Assembly (NCBI GenBank): GCA_009912575.1
Contig: WNDP01000006.1
Location: forward strand, 1 to 62,756
Direction: 5' to 3'
DNA: 62,756 nucleotides
Source: Acinetobacter bereziniae
GTDB taxonomy: Bacteria; Pseudomonadota; Gammaproteobacteria; Pseudomonadales; Moraxellaceae
Under the pieces are notes generated by a model. It ran no database searches. It was not told the origin of the DNA and was given only the letters and a program-made list of their open reading frames with translations. The number at the start of each line of letters is the position of its first letter. Positions within the stretch are counted from its first letter, which is position 1. The translations under genes and the position numbers were made by a program. Positions 1 through 62,756 of the stretch are shown piece after piece.

Positions 1-301
1 TTTGTCTTCTGCAAATGGTTGAATAATCTGGAGCTGTCCAATTTAGACCACACAGTCTAATAAGGCTTTGAACAAAACCAGTGACCATCCGTAAGGAAAG
101 ACGAAATAAGGATTTGATCATTAAACAGCATTGAATGGCTGTGTCGGAATAAGTTTGATTTCGACCATGTTTGCCTTTGGGGGGAGCGTACCATTGGGTT
201 TTTGGATCAAACCAAATTGTTAAATTACCACGATTGATCAAAGCACGATTGTAGGATGACCAATTTGTTGTACGATAAATTTTAGGTGTAGGCTTATTCA
301 T
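1..301 (-). CDS. IS5-family transposase, N-terminal fragment
   Basis: The translation starts at the ATG at 301-299 and reads MNKPTPKIYRTTNWSSYNRA onward to the window edge, about 100 residues without a stop. It has the look of the N-terminal domain of IS5/IS903-group DDE transposases, with basic residues and the characteristic LTIWFDP and YSDTAIQ stretches. The catalytic DDE residues lie outside the window. An identical fragment sits at the other edge on the opposite strand. Confidence 0.85.
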   Translation of the reverse strand, partial: MNKPTPKIYRTTNWSSYNRALINRGNLTIWFDPKTQWYAPPKGKHGRNQTYSDTAIQCCLMIKSLFRLSLRMVTGFVQSLIRLCGLNWTAPDYSTICRRQ

Positions 302-355
302 CTGAGAATTATATTGCTGAGTAAGCCTTAAGAGGTAGGTTTATGCAACAAAGCC
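1..355 (-). mobile_element. IS5-family (IS903-like) insertion sequence, partial, left window edge
   Basis: This is the outer end of an insertion sequence, cut by the window edge. The terminal inverted repeat begins GGCTTTGTTGCATAAA when read on the minus strand from position 355 and resembles the IS903-group end that I recall (GGCTTTGTTGAATAAA). The 355 bases appear to be an exact reverse complement of 62402-62756. The transposase gene inside reads leftward out of the window. Confidence 0.88.
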
Positions 356-502
356 GGTTCTAATTATTACATCGGTAAGGAAGATAATTCTATAATCTGA
401 ATTTATAGTTGTTCCAGATGCACGTTATGATAAATGAATTTATGTGTAAAATGGGCTGTATTTTTAATAGAGATTCAGCTGATTGATTCAAGATGATTTT
501 TG

Positions 503-542
503 AATGCTGCCTAAACTTTAGCAATATCGCTTAGACAGCATT
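503..542 (-). terminator. Probable terminator of proP
   Basis: Arms AATGCTGCCTAA (503-514) and TTAGACAGCATT (531-542) pair at 11 of 12 positions around a 16-base loop, just downstream of the proP stop codon. There is only a weak T-run on the minus strand. Confidence 0.55.
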
Positions 543-574
543 ATCGAAATTCAGCAAATCATACACTTGTTGAA

Positions 575-2056
575 TTAGTCTATATCAGGATGTTGTTTTG
601 CAAGATGATCACGTTTTTCTTGCAGTTCCTCGATTTTTTCATCAATTTTTTCGATTTTTTGCTCGATATTCTCATGATACTGTTCCAACAGTTCTTCAGC
701 CTCTTCCATATCTACTGCCATTGGTTTTGCACCTTTTAGTGGTAAGTTTGCAGTTTCTTTAAGATAAATTGCAGTAAGCACACCAAAGCAACCGCAAACC
801 ACAAGATAATACGCTGGGATCATAATATTCTGTGTGGTTTCCACCAAGGTCGCCGTAATGGTTGGTGTTAGACCTGCAATGACCACCGAAATATTAAAAG
901 CAATTGCAAGTGCGCTATAACGAATCTCTGTCGGGAAAAGCGCAGGCAGGGTTGAAGCCATGATACCAATCAGCATATTCAATGAAAGTGCCAACATCAA
1001 CAGACCCAAGAAGATCAAATAAACATTGTTGGTTGCGAGCAATAAGAAGGCAGGGTATGACAAGACAATCAGTGCAATACTACCTGCGAAAACAAAGGGG
1101 CGACGACCTATTTTATCACTGAGCATACCAACAAAGGGTTGTACAAACAGCATTCCGACCATGACTGCGATAATAATCAAAACACCATGATTCTCAGAAT
1201 AGCCTAAGTTGTGTGAAAAATAACTGGGTAAATAGGTCAAAAGCATGTAGTAAGTGACGTTGGTACACAGCACTAATCCCACACATACCAATAAACTACG
1301 TTGGTGATCCCGTAAAATTTGTTTAAAACCGACTTTTTGTGGTTTCTTGAGCTGAGCTTGCGCTTCGGAATGTGCTTGAAATGTTGGTGTTTCATCTAAG
1401 GAGTGGCGTAGGTATAAGCCAATCAATCCTAAAGGAAGTGCTAAGTAGAAGGGAATTCGCCAGGCCCAATCGACAAAGGCTGCTTCACCTACGGCAAAAC
1501 TGATCATTGAAACTACACCAGCCCCAACGACAAAACCTAAAATAGACCCAAAATCGAGCCAGCTCCCCATAAAGCCACGCTTTCTATCAGGTGAATATTC
1601 GGCAACAAAGATTGCTGCACCTGCATATTCTCCGCCCACTGAAAAGCCTTGTGCAATTTTTACGATAAGCAATAAGATTGGTGCCCAAATTCCAATACTT
1701 TCATATGATGGAATTAATCCGATACCAAAAGTACTCACGGACATGATAATAATGGTAATGGCTAGAATTTTTTGACGACCATATTTATCGCCGAGATGCC
1801 CGAAAAATAGTCCTCCTAATGGACGGAATATAAATGGGATTGAAAAGGTCGCCAAAGCTGCGATCATTTGTATACTGGGTGATGAATTTGGAAAAAACAC
1901 CTTACCTAATACATAAGCCACATATCCATAAACACCAAAATCAAACCATTCGATCGCATTTCCTAAAGCTGCTGCTTTAATGGCTTTTTTTGTCTTATCG
2001 TAATCAATAATTTCGACATCATCGATTTCAAGTGGTTTAATTTTTCTTTTATACAT
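575..2056 (-). CDS. proP: ProP-type osmolyte:H+ symporter (MFS)
   Basis: This 493-aa protein takes up compatible solutes such as proline and glycine betaine across the inner membrane by proton symport. It keeps the length and many exact segments of E. coli ProP as I recall it, including ALGNAIEWFDFGVYG near residue 31, the PLGGLFFGHLGDKYGRQKIL loop and PDRKRGFMGSWLDFGS. About twelve hydrophobic segments are followed by a C-terminal coiled coil of Glu/Lys heptads (about residues 452-490), the hallmark of the osmosensing ProP subgroup. It stands alone, next to the insertion sequence. The coiled coil makes osmotic activation likely; this is inferred from the family. Confidence 0.93.
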   Translation of the reverse strand: MYKRKIKPLEIDDVEIIDYDKTKKAIKAAALGNAIEWFDFGVYGYVAYVLGKVFFPNSSPSIQMIAALATFSIPFIFRPLGGLFFGHLGDKYGRQKILAITIIIMSVSTFGIGLIPSYESIGIWAPILLLIVKIAQGFSVGGEYAGAAIFVAEYSPDRKRGFMGSWLDFGSILGFVVGAGVVSMISFAVGEAAFVDWAWRIPFYLALPLGLIGLYLRHSLDETPTFQAHSEAQAQLKKPQKVGFKQILRDHQRSLLVCVGLVLCTNVTYYMLLTYLPSYFSHNLGYSENHGVLIIIAVMVGMLFVQPFVGMLSDKIGRRPFVFAGSIALIVLSYPAFLLLATNNVYLIFLGLLMLALSLNMLIGIMASTLPALFPTEIRYSALAIAFNISVVIAGLTPTITATLVETTQNIMIPAYYLVVCGCFGVLTAIYLKETANLPLKGAKPMAVDMEEAEELLEQYHENIEQKIEKIDEKIEELQEKRDHLAKQHPDID

Positions 2057-2392
2057 AAATGGTTTAATCCTAATTCATGACAGTACTTAACAGTTTTCGT
2101 GAAAAGCACAGTCGAAAATAAAAATATATGGAGAAGAAACGATTAAAACATCGTTCTAAGCGACATTCGAAAACTGAATGCTTAGAAAATTAATAAATAT
2201 CAATTGATTATAATTTTAGTTTTTTTGTTGATTTTATGTGTTGGGTAATCATGAATAAAATGTATGAAATATGATGCAATTGTGTAATAAATTTAATGTT
2301 AACAAAACAATCTACAAGTGCTTCTACGTAATACTGACAAGGAAAATAACATTGAGGATTTATCAGTTTAGAATTGAAAATAAAAGGAAAAA

Positions 2393-2442
2393 TAAGCTAA
2401 TCAGTCATCTAAATCTATAAGCTAATCAGTCATCTAAATCTA
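2393..2442. repeat. 25-bp tandem duplication in the proP/TetR intergenic region
   Basis: Two identical 25-base copies (2393-2417 and 2418-2442, starting TAAGCTAATCAG) lie head to tail. They sit in the 470-bp AT-rich gap between the divergent proP and tetR-type genes, upstream of the predicted operator. Apart from this duplication and the operator I see no other gene or element in 2057-2525. Confidence 0.9.
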
Positions 2443-2490
2443 GGTGTAGAACGAGTAAAAATAATGAAGTTACACTCAATATAAAATCAC

Positions 2491-2505
2491 TAGACGACTG
2501 GTCTA
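2491..2505 (+). promoter_or_regulatory. Candidate operator of the NemR-like repressor
   Basis: TAGACGACTGGTCTA is an inverted repeat with perfect 5-bp arms (TAGAC/GTCTA) and a 5-bp spacer, placed 20 bp upstream of the original start codon of the TetR-type gene. Position and form fit an autoregulatory TetR-family operator; the assignment is an inference. Confidence 0.55.
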
Positions 2506-2525
2506 TTATTTAATATAGTAGAGCA

Positions 2526-3150
2526 ATGAAAAGATCAGACAAAAGTGAAGCAACTCGACAACATCTCGACAACATCTCGACAACATATCCTCAACACCAG
2601 TTATAAATTGGTGTTGCATAAGGGTTTTGTTGGAGTGGGCTTACAGGAAATTTTAAAGACCTGTGACGTTCCGAAAGGATCGTTTTACCATTATTTTTCA
2701 TCCAAAGAGGCATTTGGATGCGAACTTTTACAGCATTACCTTACTGACTATAAAGTCAAAATAGATGAGCTTATGCAAGTAGAGCAGGGCAATGCATATG
2801 CCCGTTTAGTGGCACTTTGGCAAGCATGGATTGATGACCCAAGCCACCACGATGGCGGTTGGGCAGAAAACTGTTTAATCGTAAAGCTCGCTGCTGAGGT
2901 CTCAGATTTATCTGAAGATATGCGTCAGATTTTGAATTTTGGCGTGACGAAGCTAACAGCACGTATTTCATCTTTACTAAGCGAAGGACAACTAGACGGT
3001 TCAATTCCATCACATATTGAACCTGAGAAAATGGCACAAACCATGTACCAACTCTGGTTAGGTGCAGCTTTATTGGCGAGACTCGCACAAAACAAACAGT
3101 CACTTTATCTTGCTTTGGAAACAACACAGCAATTATTAAAACCATTATAG
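2526..3150 (+). pseudogene. NemR-like TetR-family repressor, N-terminus frameshifted by an 11-bp repeat
   Basis: The protein matches the NemR branch of TetR repressors: an HTH with VPKGSFYHYFSSKEAFG, then NCLIVKLAAEVSDLSEDM around residue 110, which carries a Cys at the place of the redox-sensing Cys that I recall in E. coli NemR. The ATG at 2526 reads MKRSDKSEATRQH and then hits three tandem copies of CTCGACAACAT (2554-2586). Removing two copies (22 bp) restores TRQHILNTSYKLVLHKGF, the expected TetR N-terminus, so the present allele is shifted by one base. A GTG at 2545 gives an open frame with a different first ten residues, so some product may still be made. It lies 10 bp before a quinone-reductase-like gene that it presumably controls. 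Confidence 0.75.
2554..2586 (+). repeat. 11-bp direct repeat, three copies, inside the repressor start
   Basis: The unit CTCGACAACAT occurs three times without interruption (2554-2564, 2565-2575, 2576-2586). Copy number decides the frame: one or four copies keep the ATG at 2526 in frame with the repressor body, while two or three do not. Confidence 0.93.
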
Positions 3151-3160
3151 GACGGTCACA

Positions 3161-4138
3161 ATGCAAAGTATTATTCATCACAACTTTGGCGAACCTGTAG
3201 ATGTACTCACATCAGCGGATATGCCTAAACCTGAACCGAAAGCGGGTGAAGTTCGTATTAAAATGATTTTATCTCCCATGCATAATCACGATGTTTGGAC
3301 AGTGAGAGGCAGTTATGGCTATAAACCGACACTGCCCGCGATCGGAGGAAGTGAAGGGGTCGGTATCGTTGATGCACTTGGAGAAGGTGTTGATAAAGTC
3401 ACTGTTGGACAACGTGTTGCTGTAGCAGCAGTGCATGGCAGTTGGGCGGAGTATTTTATTGCTCCTGCACAGGGTGTCGTGCCATTAGTCGATGCGATTG
3501 ATGATGAAACAGCAGCTCAGTTGATTGGCATGCCGATCAGCGCACTGATGTTATTAGATTTTGTTGATCTACAAGCAGACCATTGGCTGATTCAAAATAC
3601 TGCCAATGGTGCTGTTGGTAAAACCGTTGCCATGATAGCGCAAGCACGGGGGCAAAAGGTCATTCATTTGGTTCGCCGTAGTGATGCTATTGCAGAAATG
3701 AATGCTTTAGGTATTGAAAACGTTGTTGCAACAGATCAAGCTGATTGGAAAAAGCAAGTCAAAGCGATACATGGTGATCAACCTCTAATTGCTGGGGTAG
3801 ATTCGATTGGTGGGAAAGCCAGTGGTGAAATGTTGGCTTTACTGAGTGAAAACAGTGTCTTGGTTTCATTTGGAAGTATGACGGGTGAAGTGATGCAAAT
3901 TTCTTCAGGTGATCTGATTTTTAAACAAGCAATTGTTAAAGGTTTTTGGGCAAGTGTGGTCAATAAGCAGTTATCTGCGGAACGTAAAAAGGCATTGATT
4001 GTGGAGTTGCTGACTTTAGCTGCTCAGAAAAAATTAGTGTTGCCTGTTGAAGGTATATTCAGTTTTGATCAAATTCAACAAGCAGCAACTAAAGCAACGC
4101 AAGGCGCTCGTCAGGGCAAAGTGTTATTGAAACCATAA
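3161..4138 (+). CDS. Zinc-independent alcohol dehydrogenase / quinone oxidoreductase-like (MDR family)
   Basis: This 325-aa protein has the two-domain medium-chain reductase layout: an N-terminal GroES-like domain with GEGVDKVTVGQRVAV, then a nucleotide-binding Rossmann domain with NGAVGKTVAMIAQARGQ near residues 150-166. No zinc-binding Cys/His cluster is visible, which points to the quinone oxidoreductase/enoyl reductase branch that reduces electrophilic carbonyls with NADPH. A good ribosome binding site (AGGACGG) precedes the ATG. The gene follows the NemR-like repressor by 10 bp, so it is probably induced by reactive electrophiles or quinones. The exact substrate cannot be read from the sequence. 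Confidence 0.85.
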   Translation: MQSIIHHNFGEPVDVLTSADMPKPEPKAGEVRIKMILSPMHNHDVWTVRGSYGYKPTLPAIGGSEGVGIVDALGEGVDKVTVGQRVAVAAVHGSWAEYFIAPAQGVVPLVDAIDDETAAQLIGMPISALMLLDFVDLQADHWLIQNTANGAVGKTVAMIAQARGQKVIHLVRRSDAIAEMNALGIENVVATDQADWKKQVKAIHGDQPLIAGVDSIGGKASGEMLALLSENSVLVSFGSMTGEVMQISSGDLIFKQAIVKGFWASVVNKQLSAERKKALIVELLTLAAQKKLVLPVEGIFSFDQIQQAATKATQGARQGKVLLKP

Positions 4139-4149
4139 ATATATGGAAT

Positions 4150-4175
4150 ATAGATCAGCGTTCCTGCTGATCTAT
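4150..4175 (+). terminator. Hairpin between the reductase and DUF1304 genes
   Basis: Perfect 10-bp arms ATAGATCAGC/GCTGATCTAT enclose a 6-base loop, 11 bases after the reductase stop codon. There is no long T-run, so it may be a partial terminator or an mRNA-stabilising stem. Confidence 0.5.
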
Positions 4176-4202
4176 CACCGTACTTAAAATAAGGAAAAAA
4201 CG

Positions 4203-4559
4203 ATGATTGGACATATTTTAATTGCCTTAATTGCGCTATTGCATGTGTATATTTTAGTGTTAGAAATGTTTTTATGGGATAAGCCTTATGGTTTAAAAGC
4301 GTTTGGGAACACGCTGGAAAAAGCACAATTGACTAAGGTGTTGGCGCAAAATCAAGGTCTGTATAATGGTTTTCTTGCTGCTGGTTTATTTTGGTCTTTA
4401 TGTGCACCTGAAATTTATGCAACAGCATTGGCGAATTTTTTTCTAGGCTGTGTGTTGGTGGCGGGTATTTATGGGGGACTGACTGCTAGTAAAAAAATTA
4501 TTTATATACAAGCAGTACCAGCTGTATTGGCACTACTTGCAGTAAATTTGAATTTTTAA
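4203..4559 (+). CDS. DUF1304 family membrane protein
   Basis: This 118-aa protein has four hydrophobic segments and the family-typical N-terminal half: HVYILVLEMFLW, then LAQNQGLYNGFLAAGLFW. The family is known by its conserved Glu, Asn and Gln residues in the membrane but has no established activity. An AAGGAAAAAACG ribosome binding site leads to the ATG. It is likely co-transcribed in part with the upstream reductase and the NemR-like gene; such DUF1304 genes are often small companions of redox or stress genes, but no function can be given. Confidence 0.85.
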   Translation: MIGHILIALIALLHVYILVLEMFLWDKPYGLKAFGNTLEKAQLTKVLAQNQGLYNGFLAAGLFWSLCAPEIYATALANFFLGCVLVAGIYGGLTASKKIIYIQAVPAVLALLAVNLNF

Positions 4560-4600
4560 AGTGAAGAGGGTGCGCTCACTTTTGTAGGTATTAGAATATT

Positions 4601-4623
4601 TCGAGCTAAGTTGATTAGCTCGA
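4601..4623. terminator. Bidirectional terminator between convergent genes
   Basis: Perfect arms TCGAGCTAA (4601-4609) and TTAGCTCGA (4615-4623) lie between the converging DUF1304 gene and the gene at 4639, with A/T-rich flanks on both sides. Confidence 0.6.
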
Positions 4624-4638
4624 TAAATTTTATTGAAT

Positions 4639-5265
4639 CTACTCCTTAACTAAGTTCAATCCCCAAAGTCTGCATATTCTTTCGAGATGAATTTTCCATA
4701 TTGAGTCCATGGTGGCGTAATATTCACTTGTTGGATGTGGGTTTTGGTCAGGCTGTAACTTTGCCCATTTGATTTTAATCTTATTTTTTGCATTTTGGCT
4801 CTCATACCAAGTATAGCCATTACCTTGTTGAGTGATTTTCATTTTTTTCACTGATTGGGAGTCAAAAATGGAAAAGACACAAGTCCAGCAGTTAGTCAAA
4901 CCCAGCATTTCAATATCAACAGTTTGTAAATGAATGACGGTTTTATCCTCAGGCAAAACCAAATTAAGTCGTGTTGATTTTTTATTGTCGAGAAAATAAT
5001 GTTGTGCCGTTTCAGATAAGTCTAGGTGTTTATGGCTGGTTTTATTTTTAGCATCGGTTGAATGTTGATGATGTTTTGGAAGAACTCGTTCAAGCCAAAC
5101 ATTATTCTGATCTCGATACATGCGTTCCTGAAATACCGAAGTGTGGGTGACGCCATCATTGCCAATCACCTGTGATTCTCGGCTAATGGTTGCTTGAAGT
5201 AGCGGTGCAGCTTGAACACTATGGATGAGAAATATAAATAAAAAAAAGGCAATAATTGAACGCAT
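4639..5265 (-). CDS. Secreted protein of unknown function downstream of the phosphatases
   Basis: This 208-aa protein starts with a clear signal peptide (MRSIIAFFLFIFLIHSVQAA, cleavage after about residue 19). The mature part is polar, with a His-rich stretch around residues 64-80 and a CWTC pair around residue 133 that could form a disulfide or bind metal. No family is recognised. It lies downstream of the two alkaline phosphatases on the same strand, separated by a terminator-like hairpin, so co-expression by read-through is possible. It may be an envelope accessory of the phosphate block, but only its position supports this. Confidence 0.75.
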   Translation of the reverse strand: MRSIIAFFLFIFLIHSVQAAPLLQATISRESQVIGNDGVTHTSVFQERMYRDQNNVWLERVLPKHHQHSTDAKNKTSHKHLDLSETAQHYFLDNKKSTRLNLVLPEDKTVIHLQTVDIEMLGLTNCWTCVFSIFDSQSVKKMKITQQGNGYTWYESQNAKNKIKIKWAKLQPDQNPHPTSEYYATMDSIWKIHLERICRLWGLNLVKE

Positions 5266-5286
5266 AAATAATCCTGTATCAGTAAG

Positions 5287-5320
5287 AAAACCTCAGCTAG
5301 GTATTCATCGCTGAGGTTTT
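5287..5320 (-). terminator. Terminator after the alkaline phosphatase pair
   Basis: Perfect 11-bp arms AAAACCTCAGC/GCTGAGGTTTT with a 12-base loop lie 15 bases beyond the phosphatase stop codon. On the minus strand the second arm ends in TTTT followed by C and more T, the usual intrinsic terminator form. Confidence 0.75.
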
Positions 5321-5335
5321 TAAATAGGGTTGAAT

Positions 5336-6865
5336 TTAAAATCCAAAGGCTTCTTTTAATTTACTAAAGACCCAAGTGTTATCACGTGTTCCTTTAAAAA
5401 TGGATGAGCCTGCACCCTCTGCATATAGCATGACATCACCACCACCATGGGTTTCAGAACCTAGCGCACCCATGCGAATCCCAACTTCTTGTAGATAATC
5501 ATCAGAGGCAGCATCTTGTTCAGAAATGTTGACACGGGAAGTCGGACGAGGACCACCACCATTACCAAATACCAGTACTGAACCGTTGCGACCATTCACA
5601 TCGAGGGCAGGAGCATGAGGCTTACCATCCGCCAAAATGCGATTTGGTGCAGCAGCTGTGTTAGCAACAGCATATAAATAACTTAAGCCTAAAATCCCCG
5701 GATTCGTCGATGTGGTTTTGCCTGTACGCGCGTTGTAGCCATTAAAGGTTAAGGTGTGGTCATGATCTGCTGTGACCACAATTAAAGTATTTTTGAGATC
5801 AGGATCAGTTTGTTTCACTTTGTCCAAAGCTGCTTTGATTGCATTATCAAAGGCGATGGTATCTTGTAGTGAACGTTTGGCATTAGTGCCATGCAAGGCA
5901 TGGTCAATACGACCGCCTTCTACCATCAAAAAATAACCTTTGTCGCCACTTTGTGCTTGTAGCATTTCGAGTGATTTTACGGTCATTTCCGCAAGGCTAG
6001 GTTGATCTGGTGCCTTACCATTCAAACGATCTAGATCATAGGCAAGGTGAGAAGTTGCCGTATAAAGACCAATATATTTTTTGTTGAGTGGCGCAGCTTG
6101 CATTTCGGCTTTATTTGCAGCAACGGTATAACCTTTTGCTGACAGTTCACTTAATAAATTACGTCCATCAATACGTCCTCTACTATTGCTTGTACTGTAT
6201 GGGGTGAAGTGATTTCGACCACCGCCCATCAATACATCTACACCATCAAGTAGTTTACTGTTGTAGCCAGCTCCACCAGGAATAATTTGACGGGCAATTT
6301 CAAATTGGGCATTTCGATTACAGACATGTGCAAAAGTTGCAGCAGGAGTTGCATGGGTCAATTCAGTTGTGGTGATTGCCCCAACTTTTTTGCCTTTGGC
6401 TTTTGCTAATTCAAGAATCGTGATTGCAGGCGTTCCTGCTGCAGCGTTTGAACCTGGTTCTGGGCAACGATTTATAGCATTTGAAACTTGTGTACCATCT
6501 GGTGCTTTGCCTGCTGCTGGTTCTATCGCTACTGTGCCGGGACTCATCCCAATCACTTCATTACGGGTTTTTTGTCCCGTCATATAGGCTGCCATTGAAG
6601 GTGCGCTATCCGTCGTTTGCCCATCTTCAGAAAAGGTTTTGATACGCACAGCACGGCTAAATGTATCCATGGTGAGTTTACCTGATTCACCATAAGCATA
6701 TATTCGACTGGCAGTGACCACGGTTGGTCCCATACCATCACCTAGAAAGAAGATCACATTTTTGGCTTCACCCGCTGCTTGAACAGACATACTACTCAGT
6801 AATAATGTGGCAGCAATCATGGACGACCCGAGGTTGATTTTGTCTCGATTTATATTTTTTGACAT
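5336..6865 (-). CDS. phoA: Periplasmic alkaline phosphatase (PhoA family), second of a tandem pair
   Basis: This 509-aa enzyme releases phosphate from phosphomonoesters in the periplasm. A signal peptide (about residues 1-31, ending SVQAA) leads into metal-site motif GDGMG (41-45), the nucleophile Ser87 in TDSAPSMAAY, then EGGRIDHALH, TADHDHT and the late ETHGGGDV metal site. It starts 15 bases after the stop codon of a paralog on the same strand, so the two form an operon. Regulation by phosphate starvation is expected for the family. I found no convincing Pho box upstream of the pair. The E. coli symbol is used for the family, not as proof of orthology. Confidence 0.9.
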   Translation of the reverse strand: MSKNINRDKINLGSSMIAATLLLSSMSVQAAGEAKNVIFFLGDGMGPTVVTASRIYAYGESGKLTMDTFSRAVRIKTFSEDGQTTDSAPSMAAYMTGQKTRNEVIGMSPGTVAIEPAAGKAPDGTQVSNAINRCPEPGSNAAAGTPAITILELAKAKGKKVGAITTTELTHATPAATFAHVCNRNAQFEIARQIIPGGAGYNSKLLDGVDVLMGGGRNHFTPYSTSNSRGRIDGRNLLSELSAKGYTVAANKAEMQAAPLNKKYIGLYTATSHLAYDLDRLNGKAPDQPSLAEMTVKSLEMLQAQSGDKGYFLMVEGGRIDHALHGTNAKRSLQDTIAFDNAIKAALDKVKQTDPDLKNTLIVVTADHDHTLTFNGYNARTGKTTSTNPGILGLSYLYAVANTAAAPNRILADGKPHAPALDVNGRNGSVLVFGNGGGPRPTSRVNISEQDAASDDYLQEVGIRMGALGSETHGGGDVMLYAEGAGSSIFKGTRDNTWVFSKLKEAFGF

Positions 6866-6880
6866 GATTTTATTCCTTGT

Positions 6881-8473
6881 TTATAGGCCAATGGCTTTAC
6901 GAATACGTTGAAACACTTCAGTATTTTCTAGACTGCCGTAAAAGTTTTCTGATCCAGCTCCAATTGCACCTAAAAATACATCTGTTCCTCCATGTGTTTC
7001 ATCATCAGCGAAACCTGTCTGAACGACAGCCTCTTGTTGGAAGTCATCTGAGGCGACCCCTGTACACCAACCAACAGTGCTGATGTCTGTACCGAGGCTG
7101 TCTTTATAGTTTCCAATAGGCCCTTTAACCGGGTTACAAATATCATTGTCGACGAGCGCACCACGTGGCTCTTTACGATCAAAATCAAGACGTTTTTTAC
7201 CTGTACCAAATCCAATAATGGCATACGGATTTCCGTTAATATCTTTTGCTACACCTTCACCGTTATAGTTTTTAACCAGTCCAAGAACACTGGTTTCTCC
7301 ACCTTTAACATATTTCCCTGTACGCTTTGCATAGCCATTCAGAACCATTGTATGGTCATGGTCAGCAGTGACAACGATCAATGTATTTTTGAGTTCAGGG
7401 TCTGTTTTTTTCATTTTTTCAATTGCAGTTTTAATTGCATTGTCAAAAGCCACAGTGTCTTGAAGTCCTCGTTTTGCATTGGTGTCATGGAGTGCATGGT
7501 CAATACGGCCACCTTCCACCATCAAGAAAAAGCTTTTATTTTTGGCTTGTAATACATCAATCGCCTTACTGGTGAGATCGGCAAGACTCGGTTCATCAAT
7601 TTTTTTATTGATCCGGTCAAGGTCATAATTGAGATGACTGGAATTAAATAAGCCTAAAAGTTTTTGAGTTTTACTTGGATCGACTTTTGCAAAATCAGTT
7701 CCATTTGCCACAAAGTTATAGCCTTGCTTTTGCATTTCCTGAATGAGGTCTCGTCCATCGGCACGTTTACCGCCCGCAGTGCTTGGTTTAAATTGTCTTA
7801 AACCACCACCGAGAATGACATCGACACCATCTTTGAGCTTAGTGTTATATGCCGCATAACCCGTGCCTTTGCCTCCTGGAACCAGTTGTGCTGCAATATC
7901 GTTTTCTGCATCACGGTGACAAACATGAGCATAGGTGGTTGCAGGCGTAGCATGAGTTACTCGGGTTGTGGTGACAATACCCGTGCCCATACCTTGAGCT
8001 TTGGCCAATTCTAGAAGTGTTTCCGCTGGTTTTTTGTCTTTATTGTCAGCCGAATTGTCACAGTTACTTGTACCATTATTACTATTTGGTGGGGTAGCAA
8101 CAGTCCCTGTTTGCATAGAAATAACTTCGTTTTTCATTTTCACGCCAGTCATATATGCAGCCATAGATGGAGCGCTGTCTGTGACTTGTCCATCTTCAGA
8201 AAATGTCCGTACAAAAGCGGATTCTGGCAATCGATCAATGGTTAAATCGCCATCTTCACCCACGGAATAGATGCGTGCAGCAGTTAAGGTGGTTATACCC
8301 ATCCCATCACCCAAGAAGAAAATGACATTTTTCGCAACTGGTTTGACGGGTTTAACCACTTGTGGATCTTCTTTGTCATTGTCTGAACAGGCTGTCATGG
8401 TTGTACCGCCGAGGATTGCTAACAAGCTGAATGCGAGAAGTTTTTTCCTCTTGGTCATTTTTAGAAAGAACAT
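6881..8473 (-). CDS. phoA: Alkaline phosphatase lipoprotein (PhoA family), first of a tandem pair
   Basis: This 530-aa paralog has the same catalytic series as its neighbour: GDGMG near residue 56, nucleophile Ser100 in TDSAPSMAAY, EGGRIDHALH, TADHDHT and ETHGGTDV. It differs at the N-terminus, which is a lipoprotein signal with lipobox TMTAC (lipidated Cys29) followed by an acidic linker and a Pro/Lys/Val-rich stretch. One copy is thus predicted to be membrane-anchored and the other soluble. The start at 8473 has AAAGGG ten bases upstream; an internal ATG at 8458 is an alternative. The insert around residues 395-430 before the last metal site is longer than in the neighbour. Confidence 0.9.
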   Translation of the reverse strand: MFFLKMTKRKKLLAFSLLAILGGTTMTACSDNDKEDPQVVKPVKPVAKNVIFFLGDGMGITTLTAARIYSVGEDGDLTIDRLPESAFVRTFSEDGQVTDSAPSMAAYMTGVKMKNEVISMQTGTVATPPNSNNGTSNCDNSADNKDKKPAETLLELAKAQGMGTGIVTTTRVTHATPATTYAHVCHRDAENDIAAQLVPGGKGTGYAAYNTKLKDGVDVILGGGLRQFKPSTAGGKRADGRDLIQEMQKQGYNFVANGTDFAKVDPSKTQKLLGLFNSSHLNYDLDRINKKIDEPSLADLTSKAIDVLQAKNKSFFLMVEGGRIDHALHDTNAKRGLQDTVAFDNAIKTAIEKMKKTDPELKNTLIVVTADHDHTMVLNGYAKRTGKYVKGGETSVLGLVKNYNGEGVAKDINGNPYAIIGFGTGKKRLDFDRKEPRGALVDNDICNPVKGPIGNYKDSLGTDISTVGWCTGVASDDFQQEAVVQTGFADDETHGGTDVFLGAIGAGSENFYGSLENTEVFQRIRKAIGL

Positions 8474-9080
8474 AGATCAAATACCCTTTGAATAATAATA
8501 GTGGCTTTTTTTTGTTCAATTTGAGTCTAGTCACGGATCATGACATTTTTATTTCTATGTTTAGAATTTCTTAAAAATGACTAATTTGTAATTTAACTAT
8601 GATGTCTTCTATGGTGTATTCAAAATTAAAAAATGAACGATGATGGCGCAATAAAAGGAAGCTTTTTCTTCAATCAAATGATGATTGCAGGGAGGGTATG
8701 CAATACAAACTAAAAATCTTTTCACTTTCATTATTGCTGAATGCCAATACGCATTGATCTTGAACAATGCTTTTGAGGTGGATTCATATAAGTCACTGAA
8801 TTATCATTAAAATCAATCTTTAGTTTGCTCATATTTGTCAAAAAATCAGTATTTAATACCACGTACTAACAGCATTTTTAGAATCCAATCTTATTTGAAA
8901 CGATTGTGTGTGACCTTTCTGAATTTTATCTTTCTGCAAAACTTTATATAAATTTATTATAAATATCTGATATTCATCAATAAATTTAATTTTTGTTTGA
9001 TTTTTCCGATTTGCTACATAAAAAATATATGAGTCGAGTAAATTTCTTATATTTTCTGTCCTTTTTATTATCTTTTGCAT
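8474..9080. other. Non-coding gap with a possible truncated leader ORF
   Basis: This 607-bp AT-rich stretch separates the phosphatases from the GntR locus. The only coding-like signal is a 19-codon frame at 8698-8757 with a strong GGGAGGG ribosome binding site. It encodes MQYKLKIFSLSLLLNANTH, which resembles the beginning of a signal peptide; after a frame change, about 18 more open codons follow. This may be the stump of a lost exported-protein gene. A long reading frame on the minus strand at 8853-9161 has no ribosome binding site and low-complexity composition and is not called. Confidence 0.4.
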
Positions 9081-9132
9081 TGTCGACACATTGTATGATT
9101 TGAAAAAGTGGAGATTATACAAAGTGTCGACA
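9081..9132 (+). promoter_or_regulatory. Paired operator of the GntR/FCD regulator
   Basis: The self-complementary octamer TGTCGACA occurs at 9081-9088 and 9125-9132, 44 bp apart (about four helical turns). The flanks extend the pair into a long inverted repeat: GTCGACACATTGTAT faces ATACAAAGTGTCGAC with one mismatch. The second copy lies 52 bp before the regulator's ATG. GTnnAC-core palindromes are the usual form for FCD-type GntR proteins, so autoregulation is likely. Confidence 0.65.
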
Positions 9133-9184
9133 CAACTTGAATAGTTTAAGAAACACATCAAGTTCAGGGACGCAGAGGTTTGTT

Positions 9185-9863
9185 ATGGACAAGAAAATAC
9201 GTTTAGCCGAAACACTAAAACGCCGAATTATTAGCATGGAATTAGCACCGGGTGCTGTTGTCGATGAAGTGTCGCTAAGTGAAGAGTTTGGTCTGTCTCG
9301 TTCGCCCGTCAGAGAACTTTTAAGACAAATGGCTGCTGAGGGATACTTAGAACTTGAGACAAATCGTGCGACACGTGTGTCTTCAATGAGCCATCAGTCG
9401 CTTCGAAACTTTTTCTTGGCTTGCGCCATTAATTTATATTTCGACCACGCAATTAGCAGCCATCAATGCGACACAAATCGAAATTCAACAACTGAAACAG
9501 ATTCAACAATGCTTTCGAGAAGCGATTGATCAAGGCGATATAGAAGGGCGAGTTTATTATAACAATCAATTTCATTTGGAAATTGGCAGGATTGCACATA
9601 ACCCATATTTATTACCAAGTTTGGAACGTTTACTGATTGATCATGCTCGTTTAGGCAAAATCTTTTATCGCTCTCCAACCACAGAGGATATGCAAGAAGA
9701 TTTGAATACGGCGGTTTTACAACATGAGCAAATCATTGAAGCCATTGAAGCTCACAATGCAGGCGAAGCTGGTGAGATCATCAGATTGCATATGGATTTG
9801 TCGCGTCGTCGAATGACTGAATATGTTGTGCCTGTGGGCATAGAAGTGCCCATTTCATATTGA
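9185..9863 (+). pseudogene. GntR-family (FCD) transcriptional regulator, frameshifted
   Basis: The 5' part encodes a winged-helix GntR domain: MDKKIRLAETLKRRI at the start, VVDEVSLSEEFGLSRSPVREL, then GYLELETNRATRVSS. The ligand-binding FCD domain continues in another frame: PLIYISTTQLAAIN, then HLEIGRIAHNPYLLPSLERL, ending at 9863. The frames meet at GGCTTGCGCC (9419-9428); removing one T at 9421-9422 restores FFLAAPLIYIS. A ribosome binding site (AGAGG) supports the ATG at 9185 rather than the upstream TTG. A single-base insertion has therefore cut the DNA-binding domain from the sensor. It presumably controlled the adjacent oxidase and transporter. Confidence 0.85.
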
Positions 9864-9939
9864 TCAACGAAAGATTTAAACATACCTGCTCACTTCACAG
9901 TGGAATATGAAGTGAATATATCAATGGAGTTTGATAAAG

Positions 9940-11265
9940 ATGACAAAAGTCACCGCCTTACCCGCAGATGATCAACAATGCGCTTGGTATCATTTGAGCC
10001 ATCAAAGGCAAGTTAAAGCACGCCATACAGGCACAAGTACTGCAAGATGGGCTGTGATTGGTGCGGGATATACAGGACTGGCAGCAGCAAGACGTTTGGC
10101 AGAACATTTTCCTCATGATGAAGTGATTTTAATTGAAGCACAGGAAGTCGGATATGGTACAGCAGGACGCAATGCAGGCTTTGCGATAGATCTCCCTCAC
10201 GATATTGGCGCAGAAGATTATATTGGTGATATCGAAATTGCCAAAACAACCTTAAAGCTCAATTTACTGGGTCAATCACTACTTCAAACACAGGTAAAAG
10301 CGCACGGCATTGATTGTCATATGCGCAGTAGTGGTAAATATCAAGGTGCAGTTGAAAATCGGGGTATTGCAGTACTCGAGGCATACCAGCGTGGCTTAGA
10401 TAAGCTCGGGTAAGATTATCAAGTGATCAGTGAACAGGATTTGCCGAATCACATTGGAACCTCATTTTATAAAAAGGCATTGTTTACCCCAGGAACGATT
10501 TTATTACAGCCATCGGCATTGGTAAAAGGTTTGGCGGACAGTCTGCCTCCCAATGTCACACTGTATGAGAATACAGCAATTACTGAAGTTGAATATGGGG
10601 ATAAAGTTGTTCTAAAACATGAAAATGGACTAATCATCGTTGATAAACTGATCCTTGCCAATAATGCTTTTGGGCAACGATTTGGTTTTTCACAGATTCA
10701 ACGCACCATGTTGCCGGTTTTTCTCTATGCCAGCATGACACGACCTTTGACAGAAACTGAACAAGCACAACTGGGTGGTAAAGATTTCTGGGGCGTGATT
10801 CCTTCTGATCCTTTTGGGAGTACTGTACGCCGTACTCATGACCATCGTATTTTGATGCGAAACAGTTTTAGTTTTAATCCCAACGGTCAACCTAAGCCAC
10901 ATTGCTTAAAACGTTTTCTACAACGCCATGAACAGTCTTTTAAGAACAGATTCCCCATGTTACCTGCGGTGGATTTTGAATATACATGGAGTGGTTCACT
11001 GGCGCTTTCACAAAATCATAAAGGCTTTTTTGGACAGTTAGCGCCAAATGTCTTTGGTGCACTATGTTGCAATGGACTTGGCATTACACGTGGTACGGTG
11101 ACAGGAACATTGTTGGCAGATTGGCTTGCAGGCGAACGGAGTGAATTAATTGACTTTTTACTGGCAACATCTGGACCGAATAAAGTTCCACCAGAACCCT
11201 TTTTATCCATAGGTGTAAATGCAACCCTATGGTGGGGGCAAATGAAAGCTGGATTGGAGAGTTAA
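9940..11265 (+). pseudogene. FAD-dependent amine/amino-acid oxidase (DAO family) with an internal stop
   Basis: The reading frame encodes a DAO-type flavoprotein resembling gamma-glutamylputrescine oxidases. It has a dinucleotide-binding motif VIGAGYTGLAAARRLAEHFP (about residues 38-57), then AGRNAGFAIDLP. The C-terminal end has GLGITRGTVTGTLLADWLAG. An in-frame TAA at 10411-10413 (after LDKLG) interrupts it; reading continues in the same frame as DYQVISEQDLPNHIG, so one nonsense change (for example from CAA or GAA) separates two otherwise intact halves. The ATG at 9940 has GGAG upstream. It lies between a broken GntR gene and a truncated MFS gene, consistent with a former amine-catabolism unit that is now decaying. 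Confidence 0.85.
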
Positions 11266-11456
11266 TATGTCTACATCATGAAAGCTTATTTTAAAATTTT
11301 GAATTTAAACGATTTAAATTAATTCAGTCCTCCTAAATACAGAAGCACTTCATTGCAGCGAAATTGTTGATTCGATTTTGCAGGCTTTGTTCAGCCTTAT
11401 TTTGGGAAATGTGTAGGAAGCACACCCTTTCAATATTGGAGGGATCGGAGACAGAG

Positions 11457-13649
11457 ATGACAACAAATAATGTTTCTATTGAAGATGTACCTTTAAATAG
11501 GTTTCATCAACTGTTAACCATCCGTACTGGTGGTGGATGGCTCTTAGATGGTTATGTACTGAGTATTGTCGGTGTGGCAATGGTGCAACTATCTTTAGCA
11601 TTACAATTGACAAGCTTTTGGCAGGGAATGATTGCAGCCTCGGCTTTGATCGGAATCTTTTTTGGTAGTTTCCTCGGTGGTTGGCTTGGCGGTTTAATTG
11701 GACGGCAAAAACTTTATTTTGTTGCACCGATCTTATTTACCTTGTGTTCTCTAACTCAATATTGGGTCGAGTCAGCAATGATGTTGTTCCTTTGCCGCTT
11801 TGTGATTGGCATCGGTGTGGGATTTGAATACACCATTGCAGGGTCACTACTCGCTGAGTTTTTGCCACAACAGTCTCGAGGACCTCGTCTGGCCGTTTAT
11901 GATCATATTGAAGTCTTAAAAGGTGTTAATGGCTTAAATACAGGATTAGGTGAGCCTTCTGCATCAATTAATATGGTACATAAAAGACCAGAGCAAGCTT
12001 TTAAAGCAAAAGTTGGAGCAAATTACGATACCTTTGATGGTCGTCGTTTCACAGGCGATATTACTGGTGGTTTGTTGGCTGATGATAAGCTCAATGCACG
12101 ATTAATTGTCGCAACATCGCAAGGGGGGACTGGTAAAAATAATTATGATAAAGACACTAAAACCATTTCAGGTGCCTTAACTTCAAAAATTACTGAGCAA
12201 ACACAACTAACAGTTGGTATTGATTATCAAGATGACAATCCAAAAGGTTTGGGAGGTGGTGTACCTATTTTCTATAGTGATGAGAGCAAAACTGATTTTT
12301 CATCCAAAGACAACTTTGGTTCAATGGATTGGGTAAGATGGCAACGTAAATTACAAAACAGTTATGTCTATTTGGATCATAAATTTAATGATGATTGGAA
12401 AGCTCGGGTTGCTTTTAGTCGGCAAGATTTAGATGCCTTTGCTAAAACTTCTTATGCTTATAATGGTAATTTAAATCGAGATGGTACAGGTTTAAGTTAT
12501 TCACATTGGGCATCTGAGGGCGATCTCAATCAAAATACTTATGACATTACTGTAAATGGTCTATTCAATTTATTTAATCGAGAACATCAAATCGTCTTTG
12601 GTTTTAATGGTTGGGAGCGTGAAGCAAATGAATATGGTTTAAGCTATCCTGTTTATTCTGCAAACAATATCATTCAAGATATCGAACAATTTTATGGTAA
12701 GGCTTCACCTGATTTTAAACCACAACGTACAGGTGTAGATAAAAGTACGGATACAAAAATGTTGGGTAGTTTCATCAATGCAAGATGGAACATTACAGAC
12801 CCATTTAAATTATTCACAGGTATCCGTTTATCAGATTGGGATACCAAGACCAAAAATTTTAACAACGGCAAATTAACAAGCATCACTTCAAAGCAGCAAC
12901 AATCAAGCATTGTTATTCCATATGTTGCTGTGACATATGATATTTTTCCAAGCTCAACAGTCTATGCAAGTTATACAGAAATCTTTAAACCACAGTCTAA
13001 CCTTGATATTGATGGAAATTTTTTAGATCCAGTCACAGGGAGTAATACAGAATTAGGTTTAAAGAATAGTTATTTTAATAATCGCTTAGATTTAAATGCA
13101 GCAATATACTATGCTAAAAAGGACAATGTCGCTGAACAAATTGCAGGTACAGGTGTTAACGGCATTGAAGCACGTTATAGAGCGGTCAAAGGTGCAGAAA
13201 CCAAAGGTTTTGAAATAGAAGCATTAGGACAATTGAATGATGCATGGACACTTTCATTTGGTTATGCTTATAACAATACGAAAGATGCAACGGGCAATAA
13301 AATCAATACAGCTAATCCTCAACAGACCGCGAAGTTAAATACAAATCATCAATTCACAGGGGATCTTGCAGGATTAAGAGTGGGAGGAAGTTTGAATTGG
13401 TATGGTTCAAGTTATGATTTTATCAATATGGGAACACGTACTGCTCCACGTTTAATCAAAGCAGAGCAAAAGAATTATGTGATCACAAGTTTATATGGCG
13501 CTTATGATCTCAACGATAAAGCCAGTGTTTCTTTAAATATTAATAATCTATTTGATGAGCAATATTATACAAGAATTATTGCAAACTATAAGACTGGATA
13601 TATGGGGGATGGGCGATCAGCAGTCGTTGCATTAAATTATAAGTTTTAA
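11457..13649 (+). CDS. In-frame fusion: N-terminal MFS transporter fragment joined to TonB-dependent siderophore receptor barrel
   Basis: From the ATG at 11457 (GGAG upstream), residues 1 to about 144 are a sugar/metabolite MFS N-terminus: about four membrane segments, LGGLIGRQK, then RFVIGIGVGFEYTIAGSLLAEFLPQQSRG. At about 11890-11897 the sequence turns abruptly into the end of a TonB-receptor plug (VYDHIEVLKGVNGLNTGLGEPSASINMV). A full outer-membrane barrel follows and ends in NYKF with the terminal Phe typical of barrel proteins. The receptor resembles the FpvA/FhuE group. It has lost its signal peptide, TonB box and most of the plug; the transporter has lost two thirds of its length. A deletion that happened to keep the frame is the simplest explanation, and neither half is likely to work. 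Confidence 0.85.
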   Translation: MTTNNVSIEDVPLNRFHQLLTIRTGGGWLLDGYVLSIVGVAMVQLSLALQLTSFWQGMIAASALIGIFFGSFLGGWLGGLIGRQKLYFVAPILFTLCSLTQYWVESAMMLFLCRFVIGIGVGFEYTIAGSLLAEFLPQQSRGPRLAVYDHIEVLKGVNGLNTGLGEPSASINMVHKRPEQAFKAKVGANYDTFDGRRFTGDITGGLLADDKLNARLIVATSQGGTGKNNYDKDTKTISGALTSKITEQTQLTVGIDYQDDNPKGLGGGVPIFYSDESKTDFSSKDNFGSMDWVRWQRKLQNSYVYLDHKFNDDWKARVAFSRQDLDAFAKTSYAYNGNLNRDGTGLSYSHWASEGDLNQNTYDITVNGLFNLFNREHQIVFGFNGWEREANEYGLSYPVYSANNIIQDIEQFYGKASPDFKPQRTGVDKSTDTKMLGSFINARWNITDPFKLFTGIRLSDWDTKTKNFNNGKLTSITSKQQQSSIVIPYVAVTYDIFPSSTVYASYTEIFKPQSNLDIDGNFLDPVTGSNTELGLKNSYFNNRLDLNAAIYYAKKDNVAEQIAGTGVNGIEARYRAVKGAETKGFEIEALGQLNDAWTLSFGYAYNNTKDATGNKINTANPQQTAKLNTNHQFTGDLAGLRVGGSLNWYGSSYDFINMGTRTAPRLIKAEQKNYVITSLYGAYDLNDKASVSLNINNLFDEQYYTRIIANYKTGYMGDGRSAVVALNYKF

Positions 13650-13677
13650 TGAATTAAGTGCACTTTAAACAGAAAAA

Positions 13678-13719
13678 ATTCTTTCAATATGGGATTTTAT
13701 TATTCCATATTGAAGAATT
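13678..13719 (+). terminator. Terminator after the TonB-receptor fusion
   Basis: AATTCTTTCAATATGG and CCATATTGAAGAATT pair over about 15 bp with one bulged base around a 12-base loop, starting 29 bases after the stop codon. Confidence 0.6.
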
Positions 13720-13783
13720 GTATATTGATTTGCATCGCAACTCAGCAATGCCTTAGAGACGGAATGCATATGATTAACCAATC

Positions 13784-13817
13784 ATAAGCCCCTTAATTCT
13801 AAAACTAGGGGGCTTAT
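13784..13817. terminator. Hairpin between convergent receptor and phospholipase genes
   Basis: Perfect 9-bp arms ATAAGCCCC/GGGGCTTAT lie between the two converging genes, 33 bases from the phospholipase stop. No strong T-run follows on either strand. Confidence 0.5.
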
Positions 13818-13849
13818 GGTAGGGCTGAATTCGTTAAAACGCTAAAGAA

Positions 13850-16084
13850 TTAAACCATGGCCGGGTCGCTGACGGAATCTGCACCTGTTTCCACTCTTCC
13901 TGCAAAACGGCGATAAAACTTGGCATCTTGACTACAGGTCACAGCAAAATCATACCACTGCCACGCATCTTTTAATTCCCAGTGTTGAGTTGAAGTTTGA
14001 CCTGCTTTTACTGTGATTTTTAATGGCGAATCAGTCCGATAAACCACTGGGCTAATCACAAACTCAGTATCTTTAGTGCCCGTATTGTTCAGGTCGACAT
14101 AGACATTACCATTGGCAATATCATAACAAACACGGATTTCAGGATTGATCTGCAAATCTTGATTACGATTCAAATCACCTTTGAAATGACGGTGAAAACC
14201 ATTTGGCCCCATGACCCAAAGATCATAGAGACCTTGATTGTCCTTTTTGACATTCCAGACATCATCCAAAGTTTTACCTGCTTCGATTATATAGCGACGT
14301 GGAATACGGCTTAGATTTAATTTGTCATAGACATGAAAAACTGCGCCTTGAGTTCCTGTGTTTGCAAACAAAAGTTTTACTGTTCCATCACTTTGACAAC
14401 GTGCACTGGTATGTAATTCATAAGGCAAAGCTTTTGAACGACGAATACCGTTGGCTTGAATTGGAAGTTGTAAATTGGTTGGGATTGGGACATTGGGTAA
14501 ATTTTGTTGTGCAAAGCGTAATTGATCCGCCTGATCTCGAGTTTGTTTTCCATTTAACTCAGGTAAAACATCTTCATTGGGTGTTTTAAAGTTAAATGCT
14601 GTGGTCAAATCTCCACAGATTGCACGACGGTACGGGCTAATATTGGTTTCTTTGACCCCAAAACGTTTTTCTAAAAACATCAATACTGAAGTATGGTCAA
14701 AGACTTGTGAGTTGACTATCCCACCGCGACTCCAAGGTGAAATCACAAATAATGGAACACGAGGCCCTGGTCCATACACGCCATTGTCCTTTTTGGGTGG
14801 TTTATTAGTGCCACTCCCAATCGGAGCATCATGAACATAATATTCATACTGCATATCGGTTTGGCTGAGCGTAGATTTACCCGCATAGCTATTATCCGCG
14901 AGTAATGCTGGTGCAGATGGCGATGGTACATGGTCAAAATAACCATCATTTTCATCAAAATTGATCAGAAAGACGGTCTTACTCCAAACCTCAGGGACCG
15001 CAGTCAAAGCATCTAATATTTCTTGAATAAACCATGACCCTTGTACTGGGCTTGATGGTCCAGGGTGTTCACAATATATGGAGGGTGCATTGATCCAAGA
15101 AACTTGGGGTAACTTTCCTGTTTTAATGTCATTTTTAAATGCATCTAAAAACTCTTCAGGTTTATTGCCAGGTAATGTGTTAGCGATCCCTTTATACAGT
15201 GGATTTTTCGCATTGTCTGTGCTGGCATCATAGGCTTTATATGGTAGTTTTTGTGCTGCAGCATTGTATGGGCTATTAGGTGCGCCACCACTCGAAACAG
15301 GATAACCAGAATCAATATTGGCTTTTTTAAAGGTACGGAATGCACCTAACATATTATCTCCCCATTCATCTGGCATGTTTTGATAACAAATCCAATTGAC
15401 CCCAGCTTCTTCTAAGCGTTCAGCATAAGTTTTCCATGTATAGCCAATATCCACATTTTTCGGATCACCATCAATCCAGTCCCATTCGTTATTTACGAAA
15501 GCTGTGCTGGTCGGTACTGCGCCGTTGGTTCCAGTTAAATGAAAAGAGCGATTAGCATCTGTACCCGTATGCATGGAGCAATGGTAAGCATCGCAAATGG
15601 TGAAAGCATTGGCCAAGGCAAACTGATATGGAATTTCTTGTTCTTTGAAATAACCCATCGCATAATCAGTTTTGTAGGTTGGCCAGTTGGACATACGTCC
15701 ATTGTCCCAAGCCTTTTGACTATCGACCCAAGTGTGGTTCGTTCCTGGTGCACGTTGAGCATTATTACTTGAACCATCTAAGTGGAACGGGGTTAGCAGT
15801 GCACCATTACTTCGTTGCTGTTGCCAAACACTACGTCCATTTTGCACAGGGATGGTGATACGATCTGCAAAGCCACGAACGCCTTTAAGTGTTCCAAAAT
15901 AATGATCAAATGAACGATTTTCCTGCATCAGGATGACGACATGTTCAACGTCTTGGATAGTTCCAGTTTTATTGTTGGCGGGAAGAGCGAGTGCTTTTTG
16001 AATGCTGGCTGGAAAAGCTGACAATGTAGCAGCACCAAATCCTGTTTTCAGGGTATTTGCTAAAAACTGACGACGATCAATCAC
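13850..16084 (-). CDS. plcN: Tat-exported phosphocholine-specific phospholipase C
   Basis: This 744-aa enzyme cleaves phosphatidylcholine and related lipids to diacylglycerol and phosphocholine outside the cytoplasm. Its N-terminus (MIDRRQFLANTLKTGFGAA) is a twin-arginine signal. The phosphoesterase domain follows with HVVILMQENRSFDHYFGTLKG near residue 48, then NFDENDGYFDHVPSPSAP and GPRVPLFVISPWSRGG. Two C-terminal beta-sandwich domains typical of PlcN/PlcH proteins occupy roughly the last 200 residues. A four-repeat Pho box and a tiny lipoprotein gene precede it on the same strand, which fits induction by phosphate starvation. Whether it is haemolytic cannot be told; the symbol follows the non-haemolytic Pseudomonas homolog. 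Confidence 0.92.
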   Translation of the reverse strand: MIDRRQFLANTLKTGFGAATLSAFPASIQKALALPANNKTGTIQDVEHVVILMQENRSFDHYFGTLKGVRGFADRITIPVQNGRSVWQQQRSNGALLTPFHLDGSSNNAQRAPGTNHTWVDSQKAWDNGRMSNWPTYKTDYAMGYFKEQEIPYQFALANAFTICDAYHCSMHTGTDANRSFHLTGTNGAVPTSTAFVNNEWDWIDGDPKNVDIGYTWKTYAERLEEAGVNWICYQNMPDEWGDNMLGAFRTFKKANIDSGYPVSSGGAPNSPYNAAAQKLPYKAYDASTDNAKNPLYKGIANTLPGNKPEEFLDAFKNDIKTGKLPQVSWINAPSIYCEHPGPSSPVQGSWFIQEILDALTAVPEVWSKTVFLINFDENDGYFDHVPSPSAPALLADNSYAGKSTLSQTDMQYEYYVHDAPIGSGTNKPPKKDNGVYGPGPRVPLFVISPWSRGGIVNSQVFDHTSVLMFLEKRFGVKETNISPYRRAICGDLTTAFNFKTPNEDVLPELNGKQTRDQADQLRFAQQNLPNVPIPTNLQLPIQANGIRRSKALPYELHTSARCQSDGTVKLLFANTGTQGAVFHVYDKLNLSRIPRRYIIEAGKTLDDVWNVKKDNQGLYDLWVMGPNGFHRHFKGDLNRNQDLQINPEIRVCYDIANGNVYVDLNNTGTKDTEFVISPVVYRTDSPLKITVKAGQTSTQHWELKDAWQWYDFAVTCSQDAKFYRRFAGRVETGADSVSDPAMV

Positions 16085-16115
16085 AATATTTCTCCTATTT
16101 AAATTTTTTTTCTAC

Positions 16116-16271
16116 TTATGGCGCACAGCGCATAACAGGTTTTTTTGAACCATCAGGTTGGGCTGTTGTTTGATCATCATTCGAATCATTACAGGCAGTA
16201 AGTAGCAGTAAAATGGGGAAAATAAATAAATATGAGCGCCATTGTTTCGATTTTTTTAACATCCGTTTCAT
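16116..16271 (-). CDS. Small (51 aa) lipoprotein upstream of phospholipase C
   Basis: A short frame begins MKRMLKKSKQ, has a strongly hydrophobic core (YLFIFPILLLLTAC), a lipobox LTAC with Cys27, and a 24-residue polar tail NDSNDDQTTAQ ending VMRCAP. This is a classic lipoprotein signal with almost no mature domain. It ends 31 bases before the phospholipase start on the same strand and lies directly behind the Pho box, so both genes are likely one transcript. Function is unknown; a role in export or release of the phospholipase is conceivable but unsupported. Confidence 0.65.
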   Translation of the reverse strand: MKRMLKKSKQWRSYLFIFPILLLLTACNDSNDDQTTAQPDGSKKPVMRCAP

Positions 16272-16303
16272 CCATAATTAAAGATTTCAACACCATAAAC
16301 AGC

Positions 16304-16347
16304 CCTTGTGACAGCAAGGTGTCACCTTTGTGACGGCTGATTGACAA
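16304..16347 (-). promoter_or_regulatory. Tandem Pho box (four 11-bp repeats) upstream of the plc operon
   Basis: On the minus strand the 44 bases divide into four 11-bp units that start TTGTCA, CCGTCA, GTGACA and CTGTCA. The first 18 bases match the PhoB consensus CTGTCATAAATCTGTCAC at 12 positions. The array ends 33 bp upstream of the small lipoprotein gene. A double Pho box is expected for a phosphate-scavenging phospholipase. Confidence 0.7.
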
Positions 16348-16673
16348 TTCATTTGAAAATCAATGAAAGGGAGGGAATTGAGACGAAACACGGTGGAATA
16401 GATCGGAATCTTCAAACGAATTTACTGACTAAATTGAGTTCTATTTGTTTTTTTATTGTGCTTTGAGGAATGGTGTATTTAACTTTGATTTTGTCCAAGT
16501 ATCTTTGTTTTTTTGTGGGTTTTTATTCAGTGGTACACCCACCGAACTCAGATAATCAATATAAATTAATCGTTATAGAATTCACATGATTATAATAAGT
16601 ATATGAATTAATTTGTAAAAAATATTTAAATGACATATTTAGCCTGTTATAGTTAATTTATATGTAAAAATAA
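16348..16673. other. Non-coding gap between plc promoter and lipase promoter
   Basis: This 326-bp AT-rich divergent intergenic region holds no open frame with a ribosome binding site. It should contain the core promoters of the phospholipase operon (minus strand) and, near the right end, of the lipase gene (plus strand). Confidence 0.5.
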
Positions 16674-16689
16674 GTTTTATATATAAAAC
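16674..16689 (+). promoter_or_regulatory. Palindromic operator (predicted IclR site 1), lipase promoter
   Basis: GTTTTATATATAAAAC is a perfect 16-bp palindrome 64 bp upstream of the lipase ATG. The same 16 bases occur before the Rieske operon (19188-19203), with a one-base-shorter version before the IclR gene (19043-19057) and a 14/16 variant before the porin (31388-31403). The flanks AAG and AAA are also shared with the Rieske-operon site. Confidence 0.72.
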
Positions 16690-16753
16690 AAAATTCGTGT
16701 TGATGTCTTATTCAGCCAAGTTCAATGAAAAAAATGTGTCAACGGAGTTACTC

Positions 16754-17959
16754 ATGTTCAAAGAAGAATTGATTTTTCACAACGCAAAACAATGCAAAAG
16801 TAAAATGATACTGATGGTGCTGCTTGTTGCATTTGTATTCTTATTGAGCGCATGTACAAGTTTTCAAAGCAGTCACAAGATCGTCGAAGGACAGTTAAGA
16901 TCTGTGCAGGAGTTTAATGGATCCACAGCGTTGCTAGAAGCTTCAAAAAATGTGCAGATTTCATATACAACGACATCATTTAATGGTCAGCCGATTACTG
17001 TAAAGGGAACAATCGCACTGCCTAAAATGCCAGCTCCTCAAGGTGGATATCCTGTAATCAGTTGGGGCAGTGGAACCACAGGTTTTGCACCTCAATGTAT
17101 GCCCTCAGCTTCAGATAATTCGACGCGAGATGCCTATCTTAATGAATGGCTAAAACGTGGTTATGCTGTATTGCAAACAGATTATGAAGGCTGGGGAGGT
17201 GAAATTGGACATCGACCGTTGCTAGATGGACCAAGTAATGCGGCTGCTTTGACGGATATAGTGACCGCTGCGCATCGGTATTCTGATCAACTCAGCAATG
17301 AATGGATTGTCGTAGGACACAGTGAAGGTGGCGGTGCAGCTTTGTGGGTCGCGGGTCTTACACAGCAAGCTGGTGGAAAATATCCCTTGAAAGGTGCGAT
17401 CGCGATTGCACCTGTAGGACCAGGGATTCTAAAATTTATGGACAATGCTGTGAATGGTGGCGTTGTCCATGCTCAACCGTTTTTATCGGTCACTGTACTC
17501 GGGGCCAGTATTGTAGATCCAAGTATCGACTTAGATAAATTGCTTAAAGCTCCCATGAAACCGCAACTTGAAACAGCAAAAACACAATGTCTTGCACCGC
17601 TATTTAAACTGAAACAACTACAGTCTGGGGAATATTTAAATGCAGGCACTGATTATAACAAAATCGCTAAATTCTTGAAACAGAGACAAGATCCATCTGC
17701 ACAGACAATGAAAGTTCCTGTATTAATTATTCAAGGTACTCAGGATGAGACGACAGTGACACCTGTGACAACATCTAAAATGGTTGCTGATTTTTGTTCG
17801 CGAGGTGGGGTGGTTGAATATCAGGAATATTCAGGTGAAACACATCGCTCAGTCATTCCTGCATCTCAAACCGATGCATTTGATTTTGCGAGTCAGGTGT
17901 TTTCAGGTCAGCATAGCAACAATATTTGCATAAGTGATGTTAAGCAAAAAGCATCTTAA
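16754..17959 (+). CDS. Secretory-lipase-like alpha/beta hydrolase lipoprotein
   Basis: This is a predicted esterase or lipase anchored in the envelope. Residues 1-34 form a lipoprotein signal with lipobox LLSAC (Cys34). The catalytic domain has WGSGTTGFAPQC, like the GTTG..C segment of secretory (LIP-type) lipases, the nucleophile Ser190 in VVGHSEGGGAALW, a probable acid in IIQGTQDETT, and His in SGETHRSV. I prefer the ATG at 16754 because GGAG lies 7 bases upstream; a GTG 57 bases earlier is possible. The promoter carries the same palindrome as the catabolic operon 1.5 kb downstream, so it may hydrolyse an ester that feeds the aromatic pathway. Confidence 0.85.
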   Translation: MFKEELIFHNAKQCKSKMILMVLLVAFVFLLSACTSFQSSHKIVEGQLRSVQEFNGSTALLEASKNVQISYTTTSFNGQPITVKGTIALPKMPAPQGGYPVISWGSGTTGFAPQCMPSASDNSTRDAYLNEWLKRGYAVLQTDYEGWGGEIGHRPLLDGPSNAAALTDIVTAAHRYSDQLSNEWIVVGHSEGGGAALWVAGLTQQAGGKYPLKGAIAIAPVGPGILKFMDNAVNGGVVHAQPFLSVTVLGASIVDPSIDLDKLLKAPMKPQLETAKTQCLAPLFKLKQLQSGEYLNAGTDYNKIAKFLKQRQDPSAQTMKVPVLIIQGTQDETTVTPVTTSKMVADFCSRGGVVEYQEYSGETHRSVIPASQTDAFDFASQVFSGQHSNNICISDVKQKAS

Positions 17960-18010
17960 TGTTTGTTATAGATGTTGTGTTGCAAAGCTATGATTTAGCT
18001 TTAAAAGCTT

Positions 18011-18046
18011 TCAACAACAAGCACCAAGAATGGTGCTTGTTGTTGA
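18011..18046. terminator. Strong terminator between lipase and iclR-type genes
   Basis: Perfect 16-bp arms TCAACAACAAGCACCA/TGGTGCTTGTTGTTGA with an AGAA tetraloop lie between the two converging genes. It can serve both strands. Confidence 0.8.
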
Positions 18047-18140
18047 ACTTGCCGAATTTATGCTTATTCACTAATCATTTTGACTATGCACAGTATTGAG
18101 TTAATGACAGCGATAGAACTCATTATTCAAGTAAAGCAAT

Positions 18141-18962
18141 TTACTGCATATAAATGAACTTTGAAATTTTATCTGCATAGTCCACGACATCTTGAGAGAT
18201 TTCATTTTTAAACACATTTTCTGAATAGGTGCTGAGTGGGCAACTGACTGAAAGCACGGCAGCGATTTCTTGCGTGGCTTGATTATAAATCGGTGCGGCG
18301 CTGGCTGCCATATCGGTATTAAAGTGTCCCCAACTAATCATAAAGCTTTGACTACGAACGTATTTTAAACGCTCTAATAGTGCTGCCAAATTTTGAGGCG
18401 TTCGATCAGAGTAGACTTTCCAGTCGTTGAAATGTTCATAACGTTTGATGACCTCCGCCTCATCAAGACGAGAGAGCAATAATTGTCCAATGACCGTGGC
18501 ATGCGCATGCCAACGGGTTCCGATATGCACATTACTGGTAAATGAACCGATCGATTGAACATTGCTGGTAAACACAATATCAGTACCTTCTAAAATTGAT
18601 AGATGTACCGCTATTTTAATTTTATCGCGCAACTCTCGCATAATAGGTGCAGCAATATTGGTGAGTGAGGATTTTGAGAGGCTATTAAAACCCAACTCCA
18701 TCACATTGCTATTTAAGGCATACGTTTTTTGCGACATTTTTCTTAAATAACCACAAAACTCAAGCGTGTGAATTAAACGAAAAGCACTTGAACGATTGAC
18801 ATCTAATTTCTCTGCAATTTCAGAAATGGTCATTTCCTGATGGTGCTGATCAAATAATTTTAATATGGCTAAGCCACGTACCAAGCCGGGTACTAAATAG
18901 CGCTCATCGGTATTGGATTCCGCATTTTGCTCTAAAAGAACATCTGTCGTTGTTGAATTCAT
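18141..18962 (-). CDS. IclR-family transcriptional regulator of the aromatic operon
   Basis: This 273-aa protein has an N-terminal winged helix (GLVRGLAILKLFDQHHQEMTI, then EIAEKLDVNRSSAFRLIHTLEFCGYL, about residues 24-80). A GAF-like IclR effector domain follows (VHLSILEGTDIVFTSNV, then HATVIGQLLLSRL, AASAAPIYNQATQEIAAVLSVSCP). It is transcribed away from the Rieske operon with a 258-bp divergent region holding two copies of the predicted operator, one close to each gene. Proteins of this family usually bind an aromatic effector and either repress or activate the divergent operon; which of the two cannot be decided here. Confidence 0.9.
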   Translation of the reverse strand: MNSTTTDVLLEQNAESNTDERYLVPGLVRGLAILKLFDQHHQEMTISEIAEKLDVNRSSAFRLIHTLEFCGYLRKMSQKTYALNSNVMELGFNSLSKSSLTNIAAPIMRELRDKIKIAVHLSILEGTDIVFTSNVQSIGSFTSNVHIGTRWHAHATVIGQLLLSRLDEAEVIKRYEHFNDWKVYSDRTPQNLAALLERLKYVRSQSFMISWGHFNTDMAASAAPIYNQATQEIAAVLSVSCPLSTYSENVFKNEISQDVVDYADKISKFIYMQ

Positions 18963-19042
18963 TGTTAAGTTAACCTGTGTTCATCATGAAATTCCTCTAA
19001 AAGGAACTGTTGTATTTTAATCAGCAAATTTTTTATCTCAAT

Positions 19043-19057
19043 GTTTATATATAAAAC
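19043..19057 (-). promoter_or_regulatory. Palindromic operator (predicted IclR site 2), iclR-type promoter
   Basis: GTTTATATATAAAAC differs from the 16-bp palindrome of sites 1 and 3 only by one missing T. It is 80 bp upstream of the regulator's start and would serve autoregulation. Confidence 0.65.
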
Positions 19058-19187
19058 ATTTTTTTCATTAAAAAACTTACAAAAATGTGATTTTTTATTA
19101 ATACATTGATAATTAACAAAATATAAAAATTGACAATTAAAATGATCAAAGCTTATGCTATTCGTTATGTTTTAAATGCTAAATTAA

Positions 19188-19203
19188 GTTTTATATATAA
19201 AAC
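19188..19203 (+). promoter_or_regulatory. Palindromic operator (predicted IclR site 3), Rieske operon promoter
   Basis: GTTTTATATATAAAAC is identical to the site upstream of the lipase and ends 17 bp before the ferredoxin ATG, so it overlaps or directly follows the promoter of the catabolic operon. Confidence 0.72.
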
Positions 19204-19220
19204 AAATTAAGGATGCAAAA

Positions 19221-19526
19221 ATGAGTTGGATCTCAGTTTGTCAGCAAGATGACATTACCGAAGATGAGCCTAAAGCCATTGATGTCGACGGTAAAAAAAT
19301 TGGTGTGTTTTTCATCGATGATCAATATTTTGCAATCGAAAATGTTTGTCCACATGCCTTCGCTTTATTAACAGAAGGTTTTATTGAAGATCAGACTGTG
19401 GAATGTCCATTGCATGAGGCGATTTTTGATATACCCACTGGTGAGTTAAAAAGTGGTCCGGGATGTCGTGATTTATGTACTTATCCCGTGCGGATTGAAG
19501 GGCAGGATGTCCAAATTCAACTGTAA
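19221..19526 (+). CDS. Rieske-type [2Fe-2S] ferredoxin of a ring-hydroxylating dioxygenase
   Basis: This 101-aa ferredoxin passes electrons from the reductase to the oxygenase. The cluster ligands are visible as C43-P-H45 and C62-P-L-H65, the CxH...CxxH pattern. Length and compactness match the BphA3/CarAc group. GGATGC precedes the ATG. It is the first gene of the operon and is directly behind the predicted IclR operator. Confidence 0.93.
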   Translation: MSWISVCQQDDITEDEPKAIDVDGKKIGVFFIDDQYFAIENVCPHAFALLTEGFIEDQTVECPLHEAIFDIPTGELKSGPGCRDLCTYPVRIEGQDVQIQL

Positions 19527-19551
19527 GTTTCATTAAGAAGGATGGAATCTC

Positions 19552-19851
19552 ATGAATACATTTAATGAGAAGCTCGCGAACTGGATTCATGCCACGCCAG
19601 CAACTGAAGCAGGAATAAACAATATTCAAATCCCGGGGCAACCTGAATTATTGGTGTGGCAAACCCGTTATAAAGCGCCCACGGTCTATGAACAGGATTT
19701 TGTTCAATACTTAATTCAAGCTTTTTCATCAGGGATCACTGAGCTAGATGAGCTTGTCCAATCTTTAAATCAGCAAGGTTTTCGCTGTGAATCTGGTGAA
19801 GCATGGACGTCTGAAACATTCTCAGACGAAATGCAACGTTTAGGTTATTGA
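19552..19851 (+). CDS. Small HTH-like (recombinase-like) protein in the dioxygenase operon
   Basis: This 99-aa protein has no catalytic motif. Its C-terminal half (ITELDELVQSLNQQGFRCESGEAWTSETF) looks like the recombinase-type helix-turn-helix found in serine recombinases, where a G...G..W....V pattern reads a DNA site. The N-terminal half has WQTRYKAPTVYEQDFV. I recall similar orphan proteins beside Rieske oxygenase genes but know of no function. It lies 25 bp after the ferredoxin gene and 17 bp before the oxygenase gene, so it is part of the operon. It may be an assembly factor, a small subunit or a regulator. Confidence 0.8.
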   Translation: MNTFNEKLANWIHATPATEAGINNIQIPGQPELLVWQTRYKAPTVYEQDFVQYLIQAFSSGITELDELVQSLNQQGFRCESGEAWTSETFSDEMQRLGY

Positions 19852-19868
19852 TTCAAGGAAGAAAAGAG

Positions 19869-20936
19869 ATGAATGCAGCAGTATCCGTAACACCAAGTGT
19901 GGAAGAGTATTTAGATTTAGGTCTACGTGATCAATGGCATCCTGTTTTAGCCAGTTGGGAAGTTGCAGCTAATCCTGTTGGAATTACACGCTTGGGCGAA
20001 AACATTGTGGTGTGGCGTGATGATCAGGGCCAAGTACATGCCTTAGAGGATCGCTGTCCGCATCGTGGCGCTCGCCTCTCTTTGGGCTGGAATTTGGGCA
20101 ATCGTGTGGCTTGTTGGTATCACGGTGTCGAAGTCCGCCATGATGGTGTTGTTGAAGATGTACCCGCAGTGCATGAATGTCCAATGAAAGGCACCAGTTG
20201 CGTCAAAAGCTATCCAGTGATTGAACAGCATGGTGCGATTTTTATGTGGTTTGGTATTGATGCCAAAGAACCAGCAAAGCCACTTGAATTTCCAGAACAA
20301 TTGGCCAGTGAGGCATGGAGTTCATTTCTGTGTCAGGCAGATTGGAAAGTCAATCATCAATATGCCATCGATAACGTGATGGACCCTATGCATGGCAGTT
20401 ATTTACATTGTACTTCGCATTCAATGGCTGAAGGCGACCGTACTGCGGAAATGAAACACCGTTCAACAGAACATGGCTTTGTTTTTGAAAAAGAAGGTCA
20501 AGTCGGGGTGAACTTTGATTGGGTTGAATATGCCAATACTGGAGCAAGCTGGTTGCGCTTGTCGATACCTTATCGTAAAGACTTTGGGCCCGGTGGAGAG
20601 TTTTGGATTGTTGGTTATGCTACGCCAATCGATGCCAACAACACTCGTGTATTTTTTTGGCGTTGTCGTAAAGTGAGTGGTTGGCAGCGTAATGTTTGGC
20701 GTTTCTTATACCGCAACCATTTAGAAAAATTACATTGGGATGTGCTTGAGCAAGATCGCATTATTTTAGAAAACCTTGCGCCACACGCACGTCAGCAGGA
20801 ATTTCTTTATCAACATGATGTTGGACTATCTCGTCTGCGTCGTTTAATGAAAAAAGAAGCAGAAAAGCAATTAAAGAAAATTGCCAATTTAAAAAGTGTA
20901 AATCGTATTGAGTTGCAGGAAGAAGCGCATGGTTAA
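19869..20936 (+). CDS. Rieske non-heme iron oxygenase, alpha subunit
   Basis: This 355-aa oxygenase is predicted to dihydroxylate (or monohydroxylate/demethylate) an aromatic or alicyclic ring. The Rieske cluster ligands are C63-P-H65 and C82-W-Y-H85. The catalytic iron site is in NVMDPMHGSYLH, with Asp172, His175 and His180. No separate beta subunit gene is present, which places it with the alpha-only oxygenases such as carbazole dioxygenase, ketosteroid hydroxylase and phthalate-type enzymes. The ATG at 19869 has AAAAGAG upstream. The ferredoxin and a reductase are encoded in the same operon, making a complete three-component system. The substrate cannot be inferred from the sequence alone. 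Confidence 0.93.
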   Translation: MNAAVSVTPSVEEYLDLGLRDQWHPVLASWEVAANPVGITRLGENIVVWRDDQGQVHALEDRCPHRGARLSLGWNLGNRVACWYHGVEVRHDGVVEDVPAVHECPMKGTSCVKSYPVIEQHGAIFMWFGIDAKEPAKPLEFPEQLASEAWSSFLCQADWKVNHQYAIDNVMDPMHGSYLHCTSHSMAEGDRTAEMKHRSTEHGFVFEKEGQVGVNFDWVEYANTGASWLRLSIPYRKDFGPGGEFWIVGYATPIDANNTRVFFWRCRKVSGWQRNVWRFLYRNHLEKLHWDVLEQDRIILENLAPHARQQEFLYQHDVGLSRLRRLMKKEAEKQLKKIANLKSVNRIELQEEAHG

Positions 20937-21693
20937 CATGGCATTGTTGCAAGGTAAAAAAGTCCTTGTCACAGGCGCAGCCAGAGGTCTGGGGCGAGAC
21001 TTTGCCCAAGCTATTGCGGAAGCAGGTGCCCAAGTGGTTATGGCAGATATTTTGACAGACCTGCTTGCTGAAGAGGCGAAGGCATTAAAGGCCAAAGGGC
21101 TTGATGTAGATGCTGTCACGATTGACTTGGCAGATAGCACTTCAATTCAACAGGCTGTTGAGCAAGCTGTTGCCCAATTATCTGGACTCGATGGTTTGGT
21201 TAATTGTGCTGCACTTGCAACCAATGTTGGTGGGAAGGACATGATGGACTATGACATGGAGCTTTGGGATCGAGTCATGAACATCAATGTTAAAGGCACT
21301 TGGTTGGTGACTAAGGCTTGTGTGCCTTATCTCAAACAGTCAGCCACTGGCAAAGTGATTCAAGTTGCTTCAGACACCGCTTTATGGGGTGCGCCAAATT
21401 TGATGGCTTATGTGGCGAGCAAAGGTGCATTAATTGCAATGACCCGTTCTATGGCAAGGGAACTTGGGCAGTTCAATATCTGTGTCAATACCTTGTCTCC
21501 AGGTCTAACCTTGGTTGAGGCCACAGCATATGTCCCACAACAACGCCACGATTTATATGTCAATGGTCGAGCAATACAACGACAGCAGTTACCACAAGAT
21601 TTAAATGGAACAGCACTATATTTACTGTCTGATTTGTCCTCATTCGTGACTGGGCAAAATATTCCAGTCAATGGTGGCTTTGTCTTTAATTGA
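20929..21693 (+). CDS. Short-chain dehydrogenase, probable cis-dihydrodiol dehydrogenase
   Basis: The protein has the SDR cofactor motif TGAARGLG near residue 16, the NAD-selecting acidic residue in VVMADI, the structural NCAALATN segment, catalytic Ser in VASDTALWG, and the catalytic pair in YVASK. It probably oxidises the cis-diol made by the oxygenase to a catechol. The ATG at 20929 overlaps the end of the oxygenase gene by 8 bases and has AGGAAG six bases upstream; a second in-frame ATG at 20938 is possible. The overlap suggests translational coupling. Confidence 0.88.
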   Translation: MVNMALLQGKKVLVTGAARGLGRDFAQAIAEAGAQVVMADILTDLLAEEAKALKAKGLDVDAVTIDLADSTSIQQAVEQAVAQLSGLDGLVNCAALATNVGGKDMMDYDMELWDRVMNINVKGTWLVTKACVPYLKQSATGKVIQVASDTALWGAPNLMAYVASKGALIAMTRSMARELGQFNICVNTLSPGLTLVEATAYVPQQRHDLYVNGRAIQRQQLPQDLNGTALYLLSDLSSFVTGQNIPVNGGFVFN

Positions 21694-21704
21694 AGAGGTA
21701 TCCG

Positions 21705-22634
21705 ATGATTACAGGGATTGAAATTTTAAAATTTGGTGTAGAAGACAGAGTTGCTTCGAATAAATTTTTGGCAGACTTTGGTCTCCAAAAAATCGAGTCG
21801 GATATCGATGGAACCGATCTTTATCAAACCCAAAATGCGAGCAAGATTTATTTATTTGACTGTGATGATTTACGTTTGCCACAGGCGATTGAAACTGGTT
21901 CAACCTTGCGAGAAGTAACTTGGGGGGTTGAGAACTCACAGGATTTAACTGATTTATCGTTGCGTCTAAAAGATGTAGAAGGCTATCAAGAGTCTGCTGA
22001 TATGCTGCAATGTCTTGATCCGAATGGCATGACCATTCGCTTTCAGCAAAGTTTTACCCATGAATTACCAGCATTAAAAACAGAAGGAATTAACCAATAC
22101 GGCAGTATCAATCGAGTAAATGCAGCAAGTCCCGTTTATCAAAAAGGACAACCTGTCGCGATTGGTCATGTGGTGTTTTTTACCCCTGACTTGGAAAAAA
22201 CAGAGTCGTTCTATATCGAAAAGATCGGTTTTTTCTTATCAGATGCCTATCGCAATCGTGGAGCCTTTTTACGTTGCCGCGGCCAAGGTTATCACCATGA
22301 TTTGTTCTTGCTATCAGTACCGAATAAACCTGCTGGGCTTAATCATGTCGCATTTGTCGTACGTGATATTCATGAAGTGATCGGCGGTGGCTTAAACATG
22401 AACCGTTCTGAATGGTCAACTTTTATTGGTCCAGGTCGTCATCCAATTTCTTCGGCTTATTTTTGGTACGTCAACTCACCTTTAGGTGGAGCATTTGAAT
22501 ATTACACCAATGATGATTATTTGACGGAAGAATGGCAGCCACGCGTGGAAGAGCATCGCCTAGAACTGTTCACAGAATGGGCCATTGAAGGTGGTTTGGA
22601 TGATCAGACCCGTAGACAAGTTAAACCTGTGTAA
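21705..22634 (+). CDS. Extradiol ring-cleavage dioxygenase (VOC superfamily, type I)
   Basis: This 309-aa, two-domain VOC protein is predicted to cleave a catechol next to its hydroxyl groups using Fe(II). The iron ligands are visible in the C-terminal domain: His155 in GHVVFF, His214 in LNHVAF and Glu265 in GGAFEYYT. The second-shell HHDLFL segment (His around 200) is also kept. The N-terminal domain is the usual degenerate copy. I place the start at the ATG at 21705 with AGAGG upstream. Its position behind oxygenase and dehydrogenase genes gives a textbook upper meta-cleavage pathway. Confidence 0.92.
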   Translation: MITGIEILKFGVEDRVASNKFLADFGLQKIESDIDGTDLYQTQNASKIYLFDCDDLRLPQAIETGSTLREVTWGVENSQDLTDLSLRLKDVEGYQESADMLQCLDPNGMTIRFQQSFTHELPALKTEGINQYGSINRVNAASPVYQKGQPVAIGHVVFFTPDLEKTESFYIEKIGFFLSDAYRNRGAFLRCRGQGYHHDLFLLSVPNKPAGLNHVAFVVRDIHEVIGGGLNMNRSEWSTFIGPGRHPISSAYFWYVNSPLGGAFEYYTNDDYLTEEWQPRVEEHRLELFTEWAIEGGLDDQTRRQVKPV

Positions 22635-22661
22635 AACACGCCTGAGTTGAGAGCACAAGCT

Positions 22662-23873
22662 ATGGAAAGAGTGGTGATCGTGGGTGCAGGACAAGCCGCA
22701 GGTTGGGCTGTCAGTACACTGCGTCAAAATGGATATTCAGGTGAGATTCATGTGGTTTCAAATGAAGACCGTGTATTTTACGAACGTCCACCCCTGTCAA
22801 AACAGGTGTTATCAAGACAAGCCAGCTATGAAAGCCTGCATTTATTTTCTCCTGAACAGGTTCAGGACTTTAATATTCAATGGCATAAACCTGCGCTTGC
22901 GACACATGTGGATCGCCAGCAGAAAAATGTGGTTTTAGATAGTGGTGAAATTTTACCTTATGACAAATTATTGATTGCTACAGGAAGTCGAGCTCGGGTT
23001 CCTGTCAATTCATGGCAATTTATTCCCAATGTGGTGACTTTACGCAATGTCCAAGATTGTGAACGATTGTCAGCCATTTTAGATCAGACACAAAAATTAG
23101 CCGTGATTGGCGGAGGCTGGATTGGCTTAGAGATCGCAGCAACTGCTCGTCAACAAGGTAAAGAGGTACATATCTTTGAATATGCTGATCGCCTTTGCGC
23201 ACGTAGTGTGAGCCCAGAAGTATCACAATTTCTGAAAAACCTACACCAACAGCAAGGTACTCAGATTCACTTAGACAGTAAAAATCTACATTTGGTTGAT
23301 GCGGGACAAAATAAAGTTGAAGTGTTAAATCATCCGCATCGAAGTGTCTTGTTCGACTGTGTCGTTGTGGGTGCTGGTGCAGAGATTGCGAAAGAGCTGG
23401 GTGTAAGTGCGGGCTTAGAAGTTAAAGATGGCATCGTGGTCAATGGTTTTGGACAAACGTCTGACCAAGATATTTACGCCGCAGGTGATGTCGCGATACA
23501 TCCAGGCTTGGGCTATTGCATACAGTCTTGGGCAAATGCCCAAAATCAAGCTATTGCCGCTGCAAAGTCAATGCTCGGTATGGATACCGAATATCTAGAT
23601 ATTCCTTGGTTATGGTCAGACCAGTATCACTACAATATCCAGATTTTAGGGACTTACCAAGCAGAAAAAAACAAGCAGATTGTGTGTCGTCAAAACTCAG
23701 CAGAGCAGTGCAGTTATTTGTATCTGGATGAGCACAATCGATTATTGAACATGATCGCAGTTAACGATGCAAAATTGGTCAAACTGGCAAAGCGCTGGAT
23801 GCAGTCCAGTACAGTATTAGACCCACAATTATTGGTAGACCCTGAATTTAATGTCATGAAATTAAAACCATAG
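22662..23873 (+). CDS. FAD/NAD(P)H-dependent ferredoxin reductase of the dioxygenase
   Basis: This 403-aa flavoprotein supplies electrons to the Rieske ferredoxin. It has the FAD-binding motif VIVGAGQAAGWAV at the start, the ERPPLSK segment of BphA4/putidaredoxin-reductase types, the NADH-binding motif VIGGGWIGLEIAA near residue 148, and the second FAD motif DIYAAGDVA near residue 278. It follows the extradiol dioxygenase by 27 bp. Together with the genes at 19221 and 19869 it completes a reductase-ferredoxin-oxygenase chain. Confidence 0.92.
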   Translation: MERVVIVGAGQAAGWAVSTLRQNGYSGEIHVVSNEDRVFYERPPLSKQVLSRQASYESLHLFSPEQVQDFNIQWHKPALATHVDRQQKNVVLDSGEILPYDKLLIATGSRARVPVNSWQFIPNVVTLRNVQDCERLSAILDQTQKLAVIGGGWIGLEIAATARQQGKEVHIFEYADRLCARSVSPEVSQFLKNLHQQQGTQIHLDSKNLHLVDAGQNKVEVLNHPHRSVLFDCVVVGAGAEIAKELGVSAGLEVKDGIVVNGFGQTSDQDIYAAGDVAIHPGLGYCIQSWANAQNQAIAAAKSMLGMDTEYLDIPWLWSDQYHYNIQILGTYQAEKNKQIVCRQNSAEQCSYLYLDEHNRLLNMIAVNDAKLVKLAKRWMQSSTVLDPQLLVDPEFNVMKLKP

Positions 23874-23913
23874 GCATTAAGTACGGTTCATGACTCAATC
23901 GAAGGAATGAAAT

Positions 23914-25137
23914 ATGAGTAATGAAGAAAAAAGTGGATTAAAGCATTGGGTTCCTGCTTTTGTCCTCATGGTATGTGTCGTTTTGGCATTCTTCGACAAA
24001 ATTAGTATCGCTGTACTATTTGCTGACCCTCACTTTCAAGGTGCGATGGGCATTGCCGAAAACAAAGCAAAACTGGGATGGCTCATGACCAGTTTCCTAC
24101 TGGCCTATGGTTTTTCATCAGTATTTTTAAGCTTTTTGGGTGATATTTTTAATCCAAAGAAAATGCTGTTTTGGAGTGTTGCTTCATGGGGTTTGCTGAT
24201 GTTCTGTATGGGGTTTACCACCGACTATACAGGCATGTTGATCTTACGTGTTTTGCTGGGTTTGGCTGAGGGTCCTTTATTTGCATTGGCTTATTCGATT
24301 GTAAAACAAACTTATACAGATCATCAGCAAGCACGTGCATCGACGATGTTTCTGTTGGGTACACCGATTGGGGCTTTTCTGGGCTTTCCGATCACAGCAG
24401 CAGTACTCGCACATCATGATTGGCATACAACATTCTTTGTCATGGCAGGATTAACCGTAATTGCATTACTGGCCATTGTATTTGGATTGCGTAATTTACA
24501 ACTGAAGAAAACCATTGAGTTGGAGTCAACCAATAAACGTATCAACTTTAAAGGACATATTCAAAACACCAAGTCGTTGTTGCAGAACAGTTCATTTTGG
24601 TTGGTGTGTATTTTCAATATTGCATTGATGACTTATTTGTGGGGCTTAAACAGTTGGGTACCTTCTTATTTGATTCAAGACAAGGGCTTTAATCTTAAAG
24701 AGTTTGGTGTTTATTCCAGCTTCCCATTTATTGCCATGTTACTGGGCGAAGTGATTGGTGCATTTCTTTCCGACAAGCTAGGGCGCCGTGCTATCCAAGT
24801 CTTTAGTGGCTTATTGGTCGCAGGAATTTTTATGTATGTCATGGTCATTATGACCAATCCAATTTTAGTCATCGCAGCAATGTCTTTAAGCGCCATGGCA
24901 TGGGGCTTTGGTGTCGCTGCAGTATTTGCCTTACTCGCTCGAGTGACTACAGCGGATGTGGGCGCAACCGCAGGTGGAATTTTCAATGGTCTAGGTAATT
25001 TTGCCAGTGCAATCGCACCTGTTTTGATTGGCTACATTGTAATGCAAACCCATAGTTTTAATTTAGGAATTACCTTTTTGGCAGCAGTTGCCGTGATTGG
25101 ATCATTCTTCTTGCTTCCTTTATTGAAACGTTATTAA
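23914..25137 (+). CDS. MFS transporter, anion:cation symporter-like, probable substrate importer
   Basis: This 407-aa inner-membrane protein has about twelve membrane segments and an MFS loop motif GDIFNPKKM between segments 2 and 3, plus SDKLGRRAI in the second half. The opening FFDKISIAVLF is typical of the ACS/phthalate-permease branch, which imports organic acids with protons. Being inside the operon, it most likely imports the aromatic acid or ester product that the oxygenase attacks. Confidence 0.85.
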   Translation: MSNEEKSGLKHWVPAFVLMVCVVLAFFDKISIAVLFADPHFQGAMGIAENKAKLGWLMTSFLLAYGFSSVFLSFLGDIFNPKKMLFWSVASWGLLMFCMGFTTDYTGMLILRVLLGLAEGPLFALAYSIVKQTYTDHQQARASTMFLLGTPIGAFLGFPITAAVLAHHDWHTTFFVMAGLTVIALLAIVFGLRNLQLKKTIELESTNKRINFKGHIQNTKSLLQNSSFWLVCIFNIALMTYLWGLNSWVPSYLIQDKGFNLKEFGVYSSFPFIAMLLGEVIGAFLSDKLGRRAIQVFSGLLVAGIFMYVMVIMTNPILVIAAMSLSAMAWGFGVAAVFALLARVTTADVGATAGGIFNGLGNFASAIAPVLIGYIVMQTHSFNLGITFLAAVAVIGSFFLLPLLKRY

Positions 25138-25160
25138 TCAAAGATATTCAGGAGTTAAAA

Positions 25161-25682
25161 ATGACTACTCAACAATTTGAAACATGGACTCAACCGAACG
25201 GTACAAGTTTAGAAGATTGGTTAAATGCACGAATTGCTCGTTTTGAAACACGCAAATATGATTTTGATGCTTTGAAGTTTCAAGCTGACTATGACCCGAA
25301 ATATCGTCGCGCGCAAATGCGCTATATGGGGACAGGAGCAACAGGAGTTGCCAATGACAATAATACTGTTCCAGCCGAAAACTTTACGTTTTCTACTATG
25401 GTGCTCCCGCCTCAGTGTGAAGGCCCTTTGCACATTCATCATGATGTGGAGGAGGTGTTTTTCATGCTACGTGGTGAGATTGATCTGTTCATTGAGCATA
25501 ACGGTGAGAAATTCCAAACCAAGCTGAAAGAGCGTGATCTAATTTCAATTCCACCAAGTATTTATCGTGGTTTATTTAATCCTGGTGAAGAAGATGCCTT
25601 GATGTGCGTCATGTTAGGTGCTGGCAAACCGACGATTCCAAACTATCCACCTGAGCATCCATTGTCTCAAATCAAACGTTAA
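25161..25682 (+). CDS. Cupin-domain protein
   Basis: This 173-aa protein has one cupin barrel with the metal-binding pattern in LHIHHDVEEVFFMLRGEIDLF (His, His, Glu around residues 95-101) and the second motif around PPSIYRGLFNPG, where the usual His is replaced by Tyr. It could be a small dioxygenase, isomerase or hydrolase acting on a ring-cleavage product, or a sensor. It has an AGGAG ribosome binding site and close spacing to both neighbours. Confidence 0.82.
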   Translation: MTTQQFETWTQPNGTSLEDWLNARIARFETRKYDFDALKFQADYDPKYRRAQMRYMGTGATGVANDNNTVPAENFTFSTMVLPPQCEGPLHIHHDVEEVFFMLRGEIDLFIEHNGEKFQTKLKERDLISIPPSIYRGLFNPGEEDALMCVMLGAGKPTIPNYPPEHPLSQIKR

Positions 25683-25714
25683 TCGTTTGATCAGATCTCC
25701 ATAAAAGGAATGAA

Positions 25715-26530
25715 ATGATGACACTGATTGATGTATTAGCCAAATATCCAGTTAAAACCGTAATCATCAAGGATGCTGTGCAAGCTTACCGTGAAGCGGG
25801 ACAAGGGCAGTACTTGGTTTTACTACATGGAATTAGTTCAGGTTCAGCATCTTGGATCAATCAGCTTGAGGTACTCAGTCGTTATTTTCATGTGATTGCT
25901 TGGGATGCGCCAGGTTATGGTCAATCAGAGGGTTTACATACGTCTCAACCGAATGCAACAGATTATGCGCAACGTTTGTCTGGCTTGTTGGACGCTTTGA
26001 ATATTTCCAAGGCAATTTTGATTGGTCACTCCCTTGGCGCTTTACAGGCCAGTGCTTTTGTTCATCTTTATCCTGAGCGGGTGAGTGCCTTGATTCTTGC
26101 GAACCCAGCGCAAGGCTATCAACGTTCGAGCGAAGATGTGAAAACTCAAGTTTATCAAAAACGTCCGAATATGCTGAAAACACTGGGTAATGCAGGTATG
26201 GCGGCATGTCGTGGACCGTATTTGATTTATAAACAAGATGATCAGGCTTTAGCCTTGGTCAATGAAGTGATGAGCCACCTTAGTTTAGATGGTTTCACTC
26301 GAGCTTCTTATTTGCTGGCTTATGATGAAATCAGAAATTATTTAACAGCATTAAACGTTCCTTGTGCGTTGATTGCAGGTGATAAAGATGAAATAACTCC
26401 TGCAAAAGCAATCAAAGAACTCAACTTAGAAATGCAATTGGGCAGTTACCATCTCATTACAGATGCAGGTCATCTGAGTTATGTCGATCAACCTGAACAG
26501 TTCAACAATATTGTTTTATCAGTCAATTAA
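25715..26530 (+). CDS. Alpha/beta hydrolase, probable meta-cleavage product hydrolase
   Basis: This 271-aa hydrolase has the oxyanion-hole segment LLHGISSGSASW, nucleophile Ser106 in LIGHSLGALQ, probable acid Asp in AGDKDE and catalytic His in DAGHLS near the C-terminus. Size and architecture match MhpC/BphD-type C-C hydrolases, which split the dienoate formed by the extradiol enzyme. Ordinary esterase activity is the alternative. It lies behind the cupin gene with an AAAGGAA ribosome binding site. Confidence 0.85.
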   Translation: MMTLIDVLAKYPVKTVIIKDAVQAYREAGQGQYLVLLHGISSGSASWINQLEVLSRYFHVIAWDAPGYGQSEGLHTSQPNATDYAQRLSGLLDALNISKAILIGHSLGALQASAFVHLYPERVSALILANPAQGYQRSSEDVKTQVYQKRPNMLKTLGNAGMAACRGPYLIYKQDDQALALVNEVMSHLSLDGFTRASYLLAYDEIRNYLTALNVPCALIAGDKDEITPAKAIKELNLEMQLGSYHLITDAGHLSYVDQPEQFNNIVLSVN

Positions 26531-26546
26531 GATTTAAACGAGAGAT

Positions 26547-27347
26547 ATGGATATGAGCTTCCACATAAAAGGAAAAGTAGCAGTTGTCACAGGTGGCTCG
26601 TCAGGGATTGGTTTGGCAGCAGTCGAAATTTTAGTTGCTGAAGGCGCCAAAGTGGCATGGTGTGGTCGAGACCAACAACGTTTGACAGCTTCGCAAAACT
26701 CTATTTTAGAAAAATACCCAGATGCTGAAGTTTTTACCAAAATTTGTAATGTTCTAGACAAAAATGACGTTCAACAATTTGCTCAACAGGTCAATCAGCA
26801 ACTCGGTAATGTTGATATGTTGATCAATAATGCGGGTCAAGGGCGCGTTTCAAATTTTGAGAATACTCAAGATGAAGATTGGATGAAAGAAATTGAATTG
26901 AAATATTTCAGTGTATTACATCCAGTTCGCGCATTTTTAAATGATTTAAAACAGTCGCAATGTGGTTCGATTACCAATGTCAATTCCTTATTGGCGTTAC
27001 AACCAGAACCTCACATGATTGCAACCTCATCTGCACGTGCAGCTTTATTAAATCTTACACATTCTTTAGCTCATGAATTCAGTCAATACGGCATTCGTGT
27101 CAATTCGATTCTGTTGGGCATGGTGGAATCTGCGCAATGGAAACGCCGTTTCGAAAACCGTTCGGACGCAAACGCGTCGTGGGAACAATGGACGGGCGAT
27201 ATTGCAAAAAACCGAGGTATTCCCATGCAGCGCTTAGGTAAGCCAGAAGAACCTGCACATGCTTTGGTATTTCTGGCATCACCTTTGGCGTCTTATACCA
27301 CAGGTGCAGCTTTGGATGTATCAGGTGGTTTTAACAAACATTTATAA
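26547..27347 (+). CDS. SDR-family protein lacking the YxxxK catalytic pair
   Basis: The Rossmann fold is clear: TGGSSGIGLAAVEI near residue 14, NNAGQGRV near 91, and a C-terminal YTTGAALDVSGGF. Where nearly all SDR enzymes have Tyr-x-x-x-Lys, this protein reads TSSAR in HMIATSSARAALL, so both Tyr and Lys are absent; the usual Ser in NVNSLLAL is kept. I recall a subgroup of SDR proteins of this kind near catabolic genes. It may bind NAD(H) without classical oxidoreductase chemistry, or use another acid/base. It sits 16 bp after the hydrolase gene and 9 bp before the AspDH-like gene. Confidence 0.85.
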   Translation: MDMSFHIKGKVAVVTGGSSGIGLAAVEILVAEGAKVAWCGRDQQRLTASQNSILEKYPDAEVFTKICNVLDKNDVQQFAQQVNQQLGNVDMLINNAGQGRVSNFENTQDEDWMKEIELKYFSVLHPVRAFLNDLKQSQCGSITNVNSLLALQPEPHMIATSSARAALLNLTHSLAHEFSQYGIRVNSILLGMVESAQWKRRFENRSDANASWEQWTGDIAKNRGIPMQRLGKPEEPAHALVFLASPLASYTTGAALDVSGGFNKHL

Positions 27348-27356
27348 GGTGTTTCC

Positions 27357-28148
27357 ATGAAACAGTTGATGATGATTGGTTTTGGCGCAATGGCCGCAGA
27401 AGTGTATGCCCATCTACCTCAAGAATTACAGCTCAAGTGGATTGTTGTACCTGTACGGAGTGTTGAAAAAGTTCAGGCACTTGTTTCAAACAATGTACAG
27501 GTGATCAGTTCAGTTGATCAGTGTCATGGCACACCAGATTATGTGATCGAAGTGGCAGGGCAAGCAGCAGTGAAAGAGCATGCACAAAAAGTACTTGAAA
27601 AAGGTTGGACCATTGGTTTGATTTCGGTGGGAACTTTGGCTGACAACGAGTTTTTGACTCAACTCAAACTTACGGCTGAGCAGCATCATGCACATCTGCA
27701 TTTACTAGCAGGCGCAATTGCAGGAATTGATGGAATTTCAGCAGCCAAAGAAGGGGGGCTGGAAAAGGTCACTTATAAGGGCTGTAAGAGTCCAAACAGT
27801 TGGCGTGGTAGCTATGCAGAACAGTTGGTTGACCTTGAACATGTAAATCAAGCAACTGTGTTTTTCAAAGGCACAGCCAGAGAGGCAGCGTTGAAGTTTC
27901 CAGCCAATGCCAATGTTGCAGCTACGATTGCGCTTGCAGGCTTAGGAATGGATCAAACCATGGTTGAGTTAAGTGTTGATCCGCATATCAACAAGAACAA
28001 ACACACCATTGTAGCGGAAGGCATGTTTGGTGAAATGACCATTGAGTTGGTGGGTGTGCCGTTGGCAAGTAATCCAAAAACCTCAACATTAGCTGCATTG
28101 AGTGTGATTCGTGCATGTCGTAACAGCGTTGAAGCAATTCAGATATAA
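27357..28148 (+). CDS. nadX: L-aspartate dehydrogenase-like oxidoreductase
   Basis: This 263-aa protein has an N-terminal nucleotide-binding fold (MIGFGAMAAE), the EVAGQAAVKEHA segment, and LLAGAIAGIDGISAAK, which match the NadX/AspDH family. The two His in DPHINKNKHTI (about residues 210-216) cover the place of the catalytic His. The family member NadX makes iminoaspartate or oxaloacetate from aspartate. Inside a catabolic operon with no NAD genes, a different amino or imino substrate is more likely, for example deamination or reductive amination of a pathway intermediate. The gene symbol is that of the family. Confidence 0.85.
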   Translation: MKQLMMIGFGAMAAEVYAHLPQELQLKWIVVPVRSVEKVQALVSNNVQVISSVDQCHGTPDYVIEVAGQAAVKEHAQKVLEKGWTIGLISVGTLADNEFLTQLKLTAEQHHAHLHLLAGAIAGIDGISAAKEGGLEKVTYKGCKSPNSWRGSYAEQLVDLEHVNQATVFFKGTAREAALKFPANANVAATIALAGLGMDQTMVELSVDPHINKNKHTIVAEGMFGEMTIELVGVPLASNPKTSTLAALSVIRACRNSVEAIQI

Positions 28149-28160
28149 AAGGATTTGATC

Positions 28161-29627
28161 ATGGTAAAGCAAATTTATATCGCAGGTGAATGGCGATTAG
28201 GCAAAGGCAATATTATCGAGAGTGTGTTTCCAGCTGATCAATCTGTGAATGCAGAAATTTCGACTGCAAGTTTGGATGATGTTGATGAAGCAATCAAAAA
28301 AGCAGATTTAGCATGGCGACAACCAAGTTGGCGCAACAGTATGCCGCATGAGCGTGCACGAATTTTATATAAAGTGGCTGAGATCATTGAAGCACGTGTC
28401 GAAGAACTAGCCCATTTACAAACCCGTGATAATGGTAAACCTTTAACAGAAACACGTGCTTTGGTCATGAGTGCGGCCGCAACTGCACGTTATGTGGCGG
28501 CGGCTTGTGAAACCTTAAATGATGAATTAACAACTCAACGTGCAGCAGATTTCATGACCATGAGTGTGCATGAACCTGTGGGTGTTGTTGCAGCGATCAC
28601 ACCGTGGAATTCGCCGATCGCCAGTGAAGTGCAAAAACTTGCCCCTGCAATAGCTGCTGGAAATGCAGTCATTCTTAAACCCGCAGAGGCAACCTCTTTA
28701 ATTGCTTTAGAACTTGCCAAAATCTTTGAGCAAGCTGGCTTACCCAAAGGCTTATTAAGCGTTTTGGTGGGGCGTGGTTCTGTGATTGGTGATGCAATCG
28801 TAAAACATCCATTGGTACGTAAAATTTCATTTACTGGAGGGACAACAACGGGCCGTCATTTGGCACATCTTGTTGCGGAGAAATTAATCCCCACTTCTTT
28901 AGAACTTGGTGGCAAATCACCGACCATTGTACTGCCAGATGCAGATATTGAATTGGCTGCTAAGGGTGTGGCTTACGGTATTTTTAGTTCGGCAGGACAG
29001 GCGTGTATTGCAGGTTCACGGTTATTTGTTCATCACAGTATCTATGATCAGTTTCTCAATCGCTTAGTTGAAATTACCAAAGCTTTACGTGTAGGGCATC
29101 CTGAGACTTCAGGTGTGCATCTCGGTTCTTTAATTAATCCTAAGCATTTGGCATCTGTGGATGCATATGTCCAATTGGCCAAGCAAGAAGGAGGTCAAGT
29201 CGTGGTAGGTGGTCAAGCATTGACGGATGGTGATTTGGCAAAAGGGAGTTATTACTTACCGACCATTATTACGGGTTTGGACAATGCTGCACAAACCTGT
29301 CAGGAAGAGATTTTTGGCCCAGTGCTAGTCGTCATCAAGTACGACGATGAGGCTGATTTGATCACCCAAGCCAATGCAAGTTGTTTTGGATTGGCCGCAG
29401 GTATTTGGACTGAAAATTATCGTAAAGCGTGGCAAATTGCTCGTGCTTTAGAGGTGGGGACAGTTTGGATCAATACTTATAAAAAATTCTCGATTTCTGC
29501 CCCGTTTGGCGGATTTAAAGACAGTGGTATAGGCCGTGAAAAAGGTCGTTTAGGCATTTTGTCTTATATGCAACAAAAAAGTATTTATATGGGATTAAGC
29601 GAACAGCCAAATCCTTGGTGTGATTGA
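28161..29627 (+). CDS. NAD(P)+-dependent aldehyde dehydrogenase
   Basis: This 488-aa enzyme oxidises an aldehyde to the acid. It has TPWNSP near residue 150, KPAEATSL, the FTGGTTTGR cofactor loop, the general base Glu in LELGGKSP (about 248), and catalytic Cys282 in GQACIAGSR. The C-terminal FGGFKDSGIGRE is typical of the betaine-aldehyde/hydroxymuconic-semialdehyde type. It is not the acylating type that normally ends meta pathways. The ATG at 28161 has AAAGGA upstream. It lies directly before the ThDP enzyme, which could produce its aldehyde. Confidence 0.93.
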   Translation: MVKQIYIAGEWRLGKGNIIESVFPADQSVNAEISTASLDDVDEAIKKADLAWRQPSWRNSMPHERARILYKVAEIIEARVEELAHLQTRDNGKPLTETRALVMSAAATARYVAAACETLNDELTTQRAADFMTMSVHEPVGVVAAITPWNSPIASEVQKLAPAIAAGNAVILKPAEATSLIALELAKIFEQAGLPKGLLSVLVGRGSVIGDAIVKHPLVRKISFTGGTTTGRHLAHLVAEKLIPTSLELGGKSPTIVLPDADIELAAKGVAYGIFSSAGQACIAGSRLFVHHSIYDQFLNRLVEITKALRVGHPETSGVHLGSLINPKHLASVDAYVQLAKQEGGQVVVGGQALTDGDLAKGSYYLPTIITGLDNAAQTCQEEIFGPVLVVIKYDDEADLITQANASCFGLAAGIWTENYRKAWQIARALEVGTVWINTYKKFSISAPFGGFKDSGIGREKGRLGILSYMQQKSIYMGLSEQPNPWCD

Positions 29628-29665
29628 TCCATTCATGGAATGAAAAAGTTTTTGAGGAACAAATA

Positions 29666-31306
29666 ATGACAGAACGTGTAAATGTAGGTGAAGCAATCGC
29701 TCGGGTTTTAGAAGCGCACCAAGTTGAGAGTATTTATGGTGTTATCTCGATTCACAACTTACCCATCGCTGATGCAGTTGGGCGCCGTGAAAAAATTCGT
29801 TTTGTCGCTGCTCGTGGCGAAGCTGGTGCGGTGACAATGGCAGATGGGCATGCGCGCTTTAAAGGTTTAGGGGTTGCTTTAACCAGTACAGGCGCAGGCG
29901 CAGGAAATGCTGTAGGGTCATTGATCGAAGCAATGAATGCAGGTAGTCCAGTTTTACATTTAACTGGGCAAGTGGAACGTGAATATCTTGATCGTGATGC
30001 CAGTTTTATTCATGAAACCAAAGATCAGCTGACTTTTTTACGAGCATCCAGTAAAGCTGCATTTCGCATTACCAGTCCAGATAATGCTGTAGGGGTGATT
30101 CGTGAAGCAATTCGTGTTGCAACAACTGTACCCATGGGCCCTGTTAGCGTTGAATTGCCTATAGATGTACAAGCTGCTGAAATCGATTTACCACTTAACT
30201 TAGGTCCAGTAAAAGCACTGGAATTACCACAGGCTGAGCAAGTTGAAGTCGATTTGATTGTTCAGGAAATTAAACGAGCCAAACGTCCGATATTTTGGAT
30301 TGGTGGCGGTACATTGAAAAGTGTGGAAGAAGTTAAAGCCATTGCTGATTTGGGAATACCTATTGTGTCATCTACCCATGCACGTGGTGTATTGGCAGAT
30401 GATCATCCTCGTAGTTTGGGAGCATTTCATAATTCAGCAGCAGTTGAACAACTGTTAAAAGACGCTGATTTATTGGTTGTGGTCGGTTCGCGGTTACGTA
30501 GTAATGAAACTAAAACTTATTCAGTACAGTTTCCAGACAATATTATCCAAATCGACGCTAATCCAGTCGCACAACAGCGTAATTACAATGTACGTCACTT
30601 TATCTGTGCTGATGCTAAACATGTGTTGCAAGGCGTAGTGGCTGGGTTAGTAGGTGTGTCAAAAGTAGATGCAGAATACGATAAAGCTATTGTTCAGGCA
30701 AAACAGGCAGCAATAGATGCTTTACGTACTCAGTTAGATCAATATGCCCTGATTTGTGATCACTTACGTGCCGCATTACCTCAAGATGGTATTTTTGTCC
30801 GAGATATCACCATGTCGGGCAGTACTTGGGGCAGTCGTTTATTTCCAGTACAAGCACCGAATCTCAATATTCACTCTTTAGCTGGCGCTATTGGTCTCGG
30901 TCTAGCAACTGCGATAGGCGCTTCAATTGCCAACCCAGACAAGAAAGTGATTGGTCTAGTCGGTGATGGCGGCTTGATGTTGGGTATCGGAGAGATTGCC
31001 ACCATGGCACAAGAAAATACCAATATGGTGCTGATGATCATGAATGATGGTGGTTATGGGGTGATGCGAGGTATCCAAAATAATTACTTTGGAGGACGCC
31101 AATATTTTAATGAATTACATACCCCTGACTATCAAGCTTTAGGAGAAGCAATGGGAGTCAAAAGTTGGAAAGTGGGCAGTGCAGAGGAATTTAGCACAGT
31201 CATTCAGGAAGCCGTTGGTTTTCATGGTCCAAGTGTGATTGAACTGGATATGAAGTCGATAGGCCCCTTAAACTTTGCGGGACCTCCGCAAAAGAAATTG
31301 TATTAA
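29666..31306 (+). CDS. Thiamine-diphosphate-dependent enzyme (acetolactate synthase / 2-oxoacid decarboxylase-like)
   Basis: This 546-aa protein has the three domains of the acetohydroxyacid-synthase/benzoylformate-decarboxylase fold. Glu52 in ARGEAGAVTMADGHAR is the residue that activates ThDP. The ThDP-binding motif begins GDGGLMLGIGE near residue 433 and ends NDGGYG near 463. It is probably catabolic, decarboxylating or ligating a 2-oxo acid; an aldehyde product would feed the preceding aldehyde dehydrogenase. A GAGGAAC ribosome binding site supports the ATG at 29666 instead of the upstream TTG. It is the last gene of the tight operon. Confidence 0.9.
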   Translation: MTERVNVGEAIARVLEAHQVESIYGVISIHNLPIADAVGRREKIRFVAARGEAGAVTMADGHARFKGLGVALTSTGAGAGNAVGSLIEAMNAGSPVLHLTGQVEREYLDRDASFIHETKDQLTFLRASSKAAFRITSPDNAVGVIREAIRVATTVPMGPVSVELPIDVQAAEIDLPLNLGPVKALELPQAEQVEVDLIVQEIKRAKRPIFWIGGGTLKSVEEVKAIADLGIPIVSSTHARGVLADDHPRSLGAFHNSAAVEQLLKDADLLVVVGSRLRSNETKTYSVQFPDNIIQIDANPVAQQRNYNVRHFICADAKHVLQGVVAGLVGVSKVDAEYDKAIVQAKQAAIDALRTQLDQYALICDHLRAALPQDGIFVRDITMSGSTWGSRLFPVQAPNLNIHSLAGAIGLGLATAIGASIANPDKKVIGLVGDGGLMLGIGEIATMAQENTNMVLMIMNDGGYGVMRGIQNNYFGGRQYFNELHTPDYQALGEAMGVKSWKVGSAEEFSTVIQEAVGFHGPSVIELDMKSIGPLNFAGPPQKKLY

Positions 31307-31343
31307 TTCATCTGATCATTGGCAACAAGTGCTGATTTGAAGA

Positions 31344-31376
31344 CGCTTTGTAGGCAAAAAATTTGCCCACAAAGCG
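31344..31376 (+). terminator. Hairpin at the end of the catabolic operon
   Basis: Arms CGCTTTGTAGGCAAA and TTTGCCCACAAAGCG pair with one mismatch over 15 bp around a 3-base loop, 38 bases after the ThDP gene and 12 bases before the fourth palindrome. No T-run follows, so partial termination before the porin is likely. Confidence 0.6.
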
Positions 31377-31387
31377 ATAAAAACTAT

Positions 31388-31403
31388 GTTTTACAGATAA
31401 AAC
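31388..31403 (+). promoter_or_regulatory. Palindromic operator (predicted IclR site 4), porin promoter
   Basis: GTTTTACAGATAAAAC matches 14 of 16 positions of the palindrome at sites 1 and 3 and keeps both 6-bp arms. It lies 48 bp upstream of the porin ATG and directly after the operon-end hairpin, which suggests a separate promoter for the porin under the same regulator. Confidence 0.6.
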
Positions 31404-31450
31404 AAAAAAAGACCAACAGGATCGTTGTAATAAAGACAAAGGAAGTAGAT

Positions 31451-32644
31451 ATGAAAAAGACATCAATTGTAGTGATGCTTGCTGCATTTTATTTGGGTAT
31501 AACATCCAACACTTTTGCACAAAGTTCAGCACTAGCATGGAAAAATGAAGATGGAACTGAATCTTTAAGCTTAGGTGGTGTGATTCGGTCAAACTATCGT
31601 TATGAAGCATGGGATGGTCCAAACGATGGCAATGGGAAACTTTATTTTGATATTTTCAGGGTCGATCTCAAAGGTAAATTTGATGATGCTTATTTCAATG
31701 CCAGTTATTTATTTCAAGATCAAGAGAAACGTTCGATTGAAAAAGCATATGTTGGTTATAACCTAGATGAAAATAACAGCTTAGAAGCAGGTTTTGTTTA
31801 CAAACCTTTTAGCATTTATCCTTATCCACAAAACGGTTGGACCTATCATATTCCTTTCTTTTTGGGCTATGGCAATAATATTGCACCAGGTTTGAACTGG
31901 AACTTTCATAACCAAGATTGGGACATAAAACTGGGATATTATCCTGAAATGTTAGCAAGCAATTTACGTTATTCACCTGAAAGTGCAACATATGATGATT
32001 TGGCAGATAATGCGTTTCCTACGCAAAAAGCCTATCAAAATGAAAAGCGCAACCAATTCAATACACGTGTTGTACGTAAGCTAAAAACCGAGTTTGGTCA
32101 GCAAGAGTTTGGCGTTTCAGGTGCAGTTGCACAATTGCATAATAAAACCACCGATAAAAATGGTCAGTATTATGCAGTTGGTGTGCACAGCGATAACAAT
32201 TACAAAGGTTTTAATTTACAAAGCTCGGTCATTCATTATCAGTATGATGCTAAAAATCCTGAAGGGGTGAGCAATGATATGACTTTGATGGGCAATAACG
32301 GCTTTACTCCTGCATATTTCATTGCTTCAGAAGCCACTGTTGCAAGTTTAAATCTAGCATATACATTACCTGTAAAGGACATGGGTAAGCTTAAGGCAAT
32401 ACGTTTTTATAATGATTATAGTTATATGGATAAGAAACGTGATGACTGGTCTGATTCGCAAATGAACACAACAGGGATGCTGTTTATCGCATCACCATTT
32501 ATGGTATGGGCCGATTATACTTGGGGTAAAAACGCCAATATCATTGGCGGTGCATCTAATGCAACCGGCTTTACTTCAACAGTCTCACCATATAGTGACC
32601 AGTGGTTATATCGAATCAATTTAAATATTGGCTATAGCTTTTAA
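31451..32644 (+). CDS. Outer-membrane porin-like beta-barrel of the aromatic regulon
   Basis: The 397-aa protein starts with a signal peptide (MKKTSIVVMLAAFYLGI, cleavage after TFA near residue 24). It then runs through alternating aromatic/polar strands such as SLSLGGVIRSNYRYEAW and YFDIFRVDLKGKF to a C-terminal NIGYSF with terminal Phe, as in outer-membrane barrels. The form resembles phosphate/organic-acid-selective porins of the OprO/OprP or benzoate-porin kind. AAAGGAAGTAG precedes the ATG. Its own copy of the palindrome and its position behind the operon make it the likely outer-membrane entry for the pathway substrate. Confidence 0.82.
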   Translation: MKKTSIVVMLAAFYLGITSNTFAQSSALAWKNEDGTESLSLGGVIRSNYRYEAWDGPNDGNGKLYFDIFRVDLKGKFDDAYFNASYLFQDQEKRSIEKAYVGYNLDENNSLEAGFVYKPFSIYPYPQNGWTYHIPFFLGYGNNIAPGLNWNFHNQDWDIKLGYYPEMLASNLRYSPESATYDDLADNAFPTQKAYQNEKRNQFNTRVVRKLKTEFGQQEFGVSGAVAQLHNKTTDKNGQYYAVGVHSDNNYKGFNLQSSVIHYQYDAKNPEGVSNDMTLMGNNGFTPAYFIASEATVASLNLAYTLPVKDMGKLKAIRFYNDYSYMDKKRDDWSDSQMNTTGMLFIASPFMVWADYTWGKNANIIGGASNATGFTSTVSPYSDQWLYRINLNIGYSF

Positions 32645-32762
32645 TCTTGAACAAGAAAGGTGTTCAATCATATGCTTTGATCTCATCTGATTTTGAGACA
32701 TTGCATGTCAGTTGAATACAATCAGCACTTCATTATACAGAAAAGATAGCTTGATCAAGCTG

Positions 32763-33716
32763 TTATAAGTGACGTGCTGATTTTATTATCACTTGAGTGA
32801 TTGAATCGTGTTTTAGTGTGGAGCGGTTTTTTTTTGCATTTGGAAAATATGCTTTGAGTTCATCTAAAAATAAGCGAACTTTTTTAGCCATTTTATGCTT
32901 TGAAGAGGTGATCGCGTAAAAGTAAAGTTGCGCCGAGTCATAGTCCTCCAAACAGCGGACAATTTTTCCTGCCTCTTGATCTTTTTGGGCTAAAAAATCA
33001 GGCAAAAAGATAATACCTTGATCTTGTTTGCAAAAGTCCAGAAGAAAGTCACCACTATTGCAGTTTAATTTGGGCGTGCAGTAAATACTTTCTTCTTTTT
33101 TATTTTTACTCAGCACAATTTTGGCGCTTGAATCGGCTTGTGAATATAACAAAAGGCTGTGTTGTTTTAATTCATCAAGGGTATGAGGCTTACCATATTT
33201 TTCAAGATAACTGCTGGTTGCATAAAAGTGTCGATGATAGGTGCTTAATAGATGCGTATTACGTTCATCAATTTCTGAGCTGATTCTTAAAACAATATCG
33301 TATTTATCTTCATTAATATTTAAGAATTTATCTGAAAGAAACAAATCTATTTTAATGTTGGGGTACTGCGTCATAAATTTAGAGATGATTTCAGTCAGAT
33401 TGGCTTGCCTAAATGAATGTGGCGCATTGATTCTGAGTTTTCCTTCTGGATATTTCTGGTCATGGACAAAATCACTGGTTGCCCATTCAAACTCACTCAT
33501 AATCACTTTAGAGTGTTGATAAAATTTTTCACCAGAGTGGGTTAAGTCCATTTTACGAGTATTACGGATGAAAAGGGCTGTATTGAAAATAGTTTCCAAA
33601 TGACAAATTCTTTTCGCTACTTGATCTCGTGTAATCCCGAGATGGCGTGATGCACTACTAAAATTACCATGCTCAACAACGCTGATAAAGGTATTGATAC
33701 AGTCTAATTTATCCAT
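32763..33716 (-). CDS. LysR-family transcriptional regulator
   Basis: This 317-aa regulator has an N-terminal winged HTH (CINTFISVVEHGNFSSASRHL, then ITRDQVAKRICHLE) and a LysR substrate-binding domain beginning around residue 88 (YPEGKLRINAPHSF). It is divergent from the isochorismatase-like gene at 33884 with a 167-bp shared promoter region, so it most likely controls the hydrolase/amidohydrolase unit. It runs about 20 residues past the usual end with a basic tail. Confidence 0.9.
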   Translation of the reverse strand: MDKLDCINTFISVVEHGNFSSASRHLGITRDQVAKRICHLETIFNTALFIRNTRKMDLTHSGEKFYQHSKVIMSEFEWATSDFVHDQKYPEGKLRINAPHSFRQANLTEIISKFMTQYPNIKIDLFLSDKFLNINEDKYDIVLRISSEIDERNTHLLSTYHRHFYATSSYLEKYGKPHTLDELKQHSLLLYSQADSSAKIVLSKNKKEESIYCTPKLNCNSGDFLLDFCKQDQGIIFLPDFLAQKDQEAGKIVRCLEDYDSAQLYFYAITSSKHKMAKKVRLFLDELKAYFPNAKKNRSTLKHDSITQVIIKSARHL

Positions 33717-33883
33717 TCAATTTTAATGTAATTGTCAACTTAATCATTAAAGTATCGCATCGTTAGAGGCTTAGCAATCATTGTATCTTTTCAGGATACA
33801 GTTTGTATTTAAATCACTATCTAGTGGTTTACGTGTATTTTTGCTTTGATATAGATTCCTTTACAAATATGTTGCAAATCAGA

Positions 33884-34570
33884 ATGAATAAAGCATTTTT
33901 AGAACAACTTAGCCCACAAAATTGTCAAATTATTTTCATTGACCAACAACCACAAATGGCTTTTGGGGTACAGTCGATTGACCGCCAAACTTTAAAAAAT
34001 AATGTTGTAGGACTGGCGAAAGCAGCCAAAGTTTTTAATATCCCCACCACCATTACAACAGTTGAAACGGAAAGTTTTTCTGGACACACTTTTCCAGAAT
34101 TATTAAACGTTTTTCCAGAGGCTGCTTTACTTGAAAGAACCTCTATGAATTCATGGGATGATCAAAAGGTTCGTGATGCACTGGCAGCAAATCATCGTAA
34201 AAAAATTATCGTATCTGGATTGTGGACTGAAGTTTGCAATATCACATTTGCTTTCGGTGCGATGTTGGAAGGTGACTATGAAATTTATATGGTTGCTGAT
34301 GCTTCTGGTGGAACATCTAAAGAAGCCCATGATTATGCAATGCAACGGATGATTCAAGCCGGAGTTATCCCTGTGACATGGCAACAGGTTTTGCTTGAAT
34401 GGCAACGTGATTGGGCACATCGAGAAACCTATGATGCTGTGATGGATATTGTTCGAGAGCATTCAGGTGCCTATGGTATGGGCGTCGATTATGCGTATAC
34501 CATGGTCCACAAAGCACCCGAAAGAACCACGACTCAGCATGAAGTAATTGCTGCTGTACCTGCAAAATAA
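33884..34570 (+). CDS. Isochorismatase-like cysteine hydrolase (YcaC type)
   Basis: This protein of about 228 aa has the cysteine-hydrolase fold: catalytic Asp in IIFIDQQPQ and the nucleophile Cys in VSGLWTEVCNITFAFG near residue 120, with the adjacent cis-peptide segment. The family cleaves amides, ureides or isochorismate-type substrates; members of the YcaC branch have no certain substrate. The best start is the ATG at 33884 (MNKAFLEQL), with an in-frame ATG at 33869 as an alternative; neither has a strong ribosome binding site. It precedes the amidohydrolase by 39 bp, suggesting that the two act in sequence. Confidence 0.85.
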   Translation: MNKAFLEQLSPQNCQIIFIDQQPQMAFGVQSIDRQTLKNNVVGLAKAAKVFNIPTTITTVETESFSGHTFPELLNVFPEAALLERTSMNSWDDQKVRDALAANHRKKIIVSGLWTEVCNITFAFGAMLEGDYEIYMVADASGGTSKEAHDYAMQRMIQAGVIPVTWQQVLLEWQRDWAHRETYDAVMDIVREHSGAYGMGVDYAYTMVHKAPERTTTQHEVIAAVPAK

Positions 34571-34609
34571 GCCCGATAGATATACATATTCATTGATATG
34601 GAGATGATC

Positions 34610-36484
34610 ATGACTGATGTAGAACTAATTCTTAAGAATGGTAAAATTACCACACTGGATGCTCAGCATCCTGAGGTAACTGCGATTGCGATTGCCGATG
34701 GAAAAGTGGTTGCCACAGGTGATGAAAGTCAGATCATGAAGTTGGCAAAAGATTCAACCAAAGTGATTGATCTAAATGCTCGTCGGGTGATTCCGGGTTT
34801 GAACGACAGCCATCTACATATTATCCGTGGTGGATTAAATTATAATATGGAATTACGTTGGGAAGGCGTTCCCACGATTGCTGATGCTTTAAGATTATTA
34901 AAAGAACAGGCTGAAAATACGCCCGCACCCCAATGGGTACGTGTGGTAGGTGGATGGACTGAATTTCAATTTGCAGAAAGACGATTACCGACCTTAGCTG
35001 AAATTAATAAAGCTGCTCCCGATACACCCGTATTTATTTTGCATTTATATGCCAGTGCCATGCTCAACAGAGCAGCCTTGGATGTTTTAGGTTTTAACAA
35101 AGATACACCTGACCCACCGGGTGGTCGTATAGAGCGCAATGAAAAAGGGGAGCCAACGGGTTTACTCTTGGCGACACCTTCAGCGGCAATTCTCTACTCG
35201 ACATTGGGGAAAGCTCCAAAACTCCCTGTTGAAGATCAAGTCAATTCAACTCGTCATTTTATGCGAGAGTTAAATCGTTTAGGGGTGACATCGGCGATTG
35301 ATGCTGGTGGCGGTGGGCAAAATTATCCTGATGACTATACAGCGATCAAACAATTGCATGAAAATGATCAGATGACGGTAAGAATTGCCTATAACCTCTT
35401 TGCACAGAAAGCAGGGGAAGAACTGCAAGATTATCAACGTTGGACAGAAATGACGTTTCCGGGTGATGGTGATGCCTTATTACAAGTAAATGGGGCAGGT
35501 GAAAATCTGACTTGGTCAGCAGGAGACTTTGAAGATTTCTATGAGCCAAGACCTGATTTACCTGAAAAAATGGAAGCTGAACTCGAAGCCATCGTTGAGC
35601 ATTTAGCCGAGAAAAAATGGCCATTCCGAATCCATGCCACTTATAACGAAAGCATCAGCCGTTTGCTGAATGTATTTGAACGGGTCAATGGCAAGCAAGC
35701 TTTTGCAACACGTTTTATTATTGATCATGCAGAAACAGTGTCTGAGCAAAATATCGAACGAATTGGCGCATTAGGTGGAGGAATCGCGATACAGCATCGA
35801 ATGGCTTATCAAGGAGAAATTTTTGTGAAACGCTATGGTGCTGAAGCTGCCAAAGCTACCCCACCCGTAAAAAAAATGCTTGAACTCGGAGTACCTGTCG
35901 GCGCAGGAACAGATGCGACTCGTGTTGCATCATACAATCCATGGGTCTGTTTGGCATGGTTAACGACAGGTAAAACAGTTGGTGGATTGACCCTTTATGA
36001 TGAAAAAGATTTACTTGATCGACAGACAGCATTGAAGCTCTGGACCAAAGGTTCAGCTTGGTTTTCAGGAGAGCACAGCCACAAAGGCGCTTTAGTTATA
36101 GGTGAATATGCTGATCTTGTCGTACTGTCCGATGATTACCTTACTGTGGATGGAGATGAAATTCAGCATATCGAATCTGTCATGACGGTAATGAATGGTC
36201 GTGTGGTTTATGCTGGTGCAGAGTTTAAACAACAAGACCCTCCTATTCCACCTGCATCACCTGACTGGTCACCAGTAAAACGATTTGGAGGACAATGGCG
36301 TTTGTCTGAAAATCGCCATGCACCGTCTTTGCAAGCTTTGCAAAGCAATTCAGCAATGTGCGCATGTACCAATAGTTGTGGCATGCATGGGCATTCTCAT
36401 GCATGGATGATGGATATCCCAATTAATGACCAAGATAAAAAATCATTCTGGGGTGCTTTAGGCTGCTCCTGTTTTGCATTTTAA
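34610..36484 (+). CDS. YtcJ/AepA-type metal-dependent amidohydrolase with Cys/His-rich tail
   Basis: This 624-aa amidohydrolase has the N-terminal composite beta-sandwich (ILKNGKITTLDAQHPEV), the HxH metal motif in NDSHLHIIRGG (about residues 60-70), a later metal His in PFRIHATYNES, IIDHAET, and the Asp in GAGTDATRV. It hydrolyses C-N bonds in amides or cyclic amides; the exact substrate is unknown. The last 50 residues contain CACTNSCGMHGHSH and a final GCSCF, an unusual metal- or disulfide-forming tail. The ATG at 34610 follows GGAGATGATC. It is operonic with the isochorismatase-like gene. Confidence 0.88.
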   Translation: MTDVELILKNGKITTLDAQHPEVTAIAIADGKVVATGDESQIMKLAKDSTKVIDLNARRVIPGLNDSHLHIIRGGLNYNMELRWEGVPTIADALRLLKEQAENTPAPQWVRVVGGWTEFQFAERRLPTLAEINKAAPDTPVFILHLYASAMLNRAALDVLGFNKDTPDPPGGRIERNEKGEPTGLLLATPSAAILYSTLGKAPKLPVEDQVNSTRHFMRELNRLGVTSAIDAGGGGQNYPDDYTAIKQLHENDQMTVRIAYNLFAQKAGEELQDYQRWTEMTFPGDGDALLQVNGAGENLTWSAGDFEDFYEPRPDLPEKMEAELEAIVEHLAEKKWPFRIHATYNESISRLLNVFERVNGKQAFATRFIIDHAETVSEQNIERIGALGGGIAIQHRMAYQGEIFVKRYGAEAAKATPPVKKMLELGVPVGAGTDATRVASYNPWVCLAWLTTGKTVGGLTLYDEKDLLDRQTALKLWTKGSAWFSGEHSHKGALVIGEYADLVVLSDDYLTVDGDEIQHIESVMTVMNGRVVYAGAEFKQQDPPIPPASPDWSPVKRFGGQWRLSENRHAPSLQALQSNSAMCACTNSCGMHGHSHAWMMDIPINDQDKKSFWGALGCSCFAF

Positions 36485-36496
36485 CAGCCAGCTAAA

Positions 36497-36526
36497 AACT
36501 CCATCTCACGAACATGAGATGGAGTT
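36497..36526 (+). terminator. Hairpin after the amidohydrolase gene
   Basis: Perfect 12-bp arms AACTCCATCTCA/TGAGATGGAGTT with a 6-base loop lie 12 bases after the stop codon and 15 bases before the XapX gene. Confidence 0.65.
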
Positions 36527-36541
36527 ATATGGGGGAGTCCT

Positions 36542-36706
36542 ATGAAAATCTATCTCATTTCTTTAGCAGTTGGTTTGTTGGTTGGTGTGTTGTATTACCT
36601 GTTAAATGTAAAATCCCCAGCACCACCTTTTGTTGCACTATGCGGTTTGTTGGGTATGGTCATTGGTGAGCAACTCATGCCGATAATTAAAAACGTATTA
36701 TCCTAG
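36542..36706 (+). CDS. XapX domain small membrane protein
   Basis: This 54-aa protein reads MKIYLISLAVGLLVGVLYYL, then a short loop with KSPAPPFVALCGLLGMVIGEQ. The two hydrophobic segments around a conserved SPAPP turn and a GE pair are the signature of the XapX family, whose role is unknown. GGGGGAG lies upstream of the ATG. It is between the amidohydrolase and two DUF1275 genes, as part of the same island. Confidence 0.85.
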   Translation: MKIYLISLAVGLLVGVLYYLLNVKSPAPPFVALCGLLGMVIGEQLMPIIKNVLS

Positions 36707-36725
36707 CAACAGGCGAAAAAAAAAT

Positions 36726-37403
36726 ATGCAATTTAAGCTCAGTAAGTTATTAAGCTTCAACGCAGGCTATGTCGATACGGCAAGCTTCCTCGCCTTACAT
36801 GGACTATTTTCTGCACATGTGACGGGGAACTTTGTGACTTTAGGGGCTGCTTTAGTTTCAGAAAATCAAACGGGAGCATGGGCAAAACTGGCTGCACTGC
36901 CGATGTTCTGTATCACCGTTTTATCGGTCAAAGTGATTGATCAAAGCTTTGTGAATCAGCAAAAAAGTTCATATCGTTTTTTTCTTATTATCATGTTTTT
37001 ACTGTTTATGATCGTCGCAGTATGTAGCTATTGTTATTTACCTTTTCCTAAATACGATACGGTTATGAGTTTTACGGTCGGTATGTTACTGGTTGCTGCG
37101 ATGGCGATACAAAATGCAATGCACCGTATCCATTGGACTAAAGAATCTCCAACCACGGTCATGACAGGTTCTACAACACAGTTAATGCTAAATATTGCTG
37201 AACTGTTTTCCAAACCATCCAATGAGAAAAAAGATCAAATCCAACAGCGTATTTATCCAATGCTTCCAACAATGTTGAACTTTGCTTTTGGATGTGCTGT
37301 AGCCGCAATTCTATACAAATTTGCATTGCTGTGGTTATTTGCAGTTCCTCCAGTTTTGCTGTTGCTCATTTATATCAATCAGGAAAATTATCAAAAAGCT
37401 TAG
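36726..37403 (+). CDS. DUF1275 (YoaK-type) membrane protein, copy 1
   Basis: This 225-aa protein has about six hydrophobic segments and the family pattern GYVDTASFLALHGLFSAHVTGN at the N-terminus, then AMAIQNAMHR and TVMTGSTTQLMLN. The function of DUF1275 is unknown; transport or sensing in the inner membrane is the usual guess. It is followed 48 bp later by a paralog, so the two may form a heteromer. Confidence 0.88.
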   Translation: MQFKLSKLLSFNAGYVDTASFLALHGLFSAHVTGNFVTLGAALVSENQTGAWAKLAALPMFCITVLSVKVIDQSFVNQQKSSYRFFLIIMFLLFMIVAVCSYCYLPFPKYDTVMSFTVGMLLVAAMAIQNAMHRIHWTKESPTTVMTGSTTQLMLNIAELFSKPSNEKKDQIQQRIYPMLPTMLNFAFGCAVAAILYKFALLWLFAVPPVLLLLIYINQENYQKA

Positions 37404-37451
37404 CGTTGTAAACCAGTTTCATCTAATTATTAATTAAAAAACGAGTCGTAC

Positions 37452-38159
37452 ATGGAAAATATACAAACACCACCAGCAACAGGGTTCTGGAAAACCTGTA
37501 GAGATCCTTTGTTGTTGACAATTGTTGGGGGTGCAATTGATACCATCGGTTTTATTGCACTTTTTGGTTTCTTTACCGCTCATGTGACAGGAAACTTGGT
37601 GTTGGCAGGTGCGGCTTGGGTAAAAGGTGGACCTGGGATTTGGATTAAATTAGGTGCAATTCCTTTATTTATTTTAACAGTCGCAATTACAAAATATTGG
37701 ATTGATCGAAGTGCACAAAAACATACCACCTTAAGTTATTTATTTTTGGGCGAGGCCATTTTCTTAATCGGGTTTATGCTTGCTGGATTATATTTTGAAC
37801 CCTTTAAAGATGCCAATAATATTACGGTGGCAATCACCGGTGGTTTGGGATTGATTGCTTTGGCGATCCGCAACACTTCAAGTAAAACTTTGATCAAACA
37901 TATTAGCCCTAGCACCATGATGACTGGAAATACCACACAGTTGGGTATTGATATTTCCAACTATTTTAGAGACCGCAGTAGCAGCAATATGCAAAAGCTA
38001 CAGCACAGTTTCAGCATAGTGATGGGTTTTGTCATCGGTGCATTTCTGGGTGCTTTTTTATATGTATATTTAGATTTTTGGAGTGTGGCTTTCTTTGTCA
38101 TACCTGTCCTGTATTTGTCTTACCTTGCTGCGAAACAGAGATTTATTCAACCGAACTAA
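37452..38159 (+). CDS. DUF1275 (YoaK-type) membrane protein, copy 2
   Basis: This 235-aa paralog of the preceding gene shares GAIDTIGFIALFGFFTAHVTGN and MMTGNTTQLGID, again in about six membrane segments. The copies are clearly diverged, indicating an old duplication. The gene precedes an OprB-type porin. Confidence 0.88.
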   Translation: MENIQTPPATGFWKTCRDPLLLTIVGGAIDTIGFIALFGFFTAHVTGNLVLAGAAWVKGGPGIWIKLGAIPLFILTVAITKYWIDRSAQKHTTLSYLFLGEAIFLIGFMLAGLYFEPFKDANNITVAITGGLGLIALAIRNTSSKTLIKHISPSTMMTGNTTQLGIDISNYFRDRSSSNMQKLQHSFSIVMGFVIGAFLGAFLYVYLDFWSVAFFVIPVLYLSYLAAKQRFIQPN

Positions 38160-38294
38160 GCGTTAAATGGTGAATCTGTATGTTTTGAAATACGTCAAAA
38201 AGAAATTTTGGACTTAAAAATAAGCAAAACGCGATCTGATCATCTTGTCGATTCTGACAACAAAAATGATTGTGAAATTTTAAAGGGTAAGTTG

Positions 38295-39551
38295 ATGTTA
38301 GATTTGAATAAATTATCGATTCTATGGGTTGCATTGTTCAGTACACAATCATATGCGGCTCAACTAGACGATAAGCGTGCTTATTTATTCGGAGATTGGC
38401 AAGGAAAAAGAACTGAACTGTTGGAACAAGGGATTAAGTTTGATTCTAATCTGATTATAGATACAGCTTACTTGGCTGAGGGTGGATATGATTCGGGCCA
38501 TTCTCCGAAGTATGCGAGTCAATTGTTGATCGGTTCAACTTTAGATTTAGAGAAATTGGCCAATTTGAGTGGTCTAAGCTTAAAAGCAACCATGACTGCC
38601 AGACAAGGGCAAAGTTTATCCGCTTTAGATATTTCTGATCCAACCGCCCCACAAATTGCCAATGTTCAGGCAAATTATGGAAGAGGAAACAGCAAAAGTC
38701 GTCTGACTGAGTTTTCTTTAGAGAAGAACTTTAAAGATTATGGAATCAGTATCAAATTGGGGCGCTTGGGAATAGGCACAGATTTCAATGTGATGTCGTG
38801 TGAATTTCAAAATAATTCATTTTGTGCCGCACAAATGGGGAAGTGGCAAAGTGGTATTTGGTATAACTCACCAATTTCTCAATGGGGCGCTCGTATTAAA
38901 TACCAGCTCCAACCAGAACTTTCGGCTCAATTGGGGATATATGAATACAACCCACAAAATGCTTTAGAGCGACATGGTTGGAATCTCAATACCGAACACG
39001 CAGATGGTGTAACAGTTCCATTAGAAATAATTTGGCAACCTAAATCTTTTATCAATGGATTGTCGGGAACATATCGTTTGGGTGCAATGTATAACAGTGC
39101 AGATGATGTTACAAATCAAAAAAACATTCGAACAGGGCAAGCAGAGAACCATAGTTATGGGGTGTGGTTGAATTTTGATCAGCAACTCACTTCAGTGGGA
39201 TCTGGAAAGCAAGGTTTACACAGCTTTGCAAATTTTACTTTTCACGATTCTAATACCAACAAGGTCGATCATTCTCAGCAGATGGGGCTCAAATATTATG
39301 GTATTTTCTCCAATCACCCTGAAGATAATCTTGGTTTTGGTCTTAACCGAATTCATCTCAATACTCGGTTTACTGAAGGGAAAGCACAATATAATGCTGG
39401 TGCAGAATATAATGTTGAATTAAATTATAGCTATAATCCAACAAAATGGCTGATGCTAAGGCCTAGTTTGCAATATATTGTTTACCCTGGCGCAACACAA
39501 AATGTTGACAATGCTTGGGTTTTTGCGCTGGGTACAAAGCTGAACTTTTAG
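38295..39551 (+). CDS. OprB-type carbohydrate-selective porin
   Basis: The 418-aa protein has a signal peptide (MLDLNKLSILWVALFSTQSY, cleaved near AQ at 22-23) and continues LFGDWQGKRTELLEQGIKFD, the opening typical of OprB porins. Many beta-strands follow, ending at GTKLNF with a terminal Phe. I place the start at the ATG at 38295 with AAAGGG upstream rather than at a TTG 87 bases earlier. The position suggests outer-membrane entry for whatever the amidohydrolase island handles. Confidence 0.88.
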   Translation: MLDLNKLSILWVALFSTQSYAAQLDDKRAYLFGDWQGKRTELLEQGIKFDSNLIIDTAYLAEGGYDSGHSPKYASQLLIGSTLDLEKLANLSGLSLKATMTARQGQSLSALDISDPTAPQIANVQANYGRGNSKSRLTEFSLEKNFKDYGISIKLGRLGIGTDFNVMSCEFQNNSFCAAQMGKWQSGIWYNSPISQWGARIKYQLQPELSAQLGIYEYNPQNALERHGWNLNTEHADGVTVPLEIIWQPKSFINGLSGTYRLGAMYNSADDVTNQKNIRTGQAENHSYGVWLNFDQQLTSVGSGKQGLHSFANFTFHDSNTNKVDHSQQMGLKYYGIFSNHPEDNLGFGLNRIHLNTRFTEGKAQYNAGAEYNVELNYSYNPTKWLMLRPSLQYIVYPGATQNVDNAWVFALGTKLNF

Positions 39552-39603
39552 AAAGCTGTGTTTTGATGTTCTGCATGAAATGTCATAACAGTAAAGGCTG
39601 ATC

Positions 39604-40062
39604 TTATTTCATCATCTGCACAGGTGCTGGTGAAAAAATAACATCAACAGATGAGCGACCACTTTTTTCATATACATAAGGGCCAATAAAGCTTTTGTTA
39701 GGATTTTTAGCAAAACTTCGATGCCATGCCCTTAACTTATTTTCGGACAACCATTCTAATTCTAAAGCATTATTGGCATAGCCAAAGTCGATGGTATTGA
39801 CTGAAAATTGATTAATCGACTGAATAAATGCTCTACATCTTTCAGTTTCACCCTTTTTTAGTACCGATACTTGAACTTGTGTTGCACCACCAAACATCGC
39901 ATCATTTGCACGGCATTGAAGTACCTGAACATGATAATGACCTTGAGGTGAGGGGAGGTCTTTGATAACTTTATTGACACTGCTCGATTGACAGGCAGAT
40001 AAAAATAGCATCAATGTAGTTATGCCAAGAATTTGTTTTATATTGATTTTATCTAATTTCAT
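39604..40062 (-). CDS. Small lipoprotein of unknown function
   Basis: The 152-aa protein has a lipoprotein signal with lipobox FLSAC (Cys24) and a small polar domain with two further Cys (in LQCRAND and ERCRAF) that may form a disulfide. No family is recognised. It is alone on its strand, convergent with the porin gene. Confidence 0.72.
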   Translation of the reverse strand: MKLDKINIKQILGITTLMLFLSACQSSSVNKVIKDLPSPQGHYHVQVLQCRANDAMFGGATQVQVSVLKKGETERCRAFIQSINQFSVNTIDFGYANNALELEWLSENKLRAWHRSFAKNPNKSFIGPYVYEKSGRSSVDVIFSPAPVQMMK

Positions 40063-40687
40063 CGGATAAGCCTTTTCAAATTGATAGATGAATCTTTGTT
40101 ATAATCCCATAAAGTTTAAGCAAAATTGCAGCAAATGATTTGAATTTTTCGCAAAGCATAAGCCTAAGTATTGCATAATATTTCAACAAATATGTAGATA
40201 AAGTTTTTGATCAATAAGTCTGTTTTTTAAAATGATTTTTCATATGATTATTTTTTAAGTATGTCACATATGTTTGGTATTATGAGAAATGCTAAAATCA
40301 GATTTACAAAAAAATGATATAAATAAAAGCATACTTGCTGAAAAATAAGCAAAAGTTTTACGCTGAGTTTGAACTTTAGATAAAATATAGATATTTCTTT
40401 CAGCATAAAAAGGATCAAGTATTTGCTGTATATAGACAGTTTTTTGTGTAAAAAGAATTCAATTTTTTAAGCTATGTATTCAACAATTTCACATAATTTT
40501 GAAGATTAGATACTCGAAAATTTTAATATAGTGTGTTTTGTTCGGATTTATAAATTTAGATGATTGGGATTGGGCTGAATGATTCAGAAAACATCGCATC
40601 AAATAGAAATGAAAAAATGCTTTAGATAATTTAATGATAGATCAGCTATTTGTGCTGAAAATAAATCACTTGTTCAAGGATAACAGG
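40063..40687. other. Long AT-rich intergenic region without recognised features
   Basis: This 625-bp region is the divergent promoter space between the lipoprotein at 39604 and the secreted protein at 40688. I see no frame with a ribosome binding site, no strong hairpin and no repeat. Composition is markedly AT-rich, and it contains several short A/T runs. Confidence 0.5.
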
Positions 40688-41140
40688 ATGAAAATCAAAA
40701 CAATTTTACTGGCAGCTATTTTAAGCCTTCCGCTGATTGCACATGCAGAAGGTCTAAAGTTAAAGAATAGTACAGGTGAGTTTGATCAATACACAGGGCA
40801 AATTACGGTCAGTGGCGAATATTCATATTATTTTGAAGACGAAGTGTTGGGTGATGTGGTTTGCTTTCATCCTTCTGCACCTTCAGATAAATTGATTCCA
40901 CGGACTGCGAACGATCAGCGTTCACGATGGTTCTGTTTTAGCCAGTCTAGTCAAGCCATCAATGCGTTTAAAATTAACAAAAAGTCCAAACAGGGCTATG
41001 AAGGGTACACTGGGCATGCCACTGTGACTGTTGGTGATTATGCAGTATATAAAGGTGAGAGTGACGGTTTTGATACAGCAAAATTGATCTCTGTTAAAAA
41101 AGCCGAAGCACCAAAATTGTTAAAAAAATCGGGTTACTAA
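40688..41140 (+). CDS. Secreted protein of unknown function
   Basis: The 150-aa protein has a clean signal peptide (MKIKTILLAAILSLPLIAHA, then EG). The mature part contains YTGQITVSGEYSYYFED, a Cys pair (VVCFHP and WFCFSQ) and a Lys-rich C-terminus. It resembles no family that I know. AAGGATAACAGG precedes the ATG. The next secreted protein gene follows after 28 bp, probably in one transcript. Confidence 0.75.
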   Translation: MKIKTILLAAILSLPLIAHAEGLKLKNSTGEFDQYTGQITVSGEYSYYFEDEVLGDVVCFHPSAPSDKLIPRTANDQRSRWFCFSQSSQAINAFKINKKSKQGYEGYTGHATVTVGDYAVYKGESDGFDTAKLISVKKAEAPKLLKKSGY

Positions 41141-41168
41141 TAATACGCGTTTAAGATAAGGAAAAATT

Positions 41169-41705
41169 ATGATGAAAAAGATCACTTTTTTATTGGTCGG
41201 ACTATTGGGTATCCCATTTGTTGCACAGGCAAAAACCTTACAGCAGTGGGAAAAATGCGCAGATAAGGCTGGTCGCAGTGTCAATGTGCAAGAAGTTGGC
41301 AATATTGGTTACGAAGCTGAAATCAAAAAACAGTGTGGAACACGCCCAGTTGCCACTGTCGGTATGGTAAAACCAGATGGAAAATTACCTTATGATGTGA
41401 TTCAAGCAGAACCTTGGAAAAAGAAGTTCCAACAACTAACAGGCAAAGAATACACCAAGGTTAAAACCTCTCTAGTGGTATCAAGTGCAATGAAACGTGA
41501 GGGTGATTGGCTAATTGGTAGCGGTTACGATCCTAAAGGGGCAGGCGCGAGCAAAGCTGTGATCGCCGTCAATACCAAAACAGGCAAAGTCATGGCGTTG
41601 ATGAGCTCTTATGATGGCGTACAATATTTTGGTTTTGATGAAAATACAAAAAATATTCCTCAAAAATTACAGCAATGGATCAGCGAAGAAGTGGCTGCAG
41701 GTTAA
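41169..41705 (+). CDS. Secreted protein of unknown function
   Basis: The 178-aa protein has a signal peptide (MMKKITFLLVGLLGIPFVAQ, then AK). The N-terminal mature region has two Cys (EKCADKAG and KKQCGTRP), and the C-terminal half, with VIAVNTKTGKVMALMSSYDG, looks like a small beta-rich repeat domain. No family is recognised. It appears co-transcribed with the gene at 40688; AAGGAAAAATT lies before the ATG. Confidence 0.75.
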   Translation: MMKKITFLLVGLLGIPFVAQAKTLQQWEKCADKAGRSVNVQEVGNIGYEAEIKKQCGTRPVATVGMVKPDGKLPYDVIQAEPWKKKFQQLTGKEYTKVKTSLVVSSAMKREGDWLIGSGYDPKGAGASKAVIAVNTKTGKVMALMSSYDGVQYFGFDENTKNIPQKLQQWISEEVAAG

Positions 41706-41848
41706 TTCGCTATTCACCATAGCTGGGTTTTAACCGATTGATTTGAGCCGATGAGAACGATTCATGATTTTAGTGGAACAATTCTCAGAATAGTTCTCAG
41801 AAAAATCCTCAAAACAATTTTTAGATTGAGCCAATCTATGGGAATTTG

Positions 41849-41884
41849 GGTGAAGCAACAAAGCATTAGATTCGTTGTTTCACC
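41849..41884 (+). terminator. Possible terminator after the secreted-protein pair
   Basis: GGTGAAGCAAC and GTTGTTTCACC pair at 10 of 11 positions around a 14-base loop, 143 bases after the stop codon. The distance makes the assignment uncertain; the rest of 41706-41978 shows nothing coding. Confidence 0.35.
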
Positions 41885-41978
41885 TAAGGTCTTTAATCTA
41901 TAGCATGAATGTTGTTGTAGAGCTCAGTTACTCAAATCTTAGATATAAGCCTATATCGGATTAAAGATACGATTAGAT

Positions 41979-42371
41979 TTATTGAACAAGTGTTTCGTGT
42001 AAATATTGCCAATAGCATTTTCCAGATTCAACTCTGATACAAGCAGTTGAGATTCTTAATTGCATCTGATCTGAAGTCTGCTGATGCTCCTGATACTGAA
42101 TCCAATAATGGTTTTCAGCTTCAAATAAGGGAATAGCATTTGAAATAGTAATTTTTAATGCGGATTTTTTACCGATATTTTCACGAAATAAAGAGCTGAC
42201 TTCCGCCAAAGAAATACAATGCCCATGAACTGTGATCATTTTAAAATTTTGATCAAAACTCGACAAAAGCTTTTTTAAGCTGTCTTGTGCATTGGGATTG
42301 GTAAAGACATCTTCAATCCAAATATGTAGGTCTACAATATTTTTTAAAGCTTCATTGATTTGATGATTCAT
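41979..42371 (-). CDS. NTF2/SnoaL-like small protein
   Basis: The protein of about 130 aa (MNHQINEALKNIVDLHIWIE start) has the order helix, then beta strands with HGHCISLAEVSSLF and YWIQYQEHQQ, then RISTACIRVESGKCYWQYLHETL. This resembles the NTF2-like/DUF4440 fold, but no catalytic residues can be assigned. It overlaps the end of the frameshifted efflux gene by about 20 bases, so it was translated with it. Confidence 0.65.
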   Translation of the reverse strand: MNHQINEALKNIVDLHIWIEDVFTNPNAQDSLKKLLSSFDQNFKMITVHGHCISLAEVSSLFRENIGKKSALKITISNAIPLFEAENHYWIQYQEHQQTSDQMQLRISTACIRVESGKCYWQYLHETLVQ

Positions 42372-43703
42372 GCGGCTTTTCCTTCCAAACAAAAATTAAA
42401 GCGATTACGCACAAAAGTGCTGCGATGAGAAAAGTATATTGGTAATGCAGTAAACGATTTGAGATGGGCAAGACACTAAAGATTGAAAGAAGAACCACAG
42501 TACCTATGCTAAAAGCCACTTGGCGATTGATGTTCCACAGCACACTTCCTTGTAATAAATCTTGACCAGTAAAATCTTCAAGTGAACTGATTTGGGCGAT
42601 ATTGGCACTTAGTCCACCCCCATACCCATCAGTAAATATGCAAAAAATAATAGAATTAAATCAGTCGCATGGCTTACCCAAAATAACAGTCCTATACCTA
42701 AGCTATGCAGGGTGATTCCGATGACAAACAACGTTTTTTTACCAAAACGATGATAGAGAAACCCACCACTTGTCATGCAGACGAGTGCACCTGTTGCATA
42801 GAGCAACATAAACAATCCGGTTTGTTTGGCATTAAAACCAAGATTAAATTGCAAATTAAAGATATTGAGTAAATTCACGCCAGTAAAAATGCCAGGTACT
42901 GCATAATAGACAATAAATGCTGTCCGTAAATTACAATTCTTTAATAATTGTAGATTGAGAATGGGAGCATGACAGTGCGCTGAATGCCGTAAATAAACAA
43001 TAAGCATCAAGACTGAAATTGCGAAGCTTGTGATCGCAAAGATAATATGATGTAAATCTGTATAGAATGAAAATGACAACAATAGACATAAAAGTCCGAT
43101 ATTGATGAGAATCACGCCTTTAAAATCAGGGTGTTGATCGGACTGACGTTGCTTATCTCTAACCCAGTACCAAGCTAGGCATGCGGTCAGTAATGAAAAT
43201 GGGAGGTTTGAAAAAAATACCCAACGCCAAGAGAACGTATCTACAATGATTCCACCTAGTGTTGGGGAAAACGCAGGAGCAATTAAAGCAATCGCCATAA
43301 TCAGAGTTGAGATACGTTGCCGTTCATGATTAGGGAATAAACCAAATACCAATGCCTGTCCAACAGGAATTAATAAACCACCTGCTAAGCCTTGAATAAA
43401 GCGCCAGAAAATTAAACTATAAATGGATGTGCTAAAACCAATGAAGCAAATGCTGAACGAAAACAATAACATTGAAAAACAAAGTAGCTTTCGGTATCCC
43501 ATTAGGCTTGAAAGCCACAAACTGATTGGCATGATCAAGACTAAACCAAGAATATAGGCATTGCTTACCCATGCAGTCATGGACGGAGTGACTGAAAATA
43601 TTGTTGCTATACTGGGTAGCGCAATTGCTGACATAAAAATATTGATGCAATCAATAAAAAACCCAAGTAAAAATACTGTTGCTATTTTATAACGATAAGA
43701 CAT
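42352..43703 (-). pseudogene. DHA2-type multidrug efflux MFS transporter, frameshifted near the C-terminus
   Basis: From the ATG at 43703 (GGAGG six bases upstream) the protein has the EmrB/QacA-like pattern: WVSNAYILGLVLIMP, RFIQGLAGGLLIPVGQA and AFSPTLGGIIVDTFSWRWVF. The frame stops after LLMGMGVD at 42609. The next frame continues GGLSANIAQISSLEDF and carries the remaining C-terminal segments to KEKPHESSNQ at 42352. One G is missing in a G-run (five C at 42617-42621 on the plus strand); adding it restores GMGGGLSANIAQ. The last two membrane segments are thus lost from the product. Confidence 0.82.
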
Positions 43704-43766
43704 AGCGACCTCCAAGACGATGGAGCGTACGATGCCGACCTTTTAATGTCGATGCATACACAGTAA

Positions 43767-43800
43767 AATCATTGTTTAATAATAATCTCAAACAATGATT
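43767..43800. promoter_or_regulatory. Inverted repeat in the LysR/efflux divergent promoter
   Basis: Perfect 11-bp arms AATCATTGTTT/AAACAATGATT separated by 12 bases lie in the 90-bp divergent region. The right arm covers the first ATG of the LysR gene. This may be the regulator's binding site and would then argue for the next ATG (43807) as the true start. Confidence 0.5.
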
Positions 43801-44760
43801 GATTTCATGCAGAAGAATCTCAAACAAATTACCAGCTTTTTACAGGTCGTAGATTCTGGTTCATTTACCAAAGCTGCTGAAATTTTGGGGCTTAGTCGAT
43901 CAATGGTCAGTATTGATATCAAACACTTGGAGCGGTCGTTAGATGCAAGTTTGTTAATCCGAAATACTCGCAATATTGCTTTGACTGAAATCGGTAAAAA
44001 TTTTTATGATGATTTCAAACAAATTCAATTACAGATTAATGAAGCTTTTGAACGTAGCCAAAATTTAGCAACCAATGTAACAGGTGTTTTGAGATTTTCT
44101 TCGACCAACGAGTTTGGGCAAAAATATATTTTGCCGCTATTGGGAAAGTTTTGCCAACAGTATCCTAAGCTGCAACTACAATATACTTTTAACTCATCAT
44201 TGGATGATCTAGTGACTGAAAAATTGGATTTAGTCATTCGGCTTGGAAACTTAAAAGATTCATCGTTAAAAACCCGAAAAATTGGTGAATACTCAATTTA
44301 TTTAGTTGCTACAGCTGAGTTTCTAGCAAATCATCCAGTCAATCAGATTGCAGATTTAGCTCATGTGCCTTGGATTGGTCATAGTTTATTGAATTGGCAA
44401 GACGCTCAATTTATTTTGCAAAATCGCCATGGTGAAAAATACACTTTACCTTTTGTTCGAAACCAATATGAATCAAATTCAGCTGAAGCAATCCATCAGA
44501 TGGCTTTGGCTTCTATGGGCGTTGCAATTTGCCCAGCGTGGTTAGTTGAAGATGATTTACAACAACAGCGATTAATTCGTTTATTGCCTGATTTTGATTT
44601 GCCTGTGCAAAATATTCAATTGCTCTATTCAAATACCCGTTCTTTACCCGCTAAAACACGTGTTTTTCTGGATTTTTTAATTGAACATTTGTCGCTCTGT
44701 GATCCGCAAAGTAAAACAATATTTTATAGCATGCCGATTTTAAGTTTGGAACTAAGTTAG
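43795..44760 (+). CDS. LysR-family transcriptional regulator
   Basis: This 321-aa regulator has a winged HTH (ITSFLQVVDSGSFTKAAEIL, then LSRSMVSIDIKHLE) and a LysR effector domain from about residue 95. It is divergent from the broken efflux gene, the usual arrangement for a LysR protein and its drug-efflux target. An ATG 12 bases downstream (43807) is an alternative start. The gene itself is intact. Confidence 0.88.
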   Translation: MIDFMQKNLKQITSFLQVVDSGSFTKAAEILGLSRSMVSIDIKHLERSLDASLLIRNTRNIALTEIGKNFYDDFKQIQLQINEAFERSQNLATNVTGVLRFSSTNEFGQKYILPLLGKFCQQYPKLQLQYTFNSSLDDLVTEKLDLVIRLGNLKDSSLKTRKIGEYSIYLVATAEFLANHPVNQIADLAHVPWIGHSLLNWQDAQFILQNRHGEKYTLPFVRNQYESNSAEAIHQMALASMGVAICPAWLVEDDLQQQRLIRLLPDFDLPVQNIQLLYSNTRSLPAKTRVFLDFLIEHLSLCDPQSKTIFYSMPILSLELS

Positions 44761-44837
44761 CTTTATTTTTGATAATTATGAAAAAATGCAAACAAGCGAC
44801 TTGAGTTTTTTGATGAAAGGGTAATTTTTTAGAAAAA

Positions 44838-44865
44838 GATCAGTAAAGACATTGCTTTACTGATC
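44838..44865 (-). terminator. Terminator of the Fsr-type gene
   Basis: Perfect 11-bp arms GATCAGTAAAG/CTTTACTGATC with a 6-base loop lie 13 bases past the stop codon. On the minus strand the stem is followed by TTTTTCT, an intrinsic terminator. Confidence 0.8.
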
Positions 44866-44877
44866 GTGAGATTTACT

Positions 44878-46104
44878 TTATTTCTGTTGTGTATTTGGAA
44901 GTAAAGCAGTCATAAATCCCAGTAATGGAAGGAAAGAGCATAATTTATACACCCAAATAATTCCATGTGTATCTGCCAAATGTCCGAGTCCTGCCGCACC
45001 TATTCCACCAATACCGAACATCAAACCAAACATGAGACCTGCAATCATACCAACTCGACCGGGCACAGCTTCTTGTGCATACACCACCAAAGCCGAAAAA
45101 GCAGATGACATCACTAGACCAATAATAATCGTAAGTATAGCCGTTCCAGTTAAGCCAACATAAGGAAGCATCAGCGCAAAAGGTGCAACGCCTAAAAATG
45201 AAACCCAAACGACCGCTTTGCGTCCGATTCGATCTCCTACAGGGCCACCAACAAATGTTCCAAGTGCAACTGCCCCTAAAAAGATAAACAGATAAAGCTG
45301 AGAGGTTTGAATGGAAACATTGAATCGTTCAATCAAATAGAAGGTGAAATAATTGGTAATCGCAGCAATATAAATAAATTTGGCGAACATCAAAATACAA
45401 ATAACCAGCATTGCTTGAATCACTTGTTGACGTGTTAAGGTCGATACCTTACGTTGACTTGCAGCAAGTTGTACAGGTGCTTGTCGAACTAACCATTTGG
45501 TGACACGTAGCAAGACGAAAATTGCCAGAGCGGCGACAAGTACAAAAAGCCCAATTGCACCTTGACCATTGGGAATGATCACCGCTGCCGCCATAAGTGG
45601 TCCGATGGCTGATCCAGTATTGCCACCGACCTGAAACATGGATTGGGCTGTCCCAAAACGGCCACCAGAAGCCGTTCGTGCGATACGTGATGCTTCAGGG
45701 TGAAAGGTCGATGAGCCGACACCAATCAGTGCTGCTGCAAATAACAAGCCTTGAAAACTATGGGCGATTGCCATGAGACCAATTCCGATCAGCGTTGCAA
45801 CCATGCCTGCGGGTAATAAATAAGGCTTCGGATGTTTATCCGTATATAGACCAATCCATGGTTGTAATAATGAAGCAGTAATTTGATAAACCAGTGCAAT
45901 CCAGCCAATCTCAGCAAAGCTCAAAGAAAATTCGGCTTTTAACATGGGGTAACTTGCTGTAACGACTGCTTGAATAGAATCATTCAGTAAATGGGCAATC
46001 GCCACTGCACCAACGATGCGCAATACAAATTTCTGAGGTTGATCATTAGATGGAAATTTCTCTTGAGGAAATGGCGTGTCAAGAGTATTGCTATTGCTCG
46101 GCAT
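44878..46104 (-). CDS. fsr: Fsr-type (fosmidomycin-resistance) MFS efflux transporter
   Basis: This 408-aa protein has about twelve membrane segments and the Fsr family pattern: AHLLNDSIQAVVTASYPML near residue 37, WIGLYTDKHPKPYLLP, and GVGSSTFHPEASRIARTASGGRFG, where the HPE segment is characteristic. It is expected to pump out fosmidomycin-like or other small compounds. An AraC-type regulator gene lies divergently, 147 bp away. True substrates are unknown. Confidence 0.88.
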   Translation of the reverse strand: MPSNSNTLDTPFPQEKFPSNDQPQKFVLRIVGAVAIAHLLNDSIQAVVTASYPMLKAEFSLSFAEIGWIALVYQITASLLQPWIGLYTDKHPKPYLLPAGMVATLIGIGLMAIAHSFQGLLFAAALIGVGSSTFHPEASRIARTASGGRFGTAQSMFQVGGNTGSAIGPLMAAAVIIPNGQGAIGLFVLVAALAIFVLLRVTKWLVRQAPVQLAASQRKVSTLTRQQVIQAMLVICILMFAKFIYIAAITNYFTFYLIERFNVSIQTSQLYLFIFLGAVALGTFVGGPVGDRIGRKAVVWVSFLGVAPFALMLPYVGLTGTAILTIIIGLVMSSAFSALVVYAQEAVPGRVGMIAGLMFGLMFGIGGIGAAGLGHLADTHGIIWVYKLCSFLPLLGFMTALLPNTQQK

Positions 46105-46251
46105 GATTTCTCCAACAAGCTGTTTCAGCTCGCATCATTGAGTAAAAGACTTTGTGTCTGGATGTTTTTATCCTAAACTGAACATCTATCGGCCCACAAT
46201 CATATTTGGGACATATAGTGTCGAATTCAGGCCAATTCAAAAGGAGTAATG

Positions 46252-47037
46252 ATGCGTAATATTCAAGTCAATGATTTTGAAGATGCTCCTCGAATTGTTA
46301 TGGCAACAGGCAATGATTATGAAGATGGTAAAATTCTACCTAGCCATAGCCATAAAAGAGGGCAATGTTTATATGCAATCACATGGGTATTAACAGTCAA
46401 TACGGATCTTGGAAGCTGGGTTGTTCCTCCTCGTCGTGCATTATGGATACCGAACGGGATATATCATGAAGTACATATGCGTGGTGTGACCAAGACTCGC
46501 AGTGCGTATATTGTTCCTGAAGCAGCTAAAATTGCTGGACTCTTGGATTATTGCGCCGTCATTAATGTTTCACCATTACTGCATGAACTTTTATCGGTTG
46601 CAGTCGATATACCTGTTGAATATGAAATAGATGGGCGAGATGATTGTTTGATGCAATTGATTATTAAAGAAATTGCAATTATGCCTGAATTACCATTAAA
46701 TGCGCCTTTGCCGCAAGAACCACGATTGACAGCGTTATGCCTGGAGATTTTAAAAGCGCCAACATTAGATAAGGATCTAGACGAAATAGCCAAGCAAGTG
46801 GGCATGAGTCGTCGCAATTTTACCAGAATTTTTAGACTTCAAACGGGCATGAGTTTTAGTCATTGGCGCCAACAGGCATGTTTACTCAATGCATTAATGC
46901 GTATGGAGCTTGGTCAATCGATCACGCACGTGGCCATGGAGTTGGGATATAGCAGCAGCAGTGCATTTACCGCAGCATTTAAACGCTCATTGGGTGCTGC
47001 TCCAAGCTTTTATGTGCAGGGAAGATCTTCACTTTAA
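46252..47037 (+). CDS. AraC-family transcriptional regulator
   Basis: The 261-aa protein has an N-terminal cupin-like sensor (LPSHSHKRGQCLYAITWVLT, then VVPPRRALWIPNGIYHEV) and a C-terminal pair of HTHs (LDEIAKQVGMSRRNFTRIFR and ITHVAMELGYSSSSAFTAAF). This layout is typical of AraC proteins that control an adjacent MFS exporter. Two adjacent ATGs follow AAGGAGT; the second (46252) has the better spacing. It is divergent from the Fsr-type gene. Confidence 0.88.
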   Translation: MRNIQVNDFEDAPRIVMATGNDYEDGKILPSHSHKRGQCLYAITWVLTVNTDLGSWVVPPRRALWIPNGIYHEVHMRGVTKTRSAYIVPEAAKIAGLLDYCAVINVSPLLHELLSVAVDIPVEYEIDGRDDCLMQLIIKEIAIMPELPLNAPLPQEPRLTALCLEILKAPTLDKDLDEIAKQVGMSRRNFTRIFRLQTGMSFSHWRQQACLLNALMRMELGQSITHVAMELGYSSSSAFTAAFKRSLGAAPSFYVQGRSSL

Positions 47038-47198
47038 AATAGACAGCTAGCGATAAGAACTCATAAAGTGTATTTATGCAATAACAATGAAAATGCCAGA
47101 CTAAAACTGAGCTCTGTGTCTAAAATGTAATTTTCATGACCACTGTTTGTATAAATTCAATCTTTACAATGACAATTGAATTATCACAGGAGAGTTAC

Positions 47199-47468
47199 AT
47201 GAGAATTTTGATCAACTTTGCTTTTATTGGTCTATGTGGTCTAGCTACGACGAGCTTTGCATCACAACACCATGATCAAGCCATGAAAATTGATCACTTT
47301 GGCACAGGTAATGACGGTGACAACACCACAGGTCTGTTATTGGTCGATCATGAAAAAGTGTATTCTGCTTCAAATACTTATGTAGCTTCACCTGAACCAA
47401 TGCGAATTGAGCATTATGGCACTGGAAATGATGGCGATAACACCACAGGTTTATTACTTAAAGAATAA
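47199..47468 (+). CDS. Small secreted protein with duplicated GTGNDGDNTTGLLL motif
   Basis: This 89-aa protein has a signal peptide (MRILINFAFIGLCGLATTSF, then AS) and a mature part of about 68 residues made of two near-identical units. They are MKIDHFGTGNDGDNTTGLLL (about residues 32-51) and MRIEHYGTGNDGDNTTGLLL (about 68-87), joined by a 16-residue linker. The Asp/Asn/Gly-rich core looks like a calcium-binding loop, but I know of no family. AGGAGAG precedes the ATG at 47199. The promoter region upstream and a strong terminator downstream make it a single-gene unit. Confidence 0.78.
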   Translation: MRILINFAFIGLCGLATTSFASQHHDQAMKIDHFGTGNDGDNTTGLLLVDHEKVYSASNTYVASPEPMRIEHYGTGNDGDNTTGLLLKE

Positions 47469-47535
47469 TTGTTTTTAACTGGGCTGTTACTTTACTGATA
47501 TTCAAAGCACATGAGTTTTCAGTCTGAGCGAAAAT

Positions 47536-47567
47536 AAAAAATGGGTGTATTGATACACCCATTTTTT
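47536..47567. terminator. Bidirectional terminator
   Basis: Arms AAAAAATGGGTGTA/TACACCCATTTTTT pair perfectly around TTGA between the convergent small secreted gene and aminotransferase gene, with an A-run before and a T-run after. Confidence 0.88.
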
Positions 47568-47597
47568 TACATCAAATCTTGAAGTGAATCTTGCAAA

Positions 47598-48833
47598 TTA
47601 TTGTGCTGCTTTTTCAGCTGCAATAGATTCAATTGCAGCGTCAATACCATCAATTGAATCAGCCGCTTTTTTGATACGTGCAAGTGCATCTACCAAAACT
47701 TCATCAGCAGTTGCATATGAAATACGCATATAACCACCTAAACCGAAAGCATCACCAGGAACGACTGCTACACCAGTTTCTTCCAATAACCATTCAGAAA
47801 ATTCTGTGCAAGATTTTAAACCTTTCGCACGAATCAACGGGCGAATGTTTGCATAAGCATAGAACGCACCGTCTGCAGGTAAACAAGTAATTCCATGAAT
47901 GTCATTTAGACCAGCAACCACAAGGTCATGACGACGTTTAAATGCTTCAATCATTGGCTCAAGTACATCTTGAGGACCATTCAATGCAGCTTCAGCAGCC
48001 ACTTGTGAAATTGAAGTTGGGTTAGATGTCGATTGTGATTGAATCTTTTTCATCGCACCAATTAATTTTGCTGGACCTGCCGCATAACCAATACGCCATC
48101 CTGTCATTGCATAGGCTTTAGATACACCATTTAATACAATTACACGGTCATAAAGGTCTGGGGCAACAGTTGCAATGTTGTAGAACTCATCATCCCAACG
48201 GATAGGTTCATACATATCGTCAGAAGCAACGTAAACTTCAGGGTATTTACGTAAAACTTCAGCCAAAGCTTCGAGTTCTGCTTTGGTATAGATCATGCCT
48301 GTTGGGTTAGATGGGCTGTTTAAAACCACTAAACGTGTTTTGTCAGTAATTGCCGCTTCTAACTGAGCCGCTGTGATTTTAAAGCGTTGTTCTTCACCAC
48401 ATTTAACAATAACAGGAACGCCTTCAGCAATAATCACCATATCCGGATAACTTACCCAATATGGCGCAGGGATAATCACTTCATCGCCTTTATTTAACAA
48501 AGCAAGTGACAAGTTAAAGAATGATTGCTTACCACCACATGAAACTAAAATCTGATTTGCAGCATAGTCAAGATTATTGTCGCGTTTTAATTTCGCAATA
48601 ATTGCTTTCTTAAGGCCAGGCGTACCATCAACAGCAGTATATTTTGTAAAACCGTTGTTAATTGCTGCGATAGCAGCATCTTTGATGTGTTGTGGGGTGT
48701 CAAAATCTGGTTCGCCTGCGCCCAATCCGATTACATTTTTACCCGCAGCTTTTAATTCAGCAGCTTTGTTGGTAACAGCAAGCGTTGGAGACGGTTTGAT
48801 GGCATTTACACGATCAGAGAGACGTACGTCCAC
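47598..48833 (-). CDS. aspC: Class I aspartate/aromatic aminotransferase
   Basis: This 411-aa PLP enzyme transfers the amino group of aspartate (and probably other acids) to 2-oxoglutarate. Visible signatures are GAGEPDFDTPQHI near residue 38, the NSPSNPTG segment, ASDDMYEP, the PLP-binding Lys239 in SKAYAMTGWRIGY, and the substrate Arg in GYMRISYA. It belongs to the Igamma (Thermus/Rhizobium-like) type rather than the E. coli AspC type, so the symbol is approximate. The start is a GTG at 48833 with AAGGA seven bases upstream. It extends about 20 residues past the family core with an Ala/Ile-rich tail. Confidence 0.9.
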   Translation of the reverse strand: MDVRLSDRVNAIKPSPTLAVTNKAAELKAAGKNVIGLGAGEPDFDTPQHIKDAAIAAINNGFTKYTAVDGTPGLKKAIIAKLKRDNNLDYAANQILVSCGGKQSFFNLSLALLNKGDEVIIPAPYWVSYPDMVIIAEGVPVIVKCGEEQRFKITAAQLEAAITDKTRLVVLNSPSNPTGMIYTKAELEALAEVLRKYPEVYVASDDMYEPIRWDDEFYNIATVAPDLYDRVIVLNGVSKAYAMTGWRIGYAAGPAKLIGAMKKIQSQSTSNPTSISQVAAEAALNGPQDVLEPMIEAFKRRHDLVVAGLNDIHGITCLPADGAFYAYANIRPLIRAKGLKSCTEFSEWLLEETGVAVVPGDAFGLGGYMRISYATADEVLVDALARIKKAADSIDGIDAAIESIAAEKAAQ

Positions 48834-49054
48834 GGCATTATTCCTTCTTATGGGGATTAAAAAATAAAAAGCACATTATCATAGCCTAATTTTTAAGGTT
48901 TGGTCGTTTAATATTTATGCAAAATCACTAAATATTCACCAAAAACAAAAAATTAATGTTTCAAGAAAATACAAATGATGGCGCAAGTCGTAGATCGCTC
49001 GCATCAAGGGCAAAATTTACGTACAATATGCTGAGTTAAAATTGAGTGAATCAC

Positions 49055-49234
49055 ATGAGCACCCAAAATACTCCCAAAAAAAAGCCATTGGTTAATTTAC
49101 CTTTTCCAATGCCATCTGCGACTGAAAATCAAGATGACGTTGCCCATAATCAAGTGCGCCCAAAACCTGAGCAATATGCAGATCGGACATGGATGCCACC
49201 ACGTGGTACACGCCGTTCGATGGGAAAATGTTAA
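49055..49234 (+). CDS. Small conserved hypothetical protein
   Basis: The 59-aa protein (MSTQNTPKKKPLVNLPFPMP start) is Pro-rich and basic at both ends and finishes DRTWMPPRGTRRSMGKC. It has no signal peptide. It appears to be one of the small cytosolic proteins of the genus, without known function. A strong terminator follows it, which supports a real gene. Confidence 0.7.
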   Translation: MSTQNTPKKKPLVNLPFPMPSATENQDDVAHNQVRPKPEQYADRTWMPPRGTRRSMGKC

Positions 49235-49241
49235 GTTTTTA

Positions 49242-49278
49242 AATAATAAAAAGGTGCGGAATGCACCTTTTTATTATT
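49242..49278 (+). terminator. Intrinsic terminator after the small hypothetical gene
   Basis: AATAATAAAAAGGTGC and GCACCTTTTTATTATT form a perfect 16-bp stem around GGAAT, with the T-run within the second arm. It can serve both strands. Confidence 0.88.
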
Positions 49279-49353
49279 CTGTAAAATCATGAGTTGAGTC
49301 AGTTTGAATCTAATTCAAACGGCTTTACATATTCAATAAACTGTTGCTTAAAG

Positions 49354-50805
49354 CTATACCTGATCTTGTTGCATGTCAGTTACATAGTCATAATAATTTT
49401 TTTTCTTTTGATACATCAACATATCTGCACGTTTTAACATATTGTCGATGCCTTCATTTTCAGCTGTGGTGGCATAGCCAATTGCAACACTGATTGGTTG
49501 TGAAGAATAATATTGATTATCTATATTCAGTAGCTCTTCAATCGTCATAATGACAGATTCAACCGTATGCTCACTAGCAGCAGGCATTAGGATGACAAAC
49601 TCATCGCCTCCAATACGAGATGCTGTGTAACTAGTATTGGCAATGGTACGACTGAGAATATTGCCCATACGTCGCAATAAACCATCACCAATATCATGCC
49701 CAAATTGATCATTAATGGCTTTTAAACCATTCATATCTATAAAAATCGCAGAAGTAGGTCGTAAAATATTACGTTCGAGACGACTGATTTCTTCAGTATA
49801 GAATGAGCGGTTAAATAATTTAGTGAGTACATCATGTTTGCCGAGATATTCCAGATAACTTTCTGCTTTTTTACGCGCAGTAATATCGGTTAAGGCAACT
49901 TGAACTAAGCTCCAATCTTCTTCATAACCAGGAAATACAGTAAATTGTAGTAATACATTTCGTACAGAACCATCAAGAGCATAGTTAATGGCTTCTCGTT
50001 GATGGTGAATTTTTCCATTCCATAATTCGATCAATTGTTCACGGAAGGTTTGGTAAATTTCTTTGGCAAAGACTTTATTTAAATTCTTAAATAGTGTTTC
50101 TTTATCTTTCGCTTTAAATAAATCTAAAGTCGCTTGATTGACATCTAATAGAATAATGTCTTCGATACACTGATTAACAAAGTCTGTATGTACATCCAAA
50201 AATGTCCGAAAATCATCAATGCCAATATGACGCAATTGATCCAAACGAGCTTTCACACGGCTAAAATCCTCAACCCATAAGGAAGCAGGTGAATAGATAA
50301 AGCGTGATTCTGCAAGTTGGCGGTTTTTTTCTTCTAAGCGTCGAGCATTTTGATAATCTGTAATATCTTCAGTGGTGATTAAAACACAATTTAAACTATT
50401 TTCAGAACCTGGCATAACTGCACCACGCAATTTAATGTCAAGTTTTTTACCTGAGATTGTGTAGTTGACAGTTGTACTGGAAAACTCTGTTTGCCCATTC
50501 CATAATGCAACCAACTCTTTGATATGGGATTCAAACATTTCTTTTTGAAAAATAACATTTAAATTTTGATAAAGATGTTTTTGATTTTTGGCTTCAAAAA
50601 GTTGTAATGTTTGTTGATTGACTTTAATAATTCTTATTTTATGAGCACATTGCGTAACTTGCTCTGGATGTTGTTCTAAAAAAGCTTCAAGATTTGTAAT
50701 TCCTTGATTTTTCCATAGAATAAATTGTTCTTTTATTTCACTATAATCTTCTAACCACATTGGGGTCGGGGATATATCAAAAATAGAAGAATCGGAAAAT
50801 TCCAT
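49354..50805 (-). CDS. PAS-PAS-GGDEF diguanylate cyclase
   Basis: The 483-aa cytoplasmic protein has two PAS-like sensor domains (about residues 15-145 and 165-310), each opening with a W(L/V)EDxS segment and having a later NQxTLxLF stretch and a closing DIT segment. A GGDEF domain follows (HDVLTKLFNRSFYTEEI, then RIGGDEFVILMPA near residue 400, then IAVGYA). The intact GGDEF core predicts cyclic-di-GMP synthesis. No membrane segment is present. It is the intact copy of a tandem pair; the upstream copy is broken. Confidence 0.9.
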   Translation of the reverse strand: MEFSDSSIFDISPTPMWLEDYSEIKEQFILWKNQGITNLEAFLEQHPEQVTQCAHKIRIIKVNQQTLQLFEAKNQKHLYQNLNVIFQKEMFESHIKELVALWNGQTEFSSTTVNYTISGKKLDIKLRGAVMPGSENSLNCVLITTEDITDYQNARRLEEKNRQLAESRFIYSPASLWVEDFSRVKARLDQLRHIGIDDFRTFLDVHTDFVNQCIEDIILLDVNQATLDLFKAKDKETLFKNLNKVFAKEIYQTFREQLIELWNGKIHHQREAINYALDGSVRNVLLQFTVFPGYEEDWSLVQVALTDITARKKAESYLEYLGKHDVLTKLFNRSFYTEEISRLERNILRPTSAIFIDMNGLKAINDQFGHDIGDGLLRRMGNILSRTIANTSYTASRIGGDEFVILMPAASEHTVESVIMTIEELLNIDNQYYSSQPISVAIGYATTAENEGIDNMLKRADMLMYQKKKNYYDYVTDMQQDQV

Positions 50806-50997
50806 TACAAGATTCTCGTTAGCAATAAAGTCGTTGAAGTGATTTGGAATATATCCTAAAAATTAACGATGTAAAATAACTCGTAAAAATAAAATGTAAA
50901 TTATTTATTATCTATTGTGAATAATGATAAATAATTCTCTTTATTTTAGGCATTATTATCAATGTTAAATAATATAAGTGGTTTTTTTATATCATGT

Positions 50998-52411
50998 TTA
51001 TGAGTTGCTGTCATATAAATAATAGGCTTGTTTATCTTTATACATCATTTGGTCTGCTTTTCTTAATATTGCTGAGATATTTTGATATTGCTGTGTTGTT
51101 GCATAACCGAATGCAACATGAATAGGTTGCTCAGGAAAGGTTAATTGGTCAGCAAGTAATTTAAGTTTAATTTTTTTGAGCAGAAGATCAATATCGGTTT
51201 GGGTGGAATCAGGCATTAAGATTACAAATTCATCTCCGCCAATACGAGAAACAGAATAAGCTGTTTTTTCTATGGATTTTTTTAAAAGTTCAGCGAAACG
51301 TTGAATCAATAAATCACCAACATGATGACCCAATTCGTCATTAATCTTTTTTAATCCATTGATGTCTAAATAGATACATGAAATTGAATCGGAAGGCACA
51401 GATTGTAAGCGTTGAATTTCTTCACTAAAGAAAGTTCGATTGTACAATTGAGTTAATTGGTCATGCTGATTTGAATAATGCAGATAATCTTCTAATTTCT
51501 TACGTTCGGTGAGGTCAGTAAAGGCAATTTGCACAGTGTCCCAGTTATGTTGCGAATCAGGAAAAATCACAAACTGCTCTTGCACATGCAATCTTTCACC
51601 ATGGATCGACTGAAATTCACATTCTCGCTTAAGTTGGTGGTGACCTTGCCACAAGACCAGTAATTTTTGAGAAAAATTTTGATGATGATCTTTAAAAATA
51701 CGTTCCCAATGTTGGCAAAATTGCTGTTTGTTAAAGGCACAAAATAAATCAAGTAGTGCTTGGTTGACACCCACAGTTCGCACGTTTTTAAAACAAAGAA
51801 ACAAAAAACTCAGGGTTTTTAAGGATATAAGCATTTAAGTCAGTAACATGATTGGCTTTGAGTTGATCAAACAGTATCTTAATCTTGCTATAGTCTTTAA
51901 CCCAAAGTGCAGTCGGCGAATGCAAAAATAAAGACTCGGCAAAACGTCGTGCATTTTGAGACTGTGAAATGTCCTCTGTGGTTAATAGGACCTGATCCCA
52001 ACAATCCTTTATTTTCAGATAAAATATTGGCTCTCAGTTGAACATCAATTCGTTTGCCTTTACATGTATAGTTGATCACAGAAATTGAACAATTATTTTG
52101 TCTATTCCAAAGGGCGGTGAAAAACTCAATATGTGCCAGCTCTGTATCTTGCGTATGCATTTGTGGAAATTTTTCAATAATTTCTGCTAAATTTTGAGCT
52201 TCATATAAAAAAGCGTGCTCTGATTAACATCAAGGGTTTTAATGGCAGCAAGACAGGGGATTAAGCGGTTTGGATCTTCCAATAAATAGTGCTGTATGTC
52301 TGAAATTCCTTGTGTGGTCCAAGCATCAAAAATTTTTTTGATGCCACTAAAATCTTGAAGCCACATTGCGATTGGAGACAAATTAAAAATCGTTAAATCC
52401 ATTTGCTCCAT
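50998..52411 (-). pseudogene. Second PAS-PAS-GGDEF diguanylate cyclase, broken by at least three frameshifts
   Basis: The gene parallels its neighbour throughout: MDLTIFNLSPIAMWLQDFSG start, two PAS-like domains, then RIGGDEFVILMPD. The frame is lost at three places. Near 52208 a T-run is one base short (restoring it gives STLFLYEAQNLAEIIEKF). Near 52000 the frame changes at GLLGSGP (the other frame reads DQVLLTTEDISQSQNARRFA). Near 51800 it changes at PEFFVS/LCFKN. The GGDEF part alone remains open from 51834 to 50998 but has no clear start. A truncated cyclase could be made only if a start at 51834 is used. Confidence 0.85.
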
Positions 52412-52523
52412 TATTCATCCATTGCGTTATTTGTAAATTTAGCTTAAATATAACACGATAAATAACCGATATATACACATAATACTGGAATCGGCTAATG
52501 ATCAATTCACCGATTCACTGAGC

Positions 52524-53312
52524 TTATTTTTTTGCATGGTGTTCAGCTTTTGGCGCAGTAATGGTTCGTTGACCTGTCCAAACTTCGATAAAATCTGTTT
52601 CATTGAGATGATACAGCTCTAATAGGGCTAAAATCGCTCCACCAATAATCATTGAACCTTCAGAATTGGGTTGGAATTCAAATATTTTTCCATCTAAATT
52701 GTGAAGAATATCTTGTATTTCAAAAATACGATCTCGACCATTACTATCATTTGGATACATTGGGGTATTTAGAATAATGGTCGCAAGGCTTTTTTCTGCT
52801 TCTGTTAAATCTAATTGCTGTATTGCCTGTTCAGGATCTGCACTAAAAATGACTTCATCTGTGATAAAGCTATGCAAGAGTTTTTGAGTGAGTTTAGGTA
52901 AGGTTTTTTCAACGAATGGGCGGAATGATGCAGGAAAGATCACATTACGGGCAATGCCCTTAAACATCGGTGCAATTTCTTCAACTTTGTAACCAGCTAC
53001 ACCACAACCGATAGAAGTAATGAAATACTTCATCTTAGGATGATTTTTGGCATATATTTTAAAATCATCGATATAATGTTGAATCTGCGACAGTGGCATT
53101 TGCTGTAAATGCTCATTCATAGTCGGAATCGCAAAACTCTGACCCGCCCAACCTCGACCAACACCTTTGGTTGCACCAAAATGTAAGTGTGCTGTTTTTG
53201 CAGCGCCACCTTGATGAGTACCCGCCATATTACTACCAAAAACAAATACAGTGTCTTCAGGTAAAGTTTTGATTATGCTTTCATCATGATAGTGATATGT
53301 CATATTTTTCAA
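52524..53312 (-). CDS. A1S_2505-type protein with macro-like N-terminal domain
   Basis: The 262-aa protein has an N-terminal domain (about residues 18-115) with VFVFGSNMAGTHQGGAAKTA, RGWAGQSFAIPTM and SIGCGVAGYK. This is the pattern of a small phage and bacterial family related in form to macro domains, which bind ADP-ribose-like ligands. The C-terminal half (about 150-255), with EFQPNSEGSMIIGGAILALLE, is a separate helical part with no known role. I recall the label A1S_2505 from Acinetobacter. It stands alone, divergent from uvrB. Confidence 0.75.
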   Translation of the reverse strand: MKNMTYHYHDESIIKTLPEDTVFVFGSNMAGTHQGGAAKTAHLHFGATKGVGRGWAGQSFAIPTMNEHLQQMPLSQIQHYIDDFKIYAKNHPKMKYFITSIGCGVAGYKVEEIAPMFKGIARNVIFPASFRPFVEKTLPKLTQKLLHSFITDEVIFSADPEQAIQQLDLTEAEKSLATIILNTPMYPNDSNGRDRIFEIQDILHNLDGKIFEFQPNSEGSMIIGGAILALLELYHLNETDFIEVWTGQRTITAPKAEHHAKK

Positions 53313-53480
53313 TCTTTTAATCGGCTTATTTCCATGTTGCTATTGAAACAAAAAAGGGTCAAGGGTATTTGTTGAATATTGTGTAAAAATCCCCATTAAG
53401 AATAGAGTTAATCTTTAGCTCGAGCAGGTTTCTGTTAAACTGTTTGAGCTGCTTTCTCATCGTTTAAAGAGTGAATTATT

Positions 53481-55502
53481 GTGAATGATCATCAACCTTT
53501 TGAACTTGTTACAAACTACCAGCCTGCTGGAGATCAACCACAGGCGATCGAAAAATTAGTTGCAGGGATTAATAAAGGTTTTCATGATCAACTTTTATTA
53601 GGGGTAACAGGTTCAGGAAAAACCTATACCATGGCAAACGTGATTGCACAGACGCAACGTCCAACCATCATTATGGCACACAATAAAACACTTGCAGCGC
53701 AGTTGTATGGTGAGTTCAAATCTTTCTTTCCCAACAATGCTGTTGAATACTTTGTAAGTTATTACGATTACTATCAACCTGAAGCTTATGTACCTTCTTC
53801 TGATACATTTATTGAAAAAGATTCAGCGATTAATGATCATATTGATCAAATGCGTCTTTCAGCGACTCGGGCATTATTGGAACGACGTGATGCCATCATT
53901 GTTGCTTCAGTTTCTGCGATTTATGGTTTGGGTGATCCCAATGCCTATATGAGTATGTTGTTGCATATCGTACAAGGCGACCGAGTGAGTCGTGATGAAA
54001 TTATTCGTCGACTTGTTGAAATGCAATATACACGTAATGAATTAGAATTCTTACGGGGTACTTATCGGATTCGAGGCGAAATTATTGATATTTTCCCTGC
54101 CGAATCTGATCAACATGCGATTCGTGTAGAGCTATTTGATGATGAGGTTGATTCGATTCGTTGGTTTGATCCAATTACAGGCAAGTTGGTCCGTAAAGTA
54201 CCACGAGTAACAATCTATCCGAAAAGCCATTATGTCACCCCCAAGGATAATCTTGAACGTGCTATAGGCACGATCCGAGAGGAATTGGCTGAACGTTTGG
54301 TTTTCTTTAAAGAACATGAAAAACTTTTAGAAGCACAGCGTATTGAACAGCGCACTCGCTATGATCTAGAAATGATGCAGCAACTGGGTTATACCAATGG
54401 TATCGAAAACTATTCAAGGCACTTATCTGGACGCCCAGCAGGTGAAGCACCACCGACTTTATTTGATTATATACCCGATGATGCTTTGTTGATTATTGAT
54501 GAATCTCATGTGACGGTTCCTCAGATTGGTGCAATGTATAAGGGAGACCGTTCACGAAAAGAAAATCTGGTCAATTATGGTTTCCGTTTACCGAGCGCCC
54601 TCGACAATAGACCTATGCAATTTGAAGAGTGGCAGCGTATTGTTCCTACGACAATTTTTGTTAGTGCAACACCTGCAAAATATGAGTTGGAAAGATCTGA
54701 ACAAGTCGCTGAACAAGTGGTACGTCCAACAGGCTTGGTCGATCCAGAAATCGAGATACGCCCAGTTTTAACACAAGTGGATGATGTTCTTTCAGAAATT
54801 AATATTCGCAAAGAATTGGATGAGCGTGTATTGATTACGACACTGACTAAACGAATGGCTGAGGACTTAACTTCATATTTGAAAGAATATGGTGTGAAAG
54901 TGGCTTATTTACATTCAGATATTGATACGGTTGAGCGAGTCAAGATTATTCATGAATTGCGCACAGGTGTGCATGATGTCATCGTGGGGATTAATTTGCT
55001 ACGTGAAGGTCTGGATATGCCTGAAGTTTCATTGGTTGCGATTTTAGATGCAGATAAAGAAGGCTTTTTGCGTTCTGAGCGTTCATTGATTCAAACCATC
55101 GGTCGTGCAGCGCGTCATGTTAAAGGTAAAGCGATCTTATATGCAGATCGTATTACTGACTCTATGCAAAAAGCAATAGATGAAACTGAGCGTCGTAGAG
55201 CCAAACAAATCCTGTTCAATGAAGAACATGGCATTATTCCTCGAAGTGCAGTTCGTCAAGCAGTCAAAGAAATTGATACTGGTGAAGTATTGTCTGATGA
55301 TCAAATTGAATTAGATGCTGATGCACAGCAACAGTCATTAACGGCAGATGAGCGACATATCCTGCCTGATCCAAAATTGTTTAGCAAACATATCACCAAA
55401 CTTGAGAAAGAGATGTTAAAAGCATCGAAAGAATTACAGTTTGAGCAGGCCGCACGCTTACGTGATGAAATTGTGCGTTTAAAAGCAAGAATGTTAAAGT
55501 AA
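53481..55502 (+). CDS. uvrB: UvrB, excinuclease ABC subunit B
   Basis: The 673-aa protein is the central DNA-damage recognition subunit of nucleotide excision repair. It has Walker A ([14 protein letters not shown], about residues 40-53), the damage-probing beta-hairpin ([12 protein letters not shown]), Walker B with IIDESH, the helicase motif [11 protein letters not shown] near 545, and the C-terminal UvrC-binding UVR motif ([14 protein letters not shown]). Length agrees with the family. The start is a GTG preceded by AAAGAGTG. Confidence 0.96.
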
Positions 55503-55538
55503 TTGTTGCTTAGTTAGTGATCGTAATTCAATGTGCAT

Positions 55539-55582
55539 GACTGTAGCTTTAATTCTGTCTAAGGATACATAAAGCTACAGTC
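55539..55582 (+). terminator. Terminator after uvrB
   Basis: Perfect 13-bp arms GACTGTAGCTTTA/TAAAGCTACAGTC enclose an 18-base loop, and TAATTTTAAATTT follows. Confidence 0.65.
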
Positions 55583-55645
55583 TAATTTTAAATTTCTGAT
55601 TATTTTATAATAAATAGTAAAAATGAATGGTCGAGAGGGTATAAA

Positions 55646-56236
55646 GTGCAATTATTCAAAATATTACCCAATATTGATGACTTAAAAAAAATCATCATCG
55701 GATTTGGGATTATTTCAGTCACTTTTATTTACCCTAAAGTTTATGCGGATAATTCGACGCTAGCAGCTGTTCCAAAATTGGAGTTAAGCCAATACCTTGG
55801 GCTGTGGTATGAAATTGCACGTAAACCGATGTATTTTCAAAAAGCATGTAAGTCGGATGTCACGGCACATTATACCATCAATGAATATGGCAATGTTGCA
55901 GTCGATAATCGTTGTATTGATCAAAATGGGGAAGAGTTACGTGCGCTTGGTGAAGCATTTATCAGTAATGAACCATTCAATTCCAAATTAAAAGTCAGTT
56001 TTATTCCTGAAGCCATTCGTTGGATGCCAGTTGGGCGAGGAGATTATTGGGTTCTAAAAATAGATCCAGAATATAAAATGGCTTTGGTGGGTGAACCGAA
56101 ACGAAAATATTTGTGGTTGTTGTCTAGAGATGCTCATCCAGATGAAGCCAAAGTCACTGAGTTTCTTCGATATGCGCAAACAGTTGGATTTAATTTAAAA
56201 GATATTATTCGAACCAAGCAAACTGTCCAACCATAG
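55646..56236 (+). CDS. blc: Outer-membrane-type lipocalin (Blc-like)
   Basis: This 196-aa protein has a hydrophobic leader (to about residue 35) and the lipocalin fold, with the signature YLGLWYEIARKPMYFQKAC near residue 50, then YWVLKIDPEYKMALVGEP and YLWLLSRD. E. coli Blc is a lipoprotein; here the leader ends in VYADNS with no clear lipobox Cys, so it may be periplasmic. Lipocalins of this type bind lysophospholipids or fatty acids in envelope stress. The start is a GTG with GAGAGGG upstream. Confidence 0.88.
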   Translation: MQLFKILPNIDDLKKIIIGFGIISVTFIYPKVYADNSTLAAVPKLELSQYLGLWYEIARKPMYFQKACKSDVTAHYTINEYGNVAVDNRCIDQNGEELRALGEAFISNEPFNSKLKVSFIPEAIRWMPVGRGDYWVLKIDPEYKMALVGEPKRKYLWLLSRDAHPDEAKVTEFLRYAQTVGFNLKDIIRTKQTVQP

Positions 56237-56670
56237 TCAGGCTATGCCATCAGAAACCAAGACAGCTAGAAAAGTAAAATAGTTAAAAAAGTATCAAGGA
56301 TGATTTAGAATTGTTGATAGGACTCATATCTTATTAAATAAATATTGGAATATTCACATTATTTTGGTTGAAGCTGTTTATAATAATAGATGTATCAAAG
56401 TAAGCTGTAGGATGATTTTTTTATGTGAATAAGTTTCACTTACCATGAAACGCTAATAATTGCATAGAAATAACCGTATGCAGATCAAGTTTGTCATGCC
56501 ATGATGCTTTGAGTTTAATGTCTAAAGAGATTTGTCTAGGCGATGCTTTACGATAGAAAGCCATCTATTTTTCATCAATTAAAACCAGTCAAATATTGAA
56601 TACTCATTTTTGACTCATCTACGAAGTCTATTATTCAATTATTTGTTTGAAAATCACCACGAGGCGACTG
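56237..56670. other. Intergenic region without recognised features
   Basis: This 434-bp AT-rich gap between the lipocalin and rarD genes shows no frame with a ribosome binding site and no strong hairpin. It should hold the rarD promoter. Confidence 0.5.
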
Positions 56671-57600
56671 ATGTTTAAGGGCGTAATTTTGTCTGTACTG
56701 GCATCCGTCACATTTGGGGTCTTGTATTTTTATACTCAACTCCTAGGCGATTTGAATAGTCAACAAACCTTTGGTTGGCGGATCGTGGCGACTTTGCCTT
56801 TTTTGACTTTGTTTATGTGGTTTAGTGGTGATTTTATCCATGTGAAAAACATATATCAGCGTCTTGTTCAACAACCTACACTATTGGTCCTGTTATTCAT
56901 CACTTCGGCACTGACATGCTTTCAGTTATGGCTTTTTCTTTGGGGACCAATGAATGGACGTGGATTGCAGGTTTCACTTGGTTATTTTCTTCTTCCTTTG
57001 GTTTTAGTCTTGGCAGGAAGTGTTTTTTATAAAGAAAAGCTTTCCAAATTTCAAATTCTCGCCGTGGCTTTTGCGATCTTAGGCGTTGGTCATGAGTTAT
57101 GGCGTTTGGGAACGATTGCATGGGAAACTATCAGTGTCGCCTTGGGTTATTCACTGTATTTCTTGATTCGAAAAGTCATTAAAACCGATAATCTGGGTGG
57201 TTTTTGGTGGGATATTCTGATTTGTCTACCTGTCGCAATTTATTTTATTCAAATGGGCGGCAATACTTTTGACCAACTTGTCAATTCACCCATATTTCTT
57301 CTCATTGTTGCTGGATTAGGCCTGTTAAGTGCAATTGGTTTAGGGAGTTATATTTTAGCGAGTCGTTATTTGCCTTTGGTTCTATTTGGGTTATTGAGTT
57401 ATTTAGAACCTGTTTTATTGGCATTGGCTTCGTTGGCATTGGGAGAGAAAATTTCAGCTGAAGAGTGGTTGACCTATATCCCAATTTGGTGTGCTGTTGG
57501 TGTTTTAGTGCTAGAAGGTGGGTGGCATATTTATCAGCAAAGGAATAAGAGAAAGAACTTAGCATTGAATATCGAAAAATTTGACAAAAGAGTCAATTAG
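56671..57600 (+). CDS. rarD: RarD-type EamA family transporter
   Basis: The 309-aa inner-membrane protein has ten hydrophobic segments in two EamA repeats, with FGVLYFYTQLLG at the start, then WGPMNGRGLQVSLGYFLLPL and YLEPVLLALASLALGEKI near the end, as in RarD proteins. The family was linked to chloramphenicol sensitivity, but the substrate is unknown. I use the ATG at 56671 with GAGGCG upstream instead of a TTG 24 bases earlier. Confidence 0.85.
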   Translation: MFKGVILSVLASVTFGVLYFYTQLLGDLNSQQTFGWRIVATLPFLTLFMWFSGDFIHVKNIYQRLVQQPTLLVLLFITSALTCFQLWLFLWGPMNGRGLQVSLGYFLLPLVLVLAGSVFYKEKLSKFQILAVAFAILGVGHELWRLGTIAWETISVALGYSLYFLIRKVIKTDNLGGFWWDILICLPVAIYFIQMGGNTFDQLVNSPIFLLIVAGLGLLSAIGLGSYILASRYLPLVLFGLLSYLEPVLLALASLALGEKISAEEWLTYIPIWCAVGVLVLEGGWHIYQQRNKRKNLALNIEKFDKRVN

Positions 57601-57716
57601 CAATGAAATTTTAAATAAAAAATGATAATCCTTGAACTTAAATTAAAATAAATGTTAAATATATCTCAATATTTAAGCTTTTAATGTATTTAAAAAGAAA
57701 AGAAATCTGATTGACT

Positions 57717-59417
57717 ATGAACATAACAATGATTCCGTATCAAATACGGGCAACTTTGTTGCAATTGGAACCCAGTACAGATTTAAACTGGGAAAAAGTT
57801 TTGTATGATATTTTTGATGATGCAAACATAGAAGTTCGAGAAGAAATTGATCGTCAGATATTAAAACCAAAAGAAATTCAATGGAATCGGGTCGAAAATA
57901 CATTCGAGTTTAAAATTACCAATTCTTTAGAGCTTTTAAGGCATCGGCTCGACAATGAGCGCATGCGATCAATTGCAAATAAATTGAGCAACTCATTAAT
58001 TTGGTTAAAAAAGATCAATGACTGTGTGCAAATTGCTGACTATATCGAAAATACGTTGCAGCAAATTGATTTAATTCCAGTAGCGGAGCGTTTGAGTTTT
58101 CAACGAGAAAAACTTTTAATTCGCCGTGTTTTTCTACAGGATGTAGCAGAATTAATTCGAACACTGGATATTCAAGTACCACCTAATATTCGTAATTTGA
58201 CAGCAGATCAAATCAAATGCTTCATCATAGAAGTTTTTATTAAACAACAGTTATTGGGATATTGGTTTAAGCCTTTGTTGGCAAAATCTTCAGAATTACG
58301 TGCTCATCCTTTTTTTAAGTATTTTATTTTAAGTGAACAGAAAGTTCGTAAATTCGATATTGTACAAACTTCAGAATTTATCTATTTAATTGCTCCAATT
58401 CAGCAATTTGAACAAAATCCTTATTCGATTCGTCGATTTTTGTTTGAGGAACGTATTGAATACAACAATCAAGTCTATGTGACAGGTTTGGTACTCGATC
58501 TTAAAAGAATAAGTGAAAATTCATATCGTGAAGAAACAGATGAATTGATACATAAAATGGTGACGATTCAGCATCAGGTTCATCGAGATGTAATTGAAAT
58601 TGTACAAGAGTTTGAGAGTTTTACTGAAAATAAATTATTGCCATTTTTAATGCAGCCGCTGGGAATGGTCGGTAAAAACAGTGATCTCGTGGCACAAAAT
58701 CATATTAAAACCATTGAACAAATGTTGATTGCGAATGTGTTGATGCCGTTAAGAAATGCAGTGAAGAATGATTTATCGCATCTTGAAGAGTTTGAATATT
58801 TGTTTATGAGTATTCATCGTATTTTCTCTGAAATTTTATCGCATTATCGTGATTTTAAAGAACAACCTGCATTGTTTTTCAATGCACATGTACAGTTGTT
58901 TGAGTATCGTTTATTGGCATATTTAAAATTATTGGAAAAACGTAAGGACGAAATTTTCATTCCTATGAGTAAACAGGAGTGGCAAGTCATGCATGAACGT
59001 TCGCAACAACCGATAAAAAAACTACAAGAAATTATGTTGAATCAAGCCAAAGACTATAATGAATTACAGTCCTATATCCAACAGTTAAAACTTGAACAAA
59101 ATGAAGTGCAAGGTTCATTGTTTAAGAAGATTGTGAAAGGTGGGAAAGTTGAAAAAGATATGAGTCAAGCAAAACACGCAGCATTACTCATTAAAAAGCA
59201 AACTTATTTAGAATTGCTGAATGTTCCCAAAGGTTTGTCAAAGTACAGTGTATTTATTGAGTTTGAAAGTTTGACATCATTAAGTGAGTTAGAGCGCCAT
59301 TATGCGTTTCCTTCAGGTGATAATGGCATTATTCGTTTTCCTTTCTTAATGAAGATTCCTGAAAATTTAGCGGATTTTAATTTTGAAGCATTTCATGCCT
59401 CTATTTATATCGACTAA
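57717..59417 (+). CDS. Large cytosolic protein of unknown function
   Basis: This protein of about 566 aa is mostly alpha-helical and charged, with no signal peptide and no membrane segment. Around residues 445-490 a heptad-like helix (MLNQAKDYNELQSYIQQLKL) suggests coiled coil. I recognise no domain or catalytic motif. The start (MNITMIPYQIRATLLQLEPS) and end (FHASIYID) look like a complete protein. AAAAGAAATC precedes the ATG. It stands alone between rarD and the GAPDH gene. Confidence 0.75.
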   Translation: MNITMIPYQIRATLLQLEPSTDLNWEKVLYDIFDDANIEVREEIDRQILKPKEIQWNRVENTFEFKITNSLELLRHRLDNERMRSIANKLSNSLIWLKKINDCVQIADYIENTLQQIDLIPVAERLSFQREKLLIRRVFLQDVAELIRTLDIQVPPNIRNLTADQIKCFIIEVFIKQQLLGYWFKPLLAKSSELRAHPFFKYFILSEQKVRKFDIVQTSEFIYLIAPIQQFEQNPYSIRRFLFEERIEYNNQVYVTGLVLDLKRISENSYREETDELIHKMVTIQHQVHRDVIEIVQEFESFTENKLLPFLMQPLGMVGKNSDLVAQNHIKTIEQMLIANVLMPLRNAVKNDLSHLEEFEYLFMSIHRIFSEILSHYRDFKEQPALFFNAHVQLFEYRLLAYLKLLEKRKDEIFIPMSKQEWQVMHERSQQPIKKLQEIMLNQAKDYNELQSYIQQLKLEQNEVQGSLFKKIVKGGKVEKDMSQAKHAALLIKKQTYLELLNVPKGLSKYSVFIEFESLTSLSELERHYAFPSGDNGIIRFPFLMKIPENLADFNFEAFHASIYID

Positions 59418-59672
59418 AAACTGTATCAAATATAGCAGAAAGTTAAATATTTTTTTGAGATTGTCACAAGCCTGCATGTTTTTTACGCTGAGTAAATGCG
59501 TGCTCAGAACAGAGTGAAATAGAACTGTAAATTAATAAAGAAAAAAATTCATATTAGATATCAATATTTAATTTTTATAGAAATATCTAACATGACAAAA
59601 TACTATAAAAATGTACCATGATTTGATTTCAACTAAATGAGAATTCCATTACAATTATGGGGTTTAAAAATC
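59418..59672. other. Promoter-side gap upstream of the GAPDH gene
   Basis: This 255-bp AT-rich stretch should contain the GAPDH promoter. No frame or strong hairpin was seen. Confidence 0.45.
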
Positions 59673-59712
59673 CATGTCTAGATATACATAAACATGTCTA
59701 GATATACATAAA
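59673..59712 (+). repeat. 20-bp tandem duplication in the GAPDH leader
   Basis: CATGTCTAGATATACATAAA occurs twice head to tail (59673-59692 and 59693-59712) and ends 14 bases before the GTG start codon. It therefore lies in the 5' untranslated region, directly before the ribosome binding site GAGGACG. Confidence 0.9.
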
Positions 59713-59726
59713 TAGAGGACGTATCT

Positions 59727-61184
59727 GTGAGCAAAGACACTATCATCGCCCTATATGCAGAGCACCAAGGTCGCTGGAAAAACCGTGAAGAAATCGCGGA
59801 ACGTATGATTGCATTAATCGGTCAATTATACCGTGAAAAAAATATTGTGACTTCTGTTTACGGTCGTTCTTTAGTGAACCGTTCAGTAATTCAAATTCTT
59901 AAAGCTCACCGTCGTACACGTATGATGGATGTTGAGCTTTCTGTTGTACATACTTTCCCTATTTTAGAAGCTTTAGTGAAATTGGACAATATCGGTTCAG
60001 CTGAAGTTGATTTGGGTAAACTTGCTGTTGAATACAAAGAAAAGGGCGGCGATGTTGATGCATTTGTTGCTCAAGCTGTTCAATCTTTAGAAGGTCGTCC
60101 TGCGCAAGTTGAACCAAAAGATGTTGTTCTTTATGGTTTTGGTCGTATTGGCCGTATTTTAGCGCGTTTGATCATTAGCCAATCAGGTCTTGGCCGTGGC
60201 TTAAGCCTCAAAGCAATTGTTGTGCGTAAATCATCTGATGGTGATTTAGAAAAACGTGCTTCATTGTTACGTCGTGACTCAATTCATGGTCCATTTGCAG
60301 GAACGATTTCTGTAGATGAAGAAAATGAAGCAATCATTGCTAATGGTAACTTCATTAAAGTGATTTATGCTTCTAGCCCTGCTGAAGTAGATTACACTGC
60401 TTATGGTATCGACAATGCACTTGTGATTGATAACACAGGTAAATGGCGTGATATCGATGGTTTATCGCAACATCTTAAATGCCCAGGCGTAGGTCGTGTT
60501 GTACTTACTGCACCGGGTAAAGGTGATATGAAAAACGTTGTATTTGGTGTGAACCAAAATGACATTATCGATTCAGATAAAATCATTTCAGCAGCAAGCT
60601 GTACCACCAACGCAATTACACCTGTCTTGAAAGTATTAGAAGACAAATACAAAGTAATCAATGGTCATGTCGAAACAGTTCATTCATTTACTAATGATCA
60701 GAACTTGATTGACAACTATCACAAGGCAGACCGTCGTGGTCGTGCTGCAACATTGAATATGGTCATTACTGAAACTGGTGCTGCAAAAGCTGTTGCAAAA
60801 GCATTACCTCAGTTACAAGGTAAATTAACAGGTAATTCAGTACGTGTACCTACACCAAACGTTTCTTTGGCTATTCTTAACTTAACACTTGAGAAAGAAG
60901 TAGATCGTGAAGAAGTAAACGAATATATTCGTCAAATTTCGATCAATTCAAGCCTTCAAGGTCAAATCGGTTATACAAATTCGACTGAAGTTGTATCTTC
61001 TGACTTTATTGGTTCTCGTACCGCTGGGGTATTTGATGCACAAGCGACGATTACCTCAGGCAACCGTTTAACAGCATATGTTTGGTACGATAACGAAGTG
61101 GGTTATAGCTGCCAAGTATTACGTATTGCTGAGCAAATGTGTGGTGTAAGCTACCCAAAAGCACCTGCTGAAACAAATGCATAA
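59727..61184 (+). CDS. gap: Glyceraldehyde-3-phosphate dehydrogenase, long form
   Basis: This 485-aa enzyme interconverts glyceraldehyde 3-phosphate and 1,3-bisphosphoglycerate. The core has the NAD-binding motif YGFGRIGRILARL (about residues 135-147), catalytic Cys292 in SAASCTTNAI, GHVETVHSFTNDQ and a C-terminal WYDNEVGYSCQ. An extra N-terminal region of about 125 residues, with ERMIALIGQLYREKNIVT, makes it longer than the usual 330-aa enzyme; this long form is known in Acinetobacter and some other gammaproteobacteria. The start is a GTG with GAGGACG upstream. In Acinetobacter, which lacks a complete classical glycolysis, it probably serves gluconeogenesis. Confidence 0.94.
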   Translation: MSKDTIIALYAEHQGRWKNREEIAERMIALIGQLYREKNIVTSVYGRSLVNRSVIQILKAHRRTRMMDVELSVVHTFPILEALVKLDNIGSAEVDLGKLAVEYKEKGGDVDAFVAQAVQSLEGRPAQVEPKDVVLYGFGRIGRILARLIISQSGLGRGLSLKAIVVRKSSDGDLEKRASLLRRDSIHGPFAGTISVDEENEAIIANGNFIKVIYASSPAEVDYTAYGIDNALVIDNTGKWRDIDGLSQHLKCPGVGRVVLTAPGKGDMKNVVFGVNQNDIIDSDKIISAASCTTNAITPVLKVLEDKYKVINGHVETVHSFTNDQNLIDNYHKADRRGRAATLNMVITETGAAKAVAKALPQLQGKLTGNSVRVPTPNVSLAILNLTLEKEVDREEVNEYIRQISINSSLQGQIGYTNSTEVVSSDFIGSRTAGVFDAQATITSGNRLTAYVWYDNEVGYSCQVLRIAEQMCGVSYPKAPAETNA

Positions 61185-61202
61185 TTTGTAATATTCAGTA
61201 AG

Positions 61203-61231
61203 AAGGAGCTTCAACTGAAGCTCCTTTTTTT
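61203..61231 (+). terminator. Intrinsic terminator of the GAPDH gene
   Basis: AAGGAGCTTC/GAAGCTCCTT form a 10-bp perfect stem with an AACT loop, followed by a T-run. Confidence 0.92.
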
Positions 61232-61298
61232 ATATTCTAAATTTATCTTGGTTTAAATCTAATGAATGATTTTAACCGAAATTTAGAGCATATTAAAA

Positions 61299-61783
61299 AT
61301 GAATAAAAATTTACCAATTTTCGCTTTGGTTTTGCTGAACTTATCAACAATAATCCATGCTACACCGCAAACAAGTCTTGATTTAACCCCAATATTACAA
61401 GATCGTTTTGAACAAAACTGTGAGGTTCGCCAACAATTTGATTATTATGTTCGCGATGATGAAATTCTGCCAATATTAATGAATCAGGTGGCTAAAGATG
61501 AAGTTGATGAACAAAACGCCTATGTGAGTAGAGTCTTAACTTTAAAAAATACGACATATCGGGGACTGATTGTCACAAAATTGAGTTTGTATGGGGGCGG
61601 GGATTGAATTTAATGGAGTATTTACATTTCGATCTCCCAACTGCTTCATCACAGCAACAATTTAATGAAATTAAAAAGAATAAACAGCAAAATGCTAAAG
61701 CTGCAAATTTTATAATGGTTGGAAAAGGCAAAAATAAGGCAATCGCGATTTGCGCTTGGTCAGATAAAAATACAGCTGAATAA
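61299..61783 (+). pseudogene. Small secreted protein, frameshifted, first of a tandem pair
   Basis: The first part has a signal peptide (MNKNLPIFALVLLNLSTII, then HA) and TPILQDRFEQNCEVRQQFDYY. The frame ends after LYGGGD at 61607. The continuation is in another frame, LNLMEYLHFDLPTASSQQQF, ending KNTAE at 61783. One missing G in the run GGGGCGGGGA (near 61595) explains it, giving GGGGLNLMEYL. The paralog at 61826 matches along its whole length (LKDRFEKNCAIRQQYDF and EYLYFDLSLESAKKKF), which confirms the reconstruction. The function is unknown; the protein is exported and has a conserved single Cys. Confidence 0.8.
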
Positions 61784-61825
61784 AAGCGATTTTATAACCA
61801 GTAATTTGCATTAAAGGAAGATAAT

Positions 61826-62285
61826 ATGAAAAAGCTGATATTACTCAGCATGATATTGCTGTTAACTGAGGTGATTTATGCAAAGCCTTTAGAACTACGT
61901 CCAATGTTGAAAGATCGCTTTGAGAAAAATTGTGCAATCCGACAACAATATGATTTTCATGATGATAAAACTGAATTGATTGAACCCTTAGTAAGTTATA
62001 CAACAAAATCAAATTATGTTGATAAAAATGTATATGACTCAGCGACTTATAAATTAAAAAAATGTCAGTTATGCAGGCATTCCAATACGTGAAATGGAAT
62101 TTGGTTTTGGACGGCTAGCACAACAATTTAATGAATATTTATATTTTGATCTCAGTTTAGAATCGGCTAAAAAGAAATTTAAAACACTCAAATTTAAACA
62201 AAATCATAAAAAAAGTCAGGTTAGTGTAGAGTTTAAGAAAAATCTTGCGATTGTTCACTGTTATTGGTTGCTTGAGCTAAATTAA
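61826..62285 (+). pseudogene. Small secreted protein, frameshifted, second of a tandem pair
   Basis: A signal peptide (MKKLILLSMILLLTEVIYA) is followed by LRPMLKDRFEKNCAIRQQYDF, similar to the gene before it. The frame breaks at an A-run (seven A at 62056-62062) after YKLKK. With six A the sequence reads YKLKNVSYAGIPIREMEFGF, continuing to EYLYFDLSLESAKKKFKTL and ending LLELN at 62285. AAAGGAAG precedes the ATG. The two tandem copies are thus inactivated by independent one-base changes. Confidence 0.8.
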
Positions 62286-62401
62286 AAAGAGACAGATAAA
62301 AATGATTGTTTGTTTGATAAATGAACAAATTACTTCGACTTTTATACATAAAAAAGCATATTTATTCACATAAATATTTAAAATAAAGCTTAATTATTAG
62401 A

Positions 62402-62756
62402 GGCTTTGTTGCATAAACCTACCTCTTAAGGCTTACTCAGCAATATAATTCTCAGATGAATAAGCCTACACCTAAAATTTATCGTACAACAAATTGGTCA
62501 TCCTACAATCGTGCTTTGATCAATCGTGGTAATTTAACAATTTGGTTTGATCCAAAAACCCAATGGTACGCTCCCCCCAAAGGCAAACATGGTCGAAATC
62601 AAACTTATTCCGACACAGCCATTCAATGCTGTTTAATGATCAAATCCTTATTTCGTCTTTCCTTACGGATGGTCACTGGTTTTGTTCAAAGCCTTATTAG
62701 ACTGTGTGGTCTAAATTGGACAGCTCCAGATTATTCAACCATTTGCAGAAGACAAA
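62402..62756 (+). mobile_element. IS5-family (IS903-like) insertion sequence, partial, right window edge
   Basis: The terminal inverted repeat starts at GGCTTTGTTGCATAAA (62402) and the element runs out of the window. It appears to be an exact reverse complement of 1-355. No target-site duplication can be checked because the outer ends are outside. Confidence 0.88.
62456..62756 (+). CDS. IS5-family transposase, N-terminal fragment
   Basis: The ATG at 62456 opens MNKPTPKIYRTTNWSSYNRA and continues to the window edge. It is the same 100-residue fragment as at the left edge, but on the plus strand. The catalytic core is outside the window. Confidence 0.85.
   Translation, partial: MNKPTPKIYRTTNWSSYNRALINRGNLTIWFDPKTQWYAPPKGKHGRNQTYSDTAIQCCLMIKSLFRLSLRMVTGFVQSLIRLCGLNWTAPDYSTICRRQ

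What the first reader, a model, noticed from the sequence alone, without database searches (positions are those of the whole stretch)
19221..31306. Thirteen-gene aromatic operon with an unusual lower pathway
A complete three-component Rieske system, a diol dehydrogenase and an extradiol dioxygenase give a clear upper meta-cleavage route. The usual hydratase, aldolase and acylating aldehyde dehydrogenase are absent. Instead there are a cupin protein, a YxxxK-less SDR, an aspartate-dehydrogenase-like enzyme, a non-acylating ALDH and a ThDP enzyme. This combination does not match any pathway I can name (it differs from the iac, mhp, bph and car clusters). It could handle a nitrogen-containing or side-chain-bearing aromatic via a 2-oxo acid that is decarboxylated and oxidised.
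Basis: partly seen in the sequence, partly recalled or inferred. Interest (0 to 1): 0.78.

Follow-up and report, generated by a model that had tools for sequence, protein, structure and literature searches.

The report
Likely kynurenic acid degradation operon
A 13-gene cluster found in Acinetobacter and, with variations, in Klebsiella, Pseudomonas and Burkholderia probably breaks down kynurenic acid, a bioactive tryptophan product whose bacterial breakdown was described chemically around 1960; the substrate is inferred, not yet shown.

Summary
The 13-gene operon is real and conserved. My reading: the classical kynurenate pathway. Rieske system = kynurenate 7,8-dioxygenase; SDR1 = dihydrodiol dehydrogenase; VOC = 7,8-dihydroxykynurenate 8,8a-dioxygenase. 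The 2-oxo acid side chain is then reduced (SDR2), decarboxylated (ThDP) and oxidised (ALDH); the remaining pyridine ring is hydrolysed to glutarate plus iminosuccinate, the substrate of aspartate dehydrogenase. The formula balance closes. Seven Rieske-less clusters keep the core, lose SDR1, ferredoxin, reductase and HTH_62, and have TRAP transport (7 of 7), a sulfatase (6 of 7) and a NicC-like flavin hydroxylase (5 of 7 over threshold), as expected for xanthurenate and its sulfate. RidA imine deaminase occurs in 13 of 112 loci. Against: no substrate was tested; a prediction (loss of kynureninase) failed; tryptophan dioxygenase is absent here and not adjacent elsewhere; a sulfur-starvation link in A. 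baumannii is unexplained. Ten searches of a held open library listed no paper joining this cluster to kynurenate, but long result lists were seen only in part.

The parts
18141..18962 (-). divergent IclR-family regulator (PcaR/PobR-like)
   Evidence: PF01614/PF09339; TIGR02431 153.5 bits, below its cut-off; an IclR gene is in 103 of 104 Rieske+ and 8 of 8 Rieske- loci
19130..19159 (+). promoter-like site TTGACA-18-TATGCT before gene 1
   Evidence: consensus scan only; 19 sites found in the region against 27.7 expected by chance
19221..19526 (+). Rieske ferredoxin
   Evidence: PF00355; AndAb/HcaC-like below cut-offs
19552..19851 (+). HTH_62 small protein, role unknown, tied to the Rieske module
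   Evidence: PF20552 94.5 bits; 85 of 104 Rieske+ and 0 of 8 Rieske- loci; no PDB match at E 0.001 or better
19869..20936 (+). Rieske oxygenase alpha, proposed kynurenate 7,8-dioxygenase
   Evidence: PF00355 + VanA_C; CPHRG, CxYHG and DPMHGxYLH conserved in 105 aligned sequences
20938..21693 (+). SDR1, classical YxxxK, proposed 7,8-dihydrodiol dehydrogenase
   Evidence: 102 of 104 Rieske+ loci (not L029, L033); among 8 Rieske- only the truncated L187
21705..22634 (+). VOC extradiol dioxygenase, proposed 7,8-dihydroxykynurenate 8,8a-dioxygenase
   Evidence: HpaD-like, below cut-off, HPCD nearest in PDB; His, His, Glu ligands and GxHH conserved in 110 sequences
22662..23873 (+). ferredoxin reductase
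   Evidence: HcaD-like 320 bits, below cut-off
23914..25137 (+). MFS transporter, proposed uptake
   Evidence: PF07690
25161..25682 (+). cupin, role unassigned (ring opening or tautomerisation proposed)
   Evidence: HxHxDVEE conserved, Arg136 invariant in 20 sequences where 3-HAO has its last metal His; low-confidence model, generic cupin matches
25715..26530 (+). alpha/beta hydrolase, proposed C-C or N-acyl hydrolase of the pyridine ring
   Evidence: Ser-Asp-His conserved in 111 sequences; meta-cleavage-product hydrolases lead the PDB list
26547..27347 (+). SDR2, atypical Ser-Thr-Arg centre, proposed side-chain C=C reductase
   Evidence: PRK07062 454 bits over cut-off; close relative solved 3lf1/3lf2, Q9HYA2
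27357..28148 (+). aspartate dehydrogenase, proposed iminosuccinate/aspartate step
   Evidence: PRK13303.1-3 440 bits against cut-off 177; NxH and NPKTS as in 2dc1
28161..29627 (+). ALDH, proposed aldehyde-to-acid step
   Evidence: PF00171; BADH/HpaE-like below cut-offs
29666..31306 (+). ThDP enzyme, proposed 2-oxo acid decarboxylase
   Evidence: PRK07064 856 bits over cut-off; glutamate in RGEAG conserved in 112 sequences

Best explanation
The operon degrades kynurenate (4-hydroxyquinoline-2-carboxylate), and in relatives also xanthurenate and its sulfate, by the classical quinoline branch of tryptophan catabolism. Proposed steps: (1) the three-component Rieske system makes the 7,8-cis-dihydrodiol; (2) SDR1 gives 7,8-dihydroxykynurenate; (3) the VOC enzyme cleaves C8-C8a to 5-(3-carboxy-3-oxopropenyl)-4,6-dihydroxypicolinate; (4) SDR2 reduces the conjugated C=C; (5) the ThDP enzyme decarboxylates the 2-oxo acid; (6) ALDH makes 5-(2-carboxyethyl)-4,6-dihydroxypicolinate; (7) the hydrolase, perhaps with the cupin, opens and cleaves the pyridine ring to glutarate and iminosuccinate; (8) AspDH converts iminosuccinate to aspartate, and in Pseudomonas a RidA protein can deaminate the imine. 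Shown here: gene content, conserved catalytic residues, module coupling. Inferred: the substrate and each reaction. Steps 1-3, 5 and 6 follow recalled classical intermediates; SDR2, cupin and the ring-opening products are my proposal.
For: Enzyme classes fit the recalled step order, and the formulas balance through C9H9NO6 + 2 H2O = glutarate + iminosuccinate. In 7 Rieske-less clusters (L123, L130, L131, L174, L175, L176, L186) the core stays (cupin in 4 of 7) while SDR1, ferredoxin, reductase and HTH_62 are 0 of 7; TRAP DctM/DctP 7 of 7; sulfatase 6 of 7, not L123; FAD monooxygenase over threshold 5 of 7, with L131 holding a fragment at the locus edge and L186 ending before the place. That hydroxylase is one family across Rieske+ and Rieske- loci, 56-84% identical among the 11 compared; for the one member searched, tropone 2-monooxygenase and NicC are the closest solved relatives, as a xanthurenate 7-hydroxylase could be. 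RidA in 13 of 112 loci. AspDH has the NxH and NPKTS motifs; relatives elsewhere sit with 3-hydroxyanthranilate dioxygenase or kynureninase genes. L101, which has Rieske, SDR1, cupin, ThDP, AspDH and VOC but no detected SDR2 or ALDH, has a 3-hydroxyanthranilate 3,4-dioxygenase over cut-off 2.7 kb upstream. In one Pseudomonas genus tryptophan 2,3-dioxygenase is in 10 of 24 operon+ against 8 of 49 operon- genomes (Fisher p 0.024).
Against: No substrate was tested. The p value is not corrected for kinship, rests on 49 of 274 operon- genomes, and becomes 0.052 when the 3 operon+ genomes of a second Pseudomonas genus (0 of 3 with KynA) are added. KynA genes were not next to the operon. I predicted that operon+ KynA+ genomes would lack kynureninase; all 18 of 18 KynA+ genomes have it. 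This genome lacks KynA. The Mo hydroxylase beside the NK8 variant is nearest 4-hydroxybenzoyl-CoA reductase, not quinoline oxidoreductase. A. baumannii AB5075 genes that match this operon by name and spacing rise with sulfur-starvation genes, which kynurenate does not explain. The cupin has no proven role. Two of 104 Rieske+ loci lack a detected SDR1.
Confidence: 0.62

Rival explanations
1. Another nitrogen heteroaromatic or aminoaromatic acid (other quinoline carboxylates, pyridine or aminobenzoate derivatives) enters the same upper route and yields an imino acid for AspDH.
For: AspDH in 101 of 104 and 8 of 8 loci and RidA in 13 of 112 say nitrogen in general; NicC-like hydroxylase; Mo hydroxylase in the NK8 variant.
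Against: A C4 amino-diacid plus a decarboxylated 2-oxo side chain is most simply given by a quinoline-2-carboxylate; single-ring substrates do not obviously need ThDP, ALDH and AspDH together (inference).
Confidence: 0.2
2. A sulfated or sulfonated aromatic used as sulfur source: the operon frees sulfur and the carbon skeleton is then burnt.
For: Sulfatase with CQPNR in 5 and CQSNR in 1 of 6 loci; ALDH, AspDH and cupin genes up about 4-fold with ssu, tau and sfn genes in A. baumannii AB5075.
Against: The sulfatase is in 0 of 104 Rieske+ loci; SDR1 is in 102 of 104, which suggests a stable dihydrodiol rather than sulfite elimination (inference); in that table the genes respond to vitamin B12, not to tested sulfur limitation.
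Confidence: 0.08
3. A phenylalanine-type substrate (alpha or beta) cleaved like 3-phenylpropionate, the C-C hydrolase releasing aspartate directly.
For: HcaD-like reductase, meta-cleavage-product-hydrolase-like hydrolase and AspDH would fit aspartate release.
Against: The other half would be 2-hydroxypentadienoate, and no hydratase or aldolase family was found among the 13; ThDP, SDR2 and ALDH stay unexplained.
Confidence: 0.05
4. One reading: a new aromatic pathway unlike any described route.
For: No paper describing the cluster was seen in the searches aimed at it (of only 25 of 253 hits were listed).
Against: The step order coincides with recalled kynurenate biochemistry.
Confidence: 0.05

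Closest known systems
Bacterial kynurenate (quinoline) pathway, Pseudomonas, 1961-1963 (EC 1.14.99.2, 1.3.1.18, 1.13.11.10; numbers and intermediates recalled)
   Same: Order of enzyme classes: dioxygenation, dihydrodiol dehydrogenase, extradiol cleavage, 2-oxo acid decarboxylation, aldehyde oxidation
   Different: Activity not shown here; the old work had no genes that I know of; ring opening to iminosuccinate and the SDR2 role are proposals
hca/mhp 3-phenylpropionate pathway (recalled)
   Same: Rieske ferredoxin and reductase resemble HcaC/HcaD; diol dehydrogenase; extradiol enzyme; MhpC-type hydrolase fold
   Different: Oxygenase is a VanA_C-type alpha with no beta subunit gene in the operon; no MhpD, MhpE or MhpF family found
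Homoprotocatechuate (hpa) pathway (recalled)
   Same: VOC nearest HpaD, ALDH near HpaE, both below cut-offs
   Different: No HpaF, HpaG, HpaH or HpaI family listed; ThDP enzyme and AspDH added
Pseudomonas aeruginosa PAO1 PA3499-PA3514 (recalled numbering, not checked)
   Same: Pseudomonas order ABC, SDR1, cupin, hydrolase, IclR, SDR2, ThDP, AspDH, ALDH, VOC; SDR2 relative Q9HYA2 solved
   Different: VanB-type reductase and often RidA instead of ferredoxin plus reductase; ABC instead of MFS

Membership tests
Kynurenate degradation pathway | Turnover of kynurenate or 7,8-dihydroxykynurenate | not testable with these tools
   needs enzyme assay or growth test
Kynurenate degradation pathway | Ring-hydroxylating dioxygenase, dihydrodiol dehydrogenase and extradiol dioxygenase together | tested here: met
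   residues conserved; SDR1 in 102 of 104 Rieske+ and 0 of 7 untruncated Rieske-less loci
Kynurenate degradation pathway | 2-oxo acid decarboxylase and aldehyde dehydrogenase in the same unit | tested here: met
   ThDP and ALDH families; ALDH in 109 of 112 ThDP+SDR2 loci; that the ThDP enzyme is a decarboxylase is inferred
Kynurenate degradation pathway | Link to tryptophan-kynurenine genes | tested here: inconclusive
   10 of 24 against 8 of 49; not adjacent; KynU in 18 of 18; L101 has 3-HAA dioxygenase near
L-aspartate dehydrogenase | NxH (catalytic His, recalled) and NPKTS motifs of the family | tested here: met
   over the NCBIfam cut-off
L-aspartate dehydrogenase | Activity on aspartate/iminosuccinate | not tested
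   recalled only, for P. aeruginosa, Ralstonia and Klebsiella enzymes
Classical SDR oxidoreductase (SDR2) | YxxxK catalytic pair | tested here: not met
   Thr and Arg in place, conserved in 113 sequences
hca/mhp meta-cleavage pathway | Hydratase, aldolase and acylating ALDH in the cluster | tested here: not met
   none listed for the 13 proteins
Metal-dependent cupin dioxygenase (3-HAO-like) | Full set of metal ligands | tested here: not met
   HxHxDVEE present, Arg136 where 3-HAO has its last His ligand

The most novel reading that the evidence does not exclude
This is the gene set of the kynurenate/xanthurenate pathway, sequence-orphan (as far as I know) since about 1960, with a hitherto undescribed lower half: an atypical Ser-Thr-Arg SDR as side-chain ene-reductase, and hydrolysis of the dihydroxypicolinate ring to glutarate plus iminosuccinate captured by aspartate dehydrogenase or RidA. 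Interchangeable entry modules (Rieske for kynurenate, flavin hydroxylase for xanthurenate, TRAP plus cytoplasmic sulfatase for xanthurenate sulfate) feed one core. It is present in A. baumannii, K. pneumoniae, Burkholderia, Pseudomonas and marine bacteria.
Probability: 0.5. Interest if true: 0.83.

Novelty: new variant of a known kind. Interest (0 to 1): 0.7.

Why it matters
Kynurenic and xanthurenic acids are bioactive tryptophan products of animals and plants (general knowledge). If right, this assigns genes to enzyme steps that I know only without sequences, gives a genomic marker for bacterial removal of kynurenate in host and soil, and explains a conserved 'unknown aromatic' operon, including a solved protein of unknown function (Q9HYA2). 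It also gives a physiological reason for a family of catabolic aspartate dehydrogenases.

Tried and rejected
Tested and not supportive: loss of kynureninase in KynA+ operon+ Pseudomonas (18 of 18 KynA+ genomes have it); KynA beside the operon (none found); quinoline-type Mo hydroxylase in the NK8 variant (nearest 4-hydroxybenzoyl-CoA reductase; the one beside L101 is CO-dehydrogenase-like). Uninformative: HTH_62 model (mean pLDDT 74; 0 PDB matches at E 0.001 or better); cupin model (mean pLDDT 69; generic cupins); promoter and terminator scan, fewer sites than chance. Considered and dropped: homarine route (one search gave one unrelated paper); cysteate/sulfopyruvate reading of AspDH-ThDP-ALDH, mimosine-like dihydroxypyridine and DOPA-type substrates (no genomic support, or they leave genes unused). 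Nine AspDH loci were stand-alone or in other contexts and not used as operon evidence: L127-L129, L132-L136, L140. Distant ThDP hits below the cut-off sat in other contexts (L179-L184), as did the Variovorax SRS16 ThDP gene. Wider draws: AspDH at E 1e-60 in 4 of 274 genomes of the class and 7 of 293 of the order; ThDP over cut-off in 15 of 398 of the phylum, so the cluster is patchy.

Corrections of my own: the 'KynA' reference was in fact an amino-acid permease; one search read KynA on the wrong strand; one search is the valid one. In some searches the Rieske query began one codon after its start. Thresholds were set by hand, and its 112 loci were not dereplicated (NK8 gives two; L076 and L185 share identical matches). 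The 80 loci are Rieske+ by construction and mostly Burkholderiales, so 104 against 8 is not a frequency.
Full report
OBSERVATION. The window lies in a 5.16-Mb genome (G000, 335 contigs), taken as Acinetobacter because its nearest matches are A. baumannii. One search lists the 13 ORFs; name the domains. All are on the + strand with gaps of 40 bp or less. An IclR gene is divergent at 18141-18962. The operon is colinear at 77.8-77.9% DNA identity over 98% of the query in 6 of 6 matching A. baumannii records. AspDH of this NCBIfam family is found in 41 of 199 Moraxellaceae genomes; 12 of the 41 are of a second genus, where the 2 loci I opened hold it without the cluster (L136, L140).

CONSERVATION. 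The core recurs, with variations in carriers, transporters and order, in Klebsiella, Caballeronia, Novosphingobium, Paracoccus, Pseudosulfitobacter and Nitratireductor records, in an unannotated Streptomyces record (L032; AspDH match there only 96 bits), in most of the 80 genome-contig loci fetched with the oxygenase alignment (ThDP in 81 of the 89 loci scanned, some misses being short or cut loci), and in Pseudomonas (3 of 25 genomes of one genus, 24 of 298 of another). Some 'plasmid' records, such as that of K. pneumoniae with speA and metK, look like chromosome pieces. Pooled over 112 loci with ThDP and SDR2 (hand-set thresholds, not dereplicated): VOC 110, hydrolase 110, AspDH 109, ALDH 109, IclR 111, cupin 102. 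Across the phylum it is patchy: ThDP over cut-off in 15 of 398 genomes.

MODULES. 104 loci have the Rieske oxygenase and 8 do not; L187 is merely cut at its edge (a Rieske fragment is there), leaving 7. In the 104, SDR1 is in 102, HTH_62 in 85, Rieske ferredoxin in 69, HcaD-like reductase in 66, a VanB-type reductase in 27, RidA in 13, the FAD monooxygenase in 13, sulfatase in 0, TRAP in 0. In the 7, SDR1, HTH_62, ferredoxin and reductase are in 0; TRAP in 7; sulfatase in 6 (not Vibrio L123); cupin in 4; the FAD monooxygenase in 5, with a fragment at the edge of L131 and L186 ending before the place. The six sulfatase loci come from two families only (f176 and f253). So SDR1, the electron carriers and HTH_62 belong to the Rieske module, and a flavin hydroxylase with TRAP, usually with a sulfatase, is an alternative entry to the same core. 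The sulfatases that I read start without an evident signal peptide (by eye) and carry CQPNR (5) or CQSNR (1). The flavin hydroxylases of both kinds of locus are one family (56-84% identity among 11); for the Nitratireductor member the nearest solved relatives are tropone 2-monooxygenase and 6-hydroxynicotinate 3-monooxygenase.

ENZYMES. Motifs conserved at 95% or more in the operon families: Rieske ligands and DPMHGxYLH; VOC His/His/Glu and GxHH; Ser-Asp-His of the hydrolase; the glutamate of RGEAG in ThDP; AspDH NxH and NPKTS, as in 2dc1. SDR2 has Thr and Arg at the Tyr and Lys places in 113 sequences; a close relative, 3lf1/3lf2 (named Q9HYA2; P. aeruginosa recalled), is solved, and I recall that its depositors called the centre atypical, but the paper is not held. 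The cupin keeps HxHxDVEE but has Arg for the last metal His.

INFERENCE. A catechol from an arene (Rieske plus SDR1), or from a phenol (flavin hydroxylase), or from its sulfate; then extradiol cleavage; then C=C reduction, decarboxylation of a 2-oxo acid, aldehyde oxidation; then a product that needs imine chemistry (AspDH; RidA in Pseudomonas and Caballeronia M1242). Kynurenate, xanthurenate (8-hydroxykynurenate) and xanthurenate sulfate meet this at 7,8-dihydroxykynurenate. The recalled classical intermediates are the 7,8-dihydrodiol, 7,8-dihydroxykynurenate, 5-(3-carboxy-3-oxopropenyl)-, 5-(2-formylethyl)- and 5-(2-carboxyethyl)-4,6-dihydroxypicolinate. Adding two waters to the last gives exactly glutarate plus iminosuccinate, so all core enzymes except the cupin have one task. 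AspDH relatives elsewhere sit with 3-hydroxyanthranilate dioxygenase or kynureninase, where an iminosuccinate-like fragment could also arise (inference).

TESTS OF THE INFERENCE. Tryptophan 2,3-dioxygenase: 10 of 24 operon+ against 8 of 49 operon- genomes of one Pseudomonas genus (one of the 8 is below the family cut-off; 49 of the 274 operon- genomes were searched; p 0.024; 10 of 27 and p 0.052 with the other genus added), uncorrected for kinship, and not adjacent. Kynureninase was expected to be missing in the operon+ ones; it is present in 18 of 18: prediction failed. This genome has no KynA, so kynurenate would have to come from outside. L101, which holds Rieske, SDR1, cupin, ThDP, AspDH and VOC but no detected SDR2 or ALDH (so it is not among the 112), has a 3-hydroxyanthranilate 3,4-dioxygenase 2.7 kb upstream of its HTH_62 gene; it is the only such case among the operon loci scanned for HAO, KynU and KynA.

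SULFUR. In PMC12892962 (section 9 and matched passages read) ABUW_2942 (ALDH), 2943 (AspDH) and 2946 (cupin) of A. baumannii AB5075 rise 1.97-2.26 log2 with vitamin B12, listed with ssu, tau and sfn genes. Names and spacing match this operon, but I could not check the tags against sequence. I have no good explanation.

LITERATURE. Ten searches of the held open library listed no paper that describes this cluster or joins kynurenate to a Rieske or extradiol gene. Searches listed 25 of 253 and 25 of 138 hits, one search listed 6 of 7; subscription papers and preprints are not held; so prior publication is not excluded. For most hits I saw the listing only. PMC5610271 (passages) says that the fate of kynurenic acid is not known in yeast or higher eukaryotes and that a route was suggested in P. 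fluorescens, citing Taniuchi and Hayaishi 1963; PMC11354673 (passages) cites Horibata 1961. Both older papers are known to me by title only. Passages also seen: PMC9732424, where PA3505 (recalled as the P. aeruginosa AspDH) is predicted essential in 3 of 4 host-like media; PMC7760384, where PA3506 is depleted in a bfd mutant; PMC8778235 and PMC3053476, neither bearing on the genes.

VERDICT. Operon and modular architecture: firm. Nitrogen-containing substrate: likely. Details of ring opening, SDR2 and cupin: speculative.

Noticed in passing
L139 (Acinetobacter G076), 19.9 kb: A decayed copy of the operon: ThDP and AspDH in pieces, only a weak reductase match, and the first five genes not detected; regulator and several genes remain.
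   Followed up: no
window 19552-19851: HTH_62 (PF20552) protein goes with the Rieske module (85 of 104) and is absent from the 8 Rieske-less loci; might be an oxygenase accessory rather than a regulator.
   Followed up: partly
L188, L190, L191, L192: A separate recurrent cluster of aspartate dehydrogenase with DapA-like aldolase, with 3-hydroxyanthranilate dioxygenase in three of the four, kynureninase in the fourth and a succinate-semialdehyde-type dehydrogenase in two; may be an undescribed 3-hydroxyanthranilate lower route via iminosuccinate.
   Followed up: partly
L030, L031, L034, L173: In these alphaproteobacterial loci a flavodoxin-domain protein sits beside the reductase (with a pentapeptide-repeat or hypothetical protein) and no Rieske ferredoxin is annotated or detected: possible carrier replacement.
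   Followed up: no
L033 16039-19710: Caballeronia NK8 variant: Rieske, ThDP and VOC beside a molybdenum hydroxylase; role unknown.
   Followed up: partly
window 33803-36484: YcaC-like isochorismatase-family hydrolase followed by an Amidohydro_3 (YtcJ-like) protein downstream of a LysR gene; not beside the operon in A. baumannii L003.
   Followed up: no
window 13850-16084: Large minus-strand ORF that looks like a phospholipase C (by eye; not scanned).
   Followed up: no
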